Below are positions 1-64,000 of a DNA stretch of 64,000 nucleotides, piece by piece; within the stretch, counting starts at the first letter, position 1; each line of letters begins with the position of its first letter. The stretch covers positions 40,746-104,745 of the forward strand of contig JARLJH010000034.1 of NCBI GenBank assembly GCA_031291305.1, read 5' to 3'. Below the pieces are notes generated by a model. It made no database searches. It saw only the letters and a list, made by a program, of their open reading frames with translations, and was not told the origin of the DNA. A program made the position numbers and the translations under genes. The stretch is from Rhodoferax sp. (GTDB taxonomy: Bacteria > Pseudomonadota > Gammaproteobacteria > Burkholderiales > Burkholderiaceae_C).

Positions 1-756
1 TTTGCTTCAGACAAATTGATGTTCGGTTCAGGTGGTATCAAGTACGACGCTAAACGCAACTGGGTTTGGGCTGCACTCTGCGATATTGGGGTCTCGACGG
101 CCAGCTCACCGCAGACACAGGGTAAGACTGCCGCCGTGATTGCTTTTGATGCGAAGTCTGGAAAGCGGAAGCGATATATCGATCTCGCGCCTCTCGTGCC
201 AGGTGCTCACTGCGCCAATGATCTTGCGTTCGACGGCGCAGGCAACATCTACGTGACCGACAGTTTTGCACCGGTCGTCTATGTGATCGATCAGAAGATG
301 AAGGCGCGGGTATTGGTCAGCAGCGAGAAATTCGAAGGGCAAAACTTCAACCTAAATGGTATCGCTTATCACGGTAGCGGATATCTGCTCGTCGGGAAGC
401 ACAATAGCGGCGATTTCTACAAAATAACGCTCAAACCAAGAGTCGAGGTCCAGATCGTTGAATTGTCGATCAAGGTTCCCGGCGCCGACGGTATTGAATT
501 GTTGGGCAAGACTTCGATGATCGTGGCCCAGAATCAAGGGCATGATCGCGCCATGCTGTTGACGAGCATCGACGATTGGAAGTCCGCCAAGGTTCAAGAG
601 CTGGCTAAGAGCGTGGTATCTTTCCCTACGGCTGTGACAACGAGGGGAAAGGACATCTACATGCTGAATAACCGTGTTGATACGCTCATCGATGCTTCGG
701 CAAATAAGGTCAGCGATTACGTCCTGCAACGCTTGCCAGCGGTGAAGAACGAGTGA
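1..756 (+). CDS. SMP-30/gluconolactonase-like beta-propeller protein, 5' end outside window
   Basis: The frame is open to the left edge, so the N-terminus, and any signal peptide, is missing. About 250 residues are visible. Repeating blade-like segments such as NDLAFDGAGNIYVTD and NLNGIAYHGSGYLLV are typical of the six-bladed SMP-30/gluconolactonase/NHL-type propeller. This fold includes lactonases that use a central divalent metal, but many members have no known substrate. A TTG at 16 and an ATG at 19 exist internally, but no ribosome binding site marks them as the true start. The antiporter gene follows after 46 bases on the same strand. Family assignment is moderately sure; the reaction is unknown. 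Confidence 0.6.
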   Translation, partial: FASDKLMFGSGGIKYDAKRNWVWAALCDIGVSTASSPQTQGKTAAVIAFDAKSGKRKRYIDLAPLVPGAHCANDLAFDGAGNIYVTDSFAPVVYVIDQKMKARVLVSSEKFEGQNFNLNGIAYHGSGYLLVGKHNSGDFYKITLKPRVEVQIVELSIKVPGADGIELLGKTSMIVAQNQGHDRAMLLTSIDDWKSAKVQELAKSVVSFPTAVTTRGKDIYMLNNRVDTLIDASANKVSDYVLQRLPAVKNE

Positions 757-802
757 GATACGCGCTCAAGGTAAAGCAAGTAATTCTCGGTGGGGAGTGA
801 AA

Positions 803-2368
803 GTGGAAACGTTTGAATGGGTTCTAGTACTGCTCCTCGCTGCGGCGGCCTTGGCCGAATTTGCTCGCCGTTTTGGCGCACCTTATCCGACGATGTTGGC
901 GCTCGGCGGTGTAGGCGTCGGACTCATTCCAGGCAGCCCGCGCTGGACACTTGATCCGCAACTGGCGCTGACTCTATTTGTGGCCCCCGTTCTGCTTGAC
1001 GCGGCCTATGATACGTCTTTGCGAGACTTGCGTCGGCAGTGGAAGCCGGTTGCCGGTCTAGTTGTCGCGGCAGTTGCTACGACGGTCGTTGGGGTTGCTC
1101 TGGTTTGCCGCTGGCTGGTGCCTGGCACGCCGTGGGCGGTCGCAATTTGCCTCGGCGCAATCGTAGCGCCGCCTGACGCAGCCGCCGCGACCGCCGTAAT
1201 GCGCCAAGTCGGACTCCCTCATCGGGTGCTGAGCGTACTTGAAGGCGAGAGCCTACTCAATGACGCAAGCGCACTATTGGTCTATCGACTCGCGTTGATG
1301 GCCATCACTACCGGGCCATTGGGTCTGAGCGATTACCTACCGGTTTTTCTTCTTACCGTGTTCGGAAGCATTGGTGCCGGAATTGGCGTAGGGTTTGTCA
1401 TTCGGCCGGTGGTGAGTGCGCCCAGGCATGTCCCAACATCATTAATATTGCAGTTCGTTGTCACGTTTGGAGTCTGGATACTCGCTGAGCGTGTCGGACT
1501 TTCAGGAATTCTGACCGTGGTCGCGTTCGCCATGACAATGGCGCGAGACGGCGGACCGAAGATTCCTGCAAGCATGCGCGTCCCCATTCTGGCTGTTTGG
1601 GAGACAGTTGTTTTCATTCTCAATGCACTGGCCTTTGTCTTGATAGGCATGCAACTGCGGCCGATCTGGGAGCGGCTTGGTAACGGCCCTGGGCGCGTAG
1701 AATCTGTCACTGTTGCAGTGTCCGTTTTGGTCGCTGTGATAGCGACCCGCTTTCTTTGGGTCATGACCTACAGTGCAATTTCCAAGCGTCAGGAACGGGG
1801 GCGCCCAACTGGCGGACGAGCGAAGCGGACCTGGGGCGGTAGTGTTGTCGTGTCCTGGGCAGGGATGCGCGGCATCGTCACCTTAGCGGCCGCCTTTGCG
1901 ATCCCGGAAACCCTACCGAACGGCTCAGCCTTCCCTTATCGAGACTTGATATTGCTCAGCGCATTTTCGGTCGTATTTGGGACGCTGGTAATCCAGGGGC
2001 TCACCATGAAGCCGATTATTCGCATGCTGAAGCTAGATGAAGATGACGCAGTGGCGAATGAAGTACGGCTTGGTCGAGCGCAAATGTACCAGACCCTGAT
2101 TGACTTCATCCAGGACGACGATTCTCTGCATGCGAAGCTATTGCGCAAGGAGTATCAGGCGATTGTGGATCTAAATGTCGGTGGTGATCGGTTTCACCCG
2201 CTCAATGAGGTCCCCGGCGGACCGTTGATAAGATCCGCGCTGGCGCAGGCGCGGCATAAGGCCATTGAACTTCGGAATTTGGAGATCATTGGTGATCAGG
2301 CATTTCGCGTGCTTATTCAAGAATTGGATTGGGCAGAGCTATCGGCCGGCGGGAACGCGGTGAAATAG
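803..2368 (+). CDS. CPA1-family Na+/H+ antiporter (NhaP-like)
   Basis: This is an inner-membrane monovalent cation/proton exchanger used for pH and sodium homeostasis. About 12 hydrophobic helices fill residues 1-420, including the CPA1 core segments around APPDAAAATAVM (proton/cation-binding Asp region) and ESLLNDASALLV. A soluble tail of about 100 residues follows. The 521-residue length fits the family. I chose the GTG at 803 because GGGGAG sits five bases upstream; the in-frame GTG at 797 lies inside that ribosome binding site. The gene is 46 bases after an SMP-30-like gene and may be cotranscribed with it. Ion specificity cannot be read from sequence. Confidence 0.88.
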   Translation: METFEWVLVLLLAAAALAEFARRFGAPYPTMLALGGVGVGLIPGSPRWTLDPQLALTLFVAPVLLDAAYDTSLRDLRRQWKPVAGLVVAAVATTVVGVALVCRWLVPGTPWAVAICLGAIVAPPDAAAATAVMRQVGLPHRVLSVLEGESLLNDASALLVYRLALMAITTGPLGLSDYLPVFLLTVFGSIGAGIGVGFVIRPVVSAPRHVPTSLILQFVVTFGVWILAERVGLSGILTVVAFAMTMARDGGPKIPASMRVPILAVWETVVFILNALAFVLIGMQLRPIWERLGNGPGRVESVTVAVSVLVAVIATRFLWVMTYSAISKRQERGRPTGGRAKRTWGGSVVVSWAGMRGIVTLAAAFAIPETLPNGSAFPYRDLILLSAFSVVFGTLVIQGLTMKPIIRMLKLDEDDAVANEVRLGRAQMYQTLIDFIQDDDSLHAKLLRKEYQAIVDLNVGGDRFHPLNEVPGGPLIRSALAQARHKAIELRNLEIIGDQAFRVLIQELDWAELSAGGNAVK

Positions 2369-2643
2369 TAGTCCCGCGTTATGCCGACTGGGATATTTCG
2401 TCGCCGGTCATTTGGGGCTTGTGAAGAAGGTCGGCGGTCGACGCGCAGAGGCCAATTTCCAACGTTGGAAATCATAGGCCGGGCCGTAGCTCGGCAGGCG
2501 CAAAAGGATCTGCCAGCACTCTACACAAGGTTTCGACGATCGCCAGCGAATAAAGGGCAACATGAATTATTCGTTGACAAGGTGAAATCATGCAGTCAAG
2601 CTTAATCTTGTTCAATTGACTATAAAGGCCAAGGGCACCAGCA

Positions 2644-3105
2644 ATGAGCAGCGTTCACGAAACCGCGTATCCTCGCCTGAAAGACGAGTTCACGGAACAG
2701 GAACTTTTTGCCATCTATACGCCCACGCCAGAAGAGTTGCGCTTTGTTGCGGCGCGGTACCGGCAAGTTACGCTGCAAACCTTCCTACTCATTCAGCTCA
2801 AGCTGCTGCAGCGTCTGGGATATTTCATCATGCTCGGCAGCGTCCCTCGTGAAGTCATCCAGCACATTTGCAGCCGGGCCCAGGTCCGGGTGCCGACAAA
2901 ATCAGCACTGACGCGGTACGACAAGTCCGGCACCAAGCAGCGTCACCGGACCCACCTGCGCCAATTCGTCGGCTTCCGCGAATTGCTCCCGCTCGATGAG
3001 GTTTGGCTTAAGGAGCAGGCTTTTCAGGCGGCTAGGACCAAGCAAGAGCGTCTCCTTTTTGGTGATGCAAACCGGCAGATTTACAACGCCAGATTGAACG
3101 CATAA
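2644..3105 (+). pseudogene. Tn3-family transposase, N-terminal fragment
   Basis: The first ~135 residues (MSSVHETAYPRLK..., then FVAARYRQVTLQTFLLIQLKLLQ) match the DUF4158 N-terminal domain of Tn3-family TnpA, which is normally about 980 residues long. The reading frame ends after 153 residues, and the last ~15 (NRQIYNARLNA) look like unrelated sequence, so a deletion junction near 3050-3070 is likely. The catalytic DDE domain is absent. It differs clearly from the N-terminus of the other Tn3 transposase in this window, so it is the relic of a second element. Confidence 0.75.
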
Positions 3106-3117
3106 GGACAAGTACAC

Positions 3118-3702
3118 ATGACCCGCATTCTCGTCCTGGGTGCCAATGGCCAGTTGGCGCGAAACACGATTCCCTTCCTCTTGCAGCACAGCGAGGTGGA
3201 ACTCACGCTATACCTGCGGCGCGCCAAACGTCTCGCTAATCCTGACGCGGCTCGCGTCAGGATCGTAGAGGGTGATGTTTTGGAACACAACACGGTTGAA
3301 GCAGCTATGCGCAAGCATGACGTGGTGTATGCCAATCTCGCCGGAGACATGGAGGAGCAGGCGCGAACCATTGTTGCGGCGATGAAATCGACAGGTCTCA
3401 AGCGGCTGATCTTCGTCAGTTCCATGGGCATTTACGGTGAAGTTCCTGGAGAGAAATACCGCAGTGTGCTCGACCCCTACCGCGATTCTGCCGCCTTGAT
3501 AGAGGCATCCGATTTGGACTACACCATCCTTCGTCCAGGTTGGTTTACCCATGATGCTGCGGTTGATTACCAGATTACGCAAAAGGGACAGTCGTTCAAA
3601 AGACATGACGTTTCCTTGAACAGTCTTTCGGATTTGATTGTGAGGCTATCGTTGTCGCTTGCGCTCGAAGTGCGTCGAAGTTTGGGCGTCAGTCGCGCAT
3701 GA
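3118..3702 (+). CDS. NmrA-like / atypical SDR NAD(P)-binding protein
   Basis: A 194-residue Rossmann protein. The N-terminus ILVLGANGQLARN is a GxxGxxA/G dinucleotide-binding loop, IFVSSMGIYGE is the mid-domain strand, and YTILRPGWFT is the motif common to NmrA-like SDRs. Such proteins act as NAD(P)H-dependent oxidoreductases or redox sensors; the substrate is unknown. AAGGAC lies 9 bases before the ATG. The stop overlaps the start of the next (truncated) MFS gene as ATGA, implying the two were once a translationally coupled pair. It resembles the protein at 5159-5962. The C-terminus is slightly short for the family but plausibly complete. Confidence 0.72.
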   Translation: MTRILVLGANGQLARNTIPFLLQHSEVELTLYLRRAKRLANPDAARVRIVEGDVLEHNTVEAAMRKHDVVYANLAGDMEEQARTIVAAMKSTGLKRLIFVSSMGIYGEVPGEKYRSVLDPYRDSAALIEASDLDYTILRPGWFTHDAAVDYQITQKGQSFKRHDVSLNSLSDLIVRLSLSLALEVRRSLGVSRA

Positions 3703-3884
3703 AGTCCGAATACAACTCACAGCAAACCGCGATTCTGGCCATCATCGTTACAAGCTACTTGATGCTGGTGGTCGATATTTCCATCGTGCTTACAGGTTTG
3801 CCCAATATCCATGCAGAGTTGGGCTTCTCTCACGCTGAGCTTTCCTGGGTACAAAACGCCTACCGCGCGCAACGAGGCTTTTAA
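3699..3884 (+). pseudogene. MFS transporter (drug/H+ antiporter type), N-terminal fragment
   Basis: The first 55 residues carry transmembrane helix 1 and the sequence DISIVLTGLPNIHAELGF followed by LSWVQNAY, a hallmark of 14-helix EmrB/QacA-type major facilitator transporters. After QNAY the frame runs into different sequence and stops within six codons. The remaining ~400 residues are missing. The break coincides with the start of a fragment of another gene (3871 onward), so this is a deletion or recombination junction at about 3864-3870. Confidence 0.7.
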
Positions 3885-4137
3885 TATCGTCAATGGTGAC
3901 TTGTTTCGCTGGATTTGGCTGTAGGGTCGGCTTGCGGACTGGTTTGGCGTGCAGTCGGCAGGGTTTACCAACTCCACACAATCGCTCGAAGCCATCATGG
4001 CTGGTTACCATGCGCTGTGGCGTCAGATAGCGCAGAAACACGGCTTGGCCGAAACCTCGCTGGAGCGCCTGGCCTCGCCGTGGCATACCGATCTTGATTT
4101 GGGCCGCCCACTCAAAGTGATGGCTTGCTTTTTTTGA
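3871..4137 (+). pseudogene. PRISE-like SDR, C-terminal fragment with internal amber stop
   Basis: In one frame the sequence reads NEAFNIVNGDLFRWIWL, then TAG (3922-3924), then GRLADWFGVQSAGF, and later SPWHTDLDLGRPLKVM. The AFNxxNGDxFRWxWLW..IADWFG pattern is that of PRISE-type atypical SDRs (progesterone 5-beta-reductase/iridoid synthase-like). The usual TGG codon of that motif is replaced by TAG. Both ends are truncated: it joins the MFS fragment on the left and loses similarity after residue ~85. It is a non-functional relic; the family call is from motif memory. Confidence 0.55.
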
Positions 4138-4231
4138 CTTGTTCGCTCAGCTGCGGGCTGAGCGGCTCATCCCTTAAGGCTGTTACAGCCGCAGAGTCAT
4201 AGCCATATTCTGTATTTGAGTATTGAACTTC

Positions 4232-5074
4232 TCAGTCTGCCTCGCGTAACAGTCGAAACCCGATACTGATACCACGGTAATCTGTCGCATAGGGTTTACG
4301 GACCGCTGAACGCCAACTGCCCCCCGTCACATGCCAACTGCCACCTCGCACCACTTTGCTGCTACCAATGGCCGGGCCGCTGGGGTCAGTTACCGGGGCG
4401 CTTCCTGGGTAGCCGTCGGCGTACCAGTCCTGCACCCACTCCCACACATTGCCATGTATGTCGTATAGACCCCAAGGATTGGGCAGTTTCTGGCCGACTG
4501 GGTGCATTGAGCCGTCGGAAAAATCTTCGCCGTGCCAAGCATAACGGCTGAGTAAACTGGCGTCGTCACCAAAGGAGTAGGCGGTGTTTGTTCCTGCACG
4601 CGCCGCGTACTCCCATTCGGCCTCAGTCGGCAGGCGATAGCGATGCCCACTCTCGCGCTGATTCAGCCGCTCGATAAAAACTTGTGCGTCTTTCCACGAG
4701 ACCGTCACCGGGTTGTCCGGCCTGCGTACCCGCTCGGCCATTCCGGGCAATCCATAGAACGGATTGGAGCGCGATAGGGTGTAGGCGCTGGCACCCATCA
4801 CCAGCTCCCGCTGGGCCTGTGTGACTTCGTACCGAGCAAGGTAAAAGGAACGGCTGATTCTCACCGCATGACGTGGTTGCTCATTCGGCAAGGCGTCTTT
4901 GTCGGTTTCGTCTGAGCCCATTTGAAAGCTGCCCGCCGGAATGCGGACAAAGTCCATGCCCTGGCTGTTGGTGAAACCGGTGGGATCAGCAGCCAGGGCC
5001 GCCGGTGCCAGTACAGCCATCGCCAGCGCTGGCAGCACACAGCGGGTCAGGGTGATGGAGATGGAGATGGTCAT
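4232..5074 (-). CDS. Exported formylglycine-generating-enzyme-like (SUMF1/FGE fold) protein
   Basis: 280 residues. The N-terminus is a hydrophobic signal peptide ending near LAPAALAAD, so the protein is probably periplasmic. The FGE-sulfatase fold is clear: FVRIPAGSFQMGS, RYEVTQAQ, RLPTEAEWEYAARAGT, NPWGLYDIHGNVWEWVQDWY, KVVRGGSW and GFRL. Genuine formylglycine-generating enzymes use a Cys pair just after the VxRGGS motif. Here that stretch reads WHVTGGSWRSAVRK with no cysteine, so sulfatase activation is unlikely and a binding or other enzymatic role is more probable. The start at 5074 is chosen so the signal peptide begins the protein; an in-frame start at 5119 is possible. Confidence 0.82.
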   Translation of the reverse strand: MTISISITLTRCVLPALAMAVLAPAALAADPTGFTNSQGMDFVRIPAGSFQMGSDETDKDALPNEQPRHAVRISRSFYLARYEVTQAQRELVMGASAYTLSRSNPFYGLPGMAERVRRPDNPVTVSWKDAQVFIERLNQRESGHRYRLPTEAEWEYAARAGTNTAYSFGDDASLLSRYAWHGEDFSDGSMHPVGQKLPNPWGLYDIHGNVWEWVQDWYADGYPGSAPVTDPSGPAIGSSKVVRGGSWHVTGGSWRSAVRKPYATDYRGISIGFRLLREAD

Positions 5075-5158
5075 TTCAGCTTGCGGGTTGGGGACAGCAT
5101 CTAACCGGCTGTGCCACAACCGGTACGCGACGGATGATGGCGACTCGCCAACCGCTGG

Positions 5159-5962
5159 TCATGCTTCATGCGCTTGCGGCGATGCCAGTCGACGCAGGTC
5201 TTCTCTCACACGCTCGGGTTCCTGCGACAAGGGCATGTTGTCTGCGTCACGCACGCCATCAACATCGCCGGTGGTGTCGGCAGCCAGTGAAGCAAACAGG
5301 GAATTGAAATCCTCCTGCGCATAACCGCGCTCAGCGACCAGTTCGAATGTCTTGCGCGTGGCGCTGGCAGAGGTGAGGCTGTGCACCAGCACCTGTGCAA
5401 TCTGCGTCCGCGCCACGACACCGTCACTCGGGTCACCGGCCTGGCGGGTATCGCCCTGCAGCAGCACCAGACGGTGCTGGTCGGCGGTGTTGTAGTCGAA
5501 CCAGCCGGGGCGCACGATGGTGTAGGGCAGTCCACTGGTGCGCAGCAAGCGTTCGCTGCGGCGTTTCCAGTCGTGCGCTTCAGTGCTGCGGTTGTATGAC
5601 CCGGTGCGATTGGTGACACCGATGGCAGTCATCAGGGCAATGCGTACCTGTCGGCCATGCAACGCCGCCAGCACATTGCGCACGCCGCCGTAGCTGACCT
5701 GTTCGGCGCCGACCTTGCCGCCACCATCGGCACCATGGGCGAACACAATGGCATCGACCCCGTCGACGGCCGCGATCAAGGTGTCGGTTCGGGTGAGGTC
5801 GCCGACCACCCGCTGAGCACCCTTGTGCAACTGACTGGCCCGGCGCAAGTCCCGCACAAGTGCACGCACGTCATGGCCTTGGCGGATGGCCTCATCCACC
5901 ACCAGTCGGCCAATGCTTCCGGTGGCACCCACCACCAATACTTTCAGCGCTGCCTTGCTCAC
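5159..5962 (-). CDS. NmrA-like NAD(P)-binding oxidoreductase
   Basis: 267 residues with VLVVGATGSIGRLVVDEA as the N-terminal dinucleotide-binding loop, VRALVRD after strand 2, and YTIVRPGWFD in the middle. This places it in the atypical SDR/NmrA family (YwnB/YtfG-like). The substrate is unknown; relatives reduce quinones or sense the NADP+/NADPH balance. The GTG start overlaps the stop of the upstream alcohol dehydrogenase as GTGA, so the two are translationally coupled. Together with the SDR at 7066-7908 they form a three-gene set divergent from a LysR regulator. Confidence 0.82.
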   Translation of the reverse strand: MSKAALKVLVVGATGSIGRLVVDEAIRQGHDVRALVRDLRRASQLHKGAQRVVGDLTRTDTLIAAVDGVDAIVFAHGADGGGKVGAEQVSYGGVRNVLAALHGRQVRIALMTAIGVTNRTGSYNRSTEAHDWKRRSERLLRTSGLPYTIVRPGWFDYNTADQHRLVLLQGDTRQAGDPSDGVVARTQIAQVLVHSLTSASATRKTFELVAERGYAQEDFNSLFASLAADTTGDVDGVRDADNMPLSQEPERVREDLRRLASPQAHEA

Positions 5963-7023
5963 GCGGCGACCTCTTCCTTCAGCGAGCTCATGTCGATAAC
6001 AAAGCGGTACTTGACATCGGCATTTAGCAGGCGCTCATAGGCTTCGTTGATGTCCTGAATCCTGATCATCTCAATGTCGGAGGTGATGCCGTGCTGGCCG
6101 CAGAAATCCAGCATCTCCTGCGTCTCGGCGATGCCGCCAATCAGCGAACCAGCCAGGGCCTTGCGGCTGAACACCAGCGGGCCGGTGTTGAAGTCCTCCA
6201 GCGGGCCGAGGTAGCCCACCATCACCATCGTGCCGCCAACGGCCAATGTGGGCACGTAGGGGTTCACGTCGTGTACATAGGGCACGGTGTCAATGATCAG
6301 GTCAAACTGGCCTGCCACGTCTTCCATCTGCGCCGCATCGGTGGAGATCACGATGTGGTCGGCCCCCAGGCGACGTGCATCGGCTTCCTTGCCGGGCGAG
6401 CGGCTGAACAGAGTCACCTCAGCGCCCATGGCTTTGGCGAGTTTCAGGCCCATGTGGCCGAGCCCGCCCAGGCCGACGACAGCAACCTTGCTGCCAGCGC
6501 CCACTTTCCAGTGGCGCAGCGGCGAATAGGTGGTGATGCCGGCGCACAGCAGTGGCGCAGTGCCCGCGAGGTCCAAACTGTCGGGCACTTTCAGCACGAA
6601 ATCCTGTTTGACCACGATCTTCTCCGAGTAGCCGCCGTGGGTGCGGCTACCGTCGACCGGGTCGGTGGCGTTGTAGGTGTAGGTGGCTCCGTTCTCGCAG
6701 TACTGCTCCCAGCCTTTGCCGCAAGGGGCACAGTGCTGACACGAGTCCACCATACAGCCCACACCGACGCGGTCCCCGGCCTTGAAGCGTTTCACACCAG
6801 GGCCGACCTCGACCACACGGCCGATGATTTCGTGGCCCGGCACCATAGGGTAGTTGGCATTGCCCCAATCGTTACGCACGTTGTGCAGGTCAGAGTGGCA
6901 GACGCCACAGTAAAGAATCTCGATGACCACGTCATCCGCGCGCGGGCTGCGGCGATCAAAGTTGAACAAGCCCAAGCGACCGGAGGCGGAATGCGCTGCG
7001 TAGCTGCGTACTTTGAATGTCAT
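5959..7023 (-). CDS. Zinc-dependent NAD(P)+ alcohol dehydrogenase, cinnamyl-alcohol/YahK type
   Basis: 354 residues, a medium-chain dehydrogenase/reductase that interconverts alcohols and aldehydes in the cytoplasm. Catalytic zinc ligands are visible in CGVCHSD and GHEIIGRV. The structural-zinc lobe is CMVDSCQHCAPCGKGWEQYC. The coenzyme loop is GLGGLGHMGLKLAKAMGA, followed by LFSRSPGK, where Ser/Arg after strand 2 suggests NADPH. Such YahK/AdhA-like enzymes favour reduction of diverse aldehydes. AAGGA precedes the ATG. The stop overlaps the next gene's GTG, and the SDR upstream lies 42 bases away, so the three are probably one operon. Confidence 0.9.
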   Translation of the reverse strand: MTFKVRSYAAHSASGRLGLFNFDRRSPRADDVVIEILYCGVCHSDLHNVRNDWGNANYPMVPGHEIIGRVVEVGPGVKRFKAGDRVGVGCMVDSCQHCAPCGKGWEQYCENGATYTYNATDPVDGSRTHGGYSEKIVVKQDFVLKVPDSLDLAGTAPLLCAGITTYSPLRHWKVGAGSKVAVVGLGGLGHMGLKLAKAMGAEVTLFSRSPGKEADARRLGADHIVISTDAAQMEDVAGQFDLIIDTVPYVHDVNPYVPTLAVGGTMVMVGYLGPLEDFNTGPLVFSRKALAGSLIGGIAETQEMLDFCGQHGITSDIEMIRIQDINEAYERLLNADVKYRFVIDMSSLKEEVAA

Positions 7024-7065
7024 GATGTTTCCTTGGGTAAATTAAAATAGGTTTGCGGACCGGGA

Positions 7066-7908
7066 TCAGGCCGCTGCAGCGGGCTTTGCCAGCTCGCCAA
7101 AGCGCCAGGCAGAGGTCACCCCGCCGTCCATCAAAAAGTCGCTTCCGGTGATGAACGCTCCATCTGGTCCCATCAGCAAGGCTGCCACCTGCCCGACCTC
7201 GTCGGGTGTACCCGCGCGACCCACCGGGCAGCCTTCGATCATCCGGCGGTAACCGACGCCGCGTGGCCCGCTCAGCTCGTCCTTGGCCAGTGGCGTGATG
7301 ATGATGCCGGGGCTGATGGTATTGATCCGTGCGCCACGCTTTCCCCACTTGACGGCTTCAGCCATCACGCGCAGCGAATTGCCGCGTTTGGACAACTGGT
7401 AGGCCAGCAGCGGGTCGATCACATGCTCGGGCTGCAGAAAGTCCAATTGCAGTAGTTCTTCGACCGGCGTGGTCGCCAGGGCTTGGTCCTGGGCGGGCGT
7501 CAAGGCCGGCAGGCGGTGGCCGGACTGCGAAGAGATCACCACACCCGAGCCACCCCGGGCCATAACCTGACCAAACAGCTCCAGCACCAGGGCCGTGCCG
7601 TACAGGTCAACCTTCAGGATGGTGACGGGCGTCGCCTGCGAAGGCGAAACCCCGGCGGCCTGGATCAGACCAGTGACATTGCCCAGTCCGCTAGCCAGCT
7701 TGACCAGTGCCTGCACCGATTCCCGCGACGCGATGTCGACCGCGGCGACGCTGACCTTAAATCCGGCGTTGTCAAAAGCCTTGGCTGCCTCGGCAGCTTC
7801 CTGCTCGCGCAGGCTCGCCAGCAGCACATGTTTGCCTGCACCAACGCGCCTAGCGATGGCCTGGCCGATCGAACCAGCCCCTACAACCACAATCACATCT
7901 TGTGTCAT
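7066..7908 (-). CDS. Short-chain dehydrogenase/reductase
   Basis: 280 residues. The N-terminus VIVVVGAGSIGQAIARRVG is the cofactor loop. The catalytic region shows GSGVVISSQSG and LLAYQLSKRGN (Tyr-x-x-x-Lys), followed by RINTISPGIIITPL, and a C-terminal FLMDGGV typical of classical SDRs. The spacing between Ser and Tyr is longer than usual because of an inserted segment (residues ~150-180). I chose ATG at 7908 because AAGGAG sits six bases upstream; the longer frame to 7959 adds residues with no family likeness. It is the first gene of the set that diverges from the LysR gene and is likely its target. Confidence 0.85.
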   Translation of the reverse strand: MTQDVIVVVGAGSIGQAIARRVGAGKHVLLASLREQEAAEAAKAFDNAGFKVSVAAVDIASRESVQALVKLASGLGNVTGLIQAAGVSPSQATPVTILKVDLYGTALVLELFGQVMARGGSGVVISSQSGHRLPALTPAQDQALATTPVEELLQLDFLQPEHVIDPLLAYQLSKRGNSLRVMAEAVKWGKRGARINTISPGIIITPLAKDELSGPRGVGYRRMIEGCPVGRAGTPDEVGQVAALLMGPDGAFITGSDFLMDGGVTSAWRFGELAKPAAAA

Positions 7909-7957
7909 CTCATACTCCTTGAATTGGCTATAACCTAAGACGTCACTGTAAGTGGCC

Positions 7958-7987
7958 AACTCTTCATTGAATAGCCGTCAAAGAGTT
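7958..7987. promoter_or_regulatory. Inverted repeat in LysR/SDR divergent intergenic region (candidate operator)
   Basis: AACTCTT (7958-7964) and AAGAGTT (7981-7987) form a 7-bp inverted repeat with a 16-base spacer, midway between the divergently transcribed SDR (start 7908) and LysR gene (start 8042). LysR-type regulators bind dyads of this sort in such divergent promoters. The assignment to this particular LysR is inference from position. Confidence 0.4.
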
Positions 7988-8041
7988 GCGCGACAATCAA
8001 TAAAAAATTGATACTGATGCCGTCTGCGTCGACCTACCACA

Positions 8042-8995
8042 ATGCCCATCAATGAACTTCGTGCCATCGACACTTTTGCCAAGGCCGTTACCTTGGGCAG
8101 TATTCGCCGTGCGGCCATCGCGCTAGGGGTGTCACCACAAGCGGCGAGCCAATCGCTGGCCCAACTGGAACAGCACTTAGGGGTGCGTTTGCTGCACCGC
8201 ACCACCCGCAGCCTGGCGCTCACCGACGAGGGGCAGCGCTTTCTGGAAGCCACGCAGCCTGCTCTGGCGGCATTGGAACGGGCTCTGAGTCTCGCCCGCG
8301 AATCCAAAGATGAGATTGCTGGACCGCTGCGCATTGTGGGTCCTAGGTCGTCCTTTGCGAGCATCTTGATGCCGGTGATCGACGAGTTCTGTCGACTTTA
8401 CCCAGATATCCAGCCGGATGTGCAACTCGATGACGGGATCGGCAATTGGGTGCTGGACCGCGTGGACGTGGGCTTCCGGATTGGAACCTCACCGGAGGAA
8501 GGCGTCATTGCCCGCCGGTTGTTCCCGATTCAATTGATCATCTGCGCCGCACCAAGTTACCTAGCGCGTTTTGGCATCCCGAAGACCGTGGACGACTTGG
8601 TGTCGCACCGCTGCAGCGTTTTTCGCCACCCGGCCACCGGTCAGATCCTGCCCTGGTACCTCAATGTCGATGGTGAAGTTGTACACCACCACGTCACGCC
8701 TACGCTTTCAAGCAACGACACCGAACTGGAAATGCAGGCGGTGTTGGACGGCCAGGTGATGGGCCAGATTTCCAACATGTCGGCGGCCGGACCCATTCGC
8801 GGTGGTCAACTCGTGCCGGTACTGCTTCAGCATATGAGTGAGCACATCGGTCTGCATATCTACTATGGCAACCGCACTGCACAGCCCAAACGCGTGCGCG
8901 CCTTCATCGATCTAGCGCTGGAACGTCTTTTGAATACACCCGACTATGTTTTGAGCGAGAAGGAGTTGGACCAAGCAGGAGGCACCGCTGGGTAA
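8042..8995 (+). CDS. LysR-family transcriptional regulator
   Basis: 317 residues. Residues 1-60 form the winged helix-turn-helix: FAKAVTLGSIRRAAIALGVSPQAASQSLAQLEQHLGVRLLHRTTRSLALTDEG is the canonical LysR signature region. The remainder is the two-lobed effector-binding domain (ILMPVIDEFCRLYPDIQPDVQL). It is divergent from the SDR-alcohol dehydrogenase-NmrA set with a 133-base intergenic gap, the classic arrangement for a LysR regulator controlling its neighbour. It is convergent with the Bcr/CflA gene. The effector is unknown; an aldehyde or other electrophile would fit the neighbours. Confidence 0.93.
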   Translation: MPINELRAIDTFAKAVTLGSIRRAAIALGVSPQAASQSLAQLEQHLGVRLLHRTTRSLALTDEGQRFLEATQPALAALERALSLARESKDEIAGPLRIVGPRSSFASILMPVIDEFCRLYPDIQPDVQLDDGIGNWVLDRVDVGFRIGTSPEEGVIARRLFPIQLIICAAPSYLARFGIPKTVDDLVSHRCSVFRHPATGQILPWYLNVDGEVVHHHVTPTLSSNDTELEMQAVLDGQVMGQISNMSAAGPIRGGQLVPVLLQHMSEHIGLHIYYGNRTAQPKRVRAFIDLALERLLNTPDYVLSEKELDQAGGTAG

Positions 8996-9142
8996 GTTGA
9001 GTCGACGTCGCCTACTGTCCAGAAGCAGTGAGGGTTGAACACGGGCCATTCATTGATGCCCTATTCTCTCTGGACCTGGTGTCAAAAAGCTCACTCATTC
9101 CATCGATTCGCAATGGGTTTTTGTTTTAATTGATCAGGTGTA

Positions 9143-10402
9143 TCACACGGATTGGAGCGTGCCTGTCCTTTCCGCAGTGCCGCGAGGCCCACGACGGGTT
9201 TGGAGCATGGCAGTCAGCAGGCAGCCGATGCCAGCAGCTGCAACGATCCAGCCCATCGTCCAGGGTGTGCCGTCGGCAAACCAGCCGAGCATGGCGGCGC
9301 TGAACACGCCGCTGCCGTAGTGCATGGCGCCGACCAGAGATGAGACTGAACCCGCTTGTTTGGGGAAGGCCGCGAGAGCACTTGCCACCGAGTTGGCGAC
9401 GATCAGGCCGCTGACCGACATGTAGCAGAAGATCGGCAGTGCGAGCCCAGCCAGGCCGCCCCAGCCGAAGTAGGCATTGACGGCCAGTGCGATGCCCGAG
9501 CCGGCGGCGATCCAGGTGCCAAAGCGAAAGATCTCGTTGGCGCGGAATCGCCGCAGAAGCCGGGTGTTGAAGTAGTTCACCCCCATCAGGCCGATGATAT
9601 TGGCGCCAAAGATCAGGCCGTAGTAACGCGGCGAGAGTTGGTAGTAATCAACATAGGCAAATGGCGTGCCTGCGATGAAGGCATAACACCCACCATAGTA
9701 AAAACCGCCGGATACTGCATAGACCAGCAACTTGCCGTTGAAAGCAAGCTGCAGGTAGGCGCGCAACGTGTAGCCAAGCGATGCATTGCTGCGTTTGGCG
9801 GGTGGCAACGTTTCAGGCAGCAGCTTGAGCGCGAACAACGTGGCGAGACCCAAAGCGGTCAGCACCCAGAAGATCACTCGCCAGGTCCAGAAATGGATGA
9901 TCTGGCCGCCCAGCAGCGGGCCGATCAGAGGTGCTGCCGCCATCATCAGGATCAGCACCGACAGCATGTGCGCCGAGCGTTCGCGGGCGTACAGGTCGCG
10001 CACCATGGCCCTTGCCAGCACCGGCCCGGCGCAGGCGCCGAGCGCCTGGACCACGCGCCAGATAAGCATTTGGGAAGCCGTTGCCGACATCGCGCAGCCG
10101 ACCGAGCCCAGAATGAACAATAGCAGGCCGATGGCAATCGGTCGCCGACGGCCGTAGGTGTCGCTGATCGGACCCCAGAACAGCTGGCCAAGGCTGAAAC
10201 CGATCAGGAAGGTCGAGACGGTGAGTTCGATGCGCGCCATGTCAGCATGAAGATCCACGACCAAGGTCGGTAGGGCGGGCAGGTACATGTCGACAGAGAT
10301 CGACGCGAAGGACATCAGCGCGCTGAGAATGATCAGGATGCGCAAATCGTGCTCGTGCGGCGCTTCAGAGGTTGTGGCTTCGATGGTGCTGGATGGGCGC
10401 AT
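9143..10402 (-). CDS. Bcr/CflA-family multidrug efflux MFS transporter
   Basis: 419 residues, 12 predicted transmembrane helices. Family hallmarks are visible: SVDMYLPALPTL in helix 1, FLIGFSLGQLFWGPISDTYGRRRPIAIGL (the MFS motif A between helices 2 and 3, positions ~65-95), and RVVQALGACAGPVLARAMVRDL in helix 4. It would export small hydrophobic drugs or metabolites using the proton gradient. It is the last gene of the eight-gene minus-strand operon, 54 bases after the metallo-hydrolase, so it may expel a product or toxic substrate of that pathway. Confidence 0.9.
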   Translation of the reverse strand: MRPSSTIEATTSEAPHEHDLRILIILSALMSFASISVDMYLPALPTLVVDLHADMARIELTVSTFLIGFSLGQLFWGPISDTYGRRRPIAIGLLLFILGSVGCAMSATASQMLIWRVVQALGACAGPVLARAMVRDLYARERSAHMLSVLILMMAAAPLIGPLLGGQIIHFWTWRVIFWVLTALGLATLFALKLLPETLPPAKRSNASLGYTLRAYLQLAFNGKLLVYAVSGGFYYGGCYAFIAGTPFAYVDYYQLSPRYYGLIFGANIIGLMGVNYFNTRLLRRFRANEIFRFGTWIAAGSGIALAVNAYFGWGGLAGLALPIFCYMSVSGLIVANSVASALAAFPKQAGSVSSLVGAMHYGSGVFSAAMLGWFADGTPWTMGWIVAAAGIGCLLTAMLQTRRGPRGTAERTGTLQSV

Positions 10403-10456
10403 GGTATTTTTTACAGGCCAAGTCGTACCGCCGCTGTGAGAGACGGGTTACTAGGC

Positions 10457-11596
10457 CTAGGGTGTGTCGGCAAGAACGAGATTTACTGGAGACGGTGTTC
10501 CGTCAAGCCACCAGGCGCTACCGCGCTGGGGATCAAGGAATCTGATGCGCTCACCCATGACCGGTGTGGTCACCAAAGCCTGGTTTGCGGCGGCGAGCTG
10601 GGTTATCTGTTTGAGTGGATCATCCCAGACATGCATGGCGAGATCAAAGGTGCCGTTGTGGATCGGGAACAGCCACTTGCCGCGCAGGTCGCGAAATGCC
10701 TGGAAGCTTTCTTGCGGCTGAATGTGCACGTAGGCCCATTTGCGGTCATAGGCACCAACCTCGATAAAGGCCATGTCGAACGGACCATAACGATCACCGA
10801 TGGTTTTGAAACCATTGAAATAGCCACTGTCGCCGCTGAAGAACAGGTGGAACTGCGCGTCCAGCATGACCCACGACGCCCACAGCGTGCGATCACTGTC
10901 GGAGAAGCCGCGCCCCGAGAAGTGTTGCGCGGGGGTGGCGACGAAGCGGATGCCGTCGACCTCGGTCTCATCCCACCAGTCCAGCTCGCGCACCTGCTGC
11001 GCTGCAATGCCCCAGGAGACCAAGAGGTGTCCCACACCCAGAGGAGCAAGAAAAGTCTTCGTCTTGGCTGCCAGTTTGAGCACGGCGTCATGATCAAGAT
11101 GGTCGTAATGGTTATGCGAAAGGATCACTGCTTCGATCGGCGGCAGTTCTTCCAGCGTGATGGGTGGCGCGTGAAAGCGCGCCGGGCCGAACCATTGCAT
11201 GGGTGAGGCACGTTCACTGAATACTGGATCAGTTAGCCAGAACTTGTTGTGCATTTTCAACAGCAATGAGGAGTGACCCAGGCGATAGACGCTGTTGTCT
11301 GGTGCGTCAAGAAGCTCGGCCTGGGTGATGGTGCGGACAGGAATGGTGCGATCCGGCACCGTTCCAGGTGGTTTCTTGAAGAAGAACTCGTAATAGAGCT
11401 TCATGTGCTGTATGAAGCTCTGTGGCGGGCGCGGCACGGGGTTGTGAAACCTACCGTCATAGAACTGGGCGGAGGCTGAATAGTCAGGATCGGCAGGCAA
11501 AAGCAGCGAGGCAGCAGCGGTCAAGAAAAGGACTCCGAGCAGGAGGGCAGCAAGAGACTTGCCTGCCCAGGTGTGGATGACGGGTATTGTTTTCAT
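10457..11596 (-). CDS. Membrane-anchored metallo-beta-lactamase-fold hydrolase (UlaG/NAPE-PLD-like)
   Basis: 379 residues. A single hydrophobic segment (about residues 13-33, SLAALLLGVLFLTAAASLLL) acts as signal anchor, placing the enzyme domain on the periplasmic side. The metal site motif SHNHYDHLDH is HxHxDH, preceded by GHSSLLLKM and DPVF and followed by PAQHFSGRG and FSGDSGY, the pattern of the NAPE-PLD/UlaG-like subgroup of MBL-fold hydrolases, which cleave phosphodiesters or lactones. The substrate is unknown. It lies 9 bases after the DUF4405 membrane protein gene and is clearly part of the same operon. Confidence 0.85.
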   Translation of the reverse strand: MKTIPVIHTWAGKSLAALLLGVLFLTAAASLLLPADPDYSASAQFYDGRFHNPVPRPPQSFIQHMKLYYEFFFKKPPGTVPDRTIPVRTITQAELLDAPDNSVYRLGHSSLLLKMHNKFWLTDPVFSERASPMQWFGPARFHAPPITLEELPPIEAVILSHNHYDHLDHDAVLKLAAKTKTFLAPLGVGHLLVSWGIAAQQVRELDWWDETEVDGIRFVATPAQHFSGRGFSDSDRTLWASWVMLDAQFHLFFSGDSGYFNGFKTIGDRYGPFDMAFIEVGAYDRKWAYVHIQPQESFQAFRDLRGKWLFPIHNGTFDLAMHVWDDPLKQITQLAAANQALVTTPVMGERIRFLDPQRGSAWWLDGTPSPVNLVLADTP

Positions 11597-11605
11597 TGGG
11601 CTGGC

Positions 11606-12370
11606 TCAGTCAGTCTGTTCACGCATGGACGTGGTGCAGTAGCGCCTGCAGAAACCACCACAGGTTGAACGAAGCCAGAAGAAAGTGCGGACAAACGGGT
11701 TTTTGTAGCCTTTGTAGGCTTGCAACGCGTAATACGCCAAGCAAGCATAGAGCCCCATGATGGTCAGATACTGAATGAAAAATCCAGCCACTGATTCATC
11801 GAAATCCCAGTAATCAAACGAGTAGTACGCCACCAACTTGGACAAAATGCCACGCTCGAACGAGGCGTAGATGCCAGTGACAAGGATGGCGCAGGTGGTG
11901 GCATGCAGCACAAAGCTGCGTTGTCGAGAGGGTTGATGGACATCGACAACACGCCGACCCTCGGCCATGACCATCTTCCAGTGCATGCCAAGATGGATAC
12001 CGGCCAGGATCAAGAACCAGTGGGCAGAGGCGGTATGGAATTCTCTCGATAGCAGGTCAAGCTCGACATGAGTTAGTGAAAACAGCAGGTCCGAATTCAG
12101 CAAGCCGCTCACAAGCATCAGCAGGGCAGAGATGAACACTGCGCTGTTGATTACCAGCGTGGTGATGCGCAGGCCGCTGTAGCGGCCCTTGAAGAGGGCT
12201 CCGAACCATTTCCAGTTCAATCCACCGTGCAGTACGAACAGCAGGAACATCGAGATGCCGAGCCATTCATGGACCGTGCTACCGGTGAGTTCATAGGCGA
12301 ACTCCACCAGAATCAGCGTCGTCATGATGGCGTCAAGCGAGAGTTTCCTGGACAGACTACGGGTCAACAC
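11606..12370 (-). CDS. DUF4405-like integral membrane protein, possible b-type haem protein
   Basis: 254 residues with about six hydrophobic segments. Histidines fall within or next to helices: H34 (VHEWLG), H48 (LHGGLNW), H112 and H117 (FHTASAHW), H126 and H130 (GIHLGMHW). This pairing of His between helices is what cytochrome b561-like and DUF4405 proteins use to hold haem; haem binding here is inferred. The C-terminal tail has three Cys (CGGFCRRYC). Gene gaps to the neighbours are 15 and 9 bases. If it binds haem it could pass electrons across the membrane to the exported flavodoxin encoded two genes upstream. Confidence 0.6.
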   Translation of the reverse strand: MLTRSLSRKLSLDAIMTTLILVEFAYELTGSTVHEWLGISMFLLFVLHGGLNWKWFGALFKGRYSGLRITTLVINSAVFISALLMLVSGLLNSDLLFSLTHVELDLLSREFHTASAHWFLILAGIHLGMHWKMVMAEGRRVVDVHQPSRQRSFVLHATTCAILVTGIYASFERGILSKLVAYYSFDYWDFDESVAGFFIQYLTIMGLYACLAYYALQAYKGYKNPFVRTFFWLRSTCGGFCRRYCTTSMREQTD

Positions 12371-12385
12371 CTTGGGTTTCTCCGG

Positions 12386-12841
12386 TCAGCGCGCCAGCTC
12401 AATGCGCATCTCGACCACTTCGCCCAGCGCGTCAAACAGCGTGAGATCTGAGCTGACTTTGCCGATGACGATCAGGTCCGAGATGTCCGGGTTAACCTTG
12501 TTGTTGAAAAAGATTGCAAAGGAGCCACCGCTGGGCCACCAAGCAACGTCACCGTTGTCGAAACCATTGCGTCTGGGTGATTGGTCAGACAGTTTCAAGC
12601 CGGGTTTGCCGTAGTATTCGCGGTCACCCCAACGCGTCATTTTCAGAGTGATCGGCAAGGCAGCGATGAATTCGCGAGCCGTATTGTTGTCGTTGAGTTT
12701 GGCGTTGAACACGGCGTTACCGGCATGAATCGTGATTGAGGTGCTGGTTATCGCAGCGGCAGTGCTCATACCTGTCGTGAGTGCGGTGGCTACCATCAAT
12801 GCGCCAAGATTGGTAGATGTTGATGCCATCGTTTCAGACAT
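12386..12841 (-). CDS. Exported cyclophilin-like fold protein
   Basis: About 151 residues. A hydrophobic N-terminus (LGALMVATALTTGMSTAAA) looks like a signal peptide, though its n-region lacks Lys/Arg. The rest (ITIHAGNAVFNAKLNDN, FIAALPITLKMTRWGDREYY, GDVAWWPSGGSFAIFF) matches the cyclophilin-like domain often found next to flavodoxins and aldo/keto reductases. Such proteins are not shown to be prolyl isomerases. The ATG at 12841 overlaps the end of the flavodoxin gene (stop at 12834), implying coupling; a start at 12829 is possible, and the long upstream extension of the frame is antisense of nothing recognisable. Confidence 0.7.
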   Translation of the reverse strand: MSETMASTSTNLGALMVATALTTGMSTAAAITSTSITIHAGNAVFNAKLNDNNTAREFIAALPITLKMTRWGDREYYGKPGLKLSDQSPRRNGFDNGDVAWWPSGGSFAIFFNNKVNPDISDLIVIGKVSSDLTLFDALGEVVEMRIELAR

Positions 12842-13535
12842 TGAGCATGCCCAGCTTGTGTAGCCAGTCGCTGACATCGCGCTGGGCCGAATCCGATTGC
12901 ACTTTGTCGATGCCGCCGCCACGCAGGGCAAGTCCTTCAAGAAGGGTGGCATTCGGACAGATGGCACGGACATCGCTTAAGCTGCTGCCAAAGTGGCTGC
13001 CTTCGTGCGTGCAGAACGGGATCAGCGTTTTGCCAGCAAAACGGTATTGCTCAAGAAAGCTGAAGAAGGCCATTGGCAGCGTATCCCACCAGTTTGGGAA
13101 ACCGATGAAGACAAGATCGTAAGAAGCCGCGTCTTGCACTTCGGCGGTAAGCTTTGGCCTAAAGGCTGCTTGTTGCTCTTTTTTGGCCTGGTTGGTGGTC
13201 GCGCGGTATTCCTTCGGATAACTGTGGGTGGTTTGCAGCTCGAACAGCGTGCCACCCGTCTGGCGCTGAATCTGGTTTGCCACCTCGCGCGTAGTGCCAG
13301 TGCGAGAATAGTAGGCAATCAGGATTTTGCCGCTACGGCGCGGCGCGGCGAACACCGAGGCACTGCCGGTTATCAGCGGGACAGCAACGCCGGCGACCAA
13401 GCCGGTTGTGGCTGCATGCAGGAACTTGCGTTTGGATGCCTTCACCCCTGCTTTGCTGGAAACGGCGTCATTTTCATCATTGGCAGAGACTGCCGCATGA
13501 GCATGGATGTTTTCAGTCAAAGCAGTGCCTTTCAA
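12834..13535 (-). CDS. Exported flavodoxin-like FMN protein (KR-type Tat-like signal)
   Basis: 233 residues. The mature part (from ~65) is a flavodoxin: ILIAYYSRTGTTREVAN is the FMN phosphate loop, and DLVFIGFPNWWDTLP and PFCTHEGSHFGSSL are the isoalloxazine-contact loops. Before it lie ~34 polar residues, then SKRKFLHAATTGLVAGVAVPLITGSASVFA, which resembles a twin-arginine signal with KR in place of RR, including the following F-L. Cofactor-loaded export by Tat would suit a flavoprotein. Flavodoxins are normally cytoplasmic, so this location is unusual. It overlaps the cyclophilin-like gene downstream and follows the aldo/keto reductase gene by 24 bases. Confidence 0.82.
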   Translation of the reverse strand: MKGTALTENIHAHAAVSANDENDAVSSKAGVKASKRKFLHAATTGLVAGVAVPLITGSASVFAAPRRSGKILIAYYSRTGTTREVANQIQRQTGGTLFELQTTHSYPKEYRATTNQAKKEQQAAFRPKLTAEVQDAASYDLVFIGFPNWWDTLPMAFFSFLEQYRFAGKTLIPFCTHEGSHFGSSLSDVRAICPNATLLEGLALRGGGIDKVQSDSAQRDVSDWLHKLGMLNV

Positions 13536-13559
13536 AAGTTGGTGTGATGAGACGGGAGG

Positions 13560-15009
<1,450 letters not shown>

Positions 15010-15020
15010 GTCCTTTGGTT

Positions 15021-15764
15021 TCAGTATTCCTGCCTTGTCGGGCGAAACAGGATTTCGTTGATGTCCACGTCATCCGGCTGGCTGATCGCGAAGGCCACCG
15101 TCCGGGCGAACGAATCGGCAGGAATTGCATAGGCGTCGTAGAAGTCTTTCAAGCGCTGGGCCACATCGGCTTCGGTTGCGCTGCCGGGCAGCTCGGTGGC
15201 GACGGCGCCCGGTGAGATGATGGTGCTGCGGATGTTCCAGGCCTTGACCTCCTGGCGCAGGCCCTCAGACAGGGCGCGTACCGCATGTTTGGTGGCGGAG
15301 TAGACCGCACCACCCGGGCCGACCTTGTGACCGGCGACCGACGACACATTGATGATGTGCCCGGCCTTCTGACGCTGCATGTGTGGCAGGGCTGCGGCGA
15401 TGCCATACAGCACACCCTTGATGTTGACGTCGATCATCTGGTCCCAGTCATCGACCTTGATGCGGTCCAGCGGCGACTGCGGCATCAGCCCGGCGTTGTT
15501 GATCAACACGTCGATCCGGCCGAAATTCTGCACGGCCGCGTCGACCAGCGCCGACACCTGTGTACGCTGGGTGACATCGGTGGCACGGGCCATTGCTCGG
15601 CCGCCCTTTGTGATCAGCTCGTCGGCCAGTGCCTGGATGCGCTCCAGGCGGCGCGCACCCAGCACCACGGTCGCGCCCTCGGCGCTGAGCAGCCGCGCAG
15701 CGGCCTCGCCCAGCCCGCTGCTGGCGCCGGTGATGACAATGACTTTGCCTGAAATGTTATCCAT
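15021..15764 (-). CDS. Short-chain dehydrogenase/reductase (YdfG-like), first gene of operon
   Basis: 247 residues, a complete classical [22 protein letters not shown] (TGxxxGxG cofactor loop), [15 protein letters not shown] (NNAG), [11 protein letters not shown] (catalytic Ser), [12 protein letters not shown] (Tyr-x-x-x-Lys) and [17 protein letters not shown] preference is suggested by GARRLERI after strand 2. The substrate is unknown. It heads the eight-gene minus-strand cluster. The ribosome binding site (GGAG, about nine bases upstream) lies inside one arm of a perfect 9-bp inverted repeat, so its translation or transcription is probably controlled there. Confidence 0.9.
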
Positions 15765-15766
15765 CG

Positions 15767-15794
15767 GTTCAACTCCTATAACGCTGAGTTGAAC
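15767..15794. promoter_or_regulatory. Perfect 9-bp inverted repeat covering the operon's ribosome binding site
   Basis: GTTCAACTC (15767-15775) and GAGTTGAAC (15786-15794) are exact inverted copies with a 10-base spacer, just upstream of the start codon at 15764. On the coding (minus) strand the downstream arm contains the GGAG of the ribosome binding site. It could be a DNA operator for a dimeric repressor, or an RNA hairpin that hides the ribosome binding site. Confidence 0.55.
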
Positions 15795-16185
15795 TTTAGA
15801 TGGGTACTTATCAATTAACTAGCGGTCAAATGCTTGAATGAGAGTAAAGCAAATATTGCCAATCAACAACCAACGACTCAGCATAATCCAAATTCCGTGT
15901 GAAATAAGTGCCGCGAAAGCGGCCACCTGGGAGCACCTGCTATTGGTCGTCACGAGACGACCACTTTGAGGATGGGCAACCTCGGTAGCGGACATTGGTG
16001 GCAAAAAAACTGTAGACGCGTGAATGTCGGCTATCAGGCATCGATTTGGGTATTTGCTACGACAGCAATGGGTCGCTATGTAGAGCTCTCCATAGCGACC
16101 CCTATGCACAGGTCTCAACTATGTGTAGTTTGTGGTTCGGTCGGTTGTTACGTCGAAAGGCAAAGGCGCCGACCTCCCCAAGTAG
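15795..16185. other. Gap without a recognisable gene between SDR operon and Ntn hydrolase
   Basis: Several short open frames exist on both strands, but none shows a known domain or a ribosome binding site. The gap would hold the promoter of the operon that starts at 15764. It also contains the large palindrome at 16070-16101 and one arm of a long inverted repeat, described separately. It looks like debris of a former mobile element. Confidence 0.5.
16070..16101. repeat. 32-bp near-perfect palindrome
   Basis: GGGTCGCTATG at 16070 is followed by an AGAGCTCT core and the exact inverse CATAGCGACCC, giving 16-base half-sites with a single mismatched pair (T opposite C). It directly adjoins the left arm of the inverted repeat at 16099-16433. 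Such structures occur at insertion-sequence ends, recombination sites or strong operators; which applies is not clear. Confidence 0.6.
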
Positions 16186-16433
16186 CTATTCATAGTTTTC
16201 GCTGACCTCTGGTCGATGATTGTGGATGCCATTCGCAGCACGGGTGCTCGCCGGAAGAAGGGCCGTTCTCCCGACCCGAGATAACTGTCCAGTAATCCCC
16301 GCTCTCGCATCGGTCCACCTGGAACGTGGCCCATAGCCCCGGCTCAGCCTATGGCGCGGAATTATGTATAGGTCTGCATGCGCCTTAACAAGAAGGCTTC
16401 CTCCAAACTCTCCATAGTTGAGGTCTGTGCATA
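16099..16433. repeat. Long inverted repeat, arms about 38 bases, about 260 bases apart
   Basis: The plus-strand arm begins GACCCCTATGCACAGG at 16099 and runs through TCTCAACTATG to about 16136. The minus-strand arm, read from 16433 downward, begins GACCCCTATGCACAGA and continues CTCAACTATG to about 16396. The first 27 bases agree at 25 positions and similarity continues weakly beyond. The right arm lies inside the 3' part of the Ntn-hydrolase frame. The arrangement could be a non-autonomous mobile element or an inverted partial duplication of the gene's 3' end. Confidence 0.5.
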
Positions 16434-17055
16434 GGGGTCGGGTCCTGCTCATGGTAACCTTGGCAAACGCCTCGTCAAACCATGCCAATCGCTGCTCCAA
16501 GTCCAACCCTTCGTACAGCCGCTTCACGAAACTATTGATTTCCTCCAGTCCAACGGCTTTTTCAAAGTTACTGCTACCGCTACCAACGTGAAGCAGTATG
16601 GGACTGGCGTTCGCCCGTCTGGCATAGAGCTGCACAGCGTGGGTAAACGGTGTGAACAGGTACAGGCTGGAGAAAAATGCGCCTTTGTCCGGGTCAAAAA
16701 ATGTCACGATGGGCTGGTTTTCCATCACCGCCTCGTTATTAAGCATCCGGTCTCGGGCGTCGAAGTCGAATGCCAAATGAACAAAATCACTGACGCACTC
16801 CAGCGCGGTCTGGCCATCGCTCACCTCGGAAAAAGCTCCTAGATAGCCATGGTCACCAACGGTGCCCGCAATCCCAACGGCCTGATCAGCGTTCTTGCTC
16901 AAGTAGATTTTCTGAACACCGTCGATCCCGGTGTTGCCCGACGTAGTGATGGAGATGCCGGCGGCGAAGATGCTGACCGGCCCATCTGACTTCCCCCTGC
17001 GGTCGGCCGCGAGCAAAGAATAGTCCTTGTGCAAGATGTTGAGTACAAAGGTCAT
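16186..17055 (-). CDS. Proteasome-beta/HslV-like Ntn hydrolase (putative self-compartmentalising peptidase)
   Basis: 289 residues from the ATG at 17055. The N-terminus is MTFVLNILHKDYSLLAADRR. Removing Met exposes Thr1, Asp then falls at mature position 17, and a Lys in GVQKIYLS matches the catalytic Lys33 of 20S beta subunits after a ~15-residue insertion. AVGIAGTVGDHGYL, LLHVGSGSS (the GSGS loop, 158-161) and FGGSLLVKAHADLYI follow in the proteasome order. The protein could process peptides as an HslV/Anbu/BPH-like ring. No unfoldase gene is adjacent. The last ~60 residues look unrelated and overlap an inverted repeat, so the natural C-terminus may be altered. No clear ribosome binding site; the frame extends upstream to 17193. 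Confidence 0.6.
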   Translation of the reverse strand: MTFVLNILHKDYSLLAADRRGKSDGPVSIFAAGISITTSGNTGIDGVQKIYLSKNADQAVGIAGTVGDHGYLGAFSEVSDGQTALECVSDFVHLAFDFDARDRMLNNEAVMENQPIVTFFDPDKGAFFSSLYLFTPFTHAVQLYARRANASPILLHVGSGSSNFEKAVGLEEINSFVKRLYEGLDLEQRLAWFDEAFAKVTMSRTRPLCTDLNYGEFGGSLLVKAHADLYIIPRHRLSRGYGPRSRWTDARAGITGQLSRVGRTALLPASTRAANGIHNHRPEVSENYE

Positions 17056-17175
17056 GTGTTCAAAAAACAGGTAAATGCTGTTGTTGTGGGTCAAAAAGTG
17101 CCCGGATGGGCACGGGCCAAAGGAGTCCGAATGCACCGAAAAATGCGCCGTCTCGACGGACTGCTGGAAAAGGCT

Positions 17176-17305
17176 AACCGCTACAATTTGCACGAAAATC
17201 AGTAACTCTCAAAATTTAGGTACTTCATAAGTCATTGATTTATATAGGTTGTTATTTTGAAACCGCTACAATTTGCACGTAAATCAGTAACGCTTAAATT
17301 TTAAG
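17176..17305. repeat. Pair of 45-bp direct repeats at the transposase 3' end; partial third copy near tRNA-Gly
   Basis: Copy 1 (17176-17220) and copy 2 (17261-17305) both begin AACCGCTACAATTTGCACG and agree at 39 of 45 positions, 40 bases apart. Copy 2 overlaps the transposase stop codon and ends TTAAG at its inner side, as Tn3-family terminal repeats end TAAG. An 18-base relative (CGACAATTTGCACGAAAA) lies near 20354-20371 in the same orientation, next to the tRNA-Gly promoter. The same orientation at both sides is not what a simple Tn3 element with inverted ends should show, so the ends are rearranged or these are host sequences duplicated around the element. Confidence 0.55.
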
Positions 17306-20252
17306 CACCACCGCTAGCTCTGCGTTTTTGGGGCGGCTGATCCAGCAAAGCATCGGCATATCGCTCCACGCCAAAGGCCATCAGCCCGCGGAAATTGATG
17401 TGCTCGAAATGTACCGGCCCCATGCGACGCAGCCAGGCGTCTTCAATCGAGTGCTTTTCCTTGCGCCAGCGATCGACGACTTGCTGCATCTTCATGGTGT
17501 TCCAGGCAATGACCAGATTGGTCAAGAGCGCGTGTGAACCGGAAACCGCCCGGATTTCGTCCCGCCGGCGTCCTCGCTCCGCAGCCAGCCGCCCGAAATA
17601 GATAGCCCGCTGCAGCTGGTGGACCGACTCTCCGCGGTTCAACAGGGTGTGCATTTCACGCCGAAATTCAGGATTACTGAAGTAGTCACACAAAAACAAT
17701 GTCCGCAACAGGCGCCCCAGCTGGTCCGCTGCCTTGTGCATGGGATCACCCTGAGCTGAGGAGCCCATCTTCTCCAGCGCTTCCTTGGGTGTCAACCGGC
17801 CGCTACGAATGGAGGCAATCAGTCGCAACAGCTCATCCCACCCTTTGTGAATCGCGCGCTCCGACACATTGGTGAGCGCGATGCGTTCCAGGTTCTCTGG
17901 CAGTTTGACGGATCGGGGCAGGTAAAGCCGACGCTCTGAAAGATCCCGCATCTGGGGACACAAATCAAACCCCAGGAACTTGCTCATAGTCATCGCAACA
18001 AAGGTATACCCGTGGGTATCAACGGCCAACATGGACAGACGCATGTTTTCATCGGTCTGTGCCGCGTTGTATTCCTCAACACCACTTACGGCCACGGACC
18101 CTTGCCGTTCGTTGTGGACGATAGGCTCGTCATGGGCAACTCCGTACACATCCAGGACGTGGGTGTAGAGACCAATCGCTCGGGTGCGACGCCGTGGATC
18201 GGTTCTGGAGTTGTAGAGGTGCCGGGAAGCATCCAGCGCCATCATGTCCGAAGACGCCTTGGTGCCAGAGCCCCAATTGGCCGTGATGGAGTGCTGGCGC
18301 TGGAACTCCACCACACGATCGTTAGCACGGCGCAGGCGCCCATGGGCTTCCAGGGAACGCATCGCAGCAGAAATATGGGCGACCTCGACACCAGGAATCA
18401 TCGCGGCCACGCCCTTGGCATCGTTCTCCGTACCGTGGGCCAATAGCGCCGCGTAGCAGGAGACCAGCTCCTGGGTGGACTTAGCGCGCCGCCCCAACAG
18501 AACTTCGCTGAATCCGGTTGCGGCGTCCATTTCGACAATGATGTCGCCGATCTGAACCTCCCCGATACTGGCAAACATCATGTTTCGGCTCGCGTCAATA
18601 GCCTTGTCTTGTGCCAACGCCTCTATCTAGGGCAAATGCACAAGGCCACTGTCGTCAATGCTGACTTCACCAGCCTCGACTGATTCCGATAGGGCTTGCA
18701 GACCTGCCTCCAGGTGGGCGTACAGCCGGGTGAGGAATTTTTCTGGATCCGCATTCAGGCTCAAAGCGCTGATCAAGCGCAACCGGTCTTTCTTCCATTG
18801 CGCCGGTGGGATGAGCAAGTCCTCACGGTTTCGGTAATCCCAGCTGTGATCCACCCAAAGCCGGGAACTGCGAAAACCATGACGCACTGCCATCATGGTG
18901 GCCGCCTTCAATGCTGCGAACGCTTTGCTCCGATCCTTGACGTTGAGCATTTCATGCCAGACTGGATCGACAATGCTCACATCAAAGTCAGCTGGTAGCT
19001 CCTTAATACCTTTGGCATCCAGCTCCCGGAGTGCCATCACCTGTTTGAGCGGCCGTTGCGCAGCATCACCCTTGATCTCCAGATCAGAGAAGACATTCAG
19101 CAGGGACGTCACCTTCGTGGTGTCGTCTATCAGAGACTGGCGAACCAGGGCGGAGTGCCCAATTGCTGCAATGGGCTCATCGTTGGGAATGAGCTTTTTG
19201 AGGGCTTCGATCTTTTCGTCAGACGTGCTTCCTTCTGCGTGGATGATCAATCGCATTTCATCCCGCTGCTGCCGGTATTCGACAGCGGTACGTGCCTGCT
19301 TGCTAAGAACACGCCCCGATGCATGCCGATACAAATCATTGACACGGCGCCCGGTCAAATACATAAGGGTGTCGGTGAGATCCAACAGGGTGACTCGCAA
19401 GAAGCAGATGACCTCCAACATCTGGGTGTCATCGCTTAGGCGCCGGGTGTCAAAAGGCGGCCGGTTGGCTACGGCTTGGGCATAGGCGCGCATTCGTGCG
19501 GTGGAGATGTGACTCAAAGGCCACTTATCGACTTCAAGCGTCTTGAGATAGGTGATCTTTTCTGAGACTTCCGACAGCGTGGTCGGGCTGTGTTTACCTG
19601 GTGGAGTCTTGAGCCATTCCAGCATGGTGCCGCCCGTGCGCCCTCGGCGTGGTGAAAACACTGCGGAAACCATGTTCTTGCGCACCGAAGCAGGAATTTC
19701 CTTCTTGATTCCTGCCATGGCCAAGGCCTCTGTGGAGGCAAAAGATTCGCGGGCGAGATCGCGCAAAACCCGGTCTGAAGGGAGAAGATAACGGCGATCA
19801 AATAGCCATCGCTCAGCAGCCTGAACCAAGTCATCCACAGAAACTGCCGTATTGCTCAGCTCGGCCAACGCTATTGCTAACTCAGCCAAAACAGCGTCGT
19901 CGGCATCGCTTATTCCTGCGGTATCACGGGCCCATTTTTGATGGTCATAGAGAGTTGCGCGGCGCTCATAGATGGTCTTGAGAGAGGCTATCGCTGTTTC
20001 GCCCAAGACTAGGGAATGACACAAAGATCTGAGTAGGCTGCGCGGGAGATAGGTCGCTCGGTCAAGAACTCGACCGGTGGCACGTAGTACAACGAGCTGA
20101 ACTGCAGCACCAAGCCTGCGGTCTGTCCGAAAGCGTTCGCGGATTGCCGCGATGTCCCCAGAACTCAGCTTAAAAGACTGCTCGACATCAAAGTCTGAAA
20201 GTGACTTTGGAAGCTCCTTGGAGCCGACGAATCGCAAATGAAATCCGGCCAA
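17301..20252 (-). pseudogene. tnpA: Tn3-family transposase TnpA, split by an in-frame amber codon
   Basis: Two frames in the same phase, 20252-18627 (541 residues) and 18617-17301 (438 residues), are separated only by TAG at 18629-18627 and add up to ~980 residues, the normal TnpA length. The first part has the DUF4158-like and central domains. The second holds the Tn3 DDE domain: ASSDMMAL, then VDTHGYTF..., and NRGESVHQLQRAIYFG supplying the catalytic acids in order. A TTG start at 20252 is supported by AGGGAG upstream. Without suppression of the amber codon the catalytic half would not be made attached to the DNA-binding half. No resolvase gene is present nearby. Confidence 0.82.
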
Positions 20253-20401
20253 AGCATCTCCCTGTGGGGTTGCAGTTGCCGAACACTATAACTGGCGACG
20301 GGATGGCTATTTTGAGAGCTTTTCAAGCAAGGGTTTACCCTTGGTTGAAAGCGCGACAATTTGCACGAAAACCTAGATCACCCCTGAAGCGAAGGGCGTT
20401 C

Positions 20402-20407
20402 TATAAT
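20402..20407 (+). promoter_or_regulatory. -10 element (TATAAT) of tRNA-Gly
   Basis: A consensus TATAAT lies 8 bases upstream of the tRNA gene. No convincing -35 hexamer is seen 16-18 bases further up, where the sequence begins to resemble the transposon-side repeat; the original -35 region may have been replaced by insertion. Confidence 0.55.
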
Positions 20408-20415
20408 GGCGGCAC

Positions 20416-20489
20416 GCGGGTGTAGTTCAATGGTAGAACGGCAGCTTCCCAAGCTTCATACGAGGGTTCGATTCCCTTCACCCGCTCCA
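20416..20489 (+). tRNA. tRNA-Gly (anticodon CCC)
   Basis: A full cloverleaf: acceptor GCGGGTG pairs with CACCCGC, the T arm is GAGGG-TTCGATT-CCCTT, and a genomic CCA follows. The anticodon loop TTCCCAA gives CCC, reading GGG glycine codons. The anticodon stem GCAGC/GCTTC has one C-U mismatch at the second pair. The transposon and accessory region lie on its 5' side, the core genome on its 3' side. Confidence 0.93.
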
Positions 20490-20562
20490 AGCGCAGCGTT
20501 TGATATCCCAAAAAAGCGATGAAATCTCAATTAATTCAATGAATTACATCCGAGACTGCATC

Positions 20563-20775
20563 CTATTTGTCACGAGCCTTATTCTCTGCTGCGTCATCCC
20601 AGGTCGCCCAATCTACTTCAAGAACTTCCGGAACTGGTAGCGTACGCGGAAATTCACGCCGCTCTCGCAATGCCGTTGCCCATGTATTGGCAGACTGGTC
20701 AGTACGTGTTGCGGCCCTATTTGCCACTTTGGCGTGCTCAGTATCCGAGGGTTTCAAAAGTTTTTTAAATAACAT
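20563..20775 (-). CDS. Small hypothetical protein
   Basis: 70 residues starting MLFKKLLKPSDTEHAK, rich in charged residues, with VPEVLEVDWATWDDA near the C-terminus. I do not recognise the family. There are no membrane segments. The ribosome binding site is weak. It stands alone between tRNA-Gly and a membrane protein gene on the minus strand. It could be a genuine small protein or a chance frame. Confidence 0.35.
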   Translation of the reverse strand: MLFKKLLKPSDTEHAKVANRAATRTDQSANTWATALRERREFPRTLPVPEVLEVDWATWDDAAENKARDK

Positions 20776-20861
20776 GTTGCCTATACTTTAAGTGCAACAA
20801 ACCATAACGCCAAGTCCGACACCGCAACAGGGTTAAAGCAAGCCCGAGGGAGCTAGGCAAC

Positions 20862-21194
20862 TTACTCTTTTGGTTTGTCGCTATGTGACACCTCATATCC
20901 ATCGGCGACGTAGGCTGGCCCTTTCATCAGCCAGACGATGATGCAGCCAATGCCTACCGTCAAACCAGTTGCCCAAATAAAGGTGGCAACCCCCAGCATG
21001 ATGAAATCAAAAATTTCAATTCGATGCTCAATCTCCGAGGCACTACCTTCGGTGAATGCAAGACGGGCCATCCAAGACGACAGCGCTGGTAACACCGCAC
21101 CCGCCAGTAGTATCTGTGGCATCAACCGCAACAGACGCAGCTCAAACCCATAAGGGGTTCGCTGGAATCCAGGCAGTTTGTTAAGCCACTTCAT
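20862..21194 (-). CDS. Small membrane protein of unknown function
   Basis: 110 residues with two strong hydrophobic helices: about residues 26-46 (LMPQILLAGAVLPALSSW) and 66-90 (IMLGVATFIWATGLTVGIGCIIVWLM), and a hydrophilic tail. An aligned start codon and a frame undisturbed by stops support a real gene. It lies 21 bases downstream of the acetyltransferase gene, so it probably belongs to the glmM transcription unit. I do not recognise a named family. Confidence 0.6.
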   Translation of the reverse strand: MKWLNKLPGFQRTPYGFELRLLRLMPQILLAGAVLPALSSWMARLAFTEGSASEIEHRIEIFDFIMLGVATFIWATGLTVGIGCIIVWLMKGPAYVADGYEVSHSDKPKE

Positions 21195-21215
21195 AAAGTC
21201 ATTGTAGGCAAGACC

Positions 21216-21719
21216 TCAAAGCCACTTCTGCATGAACAGGGCGTGGCCCAGGCTGGGCTCCAACTGATAGTTTTCAAAGCCGATACGACGGTAAAGCCGC
21301 GCCGCAGGTGCGTTGCCAGACAACACTTCCAGGGTGAGCTTGCAGGCACCCCGATCAAGTGCCAGTTGTTCCACCAGCCCCAGCATCTGCTCGCCAATGC
21401 GTTGCCCGCGGTGAGAGGCAGCCACCACCACGTCGTGAATATTCACCAAAGGACGGCAGGCGAACGTCGAAAAGCCCTCGACACAGTTGACAAGGCCAAC
21501 CGGCAATCCACCCAGCGCGTCATCAAATGCCAGTACGCTGAACATAAAGGGGCGTGCCCGCAAGGCCGCTGGCAGATTGGCTTTGGTGAAGTCGGACAAG
21601 GGCTCCGCACCGCCCGCGTTGTCGCGAGCATAAGCGTCCAGCAGGTCGACCAGCGCAGCCGTGTGTGCTGGGTCGTTGTAATCGGCGCGAATCAGTCTCA
21701 AGGATACGGCTTGACTCAT
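21216..21719 (-). CDS. GNAT-family N-acetyltransferase
   Basis: 167 residues. The acetyl-CoA pyrophosphate loop is [13 protein letters not shown] (Q/RxxGxG/A motif A), preceded by the strand VNIHDVVVA, and motif B follows as [16 protein letters not shown]. The substrate cannot be told from sequence. Its ATG overlaps the stop of glmM as ATGA, so it is translationally coupled to phosphoglucosamine mutase, although GlmU normally does the acetylation step of that pathway. Confidence 0.88.
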
Positions 21720-23062
21720 TCCAAACTCTCCGGCTGAACGATAGTTTTGGCGATACGCTGCGCACAGGCCTTGGCTTGGGCGGCATCACGTGCTTCTACC
21801 ATGACGCGTAACAGTGGCTCCGTGCCGCTGGCACGGATTAACACGCGTCCGCTTTGACCTAATTCAGTCTCTACGGCGCGGGTTTCCTCTTCCAGTCTCG
21901 GGCTGGCTTTCCAGTCCTGGCCGGGTTGCAAGCGCACATTGAGCAGGGTTTGTGGGAACAAGGTGACATCTTTGAGCAACTCCGTGAGGCGCTGGCCGCT
22001 ACGCACCACTGTCTGCAACACCTGCAGCGCAGATATCAGACCGTCGCCCGTTGAATGTTTGTCCAGGGCCAGCAGATGACCAGAGCCTTCGCCACCTAGC
22101 AGCCAACCGTTCTTATCCAACTCTTCCAGCACATAGCGGTCACCCACTTTGGCGCGTACAAAAGCGACGCCACGTGATGTCAAAGCCACTTCAACCGCCA
22201 TGTTGGTCATCAGGGTACCCACCACACCAGGCACAGCTTCACCACGGCGCAGCCGGTCAACCACCATCAGGTACAGCAATTCGTCGCCATTGAACAGACG
22301 GCCCTGGGCATCGACAATTTGCAGCCGGTCAGCATCGCCATCGAGTGCCACGCCCATGTCTGCACGGTGTGCCTTGACAGCGTCGACCAACGCATCTGGG
22401 TGCGTGGCTCCTACGCCGCGATTGATGTTCAGCCCGTCGGGCGCACAGCCAATCGAAATCACCTCTGCGCCCAATTCGTGAAACACCTTGGGCGCAATCT
22501 GGTAAGCCGCACCGTGGGCGGCGTCGACCACAATGCGTAGACCCTTGAGCGTCAGGTTGTTGGCAAACGTACTCTTACAAAATTCAATGTAGCGCCCTGC
22601 CGCATCGTCAAGGCGACGAGACTTGCCCAGGTTGGCCGAGTCCACCCAGACCGGATCCATGGCCAAAACTGCCTCTACATCACGCTCCCACTCATCCGAC
22701 AGCTTGGTGCCCTGTGCGCTGAAAAACTTGATGCCGTTATCGTCAAATGGGTTATGGCTTGCGCTGATGACCACACCCAGCGAAGCACGCTGCGCACGTG
22801 TCAGGTACGCCACGCCGGGTGTGGGCAAGGGGCCAAGCAGCACCACATCAACCCCCGCCGAGTTAAAACCACTCTCCAACGCGCTTTCAAGCATGTAGCC
22901 CGAGATACGAGTGTCCTTGCCGATCAGCACTGTGGGCCGTGCCTCCGAGCGCTTAAGCACCCGGCCAACCGCATGCGCCAAGCGCAATACAAAATCCGGC
23001 GTAATGGGCGCTTGCCCCACCGTGCCACGAATGCCATCTGTTCCAAAATATTGACGCGTCAT
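21716..23062 (-). CDS. glmM: Phosphoglucosamine mutase
   Basis: 448 residues, the standard length. It converts glucosamine-6-phosphate to glucosamine-1-phosphate on the route to UDP-GlcNAc for peptidoglycan and lipid A. FGTDGIRG at the N-terminus and [18 protein letters not shown] around residue 100 carry the phosphorylated Ser102. The metal-binding loop is [11 protein letters not shown], and [14 protein letters not shown] near the C-terminus binds the sugar phosphate. It follows folP by 35 bases in the conserved ftsH-folP-glmM order. Confidence 0.97.
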
Positions 23063-23097
23063 GAGGGAATATGTCCTTGTGAATCAATCTGTGTTGG

Positions 23098-23964
23098 CTA
23101 AGCTGATCTTATCGCCTCAAGCACCTTTAAAACCTGCACGGTTTCCTTGACATCGTGTACGCGAACAACCGAGGCCCCTTGCTGCACAGCGCACATTGCC
23201 GCCGCCAGACTGGGAGCCAGGCGCTCTTGGGGAGCTAGTTTTTCGCCTTGGTCGGCGTGCGCAGTCATGCCCGCCAACGACGACTTGCGTGACCAGCCAG
23301 CCAGCAAGGGGTAGCCCGCTGCCAGCAGTTCCGACTGACGTGCCAGTAGTAAAAAATTCTGAGCCACGGTCTTGCCAAAGCCAATACCAGGGTCCAACAT
23401 GATTCTGGTCTTTTCGACCCCTAGCCCCTGTAAATCCTGGGCAGACAGCTCTAAAAACGAGAGTACCGTGGGCAGCACATCGCCGGTCATGGGCTGCACC
23501 TGCATGGTCTGCGGCTCCAGATGCATGTGCATCAGACACACGCCACAACTTGGGTGCCTAGCCACCACGCGCGTGGCATCGGCCTGGCCATGCGCGTCAC
23601 GCCAGCGCAAGGCCCAAACGTCGTTGATGATGTCGGCTCCGAGGTCCAGCACGTCCTGCATGACCTGTGGCTTGTAGGTATCCACAGACACCGGTACGCC
23701 CAGCTTGACAGCCTCCTTGACCACGGGAACAACACGTGCCAATTCCTCTTGCAGGCTCAGCGGCGCTGCACCTGGCCGGGTGGACTCGCCGCCGATGTCC
23801 AGAATATCAGCGCCCTCGTGGATCAACTGTTCGCAATGACGCAGCGCAGCTGTGGTCGTGCCATGCTGACCACCGTCAGAAAAAGAATCTGGCGTGATAT
23901 TCACAATCCCCATCACCCGAGGGGAGCTCAGATCAATCTGAAAGCGGGTGGTTTGCCAGTACAT
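23098..23964 (-). CDS. folP: Dihydropteroate synthase
   Basis: About 288 residues. It condenses 6-hydroxymethyl-dihydropterin pyrophosphate with para-aminobenzoate in folate synthesis and is the target of sulfonamides. Visible motifs: MGIVNITPDSFSDGG, ADILDIGGESTRPGA (both family signatures), DPGIGFGKT, and a C-terminal RVHDVKETVQVLKV. The start is uncertain: ATG at 23964 gives the usual N-terminus, while a TTG at 23997 would add 11 residues; neither has a good ribosome binding site. It lies between ftsH and glmM, as in many beta- and gammaproteobacteria. Confidence 0.96.
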   Translation of the reverse strand: MYWQTTRFQIDLSSPRVMGIVNITPDSFSDGGQHGTTTAALRHCEQLIHEGADILDIGGESTRPGAAPLSLQEELARVVPVVKEAVKLGVPVSVDTYKPQVMQDVLDLGADIINDVWALRWRDAHGQADATRVVARHPSCGVCLMHMHLEPQTMQVQPMTGDVLPTVLSFLELSAQDLQGLGVEKTRIMLDPGIGFGKTVAQNFLLLARQSELLAAGYPLLAGWSRKSSLAGMTAHADQGEKLAPQERLAPSLAAAMCAVQQGASVVRVHDVKETVQVLKVLEAIRSA

Positions 23965-24014
23965 GGTCAACAAAAACGGGGCTTGCGCCCCGTTCAATGA
24001 AAGGTTGATCAGAA

Positions 24015-25934
24015 TCAGGCAGCGTGAGGCGCCGCGTCGGTTTTTACGGCAGGTGTGCCACCACTGCCATTATCAGAACCAGCGACAGGGATACGTGGTG
24101 TCCAGTCTTTGGGAGGACGCGGGTCTTTACCAGCCATGATGTCATCAAGCTGCTCACTGTCAATGGTCTCCCATTCCAGCAGCGCTTTGGCCATGGTATG
24201 CATCTTGTCGCTATTTTCCTCAATCAAGCGGCGCGCCAAAGCGTACTGCTCGTCGATGATACGGCGCACTTCAGAGTCCACCTTCTGCATCGTTTCTTCG
24301 CTCATGTTGGTGGTCTTGGTCACCGAACGGCCAAGAAACACTTCGCCTTCGTTTTCTGCATAAACCATCGGACCTAGCGCCGCCGTCATGCCATAACGCA
24401 TGACCATGTCGCGAGCGATTTGTGTGGCGCGCTCAAAATCATTGCTGGCACCGGTGGTCATCTGGTTCATGAACACTTCTTCTGCAATCCGGCCGCCAAA
24501 CAGCATGCTGATCTGATTGAGCATGTAGTCTTTGTCGTAGCTGTAACGGTCTTGTGCAGGCAAGCTCATCGTCACGCCCAGGGCACGCCCACGCGGGATG
24601 ATGGTGACCTTGTGCACCGGATCACACTTGGGCAACAGCTTGCCAATCAGTGCGTGGCCGGACTCGTGGTATGCCGTGTTGCGGCGTTCTTCCTCGGGCA
24701 TGACCATGCTCTTGCGCTCCGGGCCCATGAGGATCTTGTCTTTGGCTTTCTCGAAGTCCTGCATTTCCACCGTGCGTGCATTGCGCCGGGCGGCCATCAA
24801 GGCCGCTTCATTGCACAGGTTAGCCAAATCAGCACCGCTCATGCCAGGGGTACCGCGAGCGATCACGCCGGGGTTGACGTCCGGGCTAACTGGAACCTTG
24901 CGCATGTGTACATTCAAAATCTGTTCACGGCCACGAATATCAGGCAGTGTCACGTACACCTGGCGGTCAAAACGACCTGGTCGCAGGAGCGCAGCATCCA
25001 GAATGTCCGGGCGATTGGTGGCCGCCACAACGATCACGCCCACATTGGTCTCAAAACCATCCATTTCAACCAGCATCTGGTTCAGCGTCTGCTCGCGCTC
25101 GTCGTTGCCACCGCCCAAACCGGCACCACGCTGGCGACCCACCGCGTCAATTTCATCGATAAAGATGATGCAAGGCGCGTTCTTCTTGGCGTTATCAAAC
25201 ATGTCTCGCACGCGTGACGCGCCGACACCCACAAACATTTCCACGAAATCCGAGCCTGAGATGGAAAAGAACGGGACCTTGGCTTCGCCAGCAATGCTCT
25301 TGGCCAGCAGCGTTTTACCGGTTCCGGGCGGGCCCACCAAGAGCAAGCCGCGCGGAATACGGCCACCAAGCTTCTGAAACTTGGCTGGATCCTTCAGAAA
25401 GTCCACGACTTCCTTGACTTCTTCCTTGGCTTCGTCGCAACCGGCCACATCGGCAAAGGTTACGGTGTTGGTGTTTTCATCCAGCAAACGGGCCTTGCTT
25501 TTGCCAAAGCTGAACGCCCCACCTTTGCCACCACCCTGCATCTGACGCATGAAATACACCCAGACACCTATCAACAAGAGCATCGGGCCCCAGCTGACCA
25601 GCAAGGTCATCAGGACCGAGCCTTCTTCCTTGGGACGCACATCAAACTTGACATCATTGGCAATCAGGTCGCCGACCAGACCCCGATCAAGATACGTCGC
25701 TGTCGTGCGAATATGGCGTTCATCGCTGGTCACGGCGAGAATCTCGGTCCCACTTTGACCTTCCATGATGACGGCACTTTTGATATGGTTGTTGCGGACT
25801 TCATCCAGAAAATCAGAGTAGCCGACATAGCCAGCACCAGCCGTCGGACGGGCGTCAAACTGTTTGAAAACAGTAAACAACACCATTGCGATGACCATCC
25901 AGACCGCAATTTTTGAAAACCATGGATTGTTCAA
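24015..25934 (-). CDS. ftsH: ATP-dependent zinc metalloprotease FtsH
   Basis: 639 residues, a membrane-bound AAA+ protease that degrades misfolded membrane proteins and regulators such as LpxC in E. coli. Two N-terminal membrane helices ([12 protein letters not shown] and [18 protein letters not shown]) flank a periplasmic domain. The AAA module has GPPGTGKT (Walker A), [15 protein letters not shown] (Walker B) and the second region of homology [20 protein letters not shown]. The zinc site is HESGH. I place the start at TTG 25934 because TTGGAG lies six bases upstream; the longer frame begins inside that site. It is cotranscribed with rlmE. Confidence 0.97.
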
Positions 25935-26034
25935 GCGAAGCTCCAATAAAAACGCATGACAGGCGTTGACAACTCAATAGCCCGGATTCTAGGCTTTTCA
26001 ATAGCTTGCGACCCAGGCAGCTGATTGATCAACC

Positions 26035-26727
26035 TCAGCTAAGGCATGGAAATGCGGATTTTTTTTGAACCAATCCAACCAAGAAAGTCTCGGATGAGCG
26101 GTCGCGCGACGCTTTGGGCTTGACACATTTGACCGTGACAAACGTTTCACGAAAGCGTTTCACCAGCAAGTCGTAACTCCCACCGTGGAAAACCTTGGCC
26201 ACCAGCGCACCCTGCGGCTTGAGATGGGCTTGCGAGAACTCAAGCGCCAATTCGACCAGATGCTCGATGCGAGCGGCATCCACCGACTCGATGCCCGACA
26301 GGTTGGGCGCCATGTCCGAGATGACTACATCGGCCAGTTGCCCCTGCATGCAGGCGGCCAATTCTTCCAGCACCACATCCTCGCGGATGTCGCCCTGAAT
26401 GAACAATACGCCTTCGATGGGTTCCATAGGCAGGATGTCCAGTGCAATGATTCTGCCATTGAGCGCCCCTATTGCCGCACCACCGCCCTGCGCAGTTTTT
26501 GGCGACATCTTGCGGCGCACATACTGACTCCAGGCACCCGGCGTTGAACCCAGATCCACCACCAGTTGCCCGGGTTTGATCAGGTGCAGGTTTTCGTCAA
26601 TTTCCTTCAACTTGTAGGCTGCACGCGCCCGATAGCCGTCTTTTTGGGCCAATTTGACATAGGTGTCATTCACATGATCATTGAGCCATGCGCGATTGAC
26701 CTTGCTGCTTTTAACTGCTGATTTCAT
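26035..26727 (-). CDS. rlmE: 23S rRNA 2'-O-ribose methyltransferase RlmE (FtsJ/RrmJ)
   Basis: 230 residues. It methylates the 2'-OH of U2552 (E. coli numbering) in the 50S A-loop using S-adenosylmethionine. WLNDHVNDTYVKLAQKDGYRARAAYKL is the N-terminal signature, with the first catalytic Lys. VVDLGSTPGAWSQYV is the SAM loop, VVISDMAPNLSG holds the catalytic Asp, and LVAKVFHGG the second Lys. The start at 26727 (MKSAVKSSK) is preferred over 26757, which would overlap the divergent yhbY gene. ftsH follows after about 100 bases. Confidence 0.96.
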   Translation of the reverse strand: MKSAVKSSKVNRAWLNDHVNDTYVKLAQKDGYRARAAYKLKEIDENLHLIKPGQLVVDLGSTPGAWSQYVRRKMSPKTAQGGGAAIGALNGRIIALDILPMEPIEGVLFIQGDIREDVVLEELAACMQGQLADVVISDMAPNLSGIESVDAARIEHLVELALEFSQAHLKPQGALVAKVFHGGSYDLLVKRFRETFVTVKCVKPKASRDRSSETFLVGLVQKKSAFPCLS

Positions 26728-26755
26728 AAATATGTATCTCACCGATAATACGGCC

Positions 26756-27232
26756 ATGCCTCAAATATTACTGACCCCTGCCCAACGCAAACTGCACCGC
26801 GCCGATGCGCACCACCTCGACCCCGTGGTCATGATCGGTGGCGACGGCCTGACCGCTGCCGTCAAAAAAGAAGCCGATGCCGCGTTAAGCGCCCATGGCC
26901 TGATCAAAGTCCGGGTGTTTTCCGATGACCGTGCCGCCCGCGAAACTATGTTTTCAACCCTGGCCGACGAACTCAATGCGGCTCCCATACAGCACATCGG
27001 CAAGCTGCTGGTACTCTGGCGGCCCATGCCTGAGCGCGAAAAGACGGTCGACGAAGACCGCATGCCCGGCCCCAAGGATGTGAAGGTCCTCAAGTTCAGC
27101 AAACGCGGCGGTCAGCGCCCCGAAGTCAAAACACTACGCGTCTTGGGTAACCAGCGCCTGACCTCGGGTGGTCAGATCAAACGCGCCAAAAAGAAACCGA
27201 TCAGCATCAAAAAACGCAACCAAAACGGATGA
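26756..27232 (+). CDS. yhbY: YhbY-family CRM-domain RNA-binding protein with basic C-terminal tail
   Basis: 158 residues. Residues 1-95 are the CRM domain: LTPAQRKLHRADAHHLDPVVMIGGDGLTAAV, KEADAALSAHGLIKVRV, the GxxG-like loop, and IQHIGKLLVLWRP. YhbY associates with pre-50S ribosomal subunits. The E. coli protein is about 97 residues; here ~60 more follow, ending in a Lys/Arg-rich stretch (RAKKKPISIKKRNQNG) likely to bind RNA. It is divergent from rlmE with 28 bases between starts, so two rRNA-maturation genes share a promoter region. Confidence 0.92.
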   Translation: MPQILLTPAQRKLHRADAHHLDPVVMIGGDGLTAAVKKEADAALSAHGLIKVRVFSDDRAARETMFSTLADELNAAPIQHIGKLLVLWRPMPEREKTVDEDRMPGPKDVKVLKFSKRGGQRPEVKTLRVLGNQRLTSGGQIKRAKKKPISIKKRNQNG

Positions 27233-27253
27233 CTGCGAGCCCTGGCTCGCGCA

Positions 27254-27679
27254 TCAGGCGGGCTTGGCGGTCACCAGTTTGCGAAACGTCAGGCCAGCGC
27301 AAATCCACTGCAACACATAAAAACCACTACCCAGGCTGTGCCACAAACGCAAGTTGTCCCGAGCAATGATGTGCGGGGCCACGCCAAATTCTGACAACAG
27401 CGCCAACAGCATCCCAAGAACTATAAAAACGGTAGCTTCTTGCGCAAGCTTCACCTGGGCTTGAGGCTGATTTGACCTTGAAATAAACAACAGCAGCAAG
27501 CCACACACCACTGCCACCCAGGTTTGCGTCGAGAACAACTTCGCGGCCATATTGCCCGCCATGGCCGGTGTCGGCAGATTGGCAAATAGCATCGGCACCA
27601 CATAAAAGCCGACGGTCGTCAGACTGCCCCACCACAAGGCAGCGACCCAAACCGGTATGGATGGGAAGAAGGACTTCAT
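27254..27679 (-). CDS. DUF4149-family membrane protein
   Basis: 141 residues with four hydrophobic segments: VWVAALWWGSLTTVGFYVVP, TWVAVVCGLLLLFIS, ATVFIVLGMLLALLSEFGV and FYVLQWICAGLTF. The WxG-x3-VGFYVVPMLFA start and the order of helices match DUF4149 proteins, whose function is unknown. It lies downstream of greA on the same strand, 47 bases away, and is convergent with yhbY across a short hairpin (GCGAGCC/GGCTCGC, 27235-27250). Confidence 0.8.
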   Translation of the reverse strand: MKSFFPSIPVWVAALWWGSLTTVGFYVVPMLFANLPTPAMAGNMAAKLFSTQTWVAVVCGLLLLFISRSNQPQAQVKLAQEATVFIVLGMLLALLSEFGVAPHIIARDNLRLWHSLGSGFYVLQWICAGLTFRKLVTAKPA

Positions 27680-27726
27680 CGGCTAAAGGACTGTGACATC
27701 ACTGGCTGGCGAGACGGAACTCTGTA

Positions 27727-28203
27727 TCAGCTATAGCTGACGCCGATCACTTCCCAGCGCCGTAAACCACCGGGCGCCTGAACCTCGGCGACATCCCCTT
27801 CTTCCTTGCCGATCAAGGCGCGCGCAATCGGGCTGTTGATATTGACCAGACCCAGTTTGATATCGGCTTCATCTTCGCCAACAATCTGATAAGTCACCTT
27901 GTCACCACTGTCCTCATCCTCCAGCACCACGGTGGCACCAAACACCACCCGACCTTCTGCGTGAAGCTCGGTCGGGTCAATGATTTGCGCCGCAGAGAGC
28001 TTGCCTTCGATTTCCTGAATACGCCCTTCGACAAAACCCTGTTTGTCTTTGGCGGCTTCGTATTCAGCGTTTTCGCTCAAGTCGCCCTGGGCGCGCGCCT
28101 CGGCAATGGCGTTGATGACAGCCGGGCGCTCGAATGCCTTGAGCTGGTGCAGTTCAGCCTTGAGTTTGTCTGCGCCGCGCCGGGTGATAGGAAGAGTCGC
28201 CAC
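27727..28203 (-). CDS. greA: Transcription elongation factor GreA
   Basis: 158 residues, exactly the usual GreA length. It rescues backtracked RNA polymerase by stimulating transcript cleavage. The N-terminal coiled coil ([19 protein letters not shown] ... [20 protein letters not shown]) carries the acidic tip residues in [10 protein letters not shown]. The C-terminal domain ends [20 protein letters not shown]. The start is GTG at 28203, supported by GGAGC seven bases upstream; the longer frame to 28302 adds residues foreign to the family. It follows carB by about 100 bases, a common beta/gammaproteobacterial order. Confidence 0.97.
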
Positions 28204-28306
28204 TGGAAGCTCCGTCAAAAAAAGATGATCCAAAATGAAACCGCCGAACGTTGCCGTCCGGCGGTATGAGCTAATTATGCCGTGATTTGCCGCCGTGACC
28301 AAATAG

Positions 28307-31300
28307 TCAAAGCGTCAACTGCGCGTGCATCTCCTGCAGAGAGATCACATCCAACTGATCCATGCAGCGCATCCCTTCTACGGCTGCTTCCGCACCAGCG
28401 ATGGTGGTGAAGGTGGTAACGCGTGCCAACAACGCAGACGTGCGAATCTGACGCGAGTCGGCAATGGCGTTACGTCGCTCTTCCACCGAGTTGATCACCA
28501 GCACGATCTCATCGTTCTTGAGCATGTCCACAATGTGTGGACGCCCTTCTGTCACCTTGTTGACCACTGCGCAGGACACACCCGCCGCATTGATGGCTGC
28601 AGCCGTACCTTTGGTGGCCACAACTGCAAAACCCATTTCAGCCAGAGCCCGTGCGACCTCGATCGCCTGAGGCTTGTCACTACCTTTGACAGAGATAAAG
28701 ACCTTGCCGCTAGGCGTGCCATCCGGTTTGAATGGTCGCGGCAACTTGGAGCCCGCGCCCATCTGAGATTTGACAAAAGCTTCACCAAAGGTTTTGCCCA
28801 CACCCATGACCTCGCCCGTGGACTTCATCTCTGGCCCGAGGATGGTGTCCACGCCAGGGAACTTGACGAAGGGGAACACCGCTTCCTTGACGCAGAAATA
28901 CGGTGGCTGTACCTCGGCGCCAATACCTTGCGCGTCCAGCGTTTGCCCGACCATGCAGCGAGCCGCCACCTTGGCCAGCTGAATGCCGGTGGCTTTGGAG
29001 ACAAACGGCACGGTGCGCGATGCACGCGGGTTGACTTCAAGCACAAAAATGATGTCCTGTCCGTCTTTCTGCTGAATGGCAAACTGCACGTTCATCAGGC
29101 CAACCACATTCAAGCCTTCAGCCATGGCGGCAGTCTGACGTTTCATTTCGTCCACTGTGGCCGGTTTGAGGTAATACGGCGGCAGCGAGCAGGCTGAGTC
29201 ACCGCTGTGCACACCGGCTTGCTCGATGTGTTCCATCACACCACCAATGAAAACACGGCCAACCGAATCGCGCACGGCATCCACATCACATTCGATGGCG
29301 TCGTTCAGGAAGCGGTCCAGCAACACTGGGGAATCATGGGACACTTTGACCGCTTCACGCATGTAGCGCTCCAGGTCACGCTGTTCGTGCACGATTTCCA
29401 TGGCACGACCACCGAGCACATAGCTGGGGCGAACCACCAGCGGGTAGCCCAGCGCGGCTGCCTTTTCCAGCGCCTCAGGCTCGGTGCGGGCGGTGGCGTT
29501 GGGCGGCTGGCGCAGCTTCAGATCGTTGAGCAACTTCTGGAAGCGCTCACGGTCTTCAGCGGCATCAATCATGTCAGGACTGGTGCCAATGATCGGCACA
29601 CCGTTAGCTTCCAAGTCCAGTGCCAACTTCAAGGGGGTCTGGCCACCGTATTGAACGATCACGCCAGTGGGTTTTTCCTTGTCAACGATTTCCAGCACGT
29701 CTTCGAGCGTCAGCGGCTCGAAATACAGACGATCTGAGGTGTCGTAGTCGGTCGACACGGTCTCAGGGTTGCAGTTGACCATGATGGTCTCGTACCCGTC
29801 TTCACGCATGGCCAGCGCGGCATGCACGCAGCAATAGTCAAACTCAATGCCTTGGCCGATGCGGTTCGGACCGCCACCCAGCACCATGATCTTTTTATTG
29901 TTGGTCGGCGCGGCCTCGCACTCCGCACCTTCGGCCTCGTAGGTGGAATACATATAGGCGGTGTTGGTGGCAAATTCGGCGGCGCAAGTATCGACACGTT
30001 TGTACACCGGACGCACACCTAAAGCATGGCGGCGGGCACGCACAGCGGTGTCGGTGGTCTTGAACTGCTTGGCCAAGCGGCGGTCAGAGAAGCCTTTTTG
30101 TTTCAGGGCGCGCAGCGTCACGGCATCAATGCTGTCTAGCGCGGTACCTACAGCGGGTTGTGGCAGGTGCTCAATCTCCAGCTCGATCTTGACAATTTGC
30201 TCAATCTGCACCAAGAACCATTTGTCAATTTTGGTGATGTCAAACACCTCATCCACACTCCAGCCCGCGGCGAACGCGTCGCCCACATACCAGATGCGCT
30301 CCGGACCGGGCTCACCCAGTTCCTTTTCCAGCAGCTCGCGGTCCTGTGTCTTTTCGTTCATGCCGTCCACACCCACTTCCAGGCCTCGTAGGGCTTTCTG
30401 GAAGGACTCCTGGAAAGTACGGCCCATGGCCATGACTTCCCCCACCGACTTCATCTGCGTGGTCAGACGGCTGTCGGCTGCTGGGAATTTCTCGAAAGCG
30501 AAACGCGGAATCTTTGTCACTACGTAGTCGATGGATGGCTCGAACGAAGCTGGCGTCGCACCGCCGGTGATCTCGTTGCGCAATTCATCCAGCGTATAGC
30601 CCACCGCGAGCTTGGCCGCCACCTTGGCAATCGGGAAACCGGTCGCCTTTGAGGCCAGCGCAGAAGACCGCGACACACGCGGGTTCATCTCAATCACCAC
30701 CATGCGACCATCTTTGGGGTTGATGGAGAACTGCACGTTGGAGCCGCCGGTATCCACGCCGATCTCGCGCAACACCGCCAAGGACGCGTTACGCAGGATC
30801 TGGTATTCCTTGTCGGTCAGCGTCTGTGCGGGGGCCACGGTGATCGAGTCTCCCGTGTGCACGCCCATCGGGTCCAGATTTTCAATCGAGCACACGATGA
30901 TACAGTTGTCGGCGGTGTCGCGCACCACTTCCATCTCATACTCTTTCCAGCCCAGCAGTGACTCTTCGATCAGCAACTCATTGGTTGGCGAGGCTTCGAG
31001 ACCGCGTTTGCAGATGACTTCAAACTCTTCGGGGTTGTAGGCAATGCCGCCACCGGTGCCGCCCAAGGTGAAGCTTGGGCGAATCACGGTGGGGAAGCCC
31101 ACCGTCTTTTGCACCCCCCAGGCTTCATCCATGCTGTGGGCAATGCCAGAGCGGGCAGAACCCAGACCAATCTTGGTCATGGCGTCCTTGAACTTCAAGC
31201 GGTCTTCCGCTTTATCAATCGCCTCAGGCTTGGCACCGATCAGTTCAATGGCTTTGCCGGTGGCCGCACCGGTGTATTTGTCCAGCACGCCGTTGTGCCA

Positions 31301-31606
31301 CAAGTCCAGTGCGCAGTTCAGCGCAGTTTGGCCGCCCATGGTTGGAAGGATGGCGTCCGGTCGTTCTTTGGCGATGATTTTCTCAACCGTTTGCCAGGTG
31401 ATCGGCTCGATGTAGGTCACGTCCGCCGTGGCCGGATCGGTCATGATGGTGGCCGGGTTGCTGTTGATCAGGATGACCTTGTAGCCCTCTTCACGCAACG
31501 CCTTGCAGGCCTGTACGCCAGAGTAATCAAATTCACACGCCTGGCCAATGATGATCGGGCCCGCGCCAATGATAAGGATGCTCTTGAGATCGTTTCTTTT
31601 TGCCAT
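28307..31606 (-). CDS. carB: Carbamoyl-phosphate synthase, large subunit
   Basis: 1099 residues. It makes carbamoyl phosphate from bicarbonate, ATP and the ammonia delivered by CarA, feeding pyrimidine and arginine synthesis. Two homologous ATP-grasp halves are visible: [19 protein letters not shown] with [12 protein letters not shown] in the first, and [18 protein letters not shown] with [13 protein letters not shown] in the second. The C-terminal MGS-like allosteric domain begins around [11 protein letters not shown] and includes [10 protein letters not shown]. An exporter gene separates it from carA. Confidence 0.98.
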
Positions 31607-31663
31607 TTTCAGTACCAAATTGGCCTTTAGCCCTTATATATTGGGCGCCAGGCGCTATCAAAA

Positions 31664-32344
31664 TCAATTCAAATTTGCAGTTGCCAGTTTGCTGCCAAAC
31701 CACAGGAACAAGGCCCCTACCCCGCCCGACAAACTCGCTGACAGGCGTTTGCGTCGTGCAAAACCTTGCGCCAAGCGGGCACCCGCCAGAATCAGCGCCG
31801 ACAGATACAGGGCGCTGAAAAACATCAGGATAACGCTGAGGATCAAAAACGGCAGTTCAGGGTGCGCATAAGCCGGGTCAATGAACTGCACAAAGAACGA
31901 CAGCAGAAACAAAATCGCCTTCGGGTTGAGCAGACTGATCACCAAAGCGCGGCGAAATGGGTAGCGCATGGAGGCGCGGTCCTGACTGACCTGATCGGGC
32001 GACCGCGACACCACCCGCACCTCTTTGGAGGCTGCTGAGCGCCACGCCGCCCAGGCGCCGCGCAACAATTGCACGCCAATCCAGCCCAGATAAGCAGCAC
32101 CCGCCACCTTGACCACCAAAAACATCGCCGGATAGGTGTGCAACATGCCCGCCGCGCCCAGCGCGGTGAGCATCAGCAACACGGTGTCCCCCACGAACAC
32201 ACCAAAGGCACCTTGAAACCCGGCCTTGACACCGCGCGCCGTGGCGACCGAGAGCACGTACATGGAATTGGGCCCCGGCAACAAAATGATGCCAAACGCA
32301 CCAAGCACGTAGGTCCACAGATCGGTGACGCCGTAAAAACTCAC
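31664..32344 (-). CDS. LysE/RhtB-family (LeuE-like) amino-acid exporter
   Basis: 226 residues, six hydrophobic helices. [19 protein letters not shown] near the N-terminus is the RhtB/LysE family signature, followed by [15 protein letters not shown] and, after a cytoplasmic loop (~residues 105-135), [24 protein letters not shown]. It would export an amino acid or related metabolite with proton exchange; leucine or another neutral amino acid is a guess from likeness to LeuE. Its GTG start overlaps the carA stop as GTGA, so its translation is coupled to carA, and carB begins 57 bases downstream. Confidence 0.88.
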
Positions 32345-33528
32345 GCGCGAGCCTTCATGGACGCAATGAACCGGTCAAACAGGTAGCCGATGTCTTGCGG
32401 GCCAGGTGAAGCCTCTGGATGCCCCTGAAAACTGAAGGCTGGCTTGTCGGTGCGCTCCATGCCCTGCAAGGTGCCGTCAAACAAGCTGATGTGGGTGGCG
32501 CGCAAATGGCTTGGCAAGGTTTTTTCATCCACCGCAAAACCGTGGTTCTGACTGGTGATGCTGACATGCCCGGTGTCCAGGTCCTTGACCGGGTGGTTGG
32601 CGCCGTGGTGACCAAACTTCATCTTGAACGTTTTAGCGCCGCTGGCCAGCGCCATGATCTGATGGCCCAGGCAGATGCCAAAGGTGGGGATGCCGGAGTC
32701 GATCAGCTCGGCTGCGGCGGCAATCGCGTAATCACAGGGCTCGGGGTCGCCGGGGCCGTTGCTGAGGAAAATACCGTCGGGTTGGTGCTTCAGAACGTCA
32801 GCCGCAGAGGTTTGCGCCGGCACCACGGTGACCTTGCAGCTGCGCTGGGCCAACATGCGAAGGATGTTCTTTTTGACACCAAAGTCATAGGCCACCACAT
32901 GAAAGCGTGGCGCGGTCTGCTCGCCATAACCGGGGCCATTGTCCAAGGCTGGGTTGAACAGTTTCCACTCGGTTTGTGTCCACGCATAAGACGAGGTGCT
33001 GGACACCACCTTGGCCAGATCAGCGCCAGCCATGCCGGGGGCAGCTTTGGCCTTGGCAATGGCTTGGTCAATGGCAGCTTGCGTCACCGTCTCGCCCGCC
33101 GCCAGCGCCAGGATGCAGCCGTTTTGTGCGCCTTGTGTGCGCAGCTGACGGGTGAGCTGACGTGTGTCGATGTTGGCAATGGCCACCGTACCTTCAGCTA
33201 CCAGATACTCGCTGAGCGTCTGAGTAGAGCGAAAGTTTGAGGCCAGCAAGGGCAAATCCTTGATGATCAAGCCCGCTGCATGGACCTTGTCGGCCTCCAC
33301 GTCTTGCGGGTTGACACCGTAGTTGCCGATGTGCGGGTAGGTTAAGGTGACGATTTGCTGGCAGTAGCTCGGGTCGGTCAGGATTTCCTGGTAACCGGTC
33401 ATGGCGGTGTTGAACACCACTTCACCCACGGTAGAGCCGGGGGCGCCAATGGAATGACCGATATAGACCGTGCCGTCTGCGAGCGCCAGGATGGCGGGTG
33501 GGGTATTTCCCTGAAGAGACAAAAGCAC
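32341..33528 (-). CDS. carA: Carbamoyl-phosphate synthase, small (glutaminase) subunit
   Basis: 395 residues. It hydrolyses glutamine and channels ammonia to CarB. The N-terminal CPSase_sm domain ([30 protein letters not shown]) is followed by a class I glutamine amidotransferase domain: [26 protein letters not shown] with the nucleophile Cys, and the His/Glu pair in [11 protein letters not shown]. The start is GTG at 33528, where GGAGA stands five bases upstream and the protein begins as in relatives; the longer frame to 33567 lacks a ribosome binding site. About 175 bases of leader separate it from the upstream methyltransferase gene. Confidence 0.97.
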
Positions 33529-33703
33529 TGGGTTCTCCGAAAGTGTTGCGGGTACGCCCATGCACACTCAGGAGTGACCTCCTGGCTTGCTTTTGGTGGG
33601 GTTGGGGCTGGTGCTGCTGGGAGCGTACGCGGGTGCGAAAAAGCCCCAAATTATAGCCGAGGGCGCCGCCTTGCTGACGCACTGCCGGTCGCTCGCCGAG
33701 GGT

Positions 33704-34501
33704 CTACCCCAGGCTGGCTGTCGCGCTCGCGTGCAAACAAATCGCGGCCGCCGTGGCCACGTTCAAAGATTCTTCACCACCAGGCTGGGCGATGCGAACA
33801 TGCTGCATGGCACGCGCTTCCAGCTCAGCACAGATCCCCTGCCCCTCGTGCCCCAGCGCCCATGCACAAGGCATGGGCAATCCTCTTCTTTGCAGCAACT
33901 GATGCAAAAAATCGCCCCGATGCGAACTGGTGACCAGCAGCGGCAAAGTGAGTTGATCCAGCACTTGCAGGTCGGCACTTTCCAGCAGTTGCAAGCCCCA
34001 ATGGGACCCCATGCCAGCGCGCAAGACCTTGGGACTCCACAGCGCTGCCGTGCCTTTGAGCGCAATGACCTGCTTGAACCCGAAGGCCGAGGCACTGCGC
34101 AAAATGGCACCCACATTGCCCGCATCCTGTACCCGGTCCAGAATCACCGTCGCAACATCCGCCCTCACAGACATGGATGCAGGTAGCCCAAACACAAACC
34201 CCATGCGCGCGGGCGATTCCAACGCGCTGAGGGTGTCATACAACGAATCTGAAACTACTATATTTTTTGCAGCTGCTTGCCCATACAAATCCTGGGCTAG
34301 AGGCCAAAAAGACTCTGAAAATATGCCAATATCCGGACGCACGCCGCGCAGCAAAGCCGCACATACCAGATGGTCACCCTCCGTCCAGAAGCGGCCCTGC
34401 TTGCGGTAGTCGGTGCTGCCATGGGCCAAGCGCTTGAGCTCCTTGAGCAAAGGGTTGTCGCGTGAACTGATCACGACCGGTGTGGACAAGGGCATGGTCA
34501 T
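33704..34501 (-). CDS. SpoU/TrmH-family RNA 2'-O-methyltransferase
   Basis: 265 residues. It has an N-terminal substrate-binding domain ([28 protein letters not shown]) and a C-terminal SPOUT trefoil-knot domain: [21 protein letters not shown] (motif 1), [10 protein letters not shown] (motif 2) and [19 protein letters not shown] (motif 3). This methylates ribose in rRNA or tRNA with SAM; RlmB-like or TsnR-like targets are possible, and I cannot choose. Its ATG overlaps the rnhB stop, so it forms the tail of the lpx operon. Confidence 0.9.
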
Positions 34502-35247
34502 AACAGTTCCGCCACAGGTGGTGTGTCAGCCCGCTCAAGGGATGCAGCGTCCGTCGCGGCTTTTACGCCAGCATCATCGGCCGCGCCCGCCAGCATCTCA
34601 CGCACTGGCGCAAAGGTTTTGCGGTGCAACGGGCTGGCGCCATTCGCTCGCAGCGCACTCAGGTGTTGTGCAGTGCCATAGCCTTTATGCTGGGCAAATC
34701 CATAGGCTGGGTGTTGCAGGTCGACCTCATCGCACCACCTATCGCGGGTCACCTTGGCCAGGATGGAGGCCGCCGAAATCGCGGCGATCAATGAGTCCCC
34801 CTTGACGATGGCTTCGCAGCGCATCGGCAGCACCGGCAGGCGGTTGCCGTCCACCAGCACCAGCTTGGGTGGCAAACGCAAACCAAGAACCGCGCGGCGC
34901 ATGGCCAACAGCGTGGCCTGCAAGATGTTGAGGCTGTCGATCTCTTCCACGCTGGCCTGGGCCACGGCAAAACACAGGGCTTTGCCACGGATCTCGTCAA
35001 ACAGCCTTTCGCGTCGAAGGGCAGTGAGCTTTTTGGAATCTGCCAAACCAACGATGGGATTCAGGTCATCCAGAATGACAGCCGCAGCCACCACAGGGCC
35101 GGCCAATGGGCCGCGGCCCGCTTCATCCACCCCGGCGACCAAGCCGTTGGCCCCCCAACGCAATGCCACCTGCTGCATGCTGGCTTGCCGGACCTGTTGC
35201 GTTCTTGGCGCTTTGCCCGCCGGGCGTGACTTAGGTTTGGAGGACAT
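34498..35247 (-). CDS. rnhB: Ribonuclease HII
   Basis: About 249 residues. It cleaves the RNA strand of RNA-DNA hybrids and single ribonucleotides in [26 protein letters not shown] carries the first catalytic Asp-Glu pair. [18 protein letters not shown]-like sequence and [22 protein letters not shown] complete the active site. The start is not certain: ATG 35247 (MSSKPKSRP) overlaps the end of lpxB by 17 bases, while an internal ATG at 35178 would give a shorter protein of usual length. The order lpxB-rnhB is conserved in Proteobacteria. Confidence 0.95.
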
Positions 35248-36397
35248 GGGCGATGGCATCGGCGGCAAGGGTGGAGGTATCGCGTTGCAACTCGGCATGC
35301 AGCGTCGCAAAACGATGTTCAAGACGCTGCATTTTCGCAGGGTCGCTTTGGGGGGCATCCAGCCAGATCAACACTTCTTTGGCCAAGGCCTGAGGTGTAG
35401 CGACATCCTGCAGCAGCTCAGGCACGACAAATTCGCCGCACAAGATGTTGGGCAGCCCCACCCAGGGCTGGAGCCGTTTGCGCTGTGTGATTTGCCAGTC
35501 CAACCAGCCCTTGCGGTACGAAATCACCATCGGACGTTTGAACAAGGCAGCTTCCAGCGTTGCGGTACCGCTGGCGATCAAGGTGACATCGCAGGCAGCC
35601 AGTGCCGCGTGTGACTGTCCATCCATGAGCTGCAACGCATCTCCCAGCCCACTAGATGCGGCCGCTGCCTCAATCTGGTGTTTCAACGCAGGGATGGCTG
35701 GAACTATAAACTTAGTAGCTGGATGCGCACGTTTTATAAGGGCTGCAGCCTGAAAGAACCCAGAAGCCAGATGGCGAATCTCAGATTCACGACTGCCCGG
35801 CAGAATGGCGACCACCCGATCATCAAGCGACAAGCCGAGCTTGGCACGAGCCTGCGCCCGATCCGGCTGCATGGGGATGACATTGGCCAGCGGATGCCCG
35901 ACATAGGTGGCAGCAATGCCATGCCGGGCCAGCAATTCGGGCTCGAACGGAAAAATGCACAACACGTGATCCACGCTGCGTTTGATCTTTTCCAGCCGAT
36001 CAGCACGCCATGCCCAAACCGACGGACACACGAAGTGCACGGTTTTGATGCCCTGCTGCTTGAGCGCGGCCTCCAGGTCCAGATTGAAATCCGGCACATC
36101 CACACCAATGAACACATCGGGTTTGTTGATCAGCAGTCGGCTTCGCAGTTGACTGCGGATGCCGACAATCTCGCGGTAACGGCGCAGTACCTCCCAACCA
36201 AAACCATGCACCGACAATTTGTCATGCGGCCACCAAGCCTCAAAGCCACGTTTGACCATCTGCGGGCCGCCAATGCCCGCGCTGTGCAGCTCGGGCCAGC
36301 GCTGCTTCATGCCGTCGAGCAGGAGTCCCGCCAGCAGATCGCCAGATGTTTCACCAGCGACCAACGCTGCGTTGAGCGTTTCTTTTGCAGTCAACAT
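35231..36397 (-). CDS. lpxB: Lipid-A-disaccharide synthase
   Basis: 388 residues. It joins UDP-2,3-diacylglucosamine and lipid X to form the lipid A disaccharide at the inner membrane. [17 protein letters not shown] is the N-terminal signature. [53 protein letters not shown] and [22 protein letters not shown] are all family motifs. It is separated from lpxA by 151 bases that contain an inverted-repeat element; elsewhere in this operon the gaps are short. Confidence 0.97.
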
Positions 36398-36406
36398 GCG
36401 ACTAAC

Positions 36407-36500
36407 GAGGCAGGGCCTCTGGGCGGCCGACGATTTGGCTGCGCCGAAACTGCGTTTTCTGGTACTCCAGTATGAGGAGGCCGCCCAGAGGTCCTGCCTC
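36407..36500. repeat. Inverted-repeat element between lpxA and lpxB
   Basis: The arms 36407-36428 (GAGGCAGGGCCTCTGGGCGGCC) and 36479-36500 are inverted copies with one mismatch in 22 bases, enclosing a 50-base loop. On RNA this makes a very stable hairpin; on DNA it resembles a small palindromic or non-autonomous mobile element. It has no U-tract, so it is not a typical intrinsic terminator. It may lower lpxB expression or protect the upstream mRNA. Confidence 0.7.
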
Positions 36501-36548
36501 GCGGGTTCTGAGACCGACTACGCGAATCGCCCCCGCATGGCCACAACA

Positions 36549-37346
36549 TCATCGAACAATGCCACGTTGGGGCGATGATTGCTCCAAGAATGAGAGCATC
36601 ATCTGCACATCCAACAAGGACTCTGGGTTGTTTTCACTTAAACCAGCAATACGTTCCATGGCCACCTGCAGGGTGAGATCGTCGCGGTATAAGGCCTTGT
36701 GCATGGCCTTCACCGCCGAGATGCGGTCTGGCGAAAAACCCCGGCGGCGCAAACCCTCAAAATTCATGGAGCGCGCCACAGCCGGTTGTCCCTGGCACAT
36801 CACAAACGGCGGCAGGTCGGCAAACAGCAGCGTGCACATGGCGGTCATGCTGTGTGCACCAATGCGTACAAACTGGTGCACCACCGTGAAACCACCAAAG
36901 ATGGCCCAGTCGCCCACGTGCACATGACCCGCCAACTGCGTGTTGTTGGCAAAGATGGTGTTGTTGCCGACCTGGCAATCGTGCGCCAGGTGCACATAGG
37001 CCATCAGCCAGTTGTCATCACCCACGCGGGTGACGCCCAGATCACCTGGCGAGCCGATGTTGAAGGTGCAAAACTCACGAATGGTGTTGCGGTCACCGAT
37101 GATTAATTCGCACGGCTCACCAGCATATTTTTTATCTTGCGGAATGGCGCCCAGTGAAGAAAACTGGAATATCCGGTTGTCGCGACCTATGGTGGTGTGG
37201 CCCTCAATGACCACATGCGGGCCCACCGTGGTGCCCGCACCAATCTTGACGTGCGGTCCGATGATGCTGTACGGCCCGATCGTGACCGAGCTGTCTAGCT
37301 GGGCTGCTGGATCGACCAGCGCAGTGGCGTGAATGGCAGTCACCAT
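36549..37346 (-). CDS. lpxA: UDP-N-acetylglucosamine O-acyltransferase
   Basis: 265 residues. It performs the first step of lipid A synthesis, transferring R-3-hydroxyacyl chains from ACP to UDP-GlcNAc. The left-handed beta helix is seen as hexapeptide repeats ([LIV]-G-x4: [20 protein letters not shown]...). [13 protein letters not shown] includes the catalytic His, and the alpha-helical C-terminus ([20 protein letters not shown]) is typical. It lies 8 bases after fabZ. Confidence 0.97.
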
Positions 37347-37354
37347 GCACTACC

Positions 37355-37792
37355 TCAAGAAATTTTGCGCATCGCGCAGGTCAATTCAGCTTCCACCGCA
37401 ACGTTGCCGTCGACATCGGCACGAGCTTTGAACTTAAAAATGCCGGCCTTCATGCGCAGCAATTCCACGTTCAGGATCAACTGGTCACCTGGCTCCACCG
37501 GCTGTTTGAAACGTGCGCCATCAATGCCGGCAAAGTAATAGACCATGTCGTCGGTGGGTGATGTATCCAGTGCATCAAACGCCAGCAACGCAGCAGCTTG
37601 CGCCAGGGCTTCAAGCATCAAGACGCCAGGCATCACCGGCCGGTGCGGGAAATGACCTTGAAAGAACGGTTCGTTGATGGTGACATTTTTCAGTGCCCGG
37701 ATACTCTTGCCCTTCTCGATTTCAAGCACACGATCCACCAGCAAAAACGGGTATCGGTGTGGCAACTGTTTGAGAATTTGATGGATATCCAT
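37355..37792 (-). CDS. fabZ: (3R)-hydroxyacyl-ACP dehydratase FabZ
   Basis: 145 residues, hot-dog fold. It dehydrates 3-hydroxyacyl-ACP in fatty acid elongation and competes with LpxA for its substrate. [15 protein letters not shown] is the N-terminal helix-loop, [22 protein letters not shown] carries the catalytic His and the Glu on the central helix. It sits between lpxD and lpxA as in most Gram-negatives. Confidence 0.97.
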
Positions 37793-37806
37793 GGATCTGG
37801 CCTTTT

Positions 37807-38805
37807 CTAATTGGAAGATGTATTGGGTGTTAACAGCTTGATCTGAACTTCGAGCGCACGAATGCGCTCACGCAGACTGGCTAATTGCTTGACAGATGCC
37901 GCGTTTTTTTCCCACGCCGCGTTGTCATCTATCGGAAACATGCCGGTGTAATGGCCGGACTTGAGAATGGAACGGGTTGCCACCGACGCTGCAGAGATGT
38001 TCACGCCATCCGCCAGGGTCAAATGTCCCAGCACCACGGCGCCACCACCCACCGTGCAATGCGCACCGATGTGGGCGCTACCGGCCACTCCAGCGCAGCC
38101 TGCCATCGCGGTATGGCGACCCACAAATACGTTGTGGCCGATTTGGATCAGGTTGTCGAGTTTGACACCATCTTCAAGCACCGTATCTTGGAGCGCACCT
38201 CGGTCAATACAGGTGTTGGCACCAATTTCAACATCGTTGCCAATACGTACATTGCCGAGTTGTTCAATTTTTTCCCAGGCGCCGTCGTTGGGGGCAAAAC
38301 CAAAGCCATCGGCGCCAATGACCACACCGGGGTGTATCAGGCAACGCTCGCCAACGGTGCAGTTTTCGCTCACCGTGACGCGAGATTTCAAGACCGTATC
38401 AGCACCAATATGGGCGCCCGCTTCCACCACACATAAGGCCCCGATGCGCGCGGTGGGGTGCACATTGGCTTTGGAGTCAATGACGGCAGACGGGTGAATA
38501 AGTGCCACATCGGACTGAGGCAGACTACGCTTCCAGAGCTGGGTAACCCGAGCGAAATAGAGATAGGGGTTATCAGCAACGATGCAGTCCCCACGCTCGA
38601 CAGCCAACGCTTGCATCTGCGGACTGACAATGACGCAACCCGCCTTGGAGTCCGACAGCTGTCGCTGATACTTGGGATGGCTGAGGAAACTTAAGTCACT
38701 GCTATTTGCAGACTCAAGTGGCGCCAACCCCTCAAAAACTCGGCTAGCATCACCAAAAAGCTTGCCCCCCAGTGATTCAACCAAGGTTCCCGCACGCAAA
38801 ACCAC
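37807..38805 (-). CDS. lpxD: UDP-3-O-(3-hydroxyacyl)glucosamine N-acyltransferase
   Basis: 332 residues. It adds the second hydroxyacyl chain in lipid A synthesis. The N-terminal uridine-binding domain ([20 protein letters not shown]) is followed by a left-handed beta helix of hexapeptide repeats ([17 protein letters not shown]...), the segment [23 protein letters not shown], and [22 protein letters not shown] with the catalytic His. The C-terminal helix ends [15 protein letters not shown]. The start is GTG at 38805 with AAAGG upstream. It follows skp by 22 bases. Confidence 0.96.
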
Positions 38806-38827
38806 CAGCGGCCAACCTTTCGACAGC

Positions 38828-39349
38828 TTATTTGGACGCTGCAGGCACGTTGAGTGCCTTGATAACCTTGTCGGTCATGTCAATCTTGGGATTCACATAG
38901 ACGGCATCCTGAAAAATGATGTCGTATTTTTCAGCAGCAGCAATTTCCTTGATGGCTTTGTTGGCTCGTGCAATCACTTGTTGCAGTTCCTCGTTCTTGC
39001 GAGCGTTCAGGTCTTCCTGAAATTCGCGACGTTTTCTCTGAAAGTCACGATCCTGCTCCACGAGCTGTTTCTGACGCGCGACACGCTGAGCCTCGGGCAT
39101 AGTAGGGGCATCACGCTCGAACTTATCAGCAGTAGCCTTGATGCTGGCACCGAGATCAGTTAAATCTTTCTCACGCTTGGAAAATTCCTGCTCCAACTTG
39201 GCTTGCGCAGCCTTCGCTGTAGCTGCTTCCTTAAGTACGCGATCAGTACTCACAAACCCAATTTTGACTTCATCGGCTTGCGCTGATGCCAAACAAAAAC
39301 TGCCCGTTAACACCAGTGCCAGGGCCAATTGACGCAAATATTGATTCAT
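38828..39349 (-). CDS. skp: Periplasmic chaperone Skp/OmpH
   Basis: 173 residues. A signal peptide of about 25 residues ends CLASAQADE. The mature protein begins [29 protein letters not shown] and continues as long charged helices (residues ~45-125), which form the tentacles of the trimer holding unfolded outer-membrane proteins. It delivers clients to the Bam complex. Its ATG overlaps the bamA stop by one base, so the two are coupled. Confidence 0.94.
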
Positions 39350-41649
39350 TAGAAGCTCGTTCCGATTTGAAATTGCATAGTCTGGATTTTATCGCCGTCA
39401 TATTTCTTGATCGGTTTGGCTATCGCCAGTCGCAATGGTCCCACGGGTGAAATCCAGCTGATACCTACACCGACAGAAGACCTGAGTGCACTGGCATTGT
39501 CGTTGATGACCAGGCCACCATTGTTTCCACCAACCATGCCCAGATCAAAAAATCCATACATGCGCAGTGAGCGGTCGTTGCCAGCACCTGGGAAGGGTGT
39601 CAATATCTCCAAATTCACATTCATTTTGCGGTTACCGCCGACCACGGTTCCACTGATATCCTGCGGCCCCAAACTGCCCTGCTCGAATCCTCGCACCGAA
39701 CCCAAACCACCACCAAAAAAGTTCTTGAATACAGGGTAGGACCGCCCGCCCATTGCCTTGCCCGCACCAGCCTCGGCGTTGAAAGCAACGGTATATTGTT
39801 TGCTCAAAGGCAGATATTGCTGAAACTGGTAGGTGGTACGCAGGTAACGGGCATCGCCGGCAAATGACCACTCAGCGTTGGCACGCTGGTACCTGCCGCT
39901 GGTGGGTGCCAAAGCACTGTCTCGACTGTCGCGCGCCCAACCCATAGTGAACGGCACTGCCGAACTGGTCAATCCATACTCGTTAGCGTAATCTGCATAC
40001 GACGTCGGGAGCAGTGTTCCTGGTTCAATTTTTGTCTGTTCAACGCCAGCGCCAAAAAATATGGTGTCAATCTCCGTGAACGGAACGCCAAACCGCAACG
40101 ATCCACCCGTCGTCACCAGTTTGTAATAGCTCTGATCCTGATATGGACTGCTGGTTCTTTGATACACGTCAATGGTTCTGGAAATACCGTCTTCGGTGAA
40201 ATAAGGGTCGGTAGTGCTGATGTCCAACACGCGATTGATCTTGCTGGTATTGACTTGCAAACCCAAAGAATTTCCCGAACCAAATGCATTGTCTTGCTTC
40301 AAACCAAACGAAAGACCTAGACCGTCGGCACTGGAGAAGCCTGCACCCAGACTTAAGCTGCCAGTGGGTTTTTCGGTCACGTTCAAGGTCAAATCCACCT
40401 GATCGGGCGCGCCGGGCACTTCCTGGGTTTCTACCGACACATCACCAAAATAGCCAAGGCGGTCAACCCGGTCGCGTGACAGGCGAATTTTGTCGCCGTC
40501 GTACCAGGACGATTCCAACTGGCGAAACTCGCGGCGCACCACCACGTCACGGGTGCGGGTGTTACCCGCCACGTTGATCTTGCGGACATAAGCGCGACGC
40601 GATGGGTTGGCCTGTAACGTCAGCGACACGCGATTATTCACACGGTCAATCTCCGGCACGGCTTCAACGCGCGCAAAAGCATAGCCAAAGTTGCCGAAGT
40701 AATCAGTGAACGCCTTACTGGTTTTTGCAACTTCATCGGCGTTGTAGGCTTGCCCTGGCCGGATCGTCACCAAGGACTTGAATTCGTCGTCCTTACCCAA
40801 GTAATTGCCAACCAGCTTGATACCACTGACTACAAAGCGTTCACCCTCAGAGATATTGATGGTGATACCGATATCTGTCTTGTTGGGATCAATTGCCACC
40901 TGGGTGGAATCAACCTTGAACTCCAGATAACCACGCGTCAGGTAATACGAACGCAAGGTTTCAATGTCAGCGTTTAGCTTGGCGCGAGAGTAGCGATTGG
41001 ACTTGGTGTACCAGCTCAGCCAGCCCCCTGTGTCCAGATCAAACAAGCCACGCAACGTGGATTCGCTGAAGACCTTATTGCCCACAATACGGATTTCGCT
41101 GATTTTGGCGGGCTCGCCTTCGATCACGGTAAACGTCAGATTAACACGATTACGTTCGATTGGCGTCACTGTGGTGACAACTTGCGCAGCATATAGGCTA
41201 CGGTTGATGTACTGGCGCTTGAGTTCCTGCTCAGCGCGGTCGAGTTGTGCCTTATCAAAAGGTCGACCATCCGCCAAGCCCACATCACGCAGGGATTTCA
41301 CCAGCACATCCTTGTCAAATTCCTTGGTGCCGACAAACTCCACATTGGCCACCGTGGGGCGTTCTTCCACCACGACCACCACCACATCACCATTGACTTC
41401 AATGCGCACGTCCTTGAACAGGCCCAATGCAAAAAGTGCCCGTATAGCGGCAGCACCCTTGTCGTCGTTGTAGGTGTCACCTACGTGAACCGGCATGGAC
41501 ACGAATACAGTGCCGGGTTCAACACGCTGTAGGCCTTCAATGCGGATATCTCGCACGGTAAAAGGGTCAATAGCCCAAGCCGACGGAGCAGCCAAAACCA
41601 AAGCGGCCACCGCAGCGAGTGCGTTCAGGCGAAAACGAGTGAATTGCAT
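39349..41649 (-). CDS. bamA: Outer-membrane protein assembly factor BamA
   Basis: 766 residues. It inserts beta-barrel proteins into the outer membrane. A signal peptide ends near APSAWAID. Five POTRA domains follow (for example FTVRDIRIEGLQRVEPGTVF, RIVGNKVFSESTLRGLF, IKLVGNYLGKDDEFK, RKINVAGNTRTRD). The 16-strand barrel contains the conserved loop-6 motif in GLGSVRGFEQGSLGP (VRGF) and ends in Phe (FQIGTSF), the usual outer-membrane sorting residue. It is flanked by rseP and skp. Confidence 0.97.
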   Translation of the reverse strand: MQFTRFRLNALAAVAALVLAAPSAWAIDPFTVRDIRIEGLQRVEPGTVFVSMPVHVGDTYNDDKGAAAIRALFALGLFKDVRIEVNGDVVVVVVEERPTVANVEFVGTKEFDKDVLVKSLRDVGLADGRPFDKAQLDRAEQELKRQYINRSLYAAQVVTTVTPIERNRVNLTFTVIEGEPAKISEIRIVGNKVFSESTLRGLFDLDTGGWLSWYTKSNRYSRAKLNADIETLRSYYLTRGYLEFKVDSTQVAIDPNKTDIGITINISEGERFVVSGIKLVGNYLGKDDEFKSLVTIRPGQAYNADEVAKTSKAFTDYFGNFGYAFARVEAVPEIDRVNNRVSLTLQANPSRRAYVRKINVAGNTRTRDVVVRREFRQLESSWYDGDKIRLSRDRVDRLGYFGDVSVETQEVPGAPDQVDLTLNVTEKPTGSLSLGAGFSSADGLGLSFGLKQDNAFGSGNSLGLQVNTSKINRVLDISTTDPYFTEDGISRTIDVYQRTSSPYQDQSYYKLVTTGGSLRFGVPFTEIDTIFFGAGVEQTKIEPGTLLPTSYADYANEYGLTSSAVPFTMGWARDSRDSALAPTSGRYQRANAEWSFAGDARYLRTTYQFQQYLPLSKQYTVAFNAEAGAGKAMGGRSYPVFKNFFGGGLGSVRGFEQGSLGPQDISGTVVGGNRKMNVNLEILTPFPGAGNDRSLRMYGFFDLGMVGGNNGGLVINDNASALRSSVGVGISWISPVGPLRLAIAKPIKKYDGDKIQTMQFQIGTSF

Positions 41650-41695
41650 GGTAAAAATGAAGAAATTAAGGTTGTGCGGAGCGGCACAACAACAG

Positions 41696-43054
41696 TTAGC
41701 CGAGCAAGCGCGTGATATCGTTAAAGAGCGCGATAAACATCATGACCATCAAAAGCGCAATGCCTCCTTGCTGCAAATGTTCCATCCAGCGTTCAGACAC
41801 TGGCTTACCGGTAACGCCCTCCCAAAGATAATACATCAGGTGCCCCCCATCGAGCACCGGCAAAGGCAGCAAGTTCAGTACCCCCAGACTGACACTGACC
41901 AAAGCCAGAAACGTCAGGTACTGAATCACACCCATACCGGCTGATTTTCCAGCAAAGTCGGCAATGGTCAGCGGACCACTGATGTTCTTGAGCGACGCCT
42001 GCCCCACCAGCATTTTGCCCATCATTTTGAGCGTCATGGCCGAGATGTCCCAGGTCTGGGTGACCCCACGCCAAATACCTTTGACCGGGCCATAGGTCAC
42101 CGTTGTCATGGCCGGGCGAGAACCCACAAAGGCACCGATGCGCCCCACCTCGACACCGTTATCCGTAACGACCTTGGGGGTAACGGATAGTGTCAGCAGT
42201 TGCCCGCCACGCAGCACCGTCCAGCGCTGTGGCTGCACCTGACCTTTAGCAACAGAGCTACGGATGAACTGACGCAATTGCTGGCCGTCCTGCATGGGCT
42301 GGTCATCCACCGATTGCACTTCATCACCCTCGCGCAAACCCGCCTGCGCAGCAGCACCATCGGGTTGAAGTTCACCAATGGTGGGCCGGGTCAGCGGTGC
42401 AACAATGCCGATGCGGTTGAATAATTCAGCATCCACTTGGGTGGTGTCCAGCGTGGACAGCGCCAAGAGAACCTCATGTTCCGAATGATCGGGCTTGGCA
42501 ACCACCAGGCTCACGTCATCGCCGCCCAACGCCCCCTGTGTGAGTAGCCAGCGCACCTCTTCGAATGAGGCTACTGATGCCATCTCTGAGCCAGGTATAC
42601 CCATGCGCAACACACGCTCGCCGCCCGTCAAACCAGCTTGATTCGCCAATGAGCTGGCGGGGGGTGGGCTCAAAATAGCCTCAGGTACGACCACACCCAT
42701 CCAGTTGACCACTGCGTAGAGAAACACCGCCAACAACAAATTGGCCGTGGGCCCGGCTACAACAATCGCAGCGCGGCGAGGCAGTGTCTGGTTGTTGAAG
42801 GCCATATGCCGTTGCGCAGGTTCTACTGGACCCTCACGCTCGTCAAGCATCTTCACGTAGCCGCCCACCGGAAAAATAGAAAGCACAAATTCTGTTGTAT
42901 CGGGATGAGCCTGCCAGTGCAGCAACGGCTTGCCAAAGCCGATCGAGAAACGCAGCACCTTCACACCGCAAGCCACAGCCATGCGGTAATGGCCGTACTC
43001 ATGAATGGCGATCAACAATGCGATCGCAACAATGAACGCGGGCAGGGTCAGCAT
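41696..43054 (-). CDS. rseP: RIP zinc metalloprotease RseP (site-2 protease)
   Basis: 452 residues. This intramembrane protease cleaves anti-sigma factors (RseA) and remnant signal peptides. The zinc motif HEYGH is at residues 18-22 in the first transmembrane helix, and the third ligand lies in NLLPLPVLDGGHLMYYLWE (LDG motif). Two PDZ domains lie between (the second near PTIGELQPDGAAAQAGLREGD). The helices FIVAIALLIAI, ANLLLAVFLYAVV and near the C-terminus fit the four-helix topology. It is coupled with bamA by a 46-base gap. Confidence 0.96.
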   Translation of the reverse strand: MLTLPAFIVAIALLIAIHEYGHYRMAVACGVKVLRFSIGFGKPLLHWQAHPDTTEFVLSIFPVGGYVKMLDEREGPVEPAQRHMAFNNQTLPRRAAIVVAGPTANLLLAVFLYAVVNWMGVVVPEAILSPPPASSLANQAGLTGGERVLRMGIPGSEMASVASFEEVRWLLTQGALGGDDVSLVVAKPDHSEHEVLLALSTLDTTQVDAELFNRIGIVAPLTRPTIGELQPDGAAAQAGLREGDEVQSVDDQPMQDGQQLRQFIRSSVAKGQVQPQRWTVLRGGQLLTLSVTPKVVTDNGVEVGRIGAFVGSRPAMTTVTYGPVKGIWRGVTQTWDISAMTLKMMGKMLVGQASLKNISGPLTIADFAGKSAGMGVIQYLTFLALVSVSLGVLNLLPLPVLDGGHLMYYLWEGVTGKPVSERWMEHLQQGGIALLMVMMFIALFNDITRLLG

Positions 43055-43074
43055 TCGGAAGTAGCAGCGAGCAG

Positions 43075-44286
43075 TTAGCGACCGATGCGCTGCACTACGC
43101 CATAGGCAGCGCTACGGGACATTGCATCCAGATTTAACAAATCTTCCAGCGAACCCGGTGGCGCAGGAACAACCGCAGCCAAAGTGTCCATGTTGACGAT
43201 ATGAATCTGGTCAAACCGGATGTTGCCGCCCAAAAATGCTGCCACTGCCACCTCATTGGCCGCATTCAAAACTGCCGTGCTTCCAGGGGGTGCCTCCAGA
43301 ACAGCCCACGCGAGCTTCAGCCCAGGAAACCGTGCGCCATGACCATGTGAATCGATGGATTCAAAGCTCATGTCAGCCATGCGGGTGAAATCTAGCGCTG
43401 TTGCACCGGAGGTGATCCTGTCAGGCCAGGACAAACCATAAGCGATGGGTACCTTCATATCAGGCGTACCCAATTGGGCAATGACCGAGTTGTCCCGGTA
43501 CTGCACCATGGAATGAATCACGCTTTGCGGGTGAATCACTACGTCAATTTGGGCGGGCTTCACACCAAAAAGAAAACGCGCTTCAATGACTTCCAACGCC
43601 TTGTTCATCATGGTGGCCGAATCGACTGAAATTTTCCGTCCCATTACCCAATTGGGATGTGCACAGGCCTGATCAGGCGTGATGCCAGGAAAGTCCAAAC
43701 GGTCGCGGCGGCGAAAGGGCCCGCCAGACGCGGTCAGGATAATTTTGTCGATCTGGCTCATCCACATGCTGGCGTCTTCGGGCAGCGACTGAAAAATGGC
43801 TGAATGCTCACTGTCAATCGGCAGCAACTTGGCACCGCCTTGAGTAACAGCTTGCAAAAAGTAGTCACCGCCCACCACCAGGGCTTCCTTATTGGCCAGC
43901 AGCAAGCGCTTGCCTGCACGTGCCGCTGCCAGACAGGACGCCAGACCCGCAGCCCCGACAATGGCCGCCATGACAATATCCACCTGCGCGTGCTCCGCTA
44001 CTTCCTCTATAGCTTTAGGCCCATACAAGACGCGGGTTACAAGGCCATTTTCCTTACATTTCTGTTCGAGTTGCCTGCCATATTCCACGCTGGACATCAC
44101 GGCAAAAGTAGGCTTAAACTGCACGCATTGGGCCAACATTTTGTCCACATGGGTCGCAGCGCTGAGGGCAAACACCTCAAAACGGTCGGGGTGCAGAGCG
44201 ATCACCTCCAGGGTACTGACACCAATCGACCCAGTCGATCCCAAAATGGCGACCCGTTGCTTTTTCAGTTCAGTTTGACTGGTCAT
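43075..44286 (-). CDS. dxr: 1-deoxy-D-xylulose 5-phosphate reductoisomerase
   Basis: 403 residues. It commits DXP to the MEP isoprenoid pathway using NADPH and a divalent metal. VAILGSTGSIGVSTLEVIA is the NADPH loop. LLANKEALVVGGDYF, LPIDSEHSAIFQSL (metal-binding Asp-Ser-Glu), ILTASGGPFRR and WVMGRKISVDSATMMNKALEVIEA are diagnostic. The start at 44286 (MTSQTEL) leaves 8 bases after cdsA; the longer frame would overlap it. It supplies isoprenoid precursor for the undecaprenyl phosphate made by UppS in the same operon. Confidence 0.97.
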   Translation of the reverse strand: MTSQTELKKQRVAILGSTGSIGVSTLEVIALHPDRFEVFALSAATHVDKMLAQCVQFKPTFAVMSSVEYGRQLEQKCKENGLVTRVLYGPKAIEEVAEHAQVDIVMAAIVGAAGLASCLAAARAGKRLLLANKEALVVGGDYFLQAVTQGGAKLLPIDSEHSAIFQSLPEDASMWMSQIDKIILTASGGPFRRRDRLDFPGITPDQACAHPNWVMGRKISVDSATMMNKALEVIEARFLFGVKPAQIDVVIHPQSVIHSMVQYRDNSVIAQLGTPDMKVPIAYGLSWPDRITSGATALDFTRMADMSFESIDSHGHGARFPGLKLAWAVLEAPPGSTAVLNAANEVAVAAFLGGNIRFDQIHIVNMDTLAAVVPAPPGSLEDLLNLDAMSRSAAYGVVQRIGR

Positions 44287-44294
44287 AAAGAGTC

Positions 44295-45140
44295 TCAAAA
44301 CGATATCAGCATCATGGCCAGCGGCAGGGTAGGCAACAGCGCATCAACCCGATCCAGCACGCCACCATGTCCGGGCAACAATGCACTACTGTCTTTCACA
44401 CCAGCGCTGCGTTTCACCAGAGATTCCACCAGATCACCCACCACGCTCATGGCAGCCATGAATACCACGGCCATCAGCATAAAGCTCAAACCTCTGCCGC
44501 CCAGCAGCGTATAAAAACTGGGGACCGTGGCGCCACCAGCAGCGTCAGCAAATCGCCAGATCAGCGCCATCAGCATCACGCCCAACATGCCGCCCCACAC
44601 CCCTTCCCAGCTTTTACCCGGACTGATTGAAGCGGCGAGCTTCTTACGGCTAAAGCGTCCGCCCAACGCACGACCAGAAAAATACGCCCCGATGTCTGCC
44701 ATCCAGACCAACGCCAAAACTGAAAGTAAAAAGTTGACACCCCTTAGACGCGCCTGCGCCACGGCCAGCCAGGTGACACATAGAACGGTTAACCCAAGCA
44801 CTAGGCGCACTGGGCGGGCAAAGTTAGCCCACGCTGGTACGCCGGCTTTAAGAATCCACGCCCCCACCAGCACCCAAAACGATCCCGCTACAAGCCAGAC
44901 ACGTGGCAAAGCCTCTGTCAACCAACCAGACCACCACAGTCCCGCGCAAATCATTGCACACAGCGCGCCAGCACCCAGAGACGTGGTCATGGCCATACCA
45001 TTCATGCGCGCCCACTCCCAAGCACCAGCCGCAATGAACACGCCAGCGATCAAAAAGAAGGGTTCAGGCTGCCCATAAAAGAGTGCTGGCAACAGCACCA
45101 TCAGCAGCACCAGCGCTGTCAACACGCGTTGTCTGAGCAT
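44295..45140 (-). CDS. cdsA: Phosphatidate cytidylyltransferase
   Basis: 281 residues, about eight membrane helices. It makes CDP-diacylglycerol, the precursor of all membrane phospholipids, from phosphatidate and CTP. The C-terminal signature SLVKRSAGVKDSSALLPGHGGVLDRVDALL matches the CDS family pattern (KR-x4-KD ... HGG-x-DR-x-D). It lies 6 bases after uppS and 8 before dxr. Confidence 0.96.
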   Translation of the reverse strand: MLRQRVLTALVLLMVLLPALFYGQPEPFFLIAGVFIAAGAWEWARMNGMAMTTSLGAGALCAMICAGLWWSGWLTEALPRVWLVAGSFWVLVGAWILKAGVPAWANFARPVRLVLGLTVLCVTWLAVAQARLRGVNFLLSVLALVWMADIGAYFSGRALGGRFSRKKLAASISPGKSWEGVWGGMLGVMLMALIWRFADAAGGATVPSFYTLLGGRGLSFMLMAVVFMAAMSVVGDLVESLVKRSAGVKDSSALLPGHGGVLDRVDALLPTLPLAMMLISF

Positions 45141-45146
45141 GCTGAC

Positions 45147-45875
45147 CTAAGGGGCGCCTGCCGATGTAGGCTCGGCATCAAGCTGATCGGACGTCATGCC
45201 AAAGCGCCGCTCACGCTGGGCAAAAGAGGCAATCGCCTGGTCCAGCGCAGCCTCATCAAAATCGGGCCAAAACACATCGGTAAAGAAAAACTCGGAATAG
45301 GCAGCCTGCCAGAGCAGAAAATTGCTTATCCGGTGTTCGCCGCCCGTGCGGATGACCAGGTCCGGGTCTGGAACATGCGCCATTGACATGACCTGATTCA
45401 TGTTGACCTCTGTGATGGGCAACCCCTGATCGGCAAGCTTCTGGGCTGCCTGTGCAATGTCCCAGCGACCACCATAGTTGAAACACGCATTGAGAATCAG
45501 ACGATTGTTGCTCGCCGTTGCTGCCTCCCCCTCTTCCATGCTGCGCACAACGCGGGGAGACAGGCCACGGCGGTCTCCCACAAAGTGAAGTTGAACACCG
45601 TCTTTTTTGAGCTGATTGACTTCGCGCGCCAAAGCCATCGCAAACAAATCCATCAGGCCGGAAACTTCTTCCGTGGGTCGCTTCCAGTTTTCAGAGGAAA
45701 AGGCAAATACCGTGAGCACCCGAATACCCCTGGCGTCACAGGCCTTGGCACAGCGCTTCAGCGACTCAACACCCTGCCTGTGTCCAGCAATACGCGGCAA
45801 AAACCGCTTGTTCGCCCAACGTCCGTTGCCATCCATCACGATGGCAATGTGGTGTGGAACCTTTTCATACGCCAT
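45147..45875 (-). CDS. uppS: Undecaprenyl diphosphate synthase (cis-prenyltransferase)
   Basis: 242 residues. It extends farnesyl-PP with eight isopentenyl-PP units to C55-PP, the carrier for peptidoglycan and O-antigen. IAIVMDGNGRWANKR (catalytic Asp and Arg), AGHRQGVESLKRC, LTVFAFSSENWKRP, and the C-terminal DLVIRTGGEHRISNFLLWQAAYSEFFF are the conserved regions. It is tightly linked to frr upstream (6 bases) and cdsA downstream (6 bases). Confidence 0.97.
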   Translation of the reverse strand: MAYEKVPHHIAIVMDGNGRWANKRFLPRIAGHRQGVESLKRCAKACDARGIRVLTVFAFSSENWKRPTEEVSGLMDLFAMALAREVNQLKKDGVQLHFVGDRRGLSPRVVRSMEEGEAATASNNRLILNACFNYGGRWDIAQAAQKLADQGLPITEVNMNQVMSMAHVPDPDLVIRTGGEHRISNFLLWQAAYSEFFFTDVFWPDFDEAALDQAIASFAQRERRFGMTSDQLDAEPTSAGAP

Positions 45876-45881
45876 GGCCGG

Positions 45882-46442
45882 TCAGACCGCCATGATGTCT
45901 TGTTCTTTGCTGGCCACCAATTGATCAATCACCGCAATATGTTTGTCAGTCACTTTTTGAATGTCCGCTTCGCAACGCTTTTGGTCATCTTCAGAGGCCA
46001 ATTTATCTTTCACAATTTTTTTTACGGCTTCATTGGCGTCCCGGCGCAAGTTGCGCACTGCAATCTTGGCCGTTTCGCCCTCGTTGCGAACCAACTTGGT
46101 GAGTTCCCTGCGTCGCTCTTCCGACATCGCGGGCATGGGCACACGAATCAAATCTCCCATGGATGACGGGTTCAAGCCCAGGTCGCTGTCACGAATAGCT
46201 TTCTCAATCTTGGCGCCCAAGCCCTTTTCCCACGGCTGCACGCTGACCGTACGATTGTCGATCAGCGATACATTGGCAACCTGGCTGATCGGCACTAGCG
46301 AACCGTAATAATCAACATGCACGGTATCCAGAATGGCCGGATTAGCACGTCCAGTGCGAATCTTGGTCAGATTGTGTTGAAACGCGGCGATGGACTGATC
46401 CATCTTATTCTCAGCGGTTCGTTTGACGTCTGCAATTGGCAT
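45882..46442 (-). CDS. frr: Ribosome recycling factor
   Basis: 186 residues, the standard length. It separates ribosomal subunits after termination together with EF-G. The L-shaped fold is recognised from [73 protein letters not shown] and the C-terminal helix [19 protein letters not shown]. It lies 54 bases after pyrH. Confidence 0.98.
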
Positions 46443-46496
46443 TTTCTTCTCCTCACTCCACAGTCATGACTTCAGCAAAGGCAAATTGTCGCTCGC

Positions 46497-47219
46497 TCAC
46501 GCATATACCAGAGTACCTTCATCTTCGCCCAGAACCACGCGCTTCAGCGCGCCATGCTTGAAAATCGAAAACACTTTGATGGGCAGTTTTTGATCCCGGC
46601 ACAGTGCAAAAGCCGTAGCATCCATGATGCCCAAATTTTGTGATATCGCATCATCAAAAGATATCTGGCTGTACCGTGTGGCCGTCGGGTCTTTTTTCGG
46701 ATCTGCTGTATAAACCCCGTCCACCTTGGTGGCCTTGAGCACGATTTCAGCCCCAATTTCGGCACCACGCAATGCTGCAGCTGTATCCGTGGTGAAAAAC
46801 GGGTTACCGGTACCAGCCGCAAAAATGACGACTTTGCCTTCTTCAAGGTATTGCAACGCCTTGGGCCGCACATAGGGCTCCACCACCTGCTCAATAGCAA
46901 TGGCAGACATCACTCGCGCCGTCAGCCCAGCCTTGTTCATGGTGTCACCCAATGCCAACGAATTCATCACCGTAGCCAGCATGCCCATGTAGTCGGCGGT
47001 AGCGCGGTCCATGCCGACTGAACCGCCTGCCACACCACGGAAAATATTGCCCCCACCAATCACCACCGCCACCTCAACACCCAGGCGAGTTACATCCACA
47101 ATCTCATCAACCATACGCGCAATGGTGTCGCGGTTGATACCAAACTGGTCATCACCCATGAGCGCCTCACCCGACAACTTGAGCAAAATTCGCTTGTAAG
47201 CAGGTTTGGCGGTGGTCAT
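46497..47219 (-). CDS. pyrH: UMP kinase
   Basis: 240 residues, amino-acid-kinase fold. It phosphorylates UMP to [22 protein letters not shown] is the N-terminal signature; [10 protein letters not shown] binds phosphate, and [16 protein letters not shown] and [19 protein letters not shown] are typical. It lies 61 bases after tsf, in the common order tsf-pyrH-frr. Confidence 0.97.
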
Positions 47220-47280
47220 GAAAATCTCCGGTGTCTTGTGAAGGGGTAAGCGGCCTGGGTAGAACTAACGGCCAAAGGTA

Positions 47281-48204
47281 TCAACTAGCCTGTTGAGCGG
47301 CAGCCACCTGAGCTGCCACCTCAGCAGCAAAGTCATCCACCTTCTTCTCGATGCCTTCACCAACGACGTACAAGGTGAATGATTTCACCTGCGTCCCGCT
47401 GGATTTGAGCATCTGTTCAACACTTAGTTTGTCGTTCTTGACAAAAGGTTGATTAAACAGTGAAACCTCCTTGAGGAATTTCTGCACACCACCTTCGATA
47501 CGCTTGGCCACAATTTCAGCCGATTGCACAGACTTTCCAGCAGCCGTCGCCACCGCTGCATCTTCAGCTGCCTTGGCCGCTGCCACTGAGCGCTCACGTG
47601 CTACCAGTTCGGCAGGCACATCATCACTTGACAACGCCACAGGCTTCATGGCAGCCACGTGCATAGCGACATCCTTCGCTGCAGTTTCATCACCGTCAAA
47701 CTCAACCACAACACCAATACGAGTGCCATGCAGGTAAGACGCCAGCTTGCTGTCATTGGCAAAGCGTTTGAAACGACGAAAACTCATATTTTCGCCGATC
47801 TTTCCAATCAGACCCTTGCGAGCATCTTCCAATGTGGGCCCAAAGCCCTCCTGAGAGTAAGCACAAGCACCCAAGGCCGCCAAGTCTGCCGGGTTTTCCT
47901 TGACGATCAGCATGGCTGCTGCATTGGCCAACGCTAAAAAGCTATCATTTTTGGTAACAAAATCAGTTTCACAGTTAACTTCAAGCAAAGCACCCACATT
48001 GCCTTCAACCGCGTAGGCGACCACACCTTCAGCGGTTACACGGCTTGACGCCTTGCCAGCCTTGCTACCCAACCGAACACGCAAAATTTCTTCGGCTTTT
48101 GCCATGTCACCTTCAGCTTCTGTTAATGCACGCTTGCATTCCATCATGGGCGCATCGGTTTTGCCACGTAGTTCAGCCACCATGCTTGCGGTAATTGCAG
48201 CCAT
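47281..48204 (-). CDS. tsf: Elongation factor Ts
   Basis: 307 residues. It is the nucleotide exchange factor for EF-Tu. The N-terminal UBA-like domain ([30 protein letters not shown]) is followed by the core with [22 protein letters not shown] (the TDFV contact with EF-Tu) and the C-terminal module [18 protein letters not shown]. The start at 48204 is backed by GGAG eight bases upstream; the frame extends four codons further without family likeness. An intrinsic terminator lies between it and rpsB, so EF-Ts is probably made in a set ratio to S2. Confidence 0.97.
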
Positions 48205-48244
48205 TTTTATCTCCAAAATCAGTTCAGTTGATGAAAATCTAGTT

Positions 48245-48275
48245 AAAAAAAAGGGGCACCAAAGCCCCCTTTTTT
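48245..48275 (-). terminator. Intrinsic terminator/attenuator between rpsB and tsf
   Basis: On the minus strand A6-GGGGGC, a short loop, GCCCC and then T8 form a GC-rich hairpin followed by a U-tract. The A-run and T-run also pair, so the element is symmetrical. It follows the rpsB stop by 15 bases and precedes tsf by 41. Partial read-through would lower expression of tsf and everything downstream relative to rpsB. Confidence 0.85.
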
Positions 48276-48290
48276 GGGGTCGCGAAAAAC

Positions 48291-49043
48291 TTAGGCAGTT
48301 GCCTCGTTCACTTCCACAAATTCGTCACCACTCTCAGCAGTCACAGCTTTGACCACATCATCAATGGCATTGGAACGACCTTCAATGATGGCATCAGCGA
48401 TGCCACGGGCATAAAGTGCAACCGCCTTGGATGAGTCATCGTTACCCGGAATCACGTAGTCAATGCCTTCTGGCGAGTGGTTAGAGTCCACAACAGCCAC
48501 CAGCGGAATACCCAGTTTTTTAGCCTCGGCAATAGCAATCTTGTGATATCCCACATCGATCACAAAAATCGCATCTGGCAGCACCGTCATATCCTGAATG
48601 CCACCGATATCTTTTTCAAGCTTTTCCAGTTCACGAGCAAACATCAATTGTTCTTTCTTGCTCATAGCATCCAGACCGGCTTCCTGCTGGATTTTCATAT
48701 CCTTCAGACGCTTGATGGAGGTCTTGACTGTTTTGAAGTTGGTCAACATACCACCCAACCACCGCTGATCGACATAAGGCACACCCGCTCGCTGCGCTTC
48801 AGCAGCCACAGTCTCACGGGCTTGACGCTTGGTTCCCACCATCAGCACGGTGCCGCGCTTGGCAGAAATCTGGCGCACAAACTTGGCCGCCTCCTGGAAC
48901 ATCGGGAGCGATTTTTCCAGGTTGATAATGTGAATTTTGTTGCGATGACCAAAAATAAAAGGGGCCATCTTGGGGTTCCAGAAGCGTGTTTGGTGACCAA
49001 AATGGACACCAGCTTCCAGCATTTCGCGCATAGTAATTGCCAT
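48291..49043 (-). CDS. rpsB: 30S ribosomal protein S2
   Basis: 250 residues. [61 protein letters not shown] and [17 protein letters not shown] are the standard S2 signatures, and [36 protein letters not shown] the second half. The start at 49043 has TTGGAG upstream. It is first in the long minus-strand envelope operon. A leader of about 150 bases precedes it and contains a small hairpin (CTAGG/CCTAG, near 49161-49175). Confidence 0.98.
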
Positions 49044-49194
49044 GAACAACTCCAAAGGTTAAGTCTAAAACCCAGCTCGTTTTGCACTGACCAAGCACTC
49101 TTGCACTCTGGTCACGGCAACACCTTGATGAAACTGGTTTGCGATTTACTTTGCCATCGCCTAGGAAAGACCTAGCTGACTACAAAGCGGATCG

Positions 49195-49200
49195 AGTATA
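49195..49200 (-). promoter_or_regulatory. Extended -10 element for the rpsB operon
   Basis: The minus strand reads TGC-TATACT, an extended -10 for sigma-70, about 150 bases before rpsB. No strong -35 hexamer is seen, which is tolerable for an extended -10. The resulting leader is long enough for feedback control by S2, as known in gammaproteobacteria; that control here is inference. Confidence 0.5.
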
Positions 49201-49327
49201 GCATTTGTCACTTCAAATCATCGCCCTCGACGAGACACTAGCATGCATCGCACCGACTTTCAAATGCCATAGACTATTGGTTTGATCGGTAGTTTGACAA
49301 CACAAAGCGACTCGCGAACGATAGAAC

Positions 49328-50179
49328 ATGCAGACCCTACCCGCAGATCTTTTCCAAACAATCGCCAGCGCAGTTGACAAGATGCCCGCCTTTCCGAAAA
49401 GTGTGGAAAAAATTCTGCAACTCACCCGAGATGTCGATTGCACCCCCAAGGAAATCGTGCAAGTGATTGACAAAGATCCGGTGGTCACCGTCAAGATACT
49501 GAAAGTAGTGAATTCTTCCTATTACAGTCTGCCCCGGCAGATCACCTCGGTGAATCATGCTGTGGTTTATCTGGGTTTCAACACTGTCAAGAATCTGGCA
49601 CTGAGCATTGCCGCCATTGGCATGATGCCCAAGGTCAACGCGGCGGGTTTTGACGTAGACCAATATCTGCTTCATTCGCTGTCAACCGCTGGCATTGCCA
49701 AAAAATTGGCCACCCAGACGGGCGATGCCGACCCCATGGATTGCTTCATAGGCGGCTTGTTACATGATTTTGGCAAGGTGGTCTTTGCGCAGTTTTTACC
49801 GCAAGAATTCCGCCAGGCCTTGGTCTTGAGCGAGGCTGACGGCTCGTCGTTACACGAGGCGTTGCGCAAGCTGGTCGGCGTTGATCATGCCGTCGTGGGT
49901 GCCATGCTGGTTGAAAAATGGCGATTTGCACCGGAGTTGGTTAGTACCATCGCACACCAGTATGACGTTGAACAGCTAGACACTGGTTTGTTTGCCTGTG
50001 TTTTTACGGCCAATCAGATCAGCAAACAACTGGGCTTCGGATTTGGTGGCAACCCGCGCATTCACCAACTACCTGAGCAGGTGATGCGGCGTATGGATGG
50101 GACATTGGACGAAGTCATCGCTTCTTCGAATGACTGGAATACGGTTTTTGAAGACGCAAAATTATTTGCAAAGCTATAG
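49328..50179 (+). CDS. HDOD-domain protein
   Basis: 283 residues. The HDOD domain spans most of the protein: KMPAFPKSVEKILQLTRD, IVQVIDKDPVVTVKILKVVNSSYY, ITSVNHAVVYLGFNTVKNLALSIA, then DCFIGGLLHDFGKVVFAQ (HD-like pair retained) and VGVDHAVVGAMLVEKW. HDOD proteins are related to HD phosphohydrolases but mostly act as signalling scaffolds in c-di-GMP, chemotaxis or stress circuits. It is followed by an MBL-fold gene 10 bases downstream, so the two form an operon. Confidence 0.88.
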   Translation: MQTLPADLFQTIASAVDKMPAFPKSVEKILQLTRDVDCTPKEIVQVIDKDPVVTVKILKVVNSSYYSLPRQITSVNHAVVYLGFNTVKNLALSIAAIGMMPKVNAAGFDVDQYLLHSLSTAGIAKKLATQTGDADPMDCFIGGLLHDFGKVVFAQFLPQEFRQALVLSEADGSSLHEALRKLVGVDHAVVGAMLVEKWRFAPELVSTIAHQYDVEQLDTGLFACVFTANQISKQLGFGFGGNPRIHQLPEQVMRRMDGTLDEVIASSNDWNTVFEDAKLFAKL

Positions 50180-50189
50180 CAGGTGAAGC

Positions 50190-51077
50190 ATGAAAGTGAA
50201 ATTCTGGGGTGTCCGAGGCTCAATCGCATCGCCAGGGCCGTCCACTGTGCGGTATGGCGGCAACACCACCTGCATCGAAGTGCGTACAGACAACAACGAA
50301 CTCATCATCATTGACGCGGGCACCGGTATTTTCCCGCTATCACAGTCATTGCTTGCAGAACTGCCCGTGACGGCCAACGTGTTAATCACTCATTCTCATT
50401 GGGACCATATTCAAGGCCTACCTTTTTTTGTACCCAACTTCATTCCCGGCAATACCCTGCGCTTGCATGGCGCGTATGACCCTGTGTCGGGCAAAGGTGT
50501 GGAACAGGTAATGTCGGTGCAGTTGCAGTACAGCTACTTCCCGGTGCGTGAAGCCGAGATGAAGGCGCGTATTGAATACGTCACGCTGACCCCAAACGAA
50601 AGTTTCCAGATTGGATCAGCGACAGTCACGCCGTTCATGATGAACCACCCTGTCATCGATTTCGGCTACCGCATCGAGGCCAATGGCAAGTCAGTCTTCT
50701 TTACCGGAGATCACGAACCGCCATCGAACATCTACGAGCCACAAGACCCAGAATATGCCGAATACCAGACTTTTGTGGACGCCAAAACAGCGGATATTTT
50801 GCGTGCCATGTCGGGTGTGGATGTTCTGATTGCAGACAGCTCATATACCAACGCAGAATATCCGGCCAAAAAGGGCTGGGGACACGGCACCTTCCATACC
50901 AGCATCGACTATGCTAGGCAAGCCGGTGCCAAGATGCTTTTTTGCACGCATCACGAACCAACCCGTAGCGATGACAAGCTGGAAGCGGCGTTTGAACAAG
51001 TCCTGCACGAGCATCCCCACCAACCTGGCGACCCGCAGTATCGCCTAGCCAGAGAAGGCGAAAGCTACGAGTTCTAG
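50190..51077 (+). CDS. Metallo-beta-lactamase-fold hydrolase, PhnP/RNase Z-like
   Basis: 295 residues, cytoplasmic (no signal). The start MKVKFWGVRGSIASPGPSTVRYGGNTTC is typical of a subgroup often encoded beside sensory proteins. LIIDAGTGI, THSHWDHIQGLPFF (HxHxDH metal site), MMNHPVIDFGYRI, FFTGDHEPP and LIADSSYT, ending with a His in FCTHHEP, complete the metal ligands. It would hydrolyse a phosphodiester; the substrate is unknown. It is coupled to the HDOD gene, which suggests a role in signal turnover. Confidence 0.85.
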   Translation: MKVKFWGVRGSIASPGPSTVRYGGNTTCIEVRTDNNELIIIDAGTGIFPLSQSLLAELPVTANVLITHSHWDHIQGLPFFVPNFIPGNTLRLHGAYDPVSGKGVEQVMSVQLQYSYFPVREAEMKARIEYVTLTPNESFQIGSATVTPFMMNHPVIDFGYRIEANGKSVFFTGDHEPPSNIYEPQDPEYAEYQTFVDAKTADILRAMSGVDVLIADSSYTNAEYPAKKGWGHGTFHTSIDYARQAGAKMLFCTHHEPTRSDDKLEAAFEQVLHEHPHQPGDPQYRLAREGESYEF

Positions 51078-51233
51078 TTCCGCCAAGCATTGTGGGGCGG
51101 GATGTACTCCCGGGTGCCACTTTCAGCGCTTGCAGAGCAAAGGCTTCACCGCCTGCCAATCCAGCCACATTTTTATAAAATATATAGCTGCTAACCTAAG
51201 TTACATAATGACTGGAGGCAATTTTTTATAAAT

Positions 51234-51989
51234 TCAGCCGCGCCCAGCAAACGGCATGTTGGTCGCCATCACCGTGTGAAACATCACATTGGCACTCAAT
51301 GGCAGGTTCGCCATGTAGAGCACGGATTGACCGACGATGGTCACATCCATCACCGGTTCCACGGCTATCTGACCGTTGGGCTGCAGGATGCCTGCCTGCA
51401 TTCTTTGTGTCATGTCGGTGGCCGCGTTGCCAATATCAATCTGCCCCACCGCAATACCGTACTTGCGTCCATCCAGCGAGGCAGATTTGGTCAACCCTGT
51501 GACAGCGTGTTTGGTGGCCGTGTAGGCAATCGTGTTCGGTCGTGGGGTGGTCGCTGAAATCGAACCATTGTTGATAATGCGCCCGCCTTGTGGCGACTGG
51601 GCTTTCATCACCCGAAACGCCTGACGCAGACACAAAAACATGCCGGTCAGGTTCACGTCCACCACGTTTTGCCACTGTGTGAACGTCAAATCCTCCAGCA
51701 AGACAGGTGGCGCACCACTGCCCGCGTTGTTGAACAGCACATCAACACGGCCAAATGCGCGCAATGCCGCATCGAACAGAGCCAGCACCGAGGTCTCTTG
51801 TGTCACATCGGTGGGAACCACCAAAGCATGATCAGGCGCAACACTCAGCGTCGCAACGTCTGCCAGAGCCTGTTCACGCCGACCTGCCAGTACCACACGA
51901 TAGCCATCTTGCAAAAGGGCCAGCGCCGCCGCCTTGCCAATGCCAGAGCCCGCGCCGGTTACCACGGCAACTTTTATAACTTGATTCAT
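51234..51989 (-). CDS. Short-chain dehydrogenase/reductase
   Basis: 251 residues, classical [35 protein letters not shown] (NNAG), [15 protein letters not shown] (catalytic Ser) and [19 protein letters not shown] (Tyr-x-x-x-Lys). After the active site, [10 protein letters not shown] replaces the usual PG-T motif. The start at 51989 (MNQVIK) puts the cofactor loop at the normal position. It lies between a convergent MBL gene and rnr on the same strand. Substrate unknown. Confidence 0.87.
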
Positions 51990-52034
51990 AGAATGCACAT
52001 ATTTAAATAGCTAACTATGCTTTACCGATCTGGG

Positions 52035-54326
52035 CTATCGCCTGTTTTTACGACTTTTTTCTTTGGCTTTAACTGCGCCAGCCGAACGCCCAGAAGACTT
52101 GGCACCCGCCGTGGATACCCTAGGCGTACGTGCCAACGGCTCCGATATCTTGCGACTGCGTCGACCAGAAGGCATGCTGTCTGAATCAACGTCAAACACT
52201 GCACGCTCGTTGCCATCCCGCACGGAGTCTTTGTCTTTGAGTACTCGCGACGCTGTAGTTTCACCATCCTGCACCAAACGGAAATCAATGCGGCGCCCGT
52301 CCAGATCCACTCGGCTCACTTGAACCCGCACGCGAGTTCCCAAGGCATAACGCAGGCCGGTGCGCTCGCCGCGCAACTCCTGGCGGGCTTCATCGAAGCG
52401 GAAATACTCGCCCCCCAGTTCGGTAATATGCACCAAGCCCTCGACATACATCGCATCGAGCGTGATGAATAAACCAAAACTCGTCACCGAGCTGACCACA
52501 CCAGAGAACTCCTCACCCAGGTGTTCGCGCATGTATTTGCACTTGAGCCAGGCCTCTACGTCGCGGCTTGCCTCATCGGCACGGCGCTCGTTGGCGCTGC
52601 AATGCAGACCGGCCGACTGCCAAGCCTGCATGTCCGCACTGAGCTTGCGCGGTTTCTGGCCGGGTTCGGCCACCCTGGATGCCAGGTTTTTCTCCAGCCG
52701 CTTTGACAATTTGGCGTGTGCTTCACCCGGCGTGGGTAAGGTTGGCAGGACGTACTTGTTCTTCGCCAGAATGGCTTTGATGACACGATGCACCAGCAAG
52801 TCCGGATAGCGCCGGATCGGACTGGTGAAGTGCGTGTACGCCTCAAACGCTAGGCCGAAATGGCCGCTGTTGATGGGCGTGTAGATGGCCTGCTGCATGG
52901 AGCGCAGCAGCATCGAGTGAATTTGCGCGGCATCCGGCCGGTCTTTGGTCGCGTTGGCAATGGCCTGAAACTCACCGGGTGACGGATCGTCGCTGATCGT
53001 CAAACCCACACCTGTGATCTTCAGGTAATTGCGCAGAATCTCTTTTTTCTCGGGCGTCGGGCCTTCGTGCACGCGGTAAAGACCAGGGTGTTTGCCCTGG
53101 GCAATGAAATCGGCGCTGCACACATTGGCCGCCAGCATGGCTTCTTCGATCAGCTTGTGCGCGTCGTTGCGAGTGCGTGGCACGATTTTCTCAATGTGCC
53201 CGGCCTCGTCACAGATGATTTGCGTTTCAACGGTCTCAAAATCTACCGCACCGCGACGCGCCCGCGACTTGAGCAAGGCCCGATATACGTCGTGCAGGTT
53301 AATCAGATCAACAACGCGGTCCTTGCGCTTGAGAGCTTCCGGCCCACGCGTGTTGGCAAGAATAGCCGCTACCTCGGTGTAGGTGAAGCGTGCGTGGCTG
53401 TACATGACAGCTGGGTAAAACTGGTAAGCAGAGACTTCACCATCTTCAGTGACTAGCATGTCGCAGACCATGCACAAGCGTTCCACCTCAGGATTCAATG
53501 AGCACAAACCATTGGAGAGTTTCTCAGGCAGCATCGGGATGACACGGCGCGGAAAATACACGCTGGTAGCGCGGTCATAGGCATCGACATCGATGGCCGA
53601 ACCGTTTTCCACATAGTTACTCACGTCCGCAATCGCCACCAGCAGGCGCCAACCGGACGTTGCCGCCCTGCCCTTGCCGATTTTGGTGGGTTCGCAATAC
53701 ACCGCGTCATCAAAGTCGCGGGCATCTTCACCGTCAATAGTGACCAGCGGCACATCGGTCAGATCGACCCGTTGGAGCTTGTCCTGTGGGCGCACCTTGT
53801 CAGGCAAGGAACGCGCCTGCGCTATGCAAGCTTCTGAAAATTCATGCGGCACACTGTATTTGCGTACGGCAATTTCAATCTCCATGCCGGGGTCGTCAAT
53901 TTCACCAAGCACCTCTTTGACACGTCCCACCGGCTGACCAAATAGCGAGGGTGGCTCGGTAAGTTCCACCACCACCACCTGCCCCGCTTTGGCTAGGCCT
54001 GTAGCGGCTTTGGGGATCATGATGTCCTGGCCGTAGCGCTTATCCTCGGGTGCCACGATCCAGATGCCGCTCTCATGCAACAGTCGACCAATGATGACTT
54101 GGCTGGTACGTTCGACAATTTCAACAACGCGGCCTTCAGGCCTACCCTTGCGGTCACTGCGCACGATACGAACTTTGACGCGGTCTTTATGCAAAACCGC
54201 CCGCATTTCGTTCGGAGGGAGATAAATATCGGCTTCGCCGTCATCTCGAATAACGAAACCATGGCCATCGCGGTGACCTTGAACAATACCTTCAACTTCT
54301 TCCAGCAACGCGCTGGTTTGCTTCAT
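52035..54326 (-). CDS. rnr: Ribonuclease R
   Basis: 763 residues, a processive 3'-5' exoribonuclease able to unwind structured RNA. N-terminal cold-shock domains (GIVQGHRDGHGFVIRDDG, GRPEGRVVEIVER) are followed by the RNB catalytic domain with VDLTDVPLVTIDGEDARDFDDAVYCE (metal-binding Asp cluster) and YTHFTSPIRRYPDLLVHR. The S1 domain starts near EEFSGVVSSVTSFGLFITLD, and a Lys/Arg-rich tail (KAKEKSRKNRR) ends the protein. The start at 54326 (MKQTSALLEE) is chosen because the cold-shock domain begins just after. tRNA-Leu lies divergently upstream. Confidence 0.96.
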   Translation of the reverse strand: MKQTSALLEEVEGIVQGHRDGHGFVIRDDGEADIYLPPNEMRAVLHKDRVKVRIVRSDRKGRPEGRVVEIVERTSQVIIGRLLHESGIWIVAPEDKRYGQDIMIPKAATGLAKAGQVVVVELTEPPSLFGQPVGRVKEVLGEIDDPGMEIEIAVRKYSVPHEFSEACIAQARSLPDKVRPQDKLQRVDLTDVPLVTIDGEDARDFDDAVYCEPTKIGKGRAATSGWRLLVAIADVSNYVENGSAIDVDAYDRATSVYFPRRVIPMLPEKLSNGLCSLNPEVERLCMVCDMLVTEDGEVSAYQFYPAVMYSHARFTYTEVAAILANTRGPEALKRKDRVVDLINLHDVYRALLKSRARRGAVDFETVETQIICDEAGHIEKIVPRTRNDAHKLIEEAMLAANVCSADFIAQGKHPGLYRVHEGPTPEKKEILRNYLKITGVGLTISDDPSPGEFQAIANATKDRPDAAQIHSMLLRSMQQAIYTPINSGHFGLAFEAYTHFTSPIRRYPDLLVHRVIKAILAKNKYVLPTLPTPGEAHAKLSKRLEKNLASRVAEPGQKPRKLSADMQAWQSAGLHCSANERRADEASRDVEAWLKCKYMREHLGEEFSGVVSSVTSFGLFITLDAMYVEGLVHITELGGEYFRFDEARQELRGERTGLRYALGTRVRVQVSRVDLDGRRIDFRLVQDGETTASRVLKDKDSVRDGNERAVFDVDSDSMPSGRRSRKISEPLARTPRVSTAGAKSSGRSAGAVKAKEKSRKNRR

Positions 54327-54358
54327 ATTTTTGATACAATGCCTTTCTTTCCTGAAAT

Positions 54359-54443
<85 letters not shown>

Positions 54444-54496
54444 ATATAAATGAAATCTGGTTGGTTTCGATGACACCTACCAGATGTTTTAAAACT

Positions 54497-54526
54497 AAAA
54501 GCCGCTGTTGATACAGCGGCTTTTTT
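54497..54526. terminator. Intrinsic terminator after tRNA-Leu
   Basis: A perfect 12-bp stem (AAAAGCCGCTGT/ACAGCGGCTTTT) with a four-base TGAT loop, then a T-run on the plus strand; the A-run upstream makes it active in both directions. It ends the tRNA-Leu transcript on the plus strand and may also end the rimO transcript on the minus strand. Confidence 0.88.
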
Positions 54527-54555
54527 GTTGCTGTAATTATCGTCAATGGCAAGCC

Positions 54556-55950
54556 TCAAATGGGCTGGGCTAACAGATCGTGACCCTGCGCACCAACGAT
54601 CCGTGCCCGGGTAAATTCACCCACCTTCAACGTCTTGCTGATTTTTTCTGGCGGCAGGAGTTTCACCACGCCGTCAATCTCCGGCGCATCGGCATACGAA
54701 CGGCCCAGACCACCCTTTTTACCCAGACCCGGCGCGTGGTCCACCAAAATCTGCATCGTCGCACCCACTCTTTTTTGCAACTTGGCTGCCGATACCTCCT
54801 CAGCCACGGCCATGAACGCGGCACGACGTTCTTCCCGCAGTGCTTCAGGCAACATTCCTGGCAATTCGTTCGCGGTTGCCCCTTTAACCGGGCTGTAGGC
54901 AAAACAGCCGACGCGATCAATCTGAGCCTCACGCATGAAATCCAGTAGGTGCGCAAACTCTTCTTCCGACTCACCTGGAAAACCGGAGATGAACGTGCTG
55001 CGAATCACAATATCAGGACAGGCCTCGCGCCAGCGCTGAATGCGCTCCAGATTTTTTTCACCACTGGCCGGACGCTTCATGCGCTTGAGCACATCAGGAT
55101 GACTGTGCTGAAACGGCACATCCAGATAAGGCAACACCAATCCAGAGGCCATCAGCGGCAAGATGTCATCCACACTTGGGTAGGGGTAAACATAGTGCAA
55201 GCGAACCCAAGCGCCATAGCTCTGAGCCATCTCACCCAGCGTCTGCGCCAGCTCCAGCAAGCGCGTTTTGATCGGCTTGCCGTTCCAGAAACCGGTGCGG
55301 TATTTCACATCCACACCATAAGCCGACGTATCCTGGCTGATCACCAGCAACTCCTTCACGCCGCCTTCAAACAAGGCCTGCGCTTCTTTCAGCACATCGC
55401 CAATGGGCCGCGACACCAAGTCGCCACGCATGGACGGGATGATGCAAAACGTGCAGCGGTGGTTGCAGCCTTCACTGATCTTGATGTAAGCATAGTGTCG
55501 TGGCGTCAGCTTGATACCCGCCACGCCAAACGCATTGGGCACCAGGTCCATGAACGGATCATGAGGCTTAGGCAGGTGATGATGCACCGCATCCATCACT
55601 TCCTGTGTCGCCTGTGGTCCTGTCACCGCCAGCACACTGGGATGCATTTGACGTACCAGATTGCCACCAGTATCACCAGCTTTGGCACCCAGGCAACCCG
55701 TGACGATCACCTTGCCGTTTTCTGCCAGTGCCTCACCAATGGTGTCCAGGCTTTCCTTCACCGCGTCATCGATGAAGCCACAGGTGTTGACGATGACCAG
55801 ATCGGCACCCTGGAAAGTTTTGACCGTTTGATAACCCTCGGCACTCAATTGGGTCAGGATCAACTCGGAATCCGTCAGCGCCTTGGCACAACCCAAGCTG
55901 ACAAAGCCCACCTTTGGAGCTGGTGCCCCTCGCAAAATTTCACTATTCAT
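54556..55950 (-). CDS. rimO: Ribosomal protein S12 methylthiotransferase RimO
   Basis: 464 residues, a radical-SAM enzyme adding a methylthio group to a conserved Asp of S12. The N-terminal [4Fe-4S] cluster ligands are C21 (SLGCAKAL), C57 (NTCGF) and C86 (TGCLGA). The radical-SAM CxxxCxxC is C162-C166-C169 in [10 protein letters not shown]. The C-terminal TRAM domain starts near [14 protein letters not shown]. The opening [16 protein letters not shown] is specific to RimO rather than MiaB. phaR lies 18 bases upstream on the same strand. Confidence 0.97.
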
Positions 55951-55968
55951 GCACTGATTGTTTGTATT

Positions 55969-56508
55969 TCAGGGATTACTCTTGATGCCAAAGGCACCAA
56001 GCAGCTGCCCTGTCTGCTTTTGCATTTGCTCCTGCATCTGCGCCAGCATATTTTTGGATTGTTCCAGATTGCCGCCCATCATGGCTTGTATCACGGGTGG
56101 CTGCAGTGTGACAAACTGCGACCACATTTCAGGGGTAAAACCCTTGGACTGCTCGGCAAACCGGGTTTGCACATCGATCAGCGACTGAATGTTATTTTCC
56201 AGATACCCACCCAGCATGCCCTGCATGGCGTTTCCATAAAAACGGATCAGACTCTCCAACACAGGTGCCGTAAACATCGGCGAACCACTGGCTTCTTCTT
56301 CCAGAATGATCTGCAACAAAATGCTCCGGGTGATGTTTTCGCCGGTTTTCACATCCAGCACCTCGAAAGACTCACGCTTCATCACCAAAGCTTTCACCTC
56401 CGACAACGTGATGTAACTGGAGGTAATGGTGTCGTAAAGCCGCCGGTTAGGGTACTTCTTGATGATCCGTTGTTGGCCCGACGCTGGTGCTTGGGTGGCG
56501 TTGTTCAT
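55969..56508 (-). CDS. phaR: Polyhydroxyalkanoate synthesis repressor PhaR
   Basis: About 179 residues. IIKKYPNRRLYDTITSSYITLSEVKALV is the PHB/PHA accumulation regulator DNA-binding domain, followed by EVLDVKTGENITRSILLQIILEEE and a C-terminal domain rich in Gln and Met (MLAQMQEQMQKQTGQLLG). PhaR represses phasin and PHB genes and is released by binding PHB granules. The start at 56508 has AGGA five to six bases upstream. Its presence implies the organism stores PHB; no phaC/A/B genes are in the window. Confidence 0.94.
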   Translation of the reverse strand: MNNATQAPASGQQRIIKKYPNRRLYDTITSSYITLSEVKALVMKRESFEVLDVKTGENITRSILLQIILEEEASGSPMFTAPVLESLIRFYGNAMQGMLGGYLENNIQSLIDVQTRFAEQSKGFTPEMWSQFVTLQPPVIQAMMGGNLEQSKNMLAQMQEQMQKQTGQLLGAFGIKSNP

Positions 56509-56741
56509 ATGCATCCTGGGGCTCATCCTGAGCGCGGTTAATTCATTTCAATCTGATAAACATTGTAAAGATCGACTACTGTTGTGGGTTGTCGAGGTTT
56601 ACCCTCGCTGACGCCATAGCCAGCCATTACGACGACACTGAGTGTCGGGGCATGCAGCTACAAATTCACACTAAGTGAGTCAAAAAAAGGATTTTTGTTA
56701 CCAGGTTTTGAAATCTGAATCTGACACTATTCAGAAAACCT

Positions 56742-56818
56742 TGGTAGGCGCGATTGGACTCGAACCAACGACCCCCACCATGTCAAGGTGGTGCTCTAAC
56801 CAGCTGAGCTACGCGCCT
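56742..56818 (-). tRNA. tRNA-Val (anticodon GAC)
   Basis: On the minus strand, the acceptor AGGCGCG pairs with CGCGCCT, the D arm is GCTC-AGCTGGTTA-GAGC, the anticodon stem CCACC/GGTGG encloses TTGACAT (GAC), and the T arm is TTGG-TTCGAGT-CCAA. CCA is encoded. A TATACT (56840-56845, minus strand) 21 bases upstream is a likely -10. The 56527-56741 stretch to its left shows no gene. Confidence 0.93.
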
Positions 56819-56909
56819 GAGTTCTTCAGGAAAACCGCAAGTATAGCGTGAATATTCAATCCTCTGGCACGTGACCAAGAAGATTATTTTTACTGCAACC
56901 TGATTGATA

Positions 56910-56933
56910 ATTGACGTTTACGTTAACGTCAAT
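56910..56933. promoter_or_regulatory. 24-bp near-perfect palindrome upstream of the SDR gene (candidate operator)
   Basis: ATTGACGTTTACGTTAACGTCAAT reads the same on both strands except at one symmetric pair. It lies 20-43 bases before the start codon of a 3-hydroxyacyl-CoA-dehydrogenase-like SDR. Sites with this ACGT-rich dyad form are reported for MerR-family LiuR-type regulators of branched-chain amino acid and fatty acid catabolism in Proteobacteria; the link here is inference. Confidence 0.6.
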
Positions 56934-56952
56934 GTTATTGAAGGAGACAACT

Positions 56953-57711
56953 ATGGACATTCAAGGCAAAGTATTTATCGTGACGGGCGGTGCATCTGGT
57001 CTGGGCGAAGGCACTGCTCGCATGATCGCTGCTGCCGGTGGCAGCGTGGTCATAGCCGACATGCAGGCCGATAAAGGCGAGGCTGTTGCCAAAGACATCG
57101 GCGGCTATTTTGTCAAATGCGATGTCAGTCAGGAAGCCGACGCGCAAACCGCTGTGGCTAAGGCCACAGCGGTAGGCAAACTGATGGGCCTGGTCAATTG
57201 CGCAGGCGTCGCACCGGCTGAGAAAACAGTCGGCAAGAGCGGGCCGCACACGCTGGCCACATTCAGCAAATGCATCACAGTTAACCTGATCGGCAGCTTC
57301 AACATGATCCGCCTGTGTGCCGATGCCATGAGTAAAAACTCCCCCGAAGCAACCGGCGAACGCGGCGTTCTGATTTCGACGGCCTCCGTTGCAGCCTATG
57401 ACGGACAAATGGGGCAAGCCGCCTACAGTGCTTCCAAAGGCGGCATTGTGGGTATGACGCTACCTATAGCCCGCGATCTAGCGCGCAACGGCATCCGCAA
57501 CATGACGATTGCGCCTGGCATCTTCGGAACACCCATGCTGTTTGGCATGCCCCAAGAGGTGCAGGATGCGCTGGCGGCGACCGTCCCCTTTCCCTCCAGG
57601 CTGGGTACGCCGCAGGATTACGCCAAGCTGGTACGGCATATCTTTGAGAACGACATGCTCAACGGCGAGGTCATCCGCCTCGACGGCGCCATCCGCATGG
57701 CACCGCGCTAA
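56953..57711 (+). CDS. SDR, 3-hydroxyacyl-CoA dehydrogenase type II-like (HSD17B10-like)
   Basis: 252 residues. VFIVTGGASGLGEGTARMIA (cofactor loop), IADMQADKGEAVAKDIG with Asp after strand 2 (NAD preference), LVNCAGVAPAEKTVGKSG, SFNMIRLCADAM, VLISTASVAAYDGQMGQAAYSASKGG (catalytic Ser and Tyr-x-x-x-Lys) and NMTIAPGIFGTPM closely follow mammalian type II 3-hydroxyacyl-CoA dehydrogenase. It probably oxidises short 3-hydroxyacyl-CoAs in beta-oxidation or isoleucine breakdown. AAGGAG precedes the ATG by eight bases. dnaG begins 38 bases downstream. Confidence 0.9.
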   Translation: MDIQGKVFIVTGGASGLGEGTARMIAAAGGSVVIADMQADKGEAVAKDIGGYFVKCDVSQEADAQTAVAKATAVGKLMGLVNCAGVAPAEKTVGKSGPHTLATFSKCITVNLIGSFNMIRLCADAMSKNSPEATGERGVLISTASVAAYDGQMGQAAYSASKGGIVGMTLPIARDLARNGIRNMTIAPGIFGTPMLFGMPQEVQDALAATVPFPSRLGTPQDYAKLVRHIFENDMLNGEVIRLDGAIRMAPR

Positions 57712-57749
57712 ATCTGTAGAGCCAGCGGCGCGGTTTCTACAATCGCGCC

Positions 57750-59612
57750 ATGTCCATTCCCCAAACCTTTGTTCAGGAACTGCTAGCCCGCGCGGACGTG
57801 GTGGAAATCGTCGGGCGTTACGTCCAGCTCAAAAAAGGCGGCGCCAATTTCATGGGGCTGTGCCCGTTTCACAGCGAAAAGTCCCCGTCTTTTTCGGTCA
57901 GTCCAACCAAACAGTTTTACCACTGCTTCGGCTGCGGTAAAACCGGTAACGCCATCGGATTTCTGATGGAACACGCAGGCATGAGCTTTGTCGAAGCCGT
58001 GCAAGACCTGGCCCAGCAGTTTGGCATGCAGGTGCCCGAAGACGATGCCAGTCCGCAGGACCGCGCTCGCGCCGCCGAGCAGCGGCAAAAACAGCACACC
58101 TTGAACGATGTGCTGGAAAAAGCCTGCAAGGCCTATCAAAAACACCTCAAGAGCTCGCCGCGCGCGGTAAGCTATTTCAAGGGCCGAGGTCTGTCTGGCT
58201 TGATAGCCAAGCAATTCGGTCTGGGCTACGCGCCGGAGGGCTGGCGCAGTCTGGCCAGCGTGTTCCCCGCCTACGATGACCCGCTTCTGGTGGAAAGCGG
58301 CCTGGTCATCCTGAACGAAGAAGAGGGCGGCGAGGCCAAACGCTACGACCGGTTCCGCGACCGCGTCATGTTCCCAATCCGCAACATCAAGGGCGAATGC
58401 ATCGGTTTTGGCGGACGCGTGCTGGGTGACGACAAACCCAAATACCTGAATTCCCCCGAGACACCTGTCTTCAGCAAGGGTCGAGAACTCTACGGCCTGT
58501 TTGAAGCGCGTGGTGCCTTGCGCGAATACGGCTATGCGCTGGTCACTGAAGGCTACATGGACGTGGTGGCGCTGGCACAGCTGGGTTTTCCCAACGCGGT
58601 AGCTACCCTGGGCACCGCCTGCACGCCCGAGCATGTGCACAAATTGTTTCGTTTCACGGATGTGGTGGTGTTCAGCTTTGACGGCGACGGCGCTGGCAGA
58701 CGTGCGGCACGCAAGGCGCTGGATGCAGCCCTGCCCTTGGCCACCGACATACGAAGCGTCAAATTCCTGTTTTTGCCCTCGGAGCACGATCCCGACAGTT
58801 TTATTCGCGAGCATGGCAAGGAAGCCTTTGCGCGCTACGTCAGCGAAGCCGTGCCGCTCAGCCGCTTTCTCCTCGACGCTGCGCGTGACGGCTGCGACCT
58901 GCACACCGCCGAAGGCCGCTCGCACCTGTCCAGCAACGCTAAACCATTGTGGGAGTTGCTGCCGACCGGTGCATTGAAGCAGCAACTGCTGACCGAAATA
59001 GCCGACCTGGTGCAACTCTCCAGCCGCGAATTGAGCGACGTGTGGTACCCGGCGCAAGCCAAGCCCAAACGCGCCCGTAAAGAAAACTATCAGGAAAATA
59101 GCAACTCACGCAATGAAGACGGGGGCTACCGCCCGAAATCTTATAAGCCAAAAAACAGTCAACGCCCATCGACAAGCAGCCGCCTGCCAGCCAATAAGGC
59201 CGATCACGCTGCGCGCACTCTGCTGGATAACATGGCAGCACTGGAGGCCTTGTCCGCCGAAGACCACAGACTCCTTTGCGCGCTGGATGCCCCTTATGGG
59301 CCACTGTTTGCCTGGTTGGAAGCTCAATTTCACGAGCACGGTGCCCAACCCTGGGTGGCGTTGCGCGAGGGCTTGCAAGGTCACGAGAGTGAAGCATTTG
59401 CATTGAAGCTGATGGCTGGCCACGAGCTCGGCGTTGACGACGACGCGGCGGAGGCGGCCGCAGAGTTGCGCCAACTGCTCAACCGCATGCTGATCGAACA
59501 ACTCAAAATTGACGAAACGCTGGCCATCGAGGCTGCAAAAGCTGACCCGGCCGCCTTGCTCCGTTACCGTGAATTACAGGCGCGTCGACAGGCACTGGAA
59601 TCGGCCGCCTGA
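57750..59612 (+). CDS. dnaG: DNA primase
   Basis: 620 residues. It makes RNA primers at the replication fork. The N-terminal zinc domain has C38, H41, C59 and C62 (LCPFH ... HCFGCG). The RNA polymerase core includes GFGGRVLGDDKPKYLNSPETPVF, the TOPRIM Glu in LVTEGYMDVVAL, and VFSFDGDGAGRRAARKAL for metals. A Lys/Ser-rich linker (~residues 430-480) precedes the C-terminal DnaB-binding helical domain. rpsU and yqeY, which often accompany dnaG, are not upstream; an SDR gene is there instead. Confidence 0.97.
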   Translation: MSIPQTFVQELLARADVVEIVGRYVQLKKGGANFMGLCPFHSEKSPSFSVSPTKQFYHCFGCGKTGNAIGFLMEHAGMSFVEAVQDLAQQFGMQVPEDDASPQDRARAAEQRQKQHTLNDVLEKACKAYQKHLKSSPRAVSYFKGRGLSGLIAKQFGLGYAPEGWRSLASVFPAYDDPLLVESGLVILNEEEGGEAKRYDRFRDRVMFPIRNIKGECIGFGGRVLGDDKPKYLNSPETPVFSKGRELYGLFEARGALREYGYALVTEGYMDVVALAQLGFPNAVATLGTACTPEHVHKLFRFTDVVVFSFDGDGAGRRAARKALDAALPLATDIRSVKFLFLPSEHDPDSFIREHGKEAFARYVSEAVPLSRFLLDAARDGCDLHTAEGRSHLSSNAKPLWELLPTGALKQQLLTEIADLVQLSSRELSDVWYPAQAKPKRARKENYQENSNSRNEDGGYRPKSYKPKNSQRPSTSSRLPANKADHAARTLLDNMAALEALSAEDHRLLCALDAPYGPLFAWLEAQFHEHGAQPWVALREGLQGHESEAFALKLMAGHELGVDDDAAEAAAELRQLLNRMLIEQLKIDETLAIEAAKADPAALLRYRELQARRQALESAA

Positions 59613-59658
59613 GTATCAAGCTAGCGTCGCAACTCATGCGACAGATTGGCGAAATAGG

Positions 59659-59664
59659 TATAAT
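59659..59664 (+). promoter_or_regulatory. -10 element in the dnaG-rpoD gap
   Basis: A consensus TATAAT lies 220 bases upstream of rpoD, 47 bases after the dnaG stop. No good -35 hexamer accompanies it. It would give rpoD its own long-leader transcript in addition to read-through from dnaG. The 272-base gap shows no other feature. Confidence 0.5.
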
Positions 59665-59884
59665 CCAGCGTTTTCGCCCAGGCAAGCGCGACAGCAGCAC
59701 CTCCGGAACCGGCCAACATGATGCATTGACTCAAGCATCCGGCCACCTCACCGCAAGGACTGCACACCAAATGTTCGCCCATCCGTCTTGCCGGACATTG
59801 CCCAATTTTGCGATGTTTTTTCCAAACGCTGGTCTGCCCGCAGCGCTCCACATGCTTCGTTTTTCGTTGTTTTGAGGTTCCTAC

Positions 59885-62206
59885 ATGCCTGCTTCCAAAT
59901 CCAAGACACCTGCCGCGCCGGTGGGCAAGACCAGCGCTGTCAAAAAATCAGCCAGCAAACCCAAAATATTGAAAGAGCCCGCCGTGCCCGCATCGAAATC
60001 TAAAGTCAACGCCGCTGTCGAAGAAGTCAAGGTGATTGCCGCTGACGAACCTGTTGCGAAGAAAAAAGTTACCAAAGCGCCCAAAGCCGTTACCAACAAG
60101 GAAACACCCAGCACTGGCGCCAAACGTGGCCGAAAACCCAAAGCTGGCAAAGCTGCCGCGGATGTGGATGACATGGACATGTCTGACATTGAAGATGATC
60201 TGGCAGGCGAGCCCGAGGCAGAAGTTGCCGGAGTTGCGGAGACCGTCGAAAAGGTCAAGCCACTGCGCATGAAGATCAGCAAGGCCAAAGAGCGTGCGCT
60301 GATGAAAGAATTTGGTCTCGACGAGACCGTCTTGTCCGAAGAGGAAATGCTGACGCGTCGCGCGCTGCTCAAAGCCCTGCTGAAACTCGGCAAAACGCGT
60401 GGCTATTTGACGCACGGTGAAATTTCTGACCACTTGCCCGACAAACTGGTGGATGTCGAAACGATGCAAGTCGTCATTTCCATGCTCAACGACATGGGCG
60501 TGGCCGTCTACGAAAACACGCCTGACACCGAAACGCTGTTGCTCAACCAGAACGGCCCAACCGCTGCCACGGAAGAAGAAGCCGAAGAAGAAGCCGAAGC
60601 CGCGTTGAGCACGGTGGACAGCGAATTTGGCCGCACCACCGACCCAGTTCGCATGTACATGCGCGAAATGGGCACCGTGGAACTGCTGACGCGTGAAGGT
60701 GAAATTGAAATCGCCAAGCGCATCGAAGGCGGTTTGATGGCGATGATGGAAGCGATCTCCGCCTCCCCTGCCACCATCGACGTGATCCTGCAACTTGGTG
60801 AAGATATCCGTAGCGACAAGGTGGTCATCACCACCATCGTGGATGGCTTTACTGACCCCAACGAAGCCGATGACTATGTGGCTGAAGAAGATTTTGACGA
60901 ATTTGACGCCGATGACGACGACGATGGCAACGGTGGCTCCAAGGCGCTGACCCGAAAACTGGCCGAACTGAAGAAAGACGCCATGGGTCGGTTTGACCGC
61001 ATGCGCGAGCACTTCGAGGCCATTCATGCGATCTACAGCAAGGAAGGCTATGGCACGCCCAACTACCTGAAGACGCAACGCGCTTTGTCCGACGAGCTGA
61101 TGTCTATCCGCTTCACCGCCAAAACCATTGAAAAATTGTGCGATATGGTGCGCGGTCAAGTGGACGAGGTGCGTAAGAACGAGCGCGAACTGCGCCGCAT
61201 CATTGTGGACAAGTGTGGCTACCCACACGCCCAGTTCATCGCCGAATTCAGTGGCCGTGACAAACACCACAACAAGGTTGCCAGCCACCTGCTGGACCTG
61301 AAATGGATCGAAAAGCAAGCCGCCTCCGGCAAGCACTGGGCTGCGGTCATGGAGCGCAACATCCCGCCTGTGCAAGAACTGCAACAGCGCTTGCTTGACC
61401 TGCAAAACAAGGTCGTGGTGCCGCTCGACCAGCTCAAGGACATCAACAAGCGCATGAACGAAGGTGAATACGCCTCACGTGCCGCCAAGAAGGAAATGAT
61501 CGAGGCCAACTTGCGTCTGGTGATCTCCATCGCCAAGAAATACACCAACCGTGGCCTGCAATTCCTTGACCTGATTCAGGAAGGCAATATCGGCCTGATG
61601 AAGGCGGTGGACAAGTTTGAATACCGTCGCGGCTACAAGTTCTCAACCTACGCGACATGGTGGATTCGCCAGGCCATCACCCGCAGTATTGCGGACCAGG
61701 CGCGCACCATTCGGATTCCGGTGCACATGATCGAAACCATCAACAAGATGAACCGCATCAGCCGCCAGCACTTGCAGGAGTTTGGTTACGAGCCCGATGC
61801 ATCGGTGTTGGCTGAGCGCATGGAAATTCCGGAAGACAAGATCCGCAAGATCATGAAAATCGCCAAAGAGCCGATTTCCATGGAAACGCCAATTGGTGAC
61901 GACGACGACAGCCACCTGGGTGACTTCATTGAAGACGGTGCCAACACCGCGCCAATGGAAGCCGCCATGCAGGCCGGTCTGCGCGACGTGGTCAAAGACA
62001 TTCTCGACAGCCTGACCCCACGCGAAGCCAAGGTACTGCGCATGCGTTTCGGCATCGAAATGACCAACGACCACACGCTGGAAGAAGTCGGCAAACAGTT
62101 CGACGTAACCCGCGAACGCATCCGCCAGATCGAAGCCAAGGCACTACGCAAGCTCAAGCACCCCAGCCGCTCAGACAAGCTGCGCAGTTTCACCGACAAC
62201 CTGTAA
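59885..62206 (+). CDS. rpoD: RNA polymerase sigma-70 factor RpoD
   Basis: 773 residues. A Lys/Ala/Pro-rich N-terminal extension of ~90 residues precedes region 1.1 ([21 protein letters not shown]). Region 1.2 is [21 protein letters not shown]. An acidic insert ([15 protein letters not shown]) lies in the non-conserved region. Region 2 is [59 protein letters not shown], and region 4.2 is [30 protein letters not shown]. The 600-series match shows the primary sigma factor. It follows dnaG as in most Proteobacteria. Confidence 0.98.
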
Positions 62207-62233
62207 GCACCCGTTCAGCGTTTACATAAGAAA

Positions 62234-62279
62234 AGCGCTTCAAGCCCAGATAGAACGGGCATGAGGCGCTATTTTTTTT
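62234..62279 (+). terminator. Intrinsic terminator of rpoD
   Basis: A long stem (AGCGC-T-TCA-A-GCCC paired with GGGC-A-TGA-G-GCGCT, with two small internal mismatches) and an eight-base loop are followed by a run of eight T at 62272-62279. It starts 28 bases after the rpoD stop and also separates it from the convergent glycosylase gene. Confidence 0.9.
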
Positions 62280-62335
62280 GTCCCAACCCAACCGGCATTG
62301 ATGTCGGCTTGAACGCCAACCTCGGATCATTCGGA

Positions 62336-62941
62336 TCAAGCAAGCGGATGCCGGAACCGCCCCATGGCGTCCTCCACCTGGGCGCGAATCACGCAATCTT
62401 CGGCATGGTCGTTGATCAAACCCATGGCCTGCATGAAGGCATACACGGTCGTGGGGCCGACGAACTTCCAGCCCCGTTTTTTCAGGTCCTTGGACATCGC
62501 CACAGATGCCGACGAGGTGGATGCGGACTGAAACGGTGCGACATGGCGAGCCTCGTAGCGCCACACATAAGCGGCCAGCGAGCCTTCACGGACCTTCAGT
62601 TCCTGCGCACAGCGCGCGTTCTGAATCACCGCCTCAATCTTGCCGCGATGGCGCACGATGCCCGCATCCCCTAGCAGCCGTTCGACATCACCCGCACCAT
62701 AACTAGCCACGGCGTCGATGTCGAAATTCTGAAACGCAGCGCGAAAGTTCTCTCGCTTGGCGAGGATGGTGCGCCAACTCAGGCCCGACTGGAAGGCTTC
62801 CAGGCTGAGCTTCTCAAACAAACGCCGATCATCGGCGACCGGAAAGCCCCACTCTGTGTCGTGGTAGTGGAGGTAATCCGGCGTTGCCGCGCACCACTGG
62901 CAGCGCAGACGACCATCGGGGCCAAGCACGGTTGTACTCAT
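62336..62941 (-). CDS. tag: DNA-3-methyladenine glycosylase I
   Basis: 201 residues. It removes 3-methyladenine from alkylated DNA in base excision repair. RCQWCAATPDYLHYHDTEWGFPV carries the conserved Cys/His zinc ligands and substrate Glu-Trp. FEKLSLEAFQSGLSWRTILAKRENFRAAF is the family signature, and the helix-hairpin-helix core follows (LLGDAGIVRHRGKIEAVI). The C-terminus FVGPTTVYAFMQAMGLINDHAEDC supplies the other zinc ligands. The start at 62941 has AGGAG nine bases upstream. The next gene upstream is a YciI fragment. Confidence 0.95.
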   Translation of the reverse strand: MSTTVLGPDGRLRCQWCAATPDYLHYHDTEWGFPVADDRRLFEKLSLEAFQSGLSWRTILAKRENFRAAFQNFDIDAVASYGAGDVERLLGDAGIVRHRGKIEAVIQNARCAQELKVREGSLAAYVWRYEARHVAPFQSASTSSASVAMSKDLKKRGWKFVGPTTVYAFMQAMGLINDHAEDCVIRAQVEDAMGRFRHPLA

Positions 62942-62975
62942 CGTCAAAATCTCCTCATGTAGCTGCAACAGCAGG

Positions 62976-63182
62976 TCAGTCCAATAGAAAGCGCATGCGT
63001 TCTTCGGCATGCGCCGGGGCAACATCCAAAATTTCCGCAGTCACGATACTCTGCATGACAAAGGGATCAGCATCCACCCATTGCTGCAGATTTTGAGAAC
63101 TGGTCTGGCGCACCAGTACGATGCCACCCTGCTGCGCTCGCAGGCTGCCAGCCATCTTGAAATCTGCCGGGGAACGATTCAT
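62976..63182 (-). pseudogene. YciI-family protein, N-terminally truncated
   Basis: The 68 residues (ADFKMAGSLRAQQGGIVLVRQTSSQNLQQWVDADPFV...) match the second half of YciI-like proteins, which are usually about 95 residues. The initial strand with the conserved His-Asp region is missing. The ATG at 63182 lies two bases after the TetR stop. It may be a relic, or a short form still translated by coupling with the TetR gene. Confidence 0.55.
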
Positions 63183-63184
63183 GG

Positions 63185-63781
63185 TCAGACGCGTGGTATC
63201 TCTGCGGTGACAGGCTGCGGCAGCACCGAGTCCAGCCATTCCTCCATCTGAGCCACTTCCGACTGAACGAAGGCAGCGTCATGGAAGGTTTGGGCCAGCA
63301 CTGCCACGCCTTGACTGCGGGCCAACAAATGCATGGCCAAAGCACCAGCATCGGCACCGCGACCTGCCTGCTCAAATTGCCGAGCTAACCAGACTCTAAA
63401 CAAAGTGAACAATTCACTGGCCGGCACCAACGCCGGGTGAGCAAGCTTGGACAATTCACTGCACAGCGACCCCACCGGGCAGCCGTGCGCCATGATCGGT
63501 GTCTGATTGGCAATCAATATACGGATGAAGCTGAGGATGCGCTCTGCTGGCATCGCCCATTGGTTCTCCCACAGCGTCAGCATAGCCTCGGTACGTGCTA
63601 CGCGGAGACCAATCACCGCATCCAAAATCTCGTCTTTGGTCTTGAAATGGTGGTAGAAGTTGCCACGGGAGATTCCCACCACATCGGCAATGTGCGCAAA
63701 AGAGGTGTGCTCGAAGCCCTGGCGGTAAAAAAGATCGTCAGCGGCTTCGATGATCTGGCTGCGGGTACTGGGAGCGGACAT
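63185..63781 (-). CDS. TetR-family transcriptional regulator
   Basis: 198 residues. The N-terminal helix-turn-helix is RSQIIEAADDLFYRQGFEHTSFAHIADVVGISRGNFYHHFKTKDEILDAVI, the standard TetR signature. The C-terminal ligand domain (residues 60-198) contains HGCPVGSLCSELSKLAHP, seen in the AcuR/YxaF-like branch that senses small organic compounds. The upstream region (63782-63960) shows no gene and would hold its promoter. Its target may be the YciI-related gene or a neighbour outside the window. Confidence 0.9.
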   Translation of the reverse strand: MSAPSTRSQIIEAADDLFYRQGFEHTSFAHIADVVGISRGNFYHHFKTKDEILDAVIGLRVARTEAMLTLWENQWAMPAERILSFIRILIANQTPIMAHGCPVGSLCSELSKLAHPALVPASELFTLFRVWLARQFEQAGRGADAGALAMHLLARSQGVAVLAQTFHDAAFVQSEVAQMEEWLDSVLPQPVTAEIPRV

Positions 63782-63966
63782 GGCAAGAACTCAGTCAAAT
63801 TAAGACGATCATCCCATTCTGCGTAAAGAGTAGGTCAATTGTCCTAGTTTGTCAAATAAAAGCCTTGTCCAATGAGGTATGAGCCTGAACGGTTTGCGTA
63901 TTTCCACCCAGGAGTGAGCCTGAGTCGACGAATTTACGGTTGAACTTGTTGCTTGATCATCCAAGG

Positions 63967-64000
63967 ATGGTGATCAATATGGACGAGGCCAAACTGCGCA
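63967..64000 (+). mobile_element. Start of a probable insertion-sequence transposase (integrase-type), cut by window edge
   Basis: The last 34 bases read MVINMDEAKLR, which resembles the opening of a group of rve-type integrase/transposase proteins (INMDEAxLRT...). Only 11 residues are visible, so the call rests on memory of that N-terminus. Confidence 0.35.

Follow-up and report, generated by a model that had tools for sequence, protein, structure and literature searches.

A probable family of solitary proteasome-like Ntn hydrolases linked to an IS882-like transposase, with a dead remnant in Rhodoferax sp.

Is the open reading frame that follows a Tn3-family transposase gene in Rhodoferax sp. 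a proteasome-like Ntn hydrolase, and does it travel with the transposon? Proteasome-like proteins are usually viewed as cellular machines. Our analysis of the window (the whole 64,000-nucleotide stretch, positions 40,746 to 104,745 of contig JARLJH010000034.1) and of related loci leads us to consider it probable that the gene represents a family of solitary proteasome-like Ntn hydrolases that is rare, moves horizontally and is carried as cargo by IS882-like elements, the window copy being a dead remnant. If this is true, transposons join phages as vehicles of proteasome-like genes, with copies that are intact and under selection, and the family, though not its remnant in the window, would offer a small solitary enzyme for probing what proteasome folds do when no unfoldase is present.

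Structure of the window gene

The frame (17055-16186, minus strand) is open over 289 aa, starts MTF and reads, in order, MTFVLNILHKDYSLLAADRR...GVQKIYL...GIAGTVGD...HVGSGS. A preliminary description of this DNA had pointed to a Thr at residue 1 and an Asp at residue 17 after Met removal, to a Lys in GVQKIYL and to the subsequent blocks GIAGTVGD and GSGS; both residues are present in the frame and the translation bears out the order. Two further observations in that description do not belong to the gene: GGSLLVK, taken as another proteasome-like block, falls outside the native gene in a foreign piece bounded by inverted repeats, and the 'altered C-terminus' is the product of a junction with foreign DNA. 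The features at this end are as follows.

16456..17055, minus strand: proteasome-like Ntn hydrolase gene (best reading), surviving residues 1-200 (identity to L002 and L003; alignments A2 and A3)
16186..16455, minus strand: foreign 3' extension, residues 201-289, including GGSLLVK (the C-termini of L002 and L003 differ)
16404..16440, minus strand: inverted-repeat arm by the broken gene end (37 nt, 86% complementary to 16096-16132)
16096..16132, minus strand: second inverted-repeat arm (pairs with 16404-16440)

At window position 16457 the DNA homology to L002 and L003, both of them intact, comes to an end; the intact proteins run on as VSAIDTGCSSSYEAVIATRD and stop after 241 residues. The window copy is thus a dead remnant, with a stop in its transposase gene and an enzyme gene without its 3' end. 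It is the single copy of the proteasome-like gene in its own genome. Both this truncation and the recurrence of the transposase link described below were overlooked in the preliminary description.

A stretch at approximately 16061-16130 of the window recurs on Methylomonas and Methylotuvimicrobium plasmids, at two and three places per record. Window 16061-16440 forms a short element bounded by inverted repeats, the right-hand part of which is the plasmid-recurring piece; we take this element to be MITE/TIME-like.

Relatives and distribution

Two intact copies are closely related to the window protein over its residues 1-201, namely L002 from a betaproteobacterial MAG (94% identity) and L003 from Curvibacter sp. 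CHRR-16 (90% identity; L004, from G287, is the same contig). More distant relatives are L006, on an IMG/VR viral contig (45% identity to protein P0002), and L011/L012, which have identical translations in two genomes of one family (40% identity to P0002). Intact relatives span 228-241 residues. The start of L011 is fixed at Met-Thr because an in-frame stop sits four codons upstream of its GTG-Thr, with three codons in between. L005, from a Pseudomonas aeruginosa plasmid with IS30 copies nearby, is a truncated fragment with 26% identity.

The scan of genome contigs had a sensitivity limited to close relatives, and the frequency samples overlap partly, with the gene's own genome counted in each. 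The gene was found in 2/299 genomes of the family sample and matched in 4/399 of the order sample (the latter including the later-rejected L010), and in the own genome alone in the class (1/369), phylum (1/398) and genus (1/89) samples. This patchy spread fits horizontal transfer of the proteasome-like gene. L010 (G511, E 8e-5) lies antisense to a frame that we named by eye as OmpA/Pal-like, and was dropped as a chance match.

Scans of viral contigs with A3, L006, L011 and L005 as queries returned no further relatives. A BPH-like query had no matches among phages and plasmids, and two BPH-like sequences used together yielded a single relative, L119, among viral contigs. Searching PHROGs with alignment A3 gave single-member matches, the strongest being with an unnamed family at E 0.0054; PADLOC returned no matches for A3. 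Between the intact copies L002 and L003, dN is 0.056 and dS 0.446 (dN/dS 0.125), and the gene is under purifying selection.

Active-site residues

Thr2, Asp18, Lys49 and Gly64, which correspond to proteasome Thr1, Asp17, Lys33 and Gly47, occur in every one of the five rows of A3, the identities to P0002 being 89%, 45% and down to 40%. The preliminary description had staked its reading on conservation of this Thr among homologues, which is what the alignment displays. The equivalent of Ser129 lies in GSGS in four of the five rows and in GTGS in L006. In alignment A1, the truncated fragment L005 keeps Asp18, Lys49 and Gly64, and Thr2 is absent. The reported excess of ~15 residues between Asp and Lys holds when the host HslV is the reference and shrinks to ~12 against a BPH-like protein.

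Profile searches

In curated libraries the family goes largely unrecognised. The window protein has no match in Pfam or NCBIfam at E<=10, the Pfam Proteasome profile PF00227 matches none of the five rows of A3, and NCBIfam searches with P0002, P0003, L006 and L011 returned weak unrelated matches (E 0.07-0.12). As controls, the HslV and Anbu-type proteins of the host both match PF00227, and HslV and one BPH-like protein match NCBIfam HslV/proteasome models. Close kinship to proteasomes is therefore disfavoured, since the same libraries recognise HslV, Anbu-type and BPH-like proteins and miss this family; their recognition of other divergent members also weighs somewhat against our main reading and towards a chance resemblance. 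Sequence searches of the PDB with the window protein and its relatives gave no proteasome match. They did return armadillo-repeat proteins, which we rejected as sums of many tiny matches to repeat proteins.

Custom profiles gave a weak positive signal. For hhalign we used 22 HslV, 15 Anbu-type and 2 BPH-like sequences, 8/30 HslV matches having been excluded from the HslV profile on account of a start pattern that did not fit. The family scored 23.5 against HslV+BPH and 27.0 against the pan profile (HslV+BPH+Anbu), and neither score was reached by any of 250 column-shuffled profiles. Against HslV alone the score was 19.4 (7/250 shuffles as high), against Anbu alone 18.9 (22/250 shuffles as high) and against BPH, a profile of two BPH-like sequences, 14.4. 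All hhalign probabilities were <8%, with E-values of 0.004-0.27. When reversed, the family profile still reached 22.8 against the pan profile and, against Anbu, 22.7, which exceeds the 18.9 of the real one. The hhalign alignments span the Lys and Gly blocks; those printed (BPH, HslV+BPH and pan) begin at residue 31 or 35, with Thr1 and Asp17 outside.

The HMM comparison proposed in the preliminary description gave no proteasome match with the curated Pfam and NCBIfam models and a weak signal with the HslV+BPH profile, for P0002 and P0003. In hmmsearch with that profile, P0002 and P0003 reached 9.2 and 7.9 bits, whereas 200 shuffled sequences got no higher than 4.4 bits. L006 (2.7 bits) and the row of the window protein (4.0 bits) both stayed under that shuffled best; L011 was not among the best eight matches listed. 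The BPH profile (two sequences, 'BPH-like' by our own naming) gave a best score of 3.2 bits against 2.9 for shuffled sequences, which is not significant.

It is conceivable that short motifs in an unrelated conserved hypothetical protein mimic a proteasome active site. That no curated profile ties the family to proteasomes, when the same libraries recognise HslV, Anbu and BPH-like proteins, speaks for such a chance resemblance, as does the weakness of each statistical test taken singly. We nevertheless regard it as unlikely, given that the N-terminal, +17, Lys/Gly and GSG residues stay fixed at 40% identity (GTG in one row) and that the comparison of profiles, the HMM search and the search by fold all lead to the same superfamily.

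Predicted fold

Two template-free AlphaFold models were made from different queries; both are poor and unreliable (mean pLDDT 36.6 and 34.5). The order of elements in these low-confidence models (a pair of strands, a second pair, helices, further strands, two long helices and a last strand) is that of a proteasome beta subunit and fits an alpha-beta-beta-alpha fold with helices H1-H4. In Foldseek, the first model had Trypanosoma brucei HslV as its top match (E 0.27), followed by the Thermoplasma acidophilum 20S proteasome, and proteasome, HslV or Anbu accounted for 18 of the best 50 of 221 matches. For the second model, a 20S proteasome chain ranked first (E 0.035), the best matches were six 20S chains, and 42 of the best 50 of 72 matches were proteasomal. 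These counts are non-independent evidence, because the PDB contains many near-identical proteasome chains, and neither model had a match at E<=0.001. The structure prediction that had been suggested as a check therefore returned proteasome-type folds as best matches, none of them significant and all from unreliable models; the fold is supported, short of proof.

A proteasome-like Ntn hydrolase is the best reading of the gene, although no single test is significant. It rests on the order and conservation of the active-site residues, a profile signal above shuffles and top fold matches of the proteasome type.

Comparison with known proteasome homologues

The proteasome/HslV-type reading in the preliminary description remains the best one. 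Its narrower placement in the 'BPH/Anbu group' is unsupported, as Anbu alone gave no signal and the best signals came from pooled profiles; the family could be placed in none of HslV, BPH, Anbu and PPH. With HslV it shares active-site blocks in the same order and weak local alignments (24% identity over 87 columns for HslV, 29% over 76 for HslV+BPH), but no HslU lies next to the present gene. It resembles Anbu in its comparable length and Met-Thr start, whereas its profile signal to Anbu is not above shuffles. BPH, according to PMC5777263, has Thr1, Asp17, Lys37, Gly50 and Ser139, lacks a propeptide and is not known to work with an unfoldase, and by that account the present family is alike in the missing propeptide, the active-site Thr1, Asp17, Lys, Gly and Ser and the missing partner unfoldase. 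It is unlike BPH in its length (241 residues vs 188), its spacing from Asp17 to Lys, longer by ~12 residues, and its mobile-element setting. PPH likewise occurs in phages, as L006 does on its viral contig, but is described by Fuchs et al. 2021 (PMC8665760) as having ~140 residues and lacking helix H2, in contrast to the 228-241 residues found here.

The same paper presents 22 proteasome-homologue families beyond proteasome, HslV, Anbu, BPH and connectase, many of whose novel members are only slightly similar to known homologues. It states that some families are phage-borne (phage carriage being given for PPH and AAH) and reports for the novel families no genomic surroundings from which a function might be guessed; the word stem 'transpos' is absent from the main text. 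A 'new class', as proposed in the preliminary description, is possible, but not separable from membership in one of these 22. That it is instead a divergent member of one of them (e.g. GPH or DPH), with the transposase link as the only novelty, is a serious possibility, though not the one we favour. The number of novel families fits it, as do the marking of DPH for Proteobacteria only and the naming of GPH after Gammaproteobacteria (PMC8665760), and so does the 26%-identical fragment on the Pseudomonas aeruginosa plasmid; the class and phylum samples, which yielded the own genome alone, argue against it. In a search limited to open-access papers we found none tying an Ntn hydrolase or proteasome homologue to a transposon or a passenger gene; other literature may exist.

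The transposase and its element

The preliminary description had placed the gene next to a Tn3 transposon, and a transposase gene does lie just upstream on the same strand. The features of this part of the window are as follows.

17301..20252, minus strand: IS882-like Tn3-family transposase gene (tnpA), 983 codons and stop (Pfam DDE_Tnp_Tn3 and DUF4158)
20347..20384, minus strand: terminal repeat at the left end of the Tn3 element, beginning GGGG (36/38 identical to the L002 left end)
17259..17296, minus strand: first of two internal, directly oriented copies of the terminal-repeat motif that follow tnpA (25/38 matches to the L002 left end)
17174..17211, minus strand: second internal copy of the motif (25/38 matches), 85 bp further on
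20416..20489, plus strand: tRNA-Gly on the host side of the insertion (ARAGORN)

The window tnpA is broken by one in-frame stop, and those of L002 and L003 are open. Element DNA of the window is 85.6-89.8% identical to L002, L003 and L028. In the window, L002 and L003, tnpA and the gene form a pair at unrelated sites, in the same order and orientation and with 223-246 bp from the tnpA stop to the ATG. Both parts of the pair have diverged similarly between L002 and L003 (86.8% and 88.1% identity).

Homology among the copies begins <=3 bp from the GGGG end (window 20384, L002 4696, L003 4672), and the similarity of the window to L115 (G1404, same genus) reaches 20393, which supports the left boundary of the window element. 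In the empty-site comparison, no relative resumes beyond the window insertion and the L003 comparison was uninformative. In the copies with the gene (window, L002 and L003), our searches revealed neither a right end nor a convincing 5-bp target duplication, the L002 contig stopping 778 bp after the gene.

Paired left-end-like motifs, 85 bp apart and in direct (not inverted) orientation, occur behind tnpA at window 17174-17296, L002 7782-7904, L003 7759-7881 and L028 9088-9210. Two candidate structures were rejected: an inverted repeat near L003 13193, which lies inside another frame and whose score of 30 was reached by 1/300 shuffles, and an integron attC behind the gene, considered by eye, for which the hairpin folded better than shuffles in L002 (z -2.96) but not in L003 (z -0.78). 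Matches to promoter and terminator patterns in L002 were about as many as expected by chance.

We drew tnpA copies from a plasmid collection, 120 genomes of the family and the gene's own loci. Four had at least 85% DNA identity, three of them with the gene and one (L028) without; the element DNA of L028 is 94% identical to L003, with a last homologous position (L003:7908) that lies short of the gene. Five more distant tnpA relatives were inspected up to 6 kb behind tnpA, with clear inverted ends of 35-41 bp in L030, L032 and L033 and none in L029 and L031. L033, on the Ni-2 plasmid of C. metallidurans, is a 7.5-kb IS882-type transposon (3043-10531) with 41-bp ends, in which genes for a site-specific integrase and two hypothetical proteins fill the space from tnpA to the right end. 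Since it carries these three annotated genes there, cargo behind tnpA has a precedent in this element type. The gene-bearing copies share the DDE_Tnp_Tn3 transposase and the GGGG left end with IS882/Tn3-family elements, and are unlike them in having no recognised right end and two extra direct copies of the motif.

Carriage of the gene by the element is supported, short of proof. The gene might merely adjoin an IS882-like insertion without being its cargo, as the gene-free element DNA of L028 and the lack of a right end found beyond the gene would allow. We think this a poor bet, considering the constant order, orientation and 223-246 bp spacing in three genomes with different flanks and the similar divergence of both parts.

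In L030 (Cupriavidus necator pHG1), two genes with an abortive infection family annotation are situated at 7462-9118, ~1 kb past the IS882 right end.

Gene neighbourhoods and putative function

As the preliminary description had it, no unfoldase adjoins the gene: the nearest AAA+ gene seen in the window encodes an FtsH-type protease (24015-25946), ~7 kb off and outside the element. Inspection by eye of the ORF lists of window 8000-27000, L002, L003, L006 and L011 revealed neither HslU nor another unfoldase beside the gene, and the shared partner gene for which a comparison of neighbourhoods had been advised was likewise not seen in the lists. The neighbours are tnpA in the window, L002 and L003, and insertion sequences in L011. 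The host possesses an HslV of its own, next to which lies an AAA+ gene (L034), and a further gene with a PF00227 match (L035), which we take to be Anbu-type.

Removal of Met1 is established for Met-Thr proteins. By analogy, methionine aminopeptidase would remove Met1 here and probably expose Thr as residue 1, the nucleophile; the Lys33 equivalent and Asp17 would activate it, with the equivalents of Gly47 and Ser129 completing the site, and Thr1 could then attack peptide bonds. We infer, from the absence of a propeptide and of a dedicated unfoldase in sight, that the enzyme most likely acts alone on substrates that are unfolded or peptides, either cleaving them or processing them in a specific way. 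Its gene would ride as cargo behind an IS882-like tnpA and be carried by phages or prophages elsewhere.

A stand-alone peptidase is our simplest guess, with a specific processing or ligating enzyme as the main rival on function. Under the latter, the proteasome fold would serve a processing enzyme or a connectase-like protein ligase with a target in the element or host, an option that we consider quite improbable. The 12-15 extra residues between the Asp17 and Lys33 equivalents are compatible with it, since connectase carries a specificity insertion between strands S3 and S4 according to PMC8665760, as is the absence from the ORF lists of an unfoldase or partner gene common to the loci. The low-confidence models do not fix the place of the insertion, and they predict helices in the H1/H2 region, whereas connectase is described as lacking H1 and H2. 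A solitary peptidase-like enzyme would presumably benefit the element. That this is a new, unnamed, unfoldase-free Thr-nucleophile family spread by transposons and phages, possibly with a role dedicated to mobile elements (for example to process one of their proteins or to disarm defences of the host) and not one in general protein breakdown, is a speculative and rather unlikely extension.

In L006, the neighbours of the gene are phage lysis genes, Rz and a cell-wall hydrolase. The same contig has an epimerase-like gene (2500-3519, named by eye) amid its phage tail and lysis genes.
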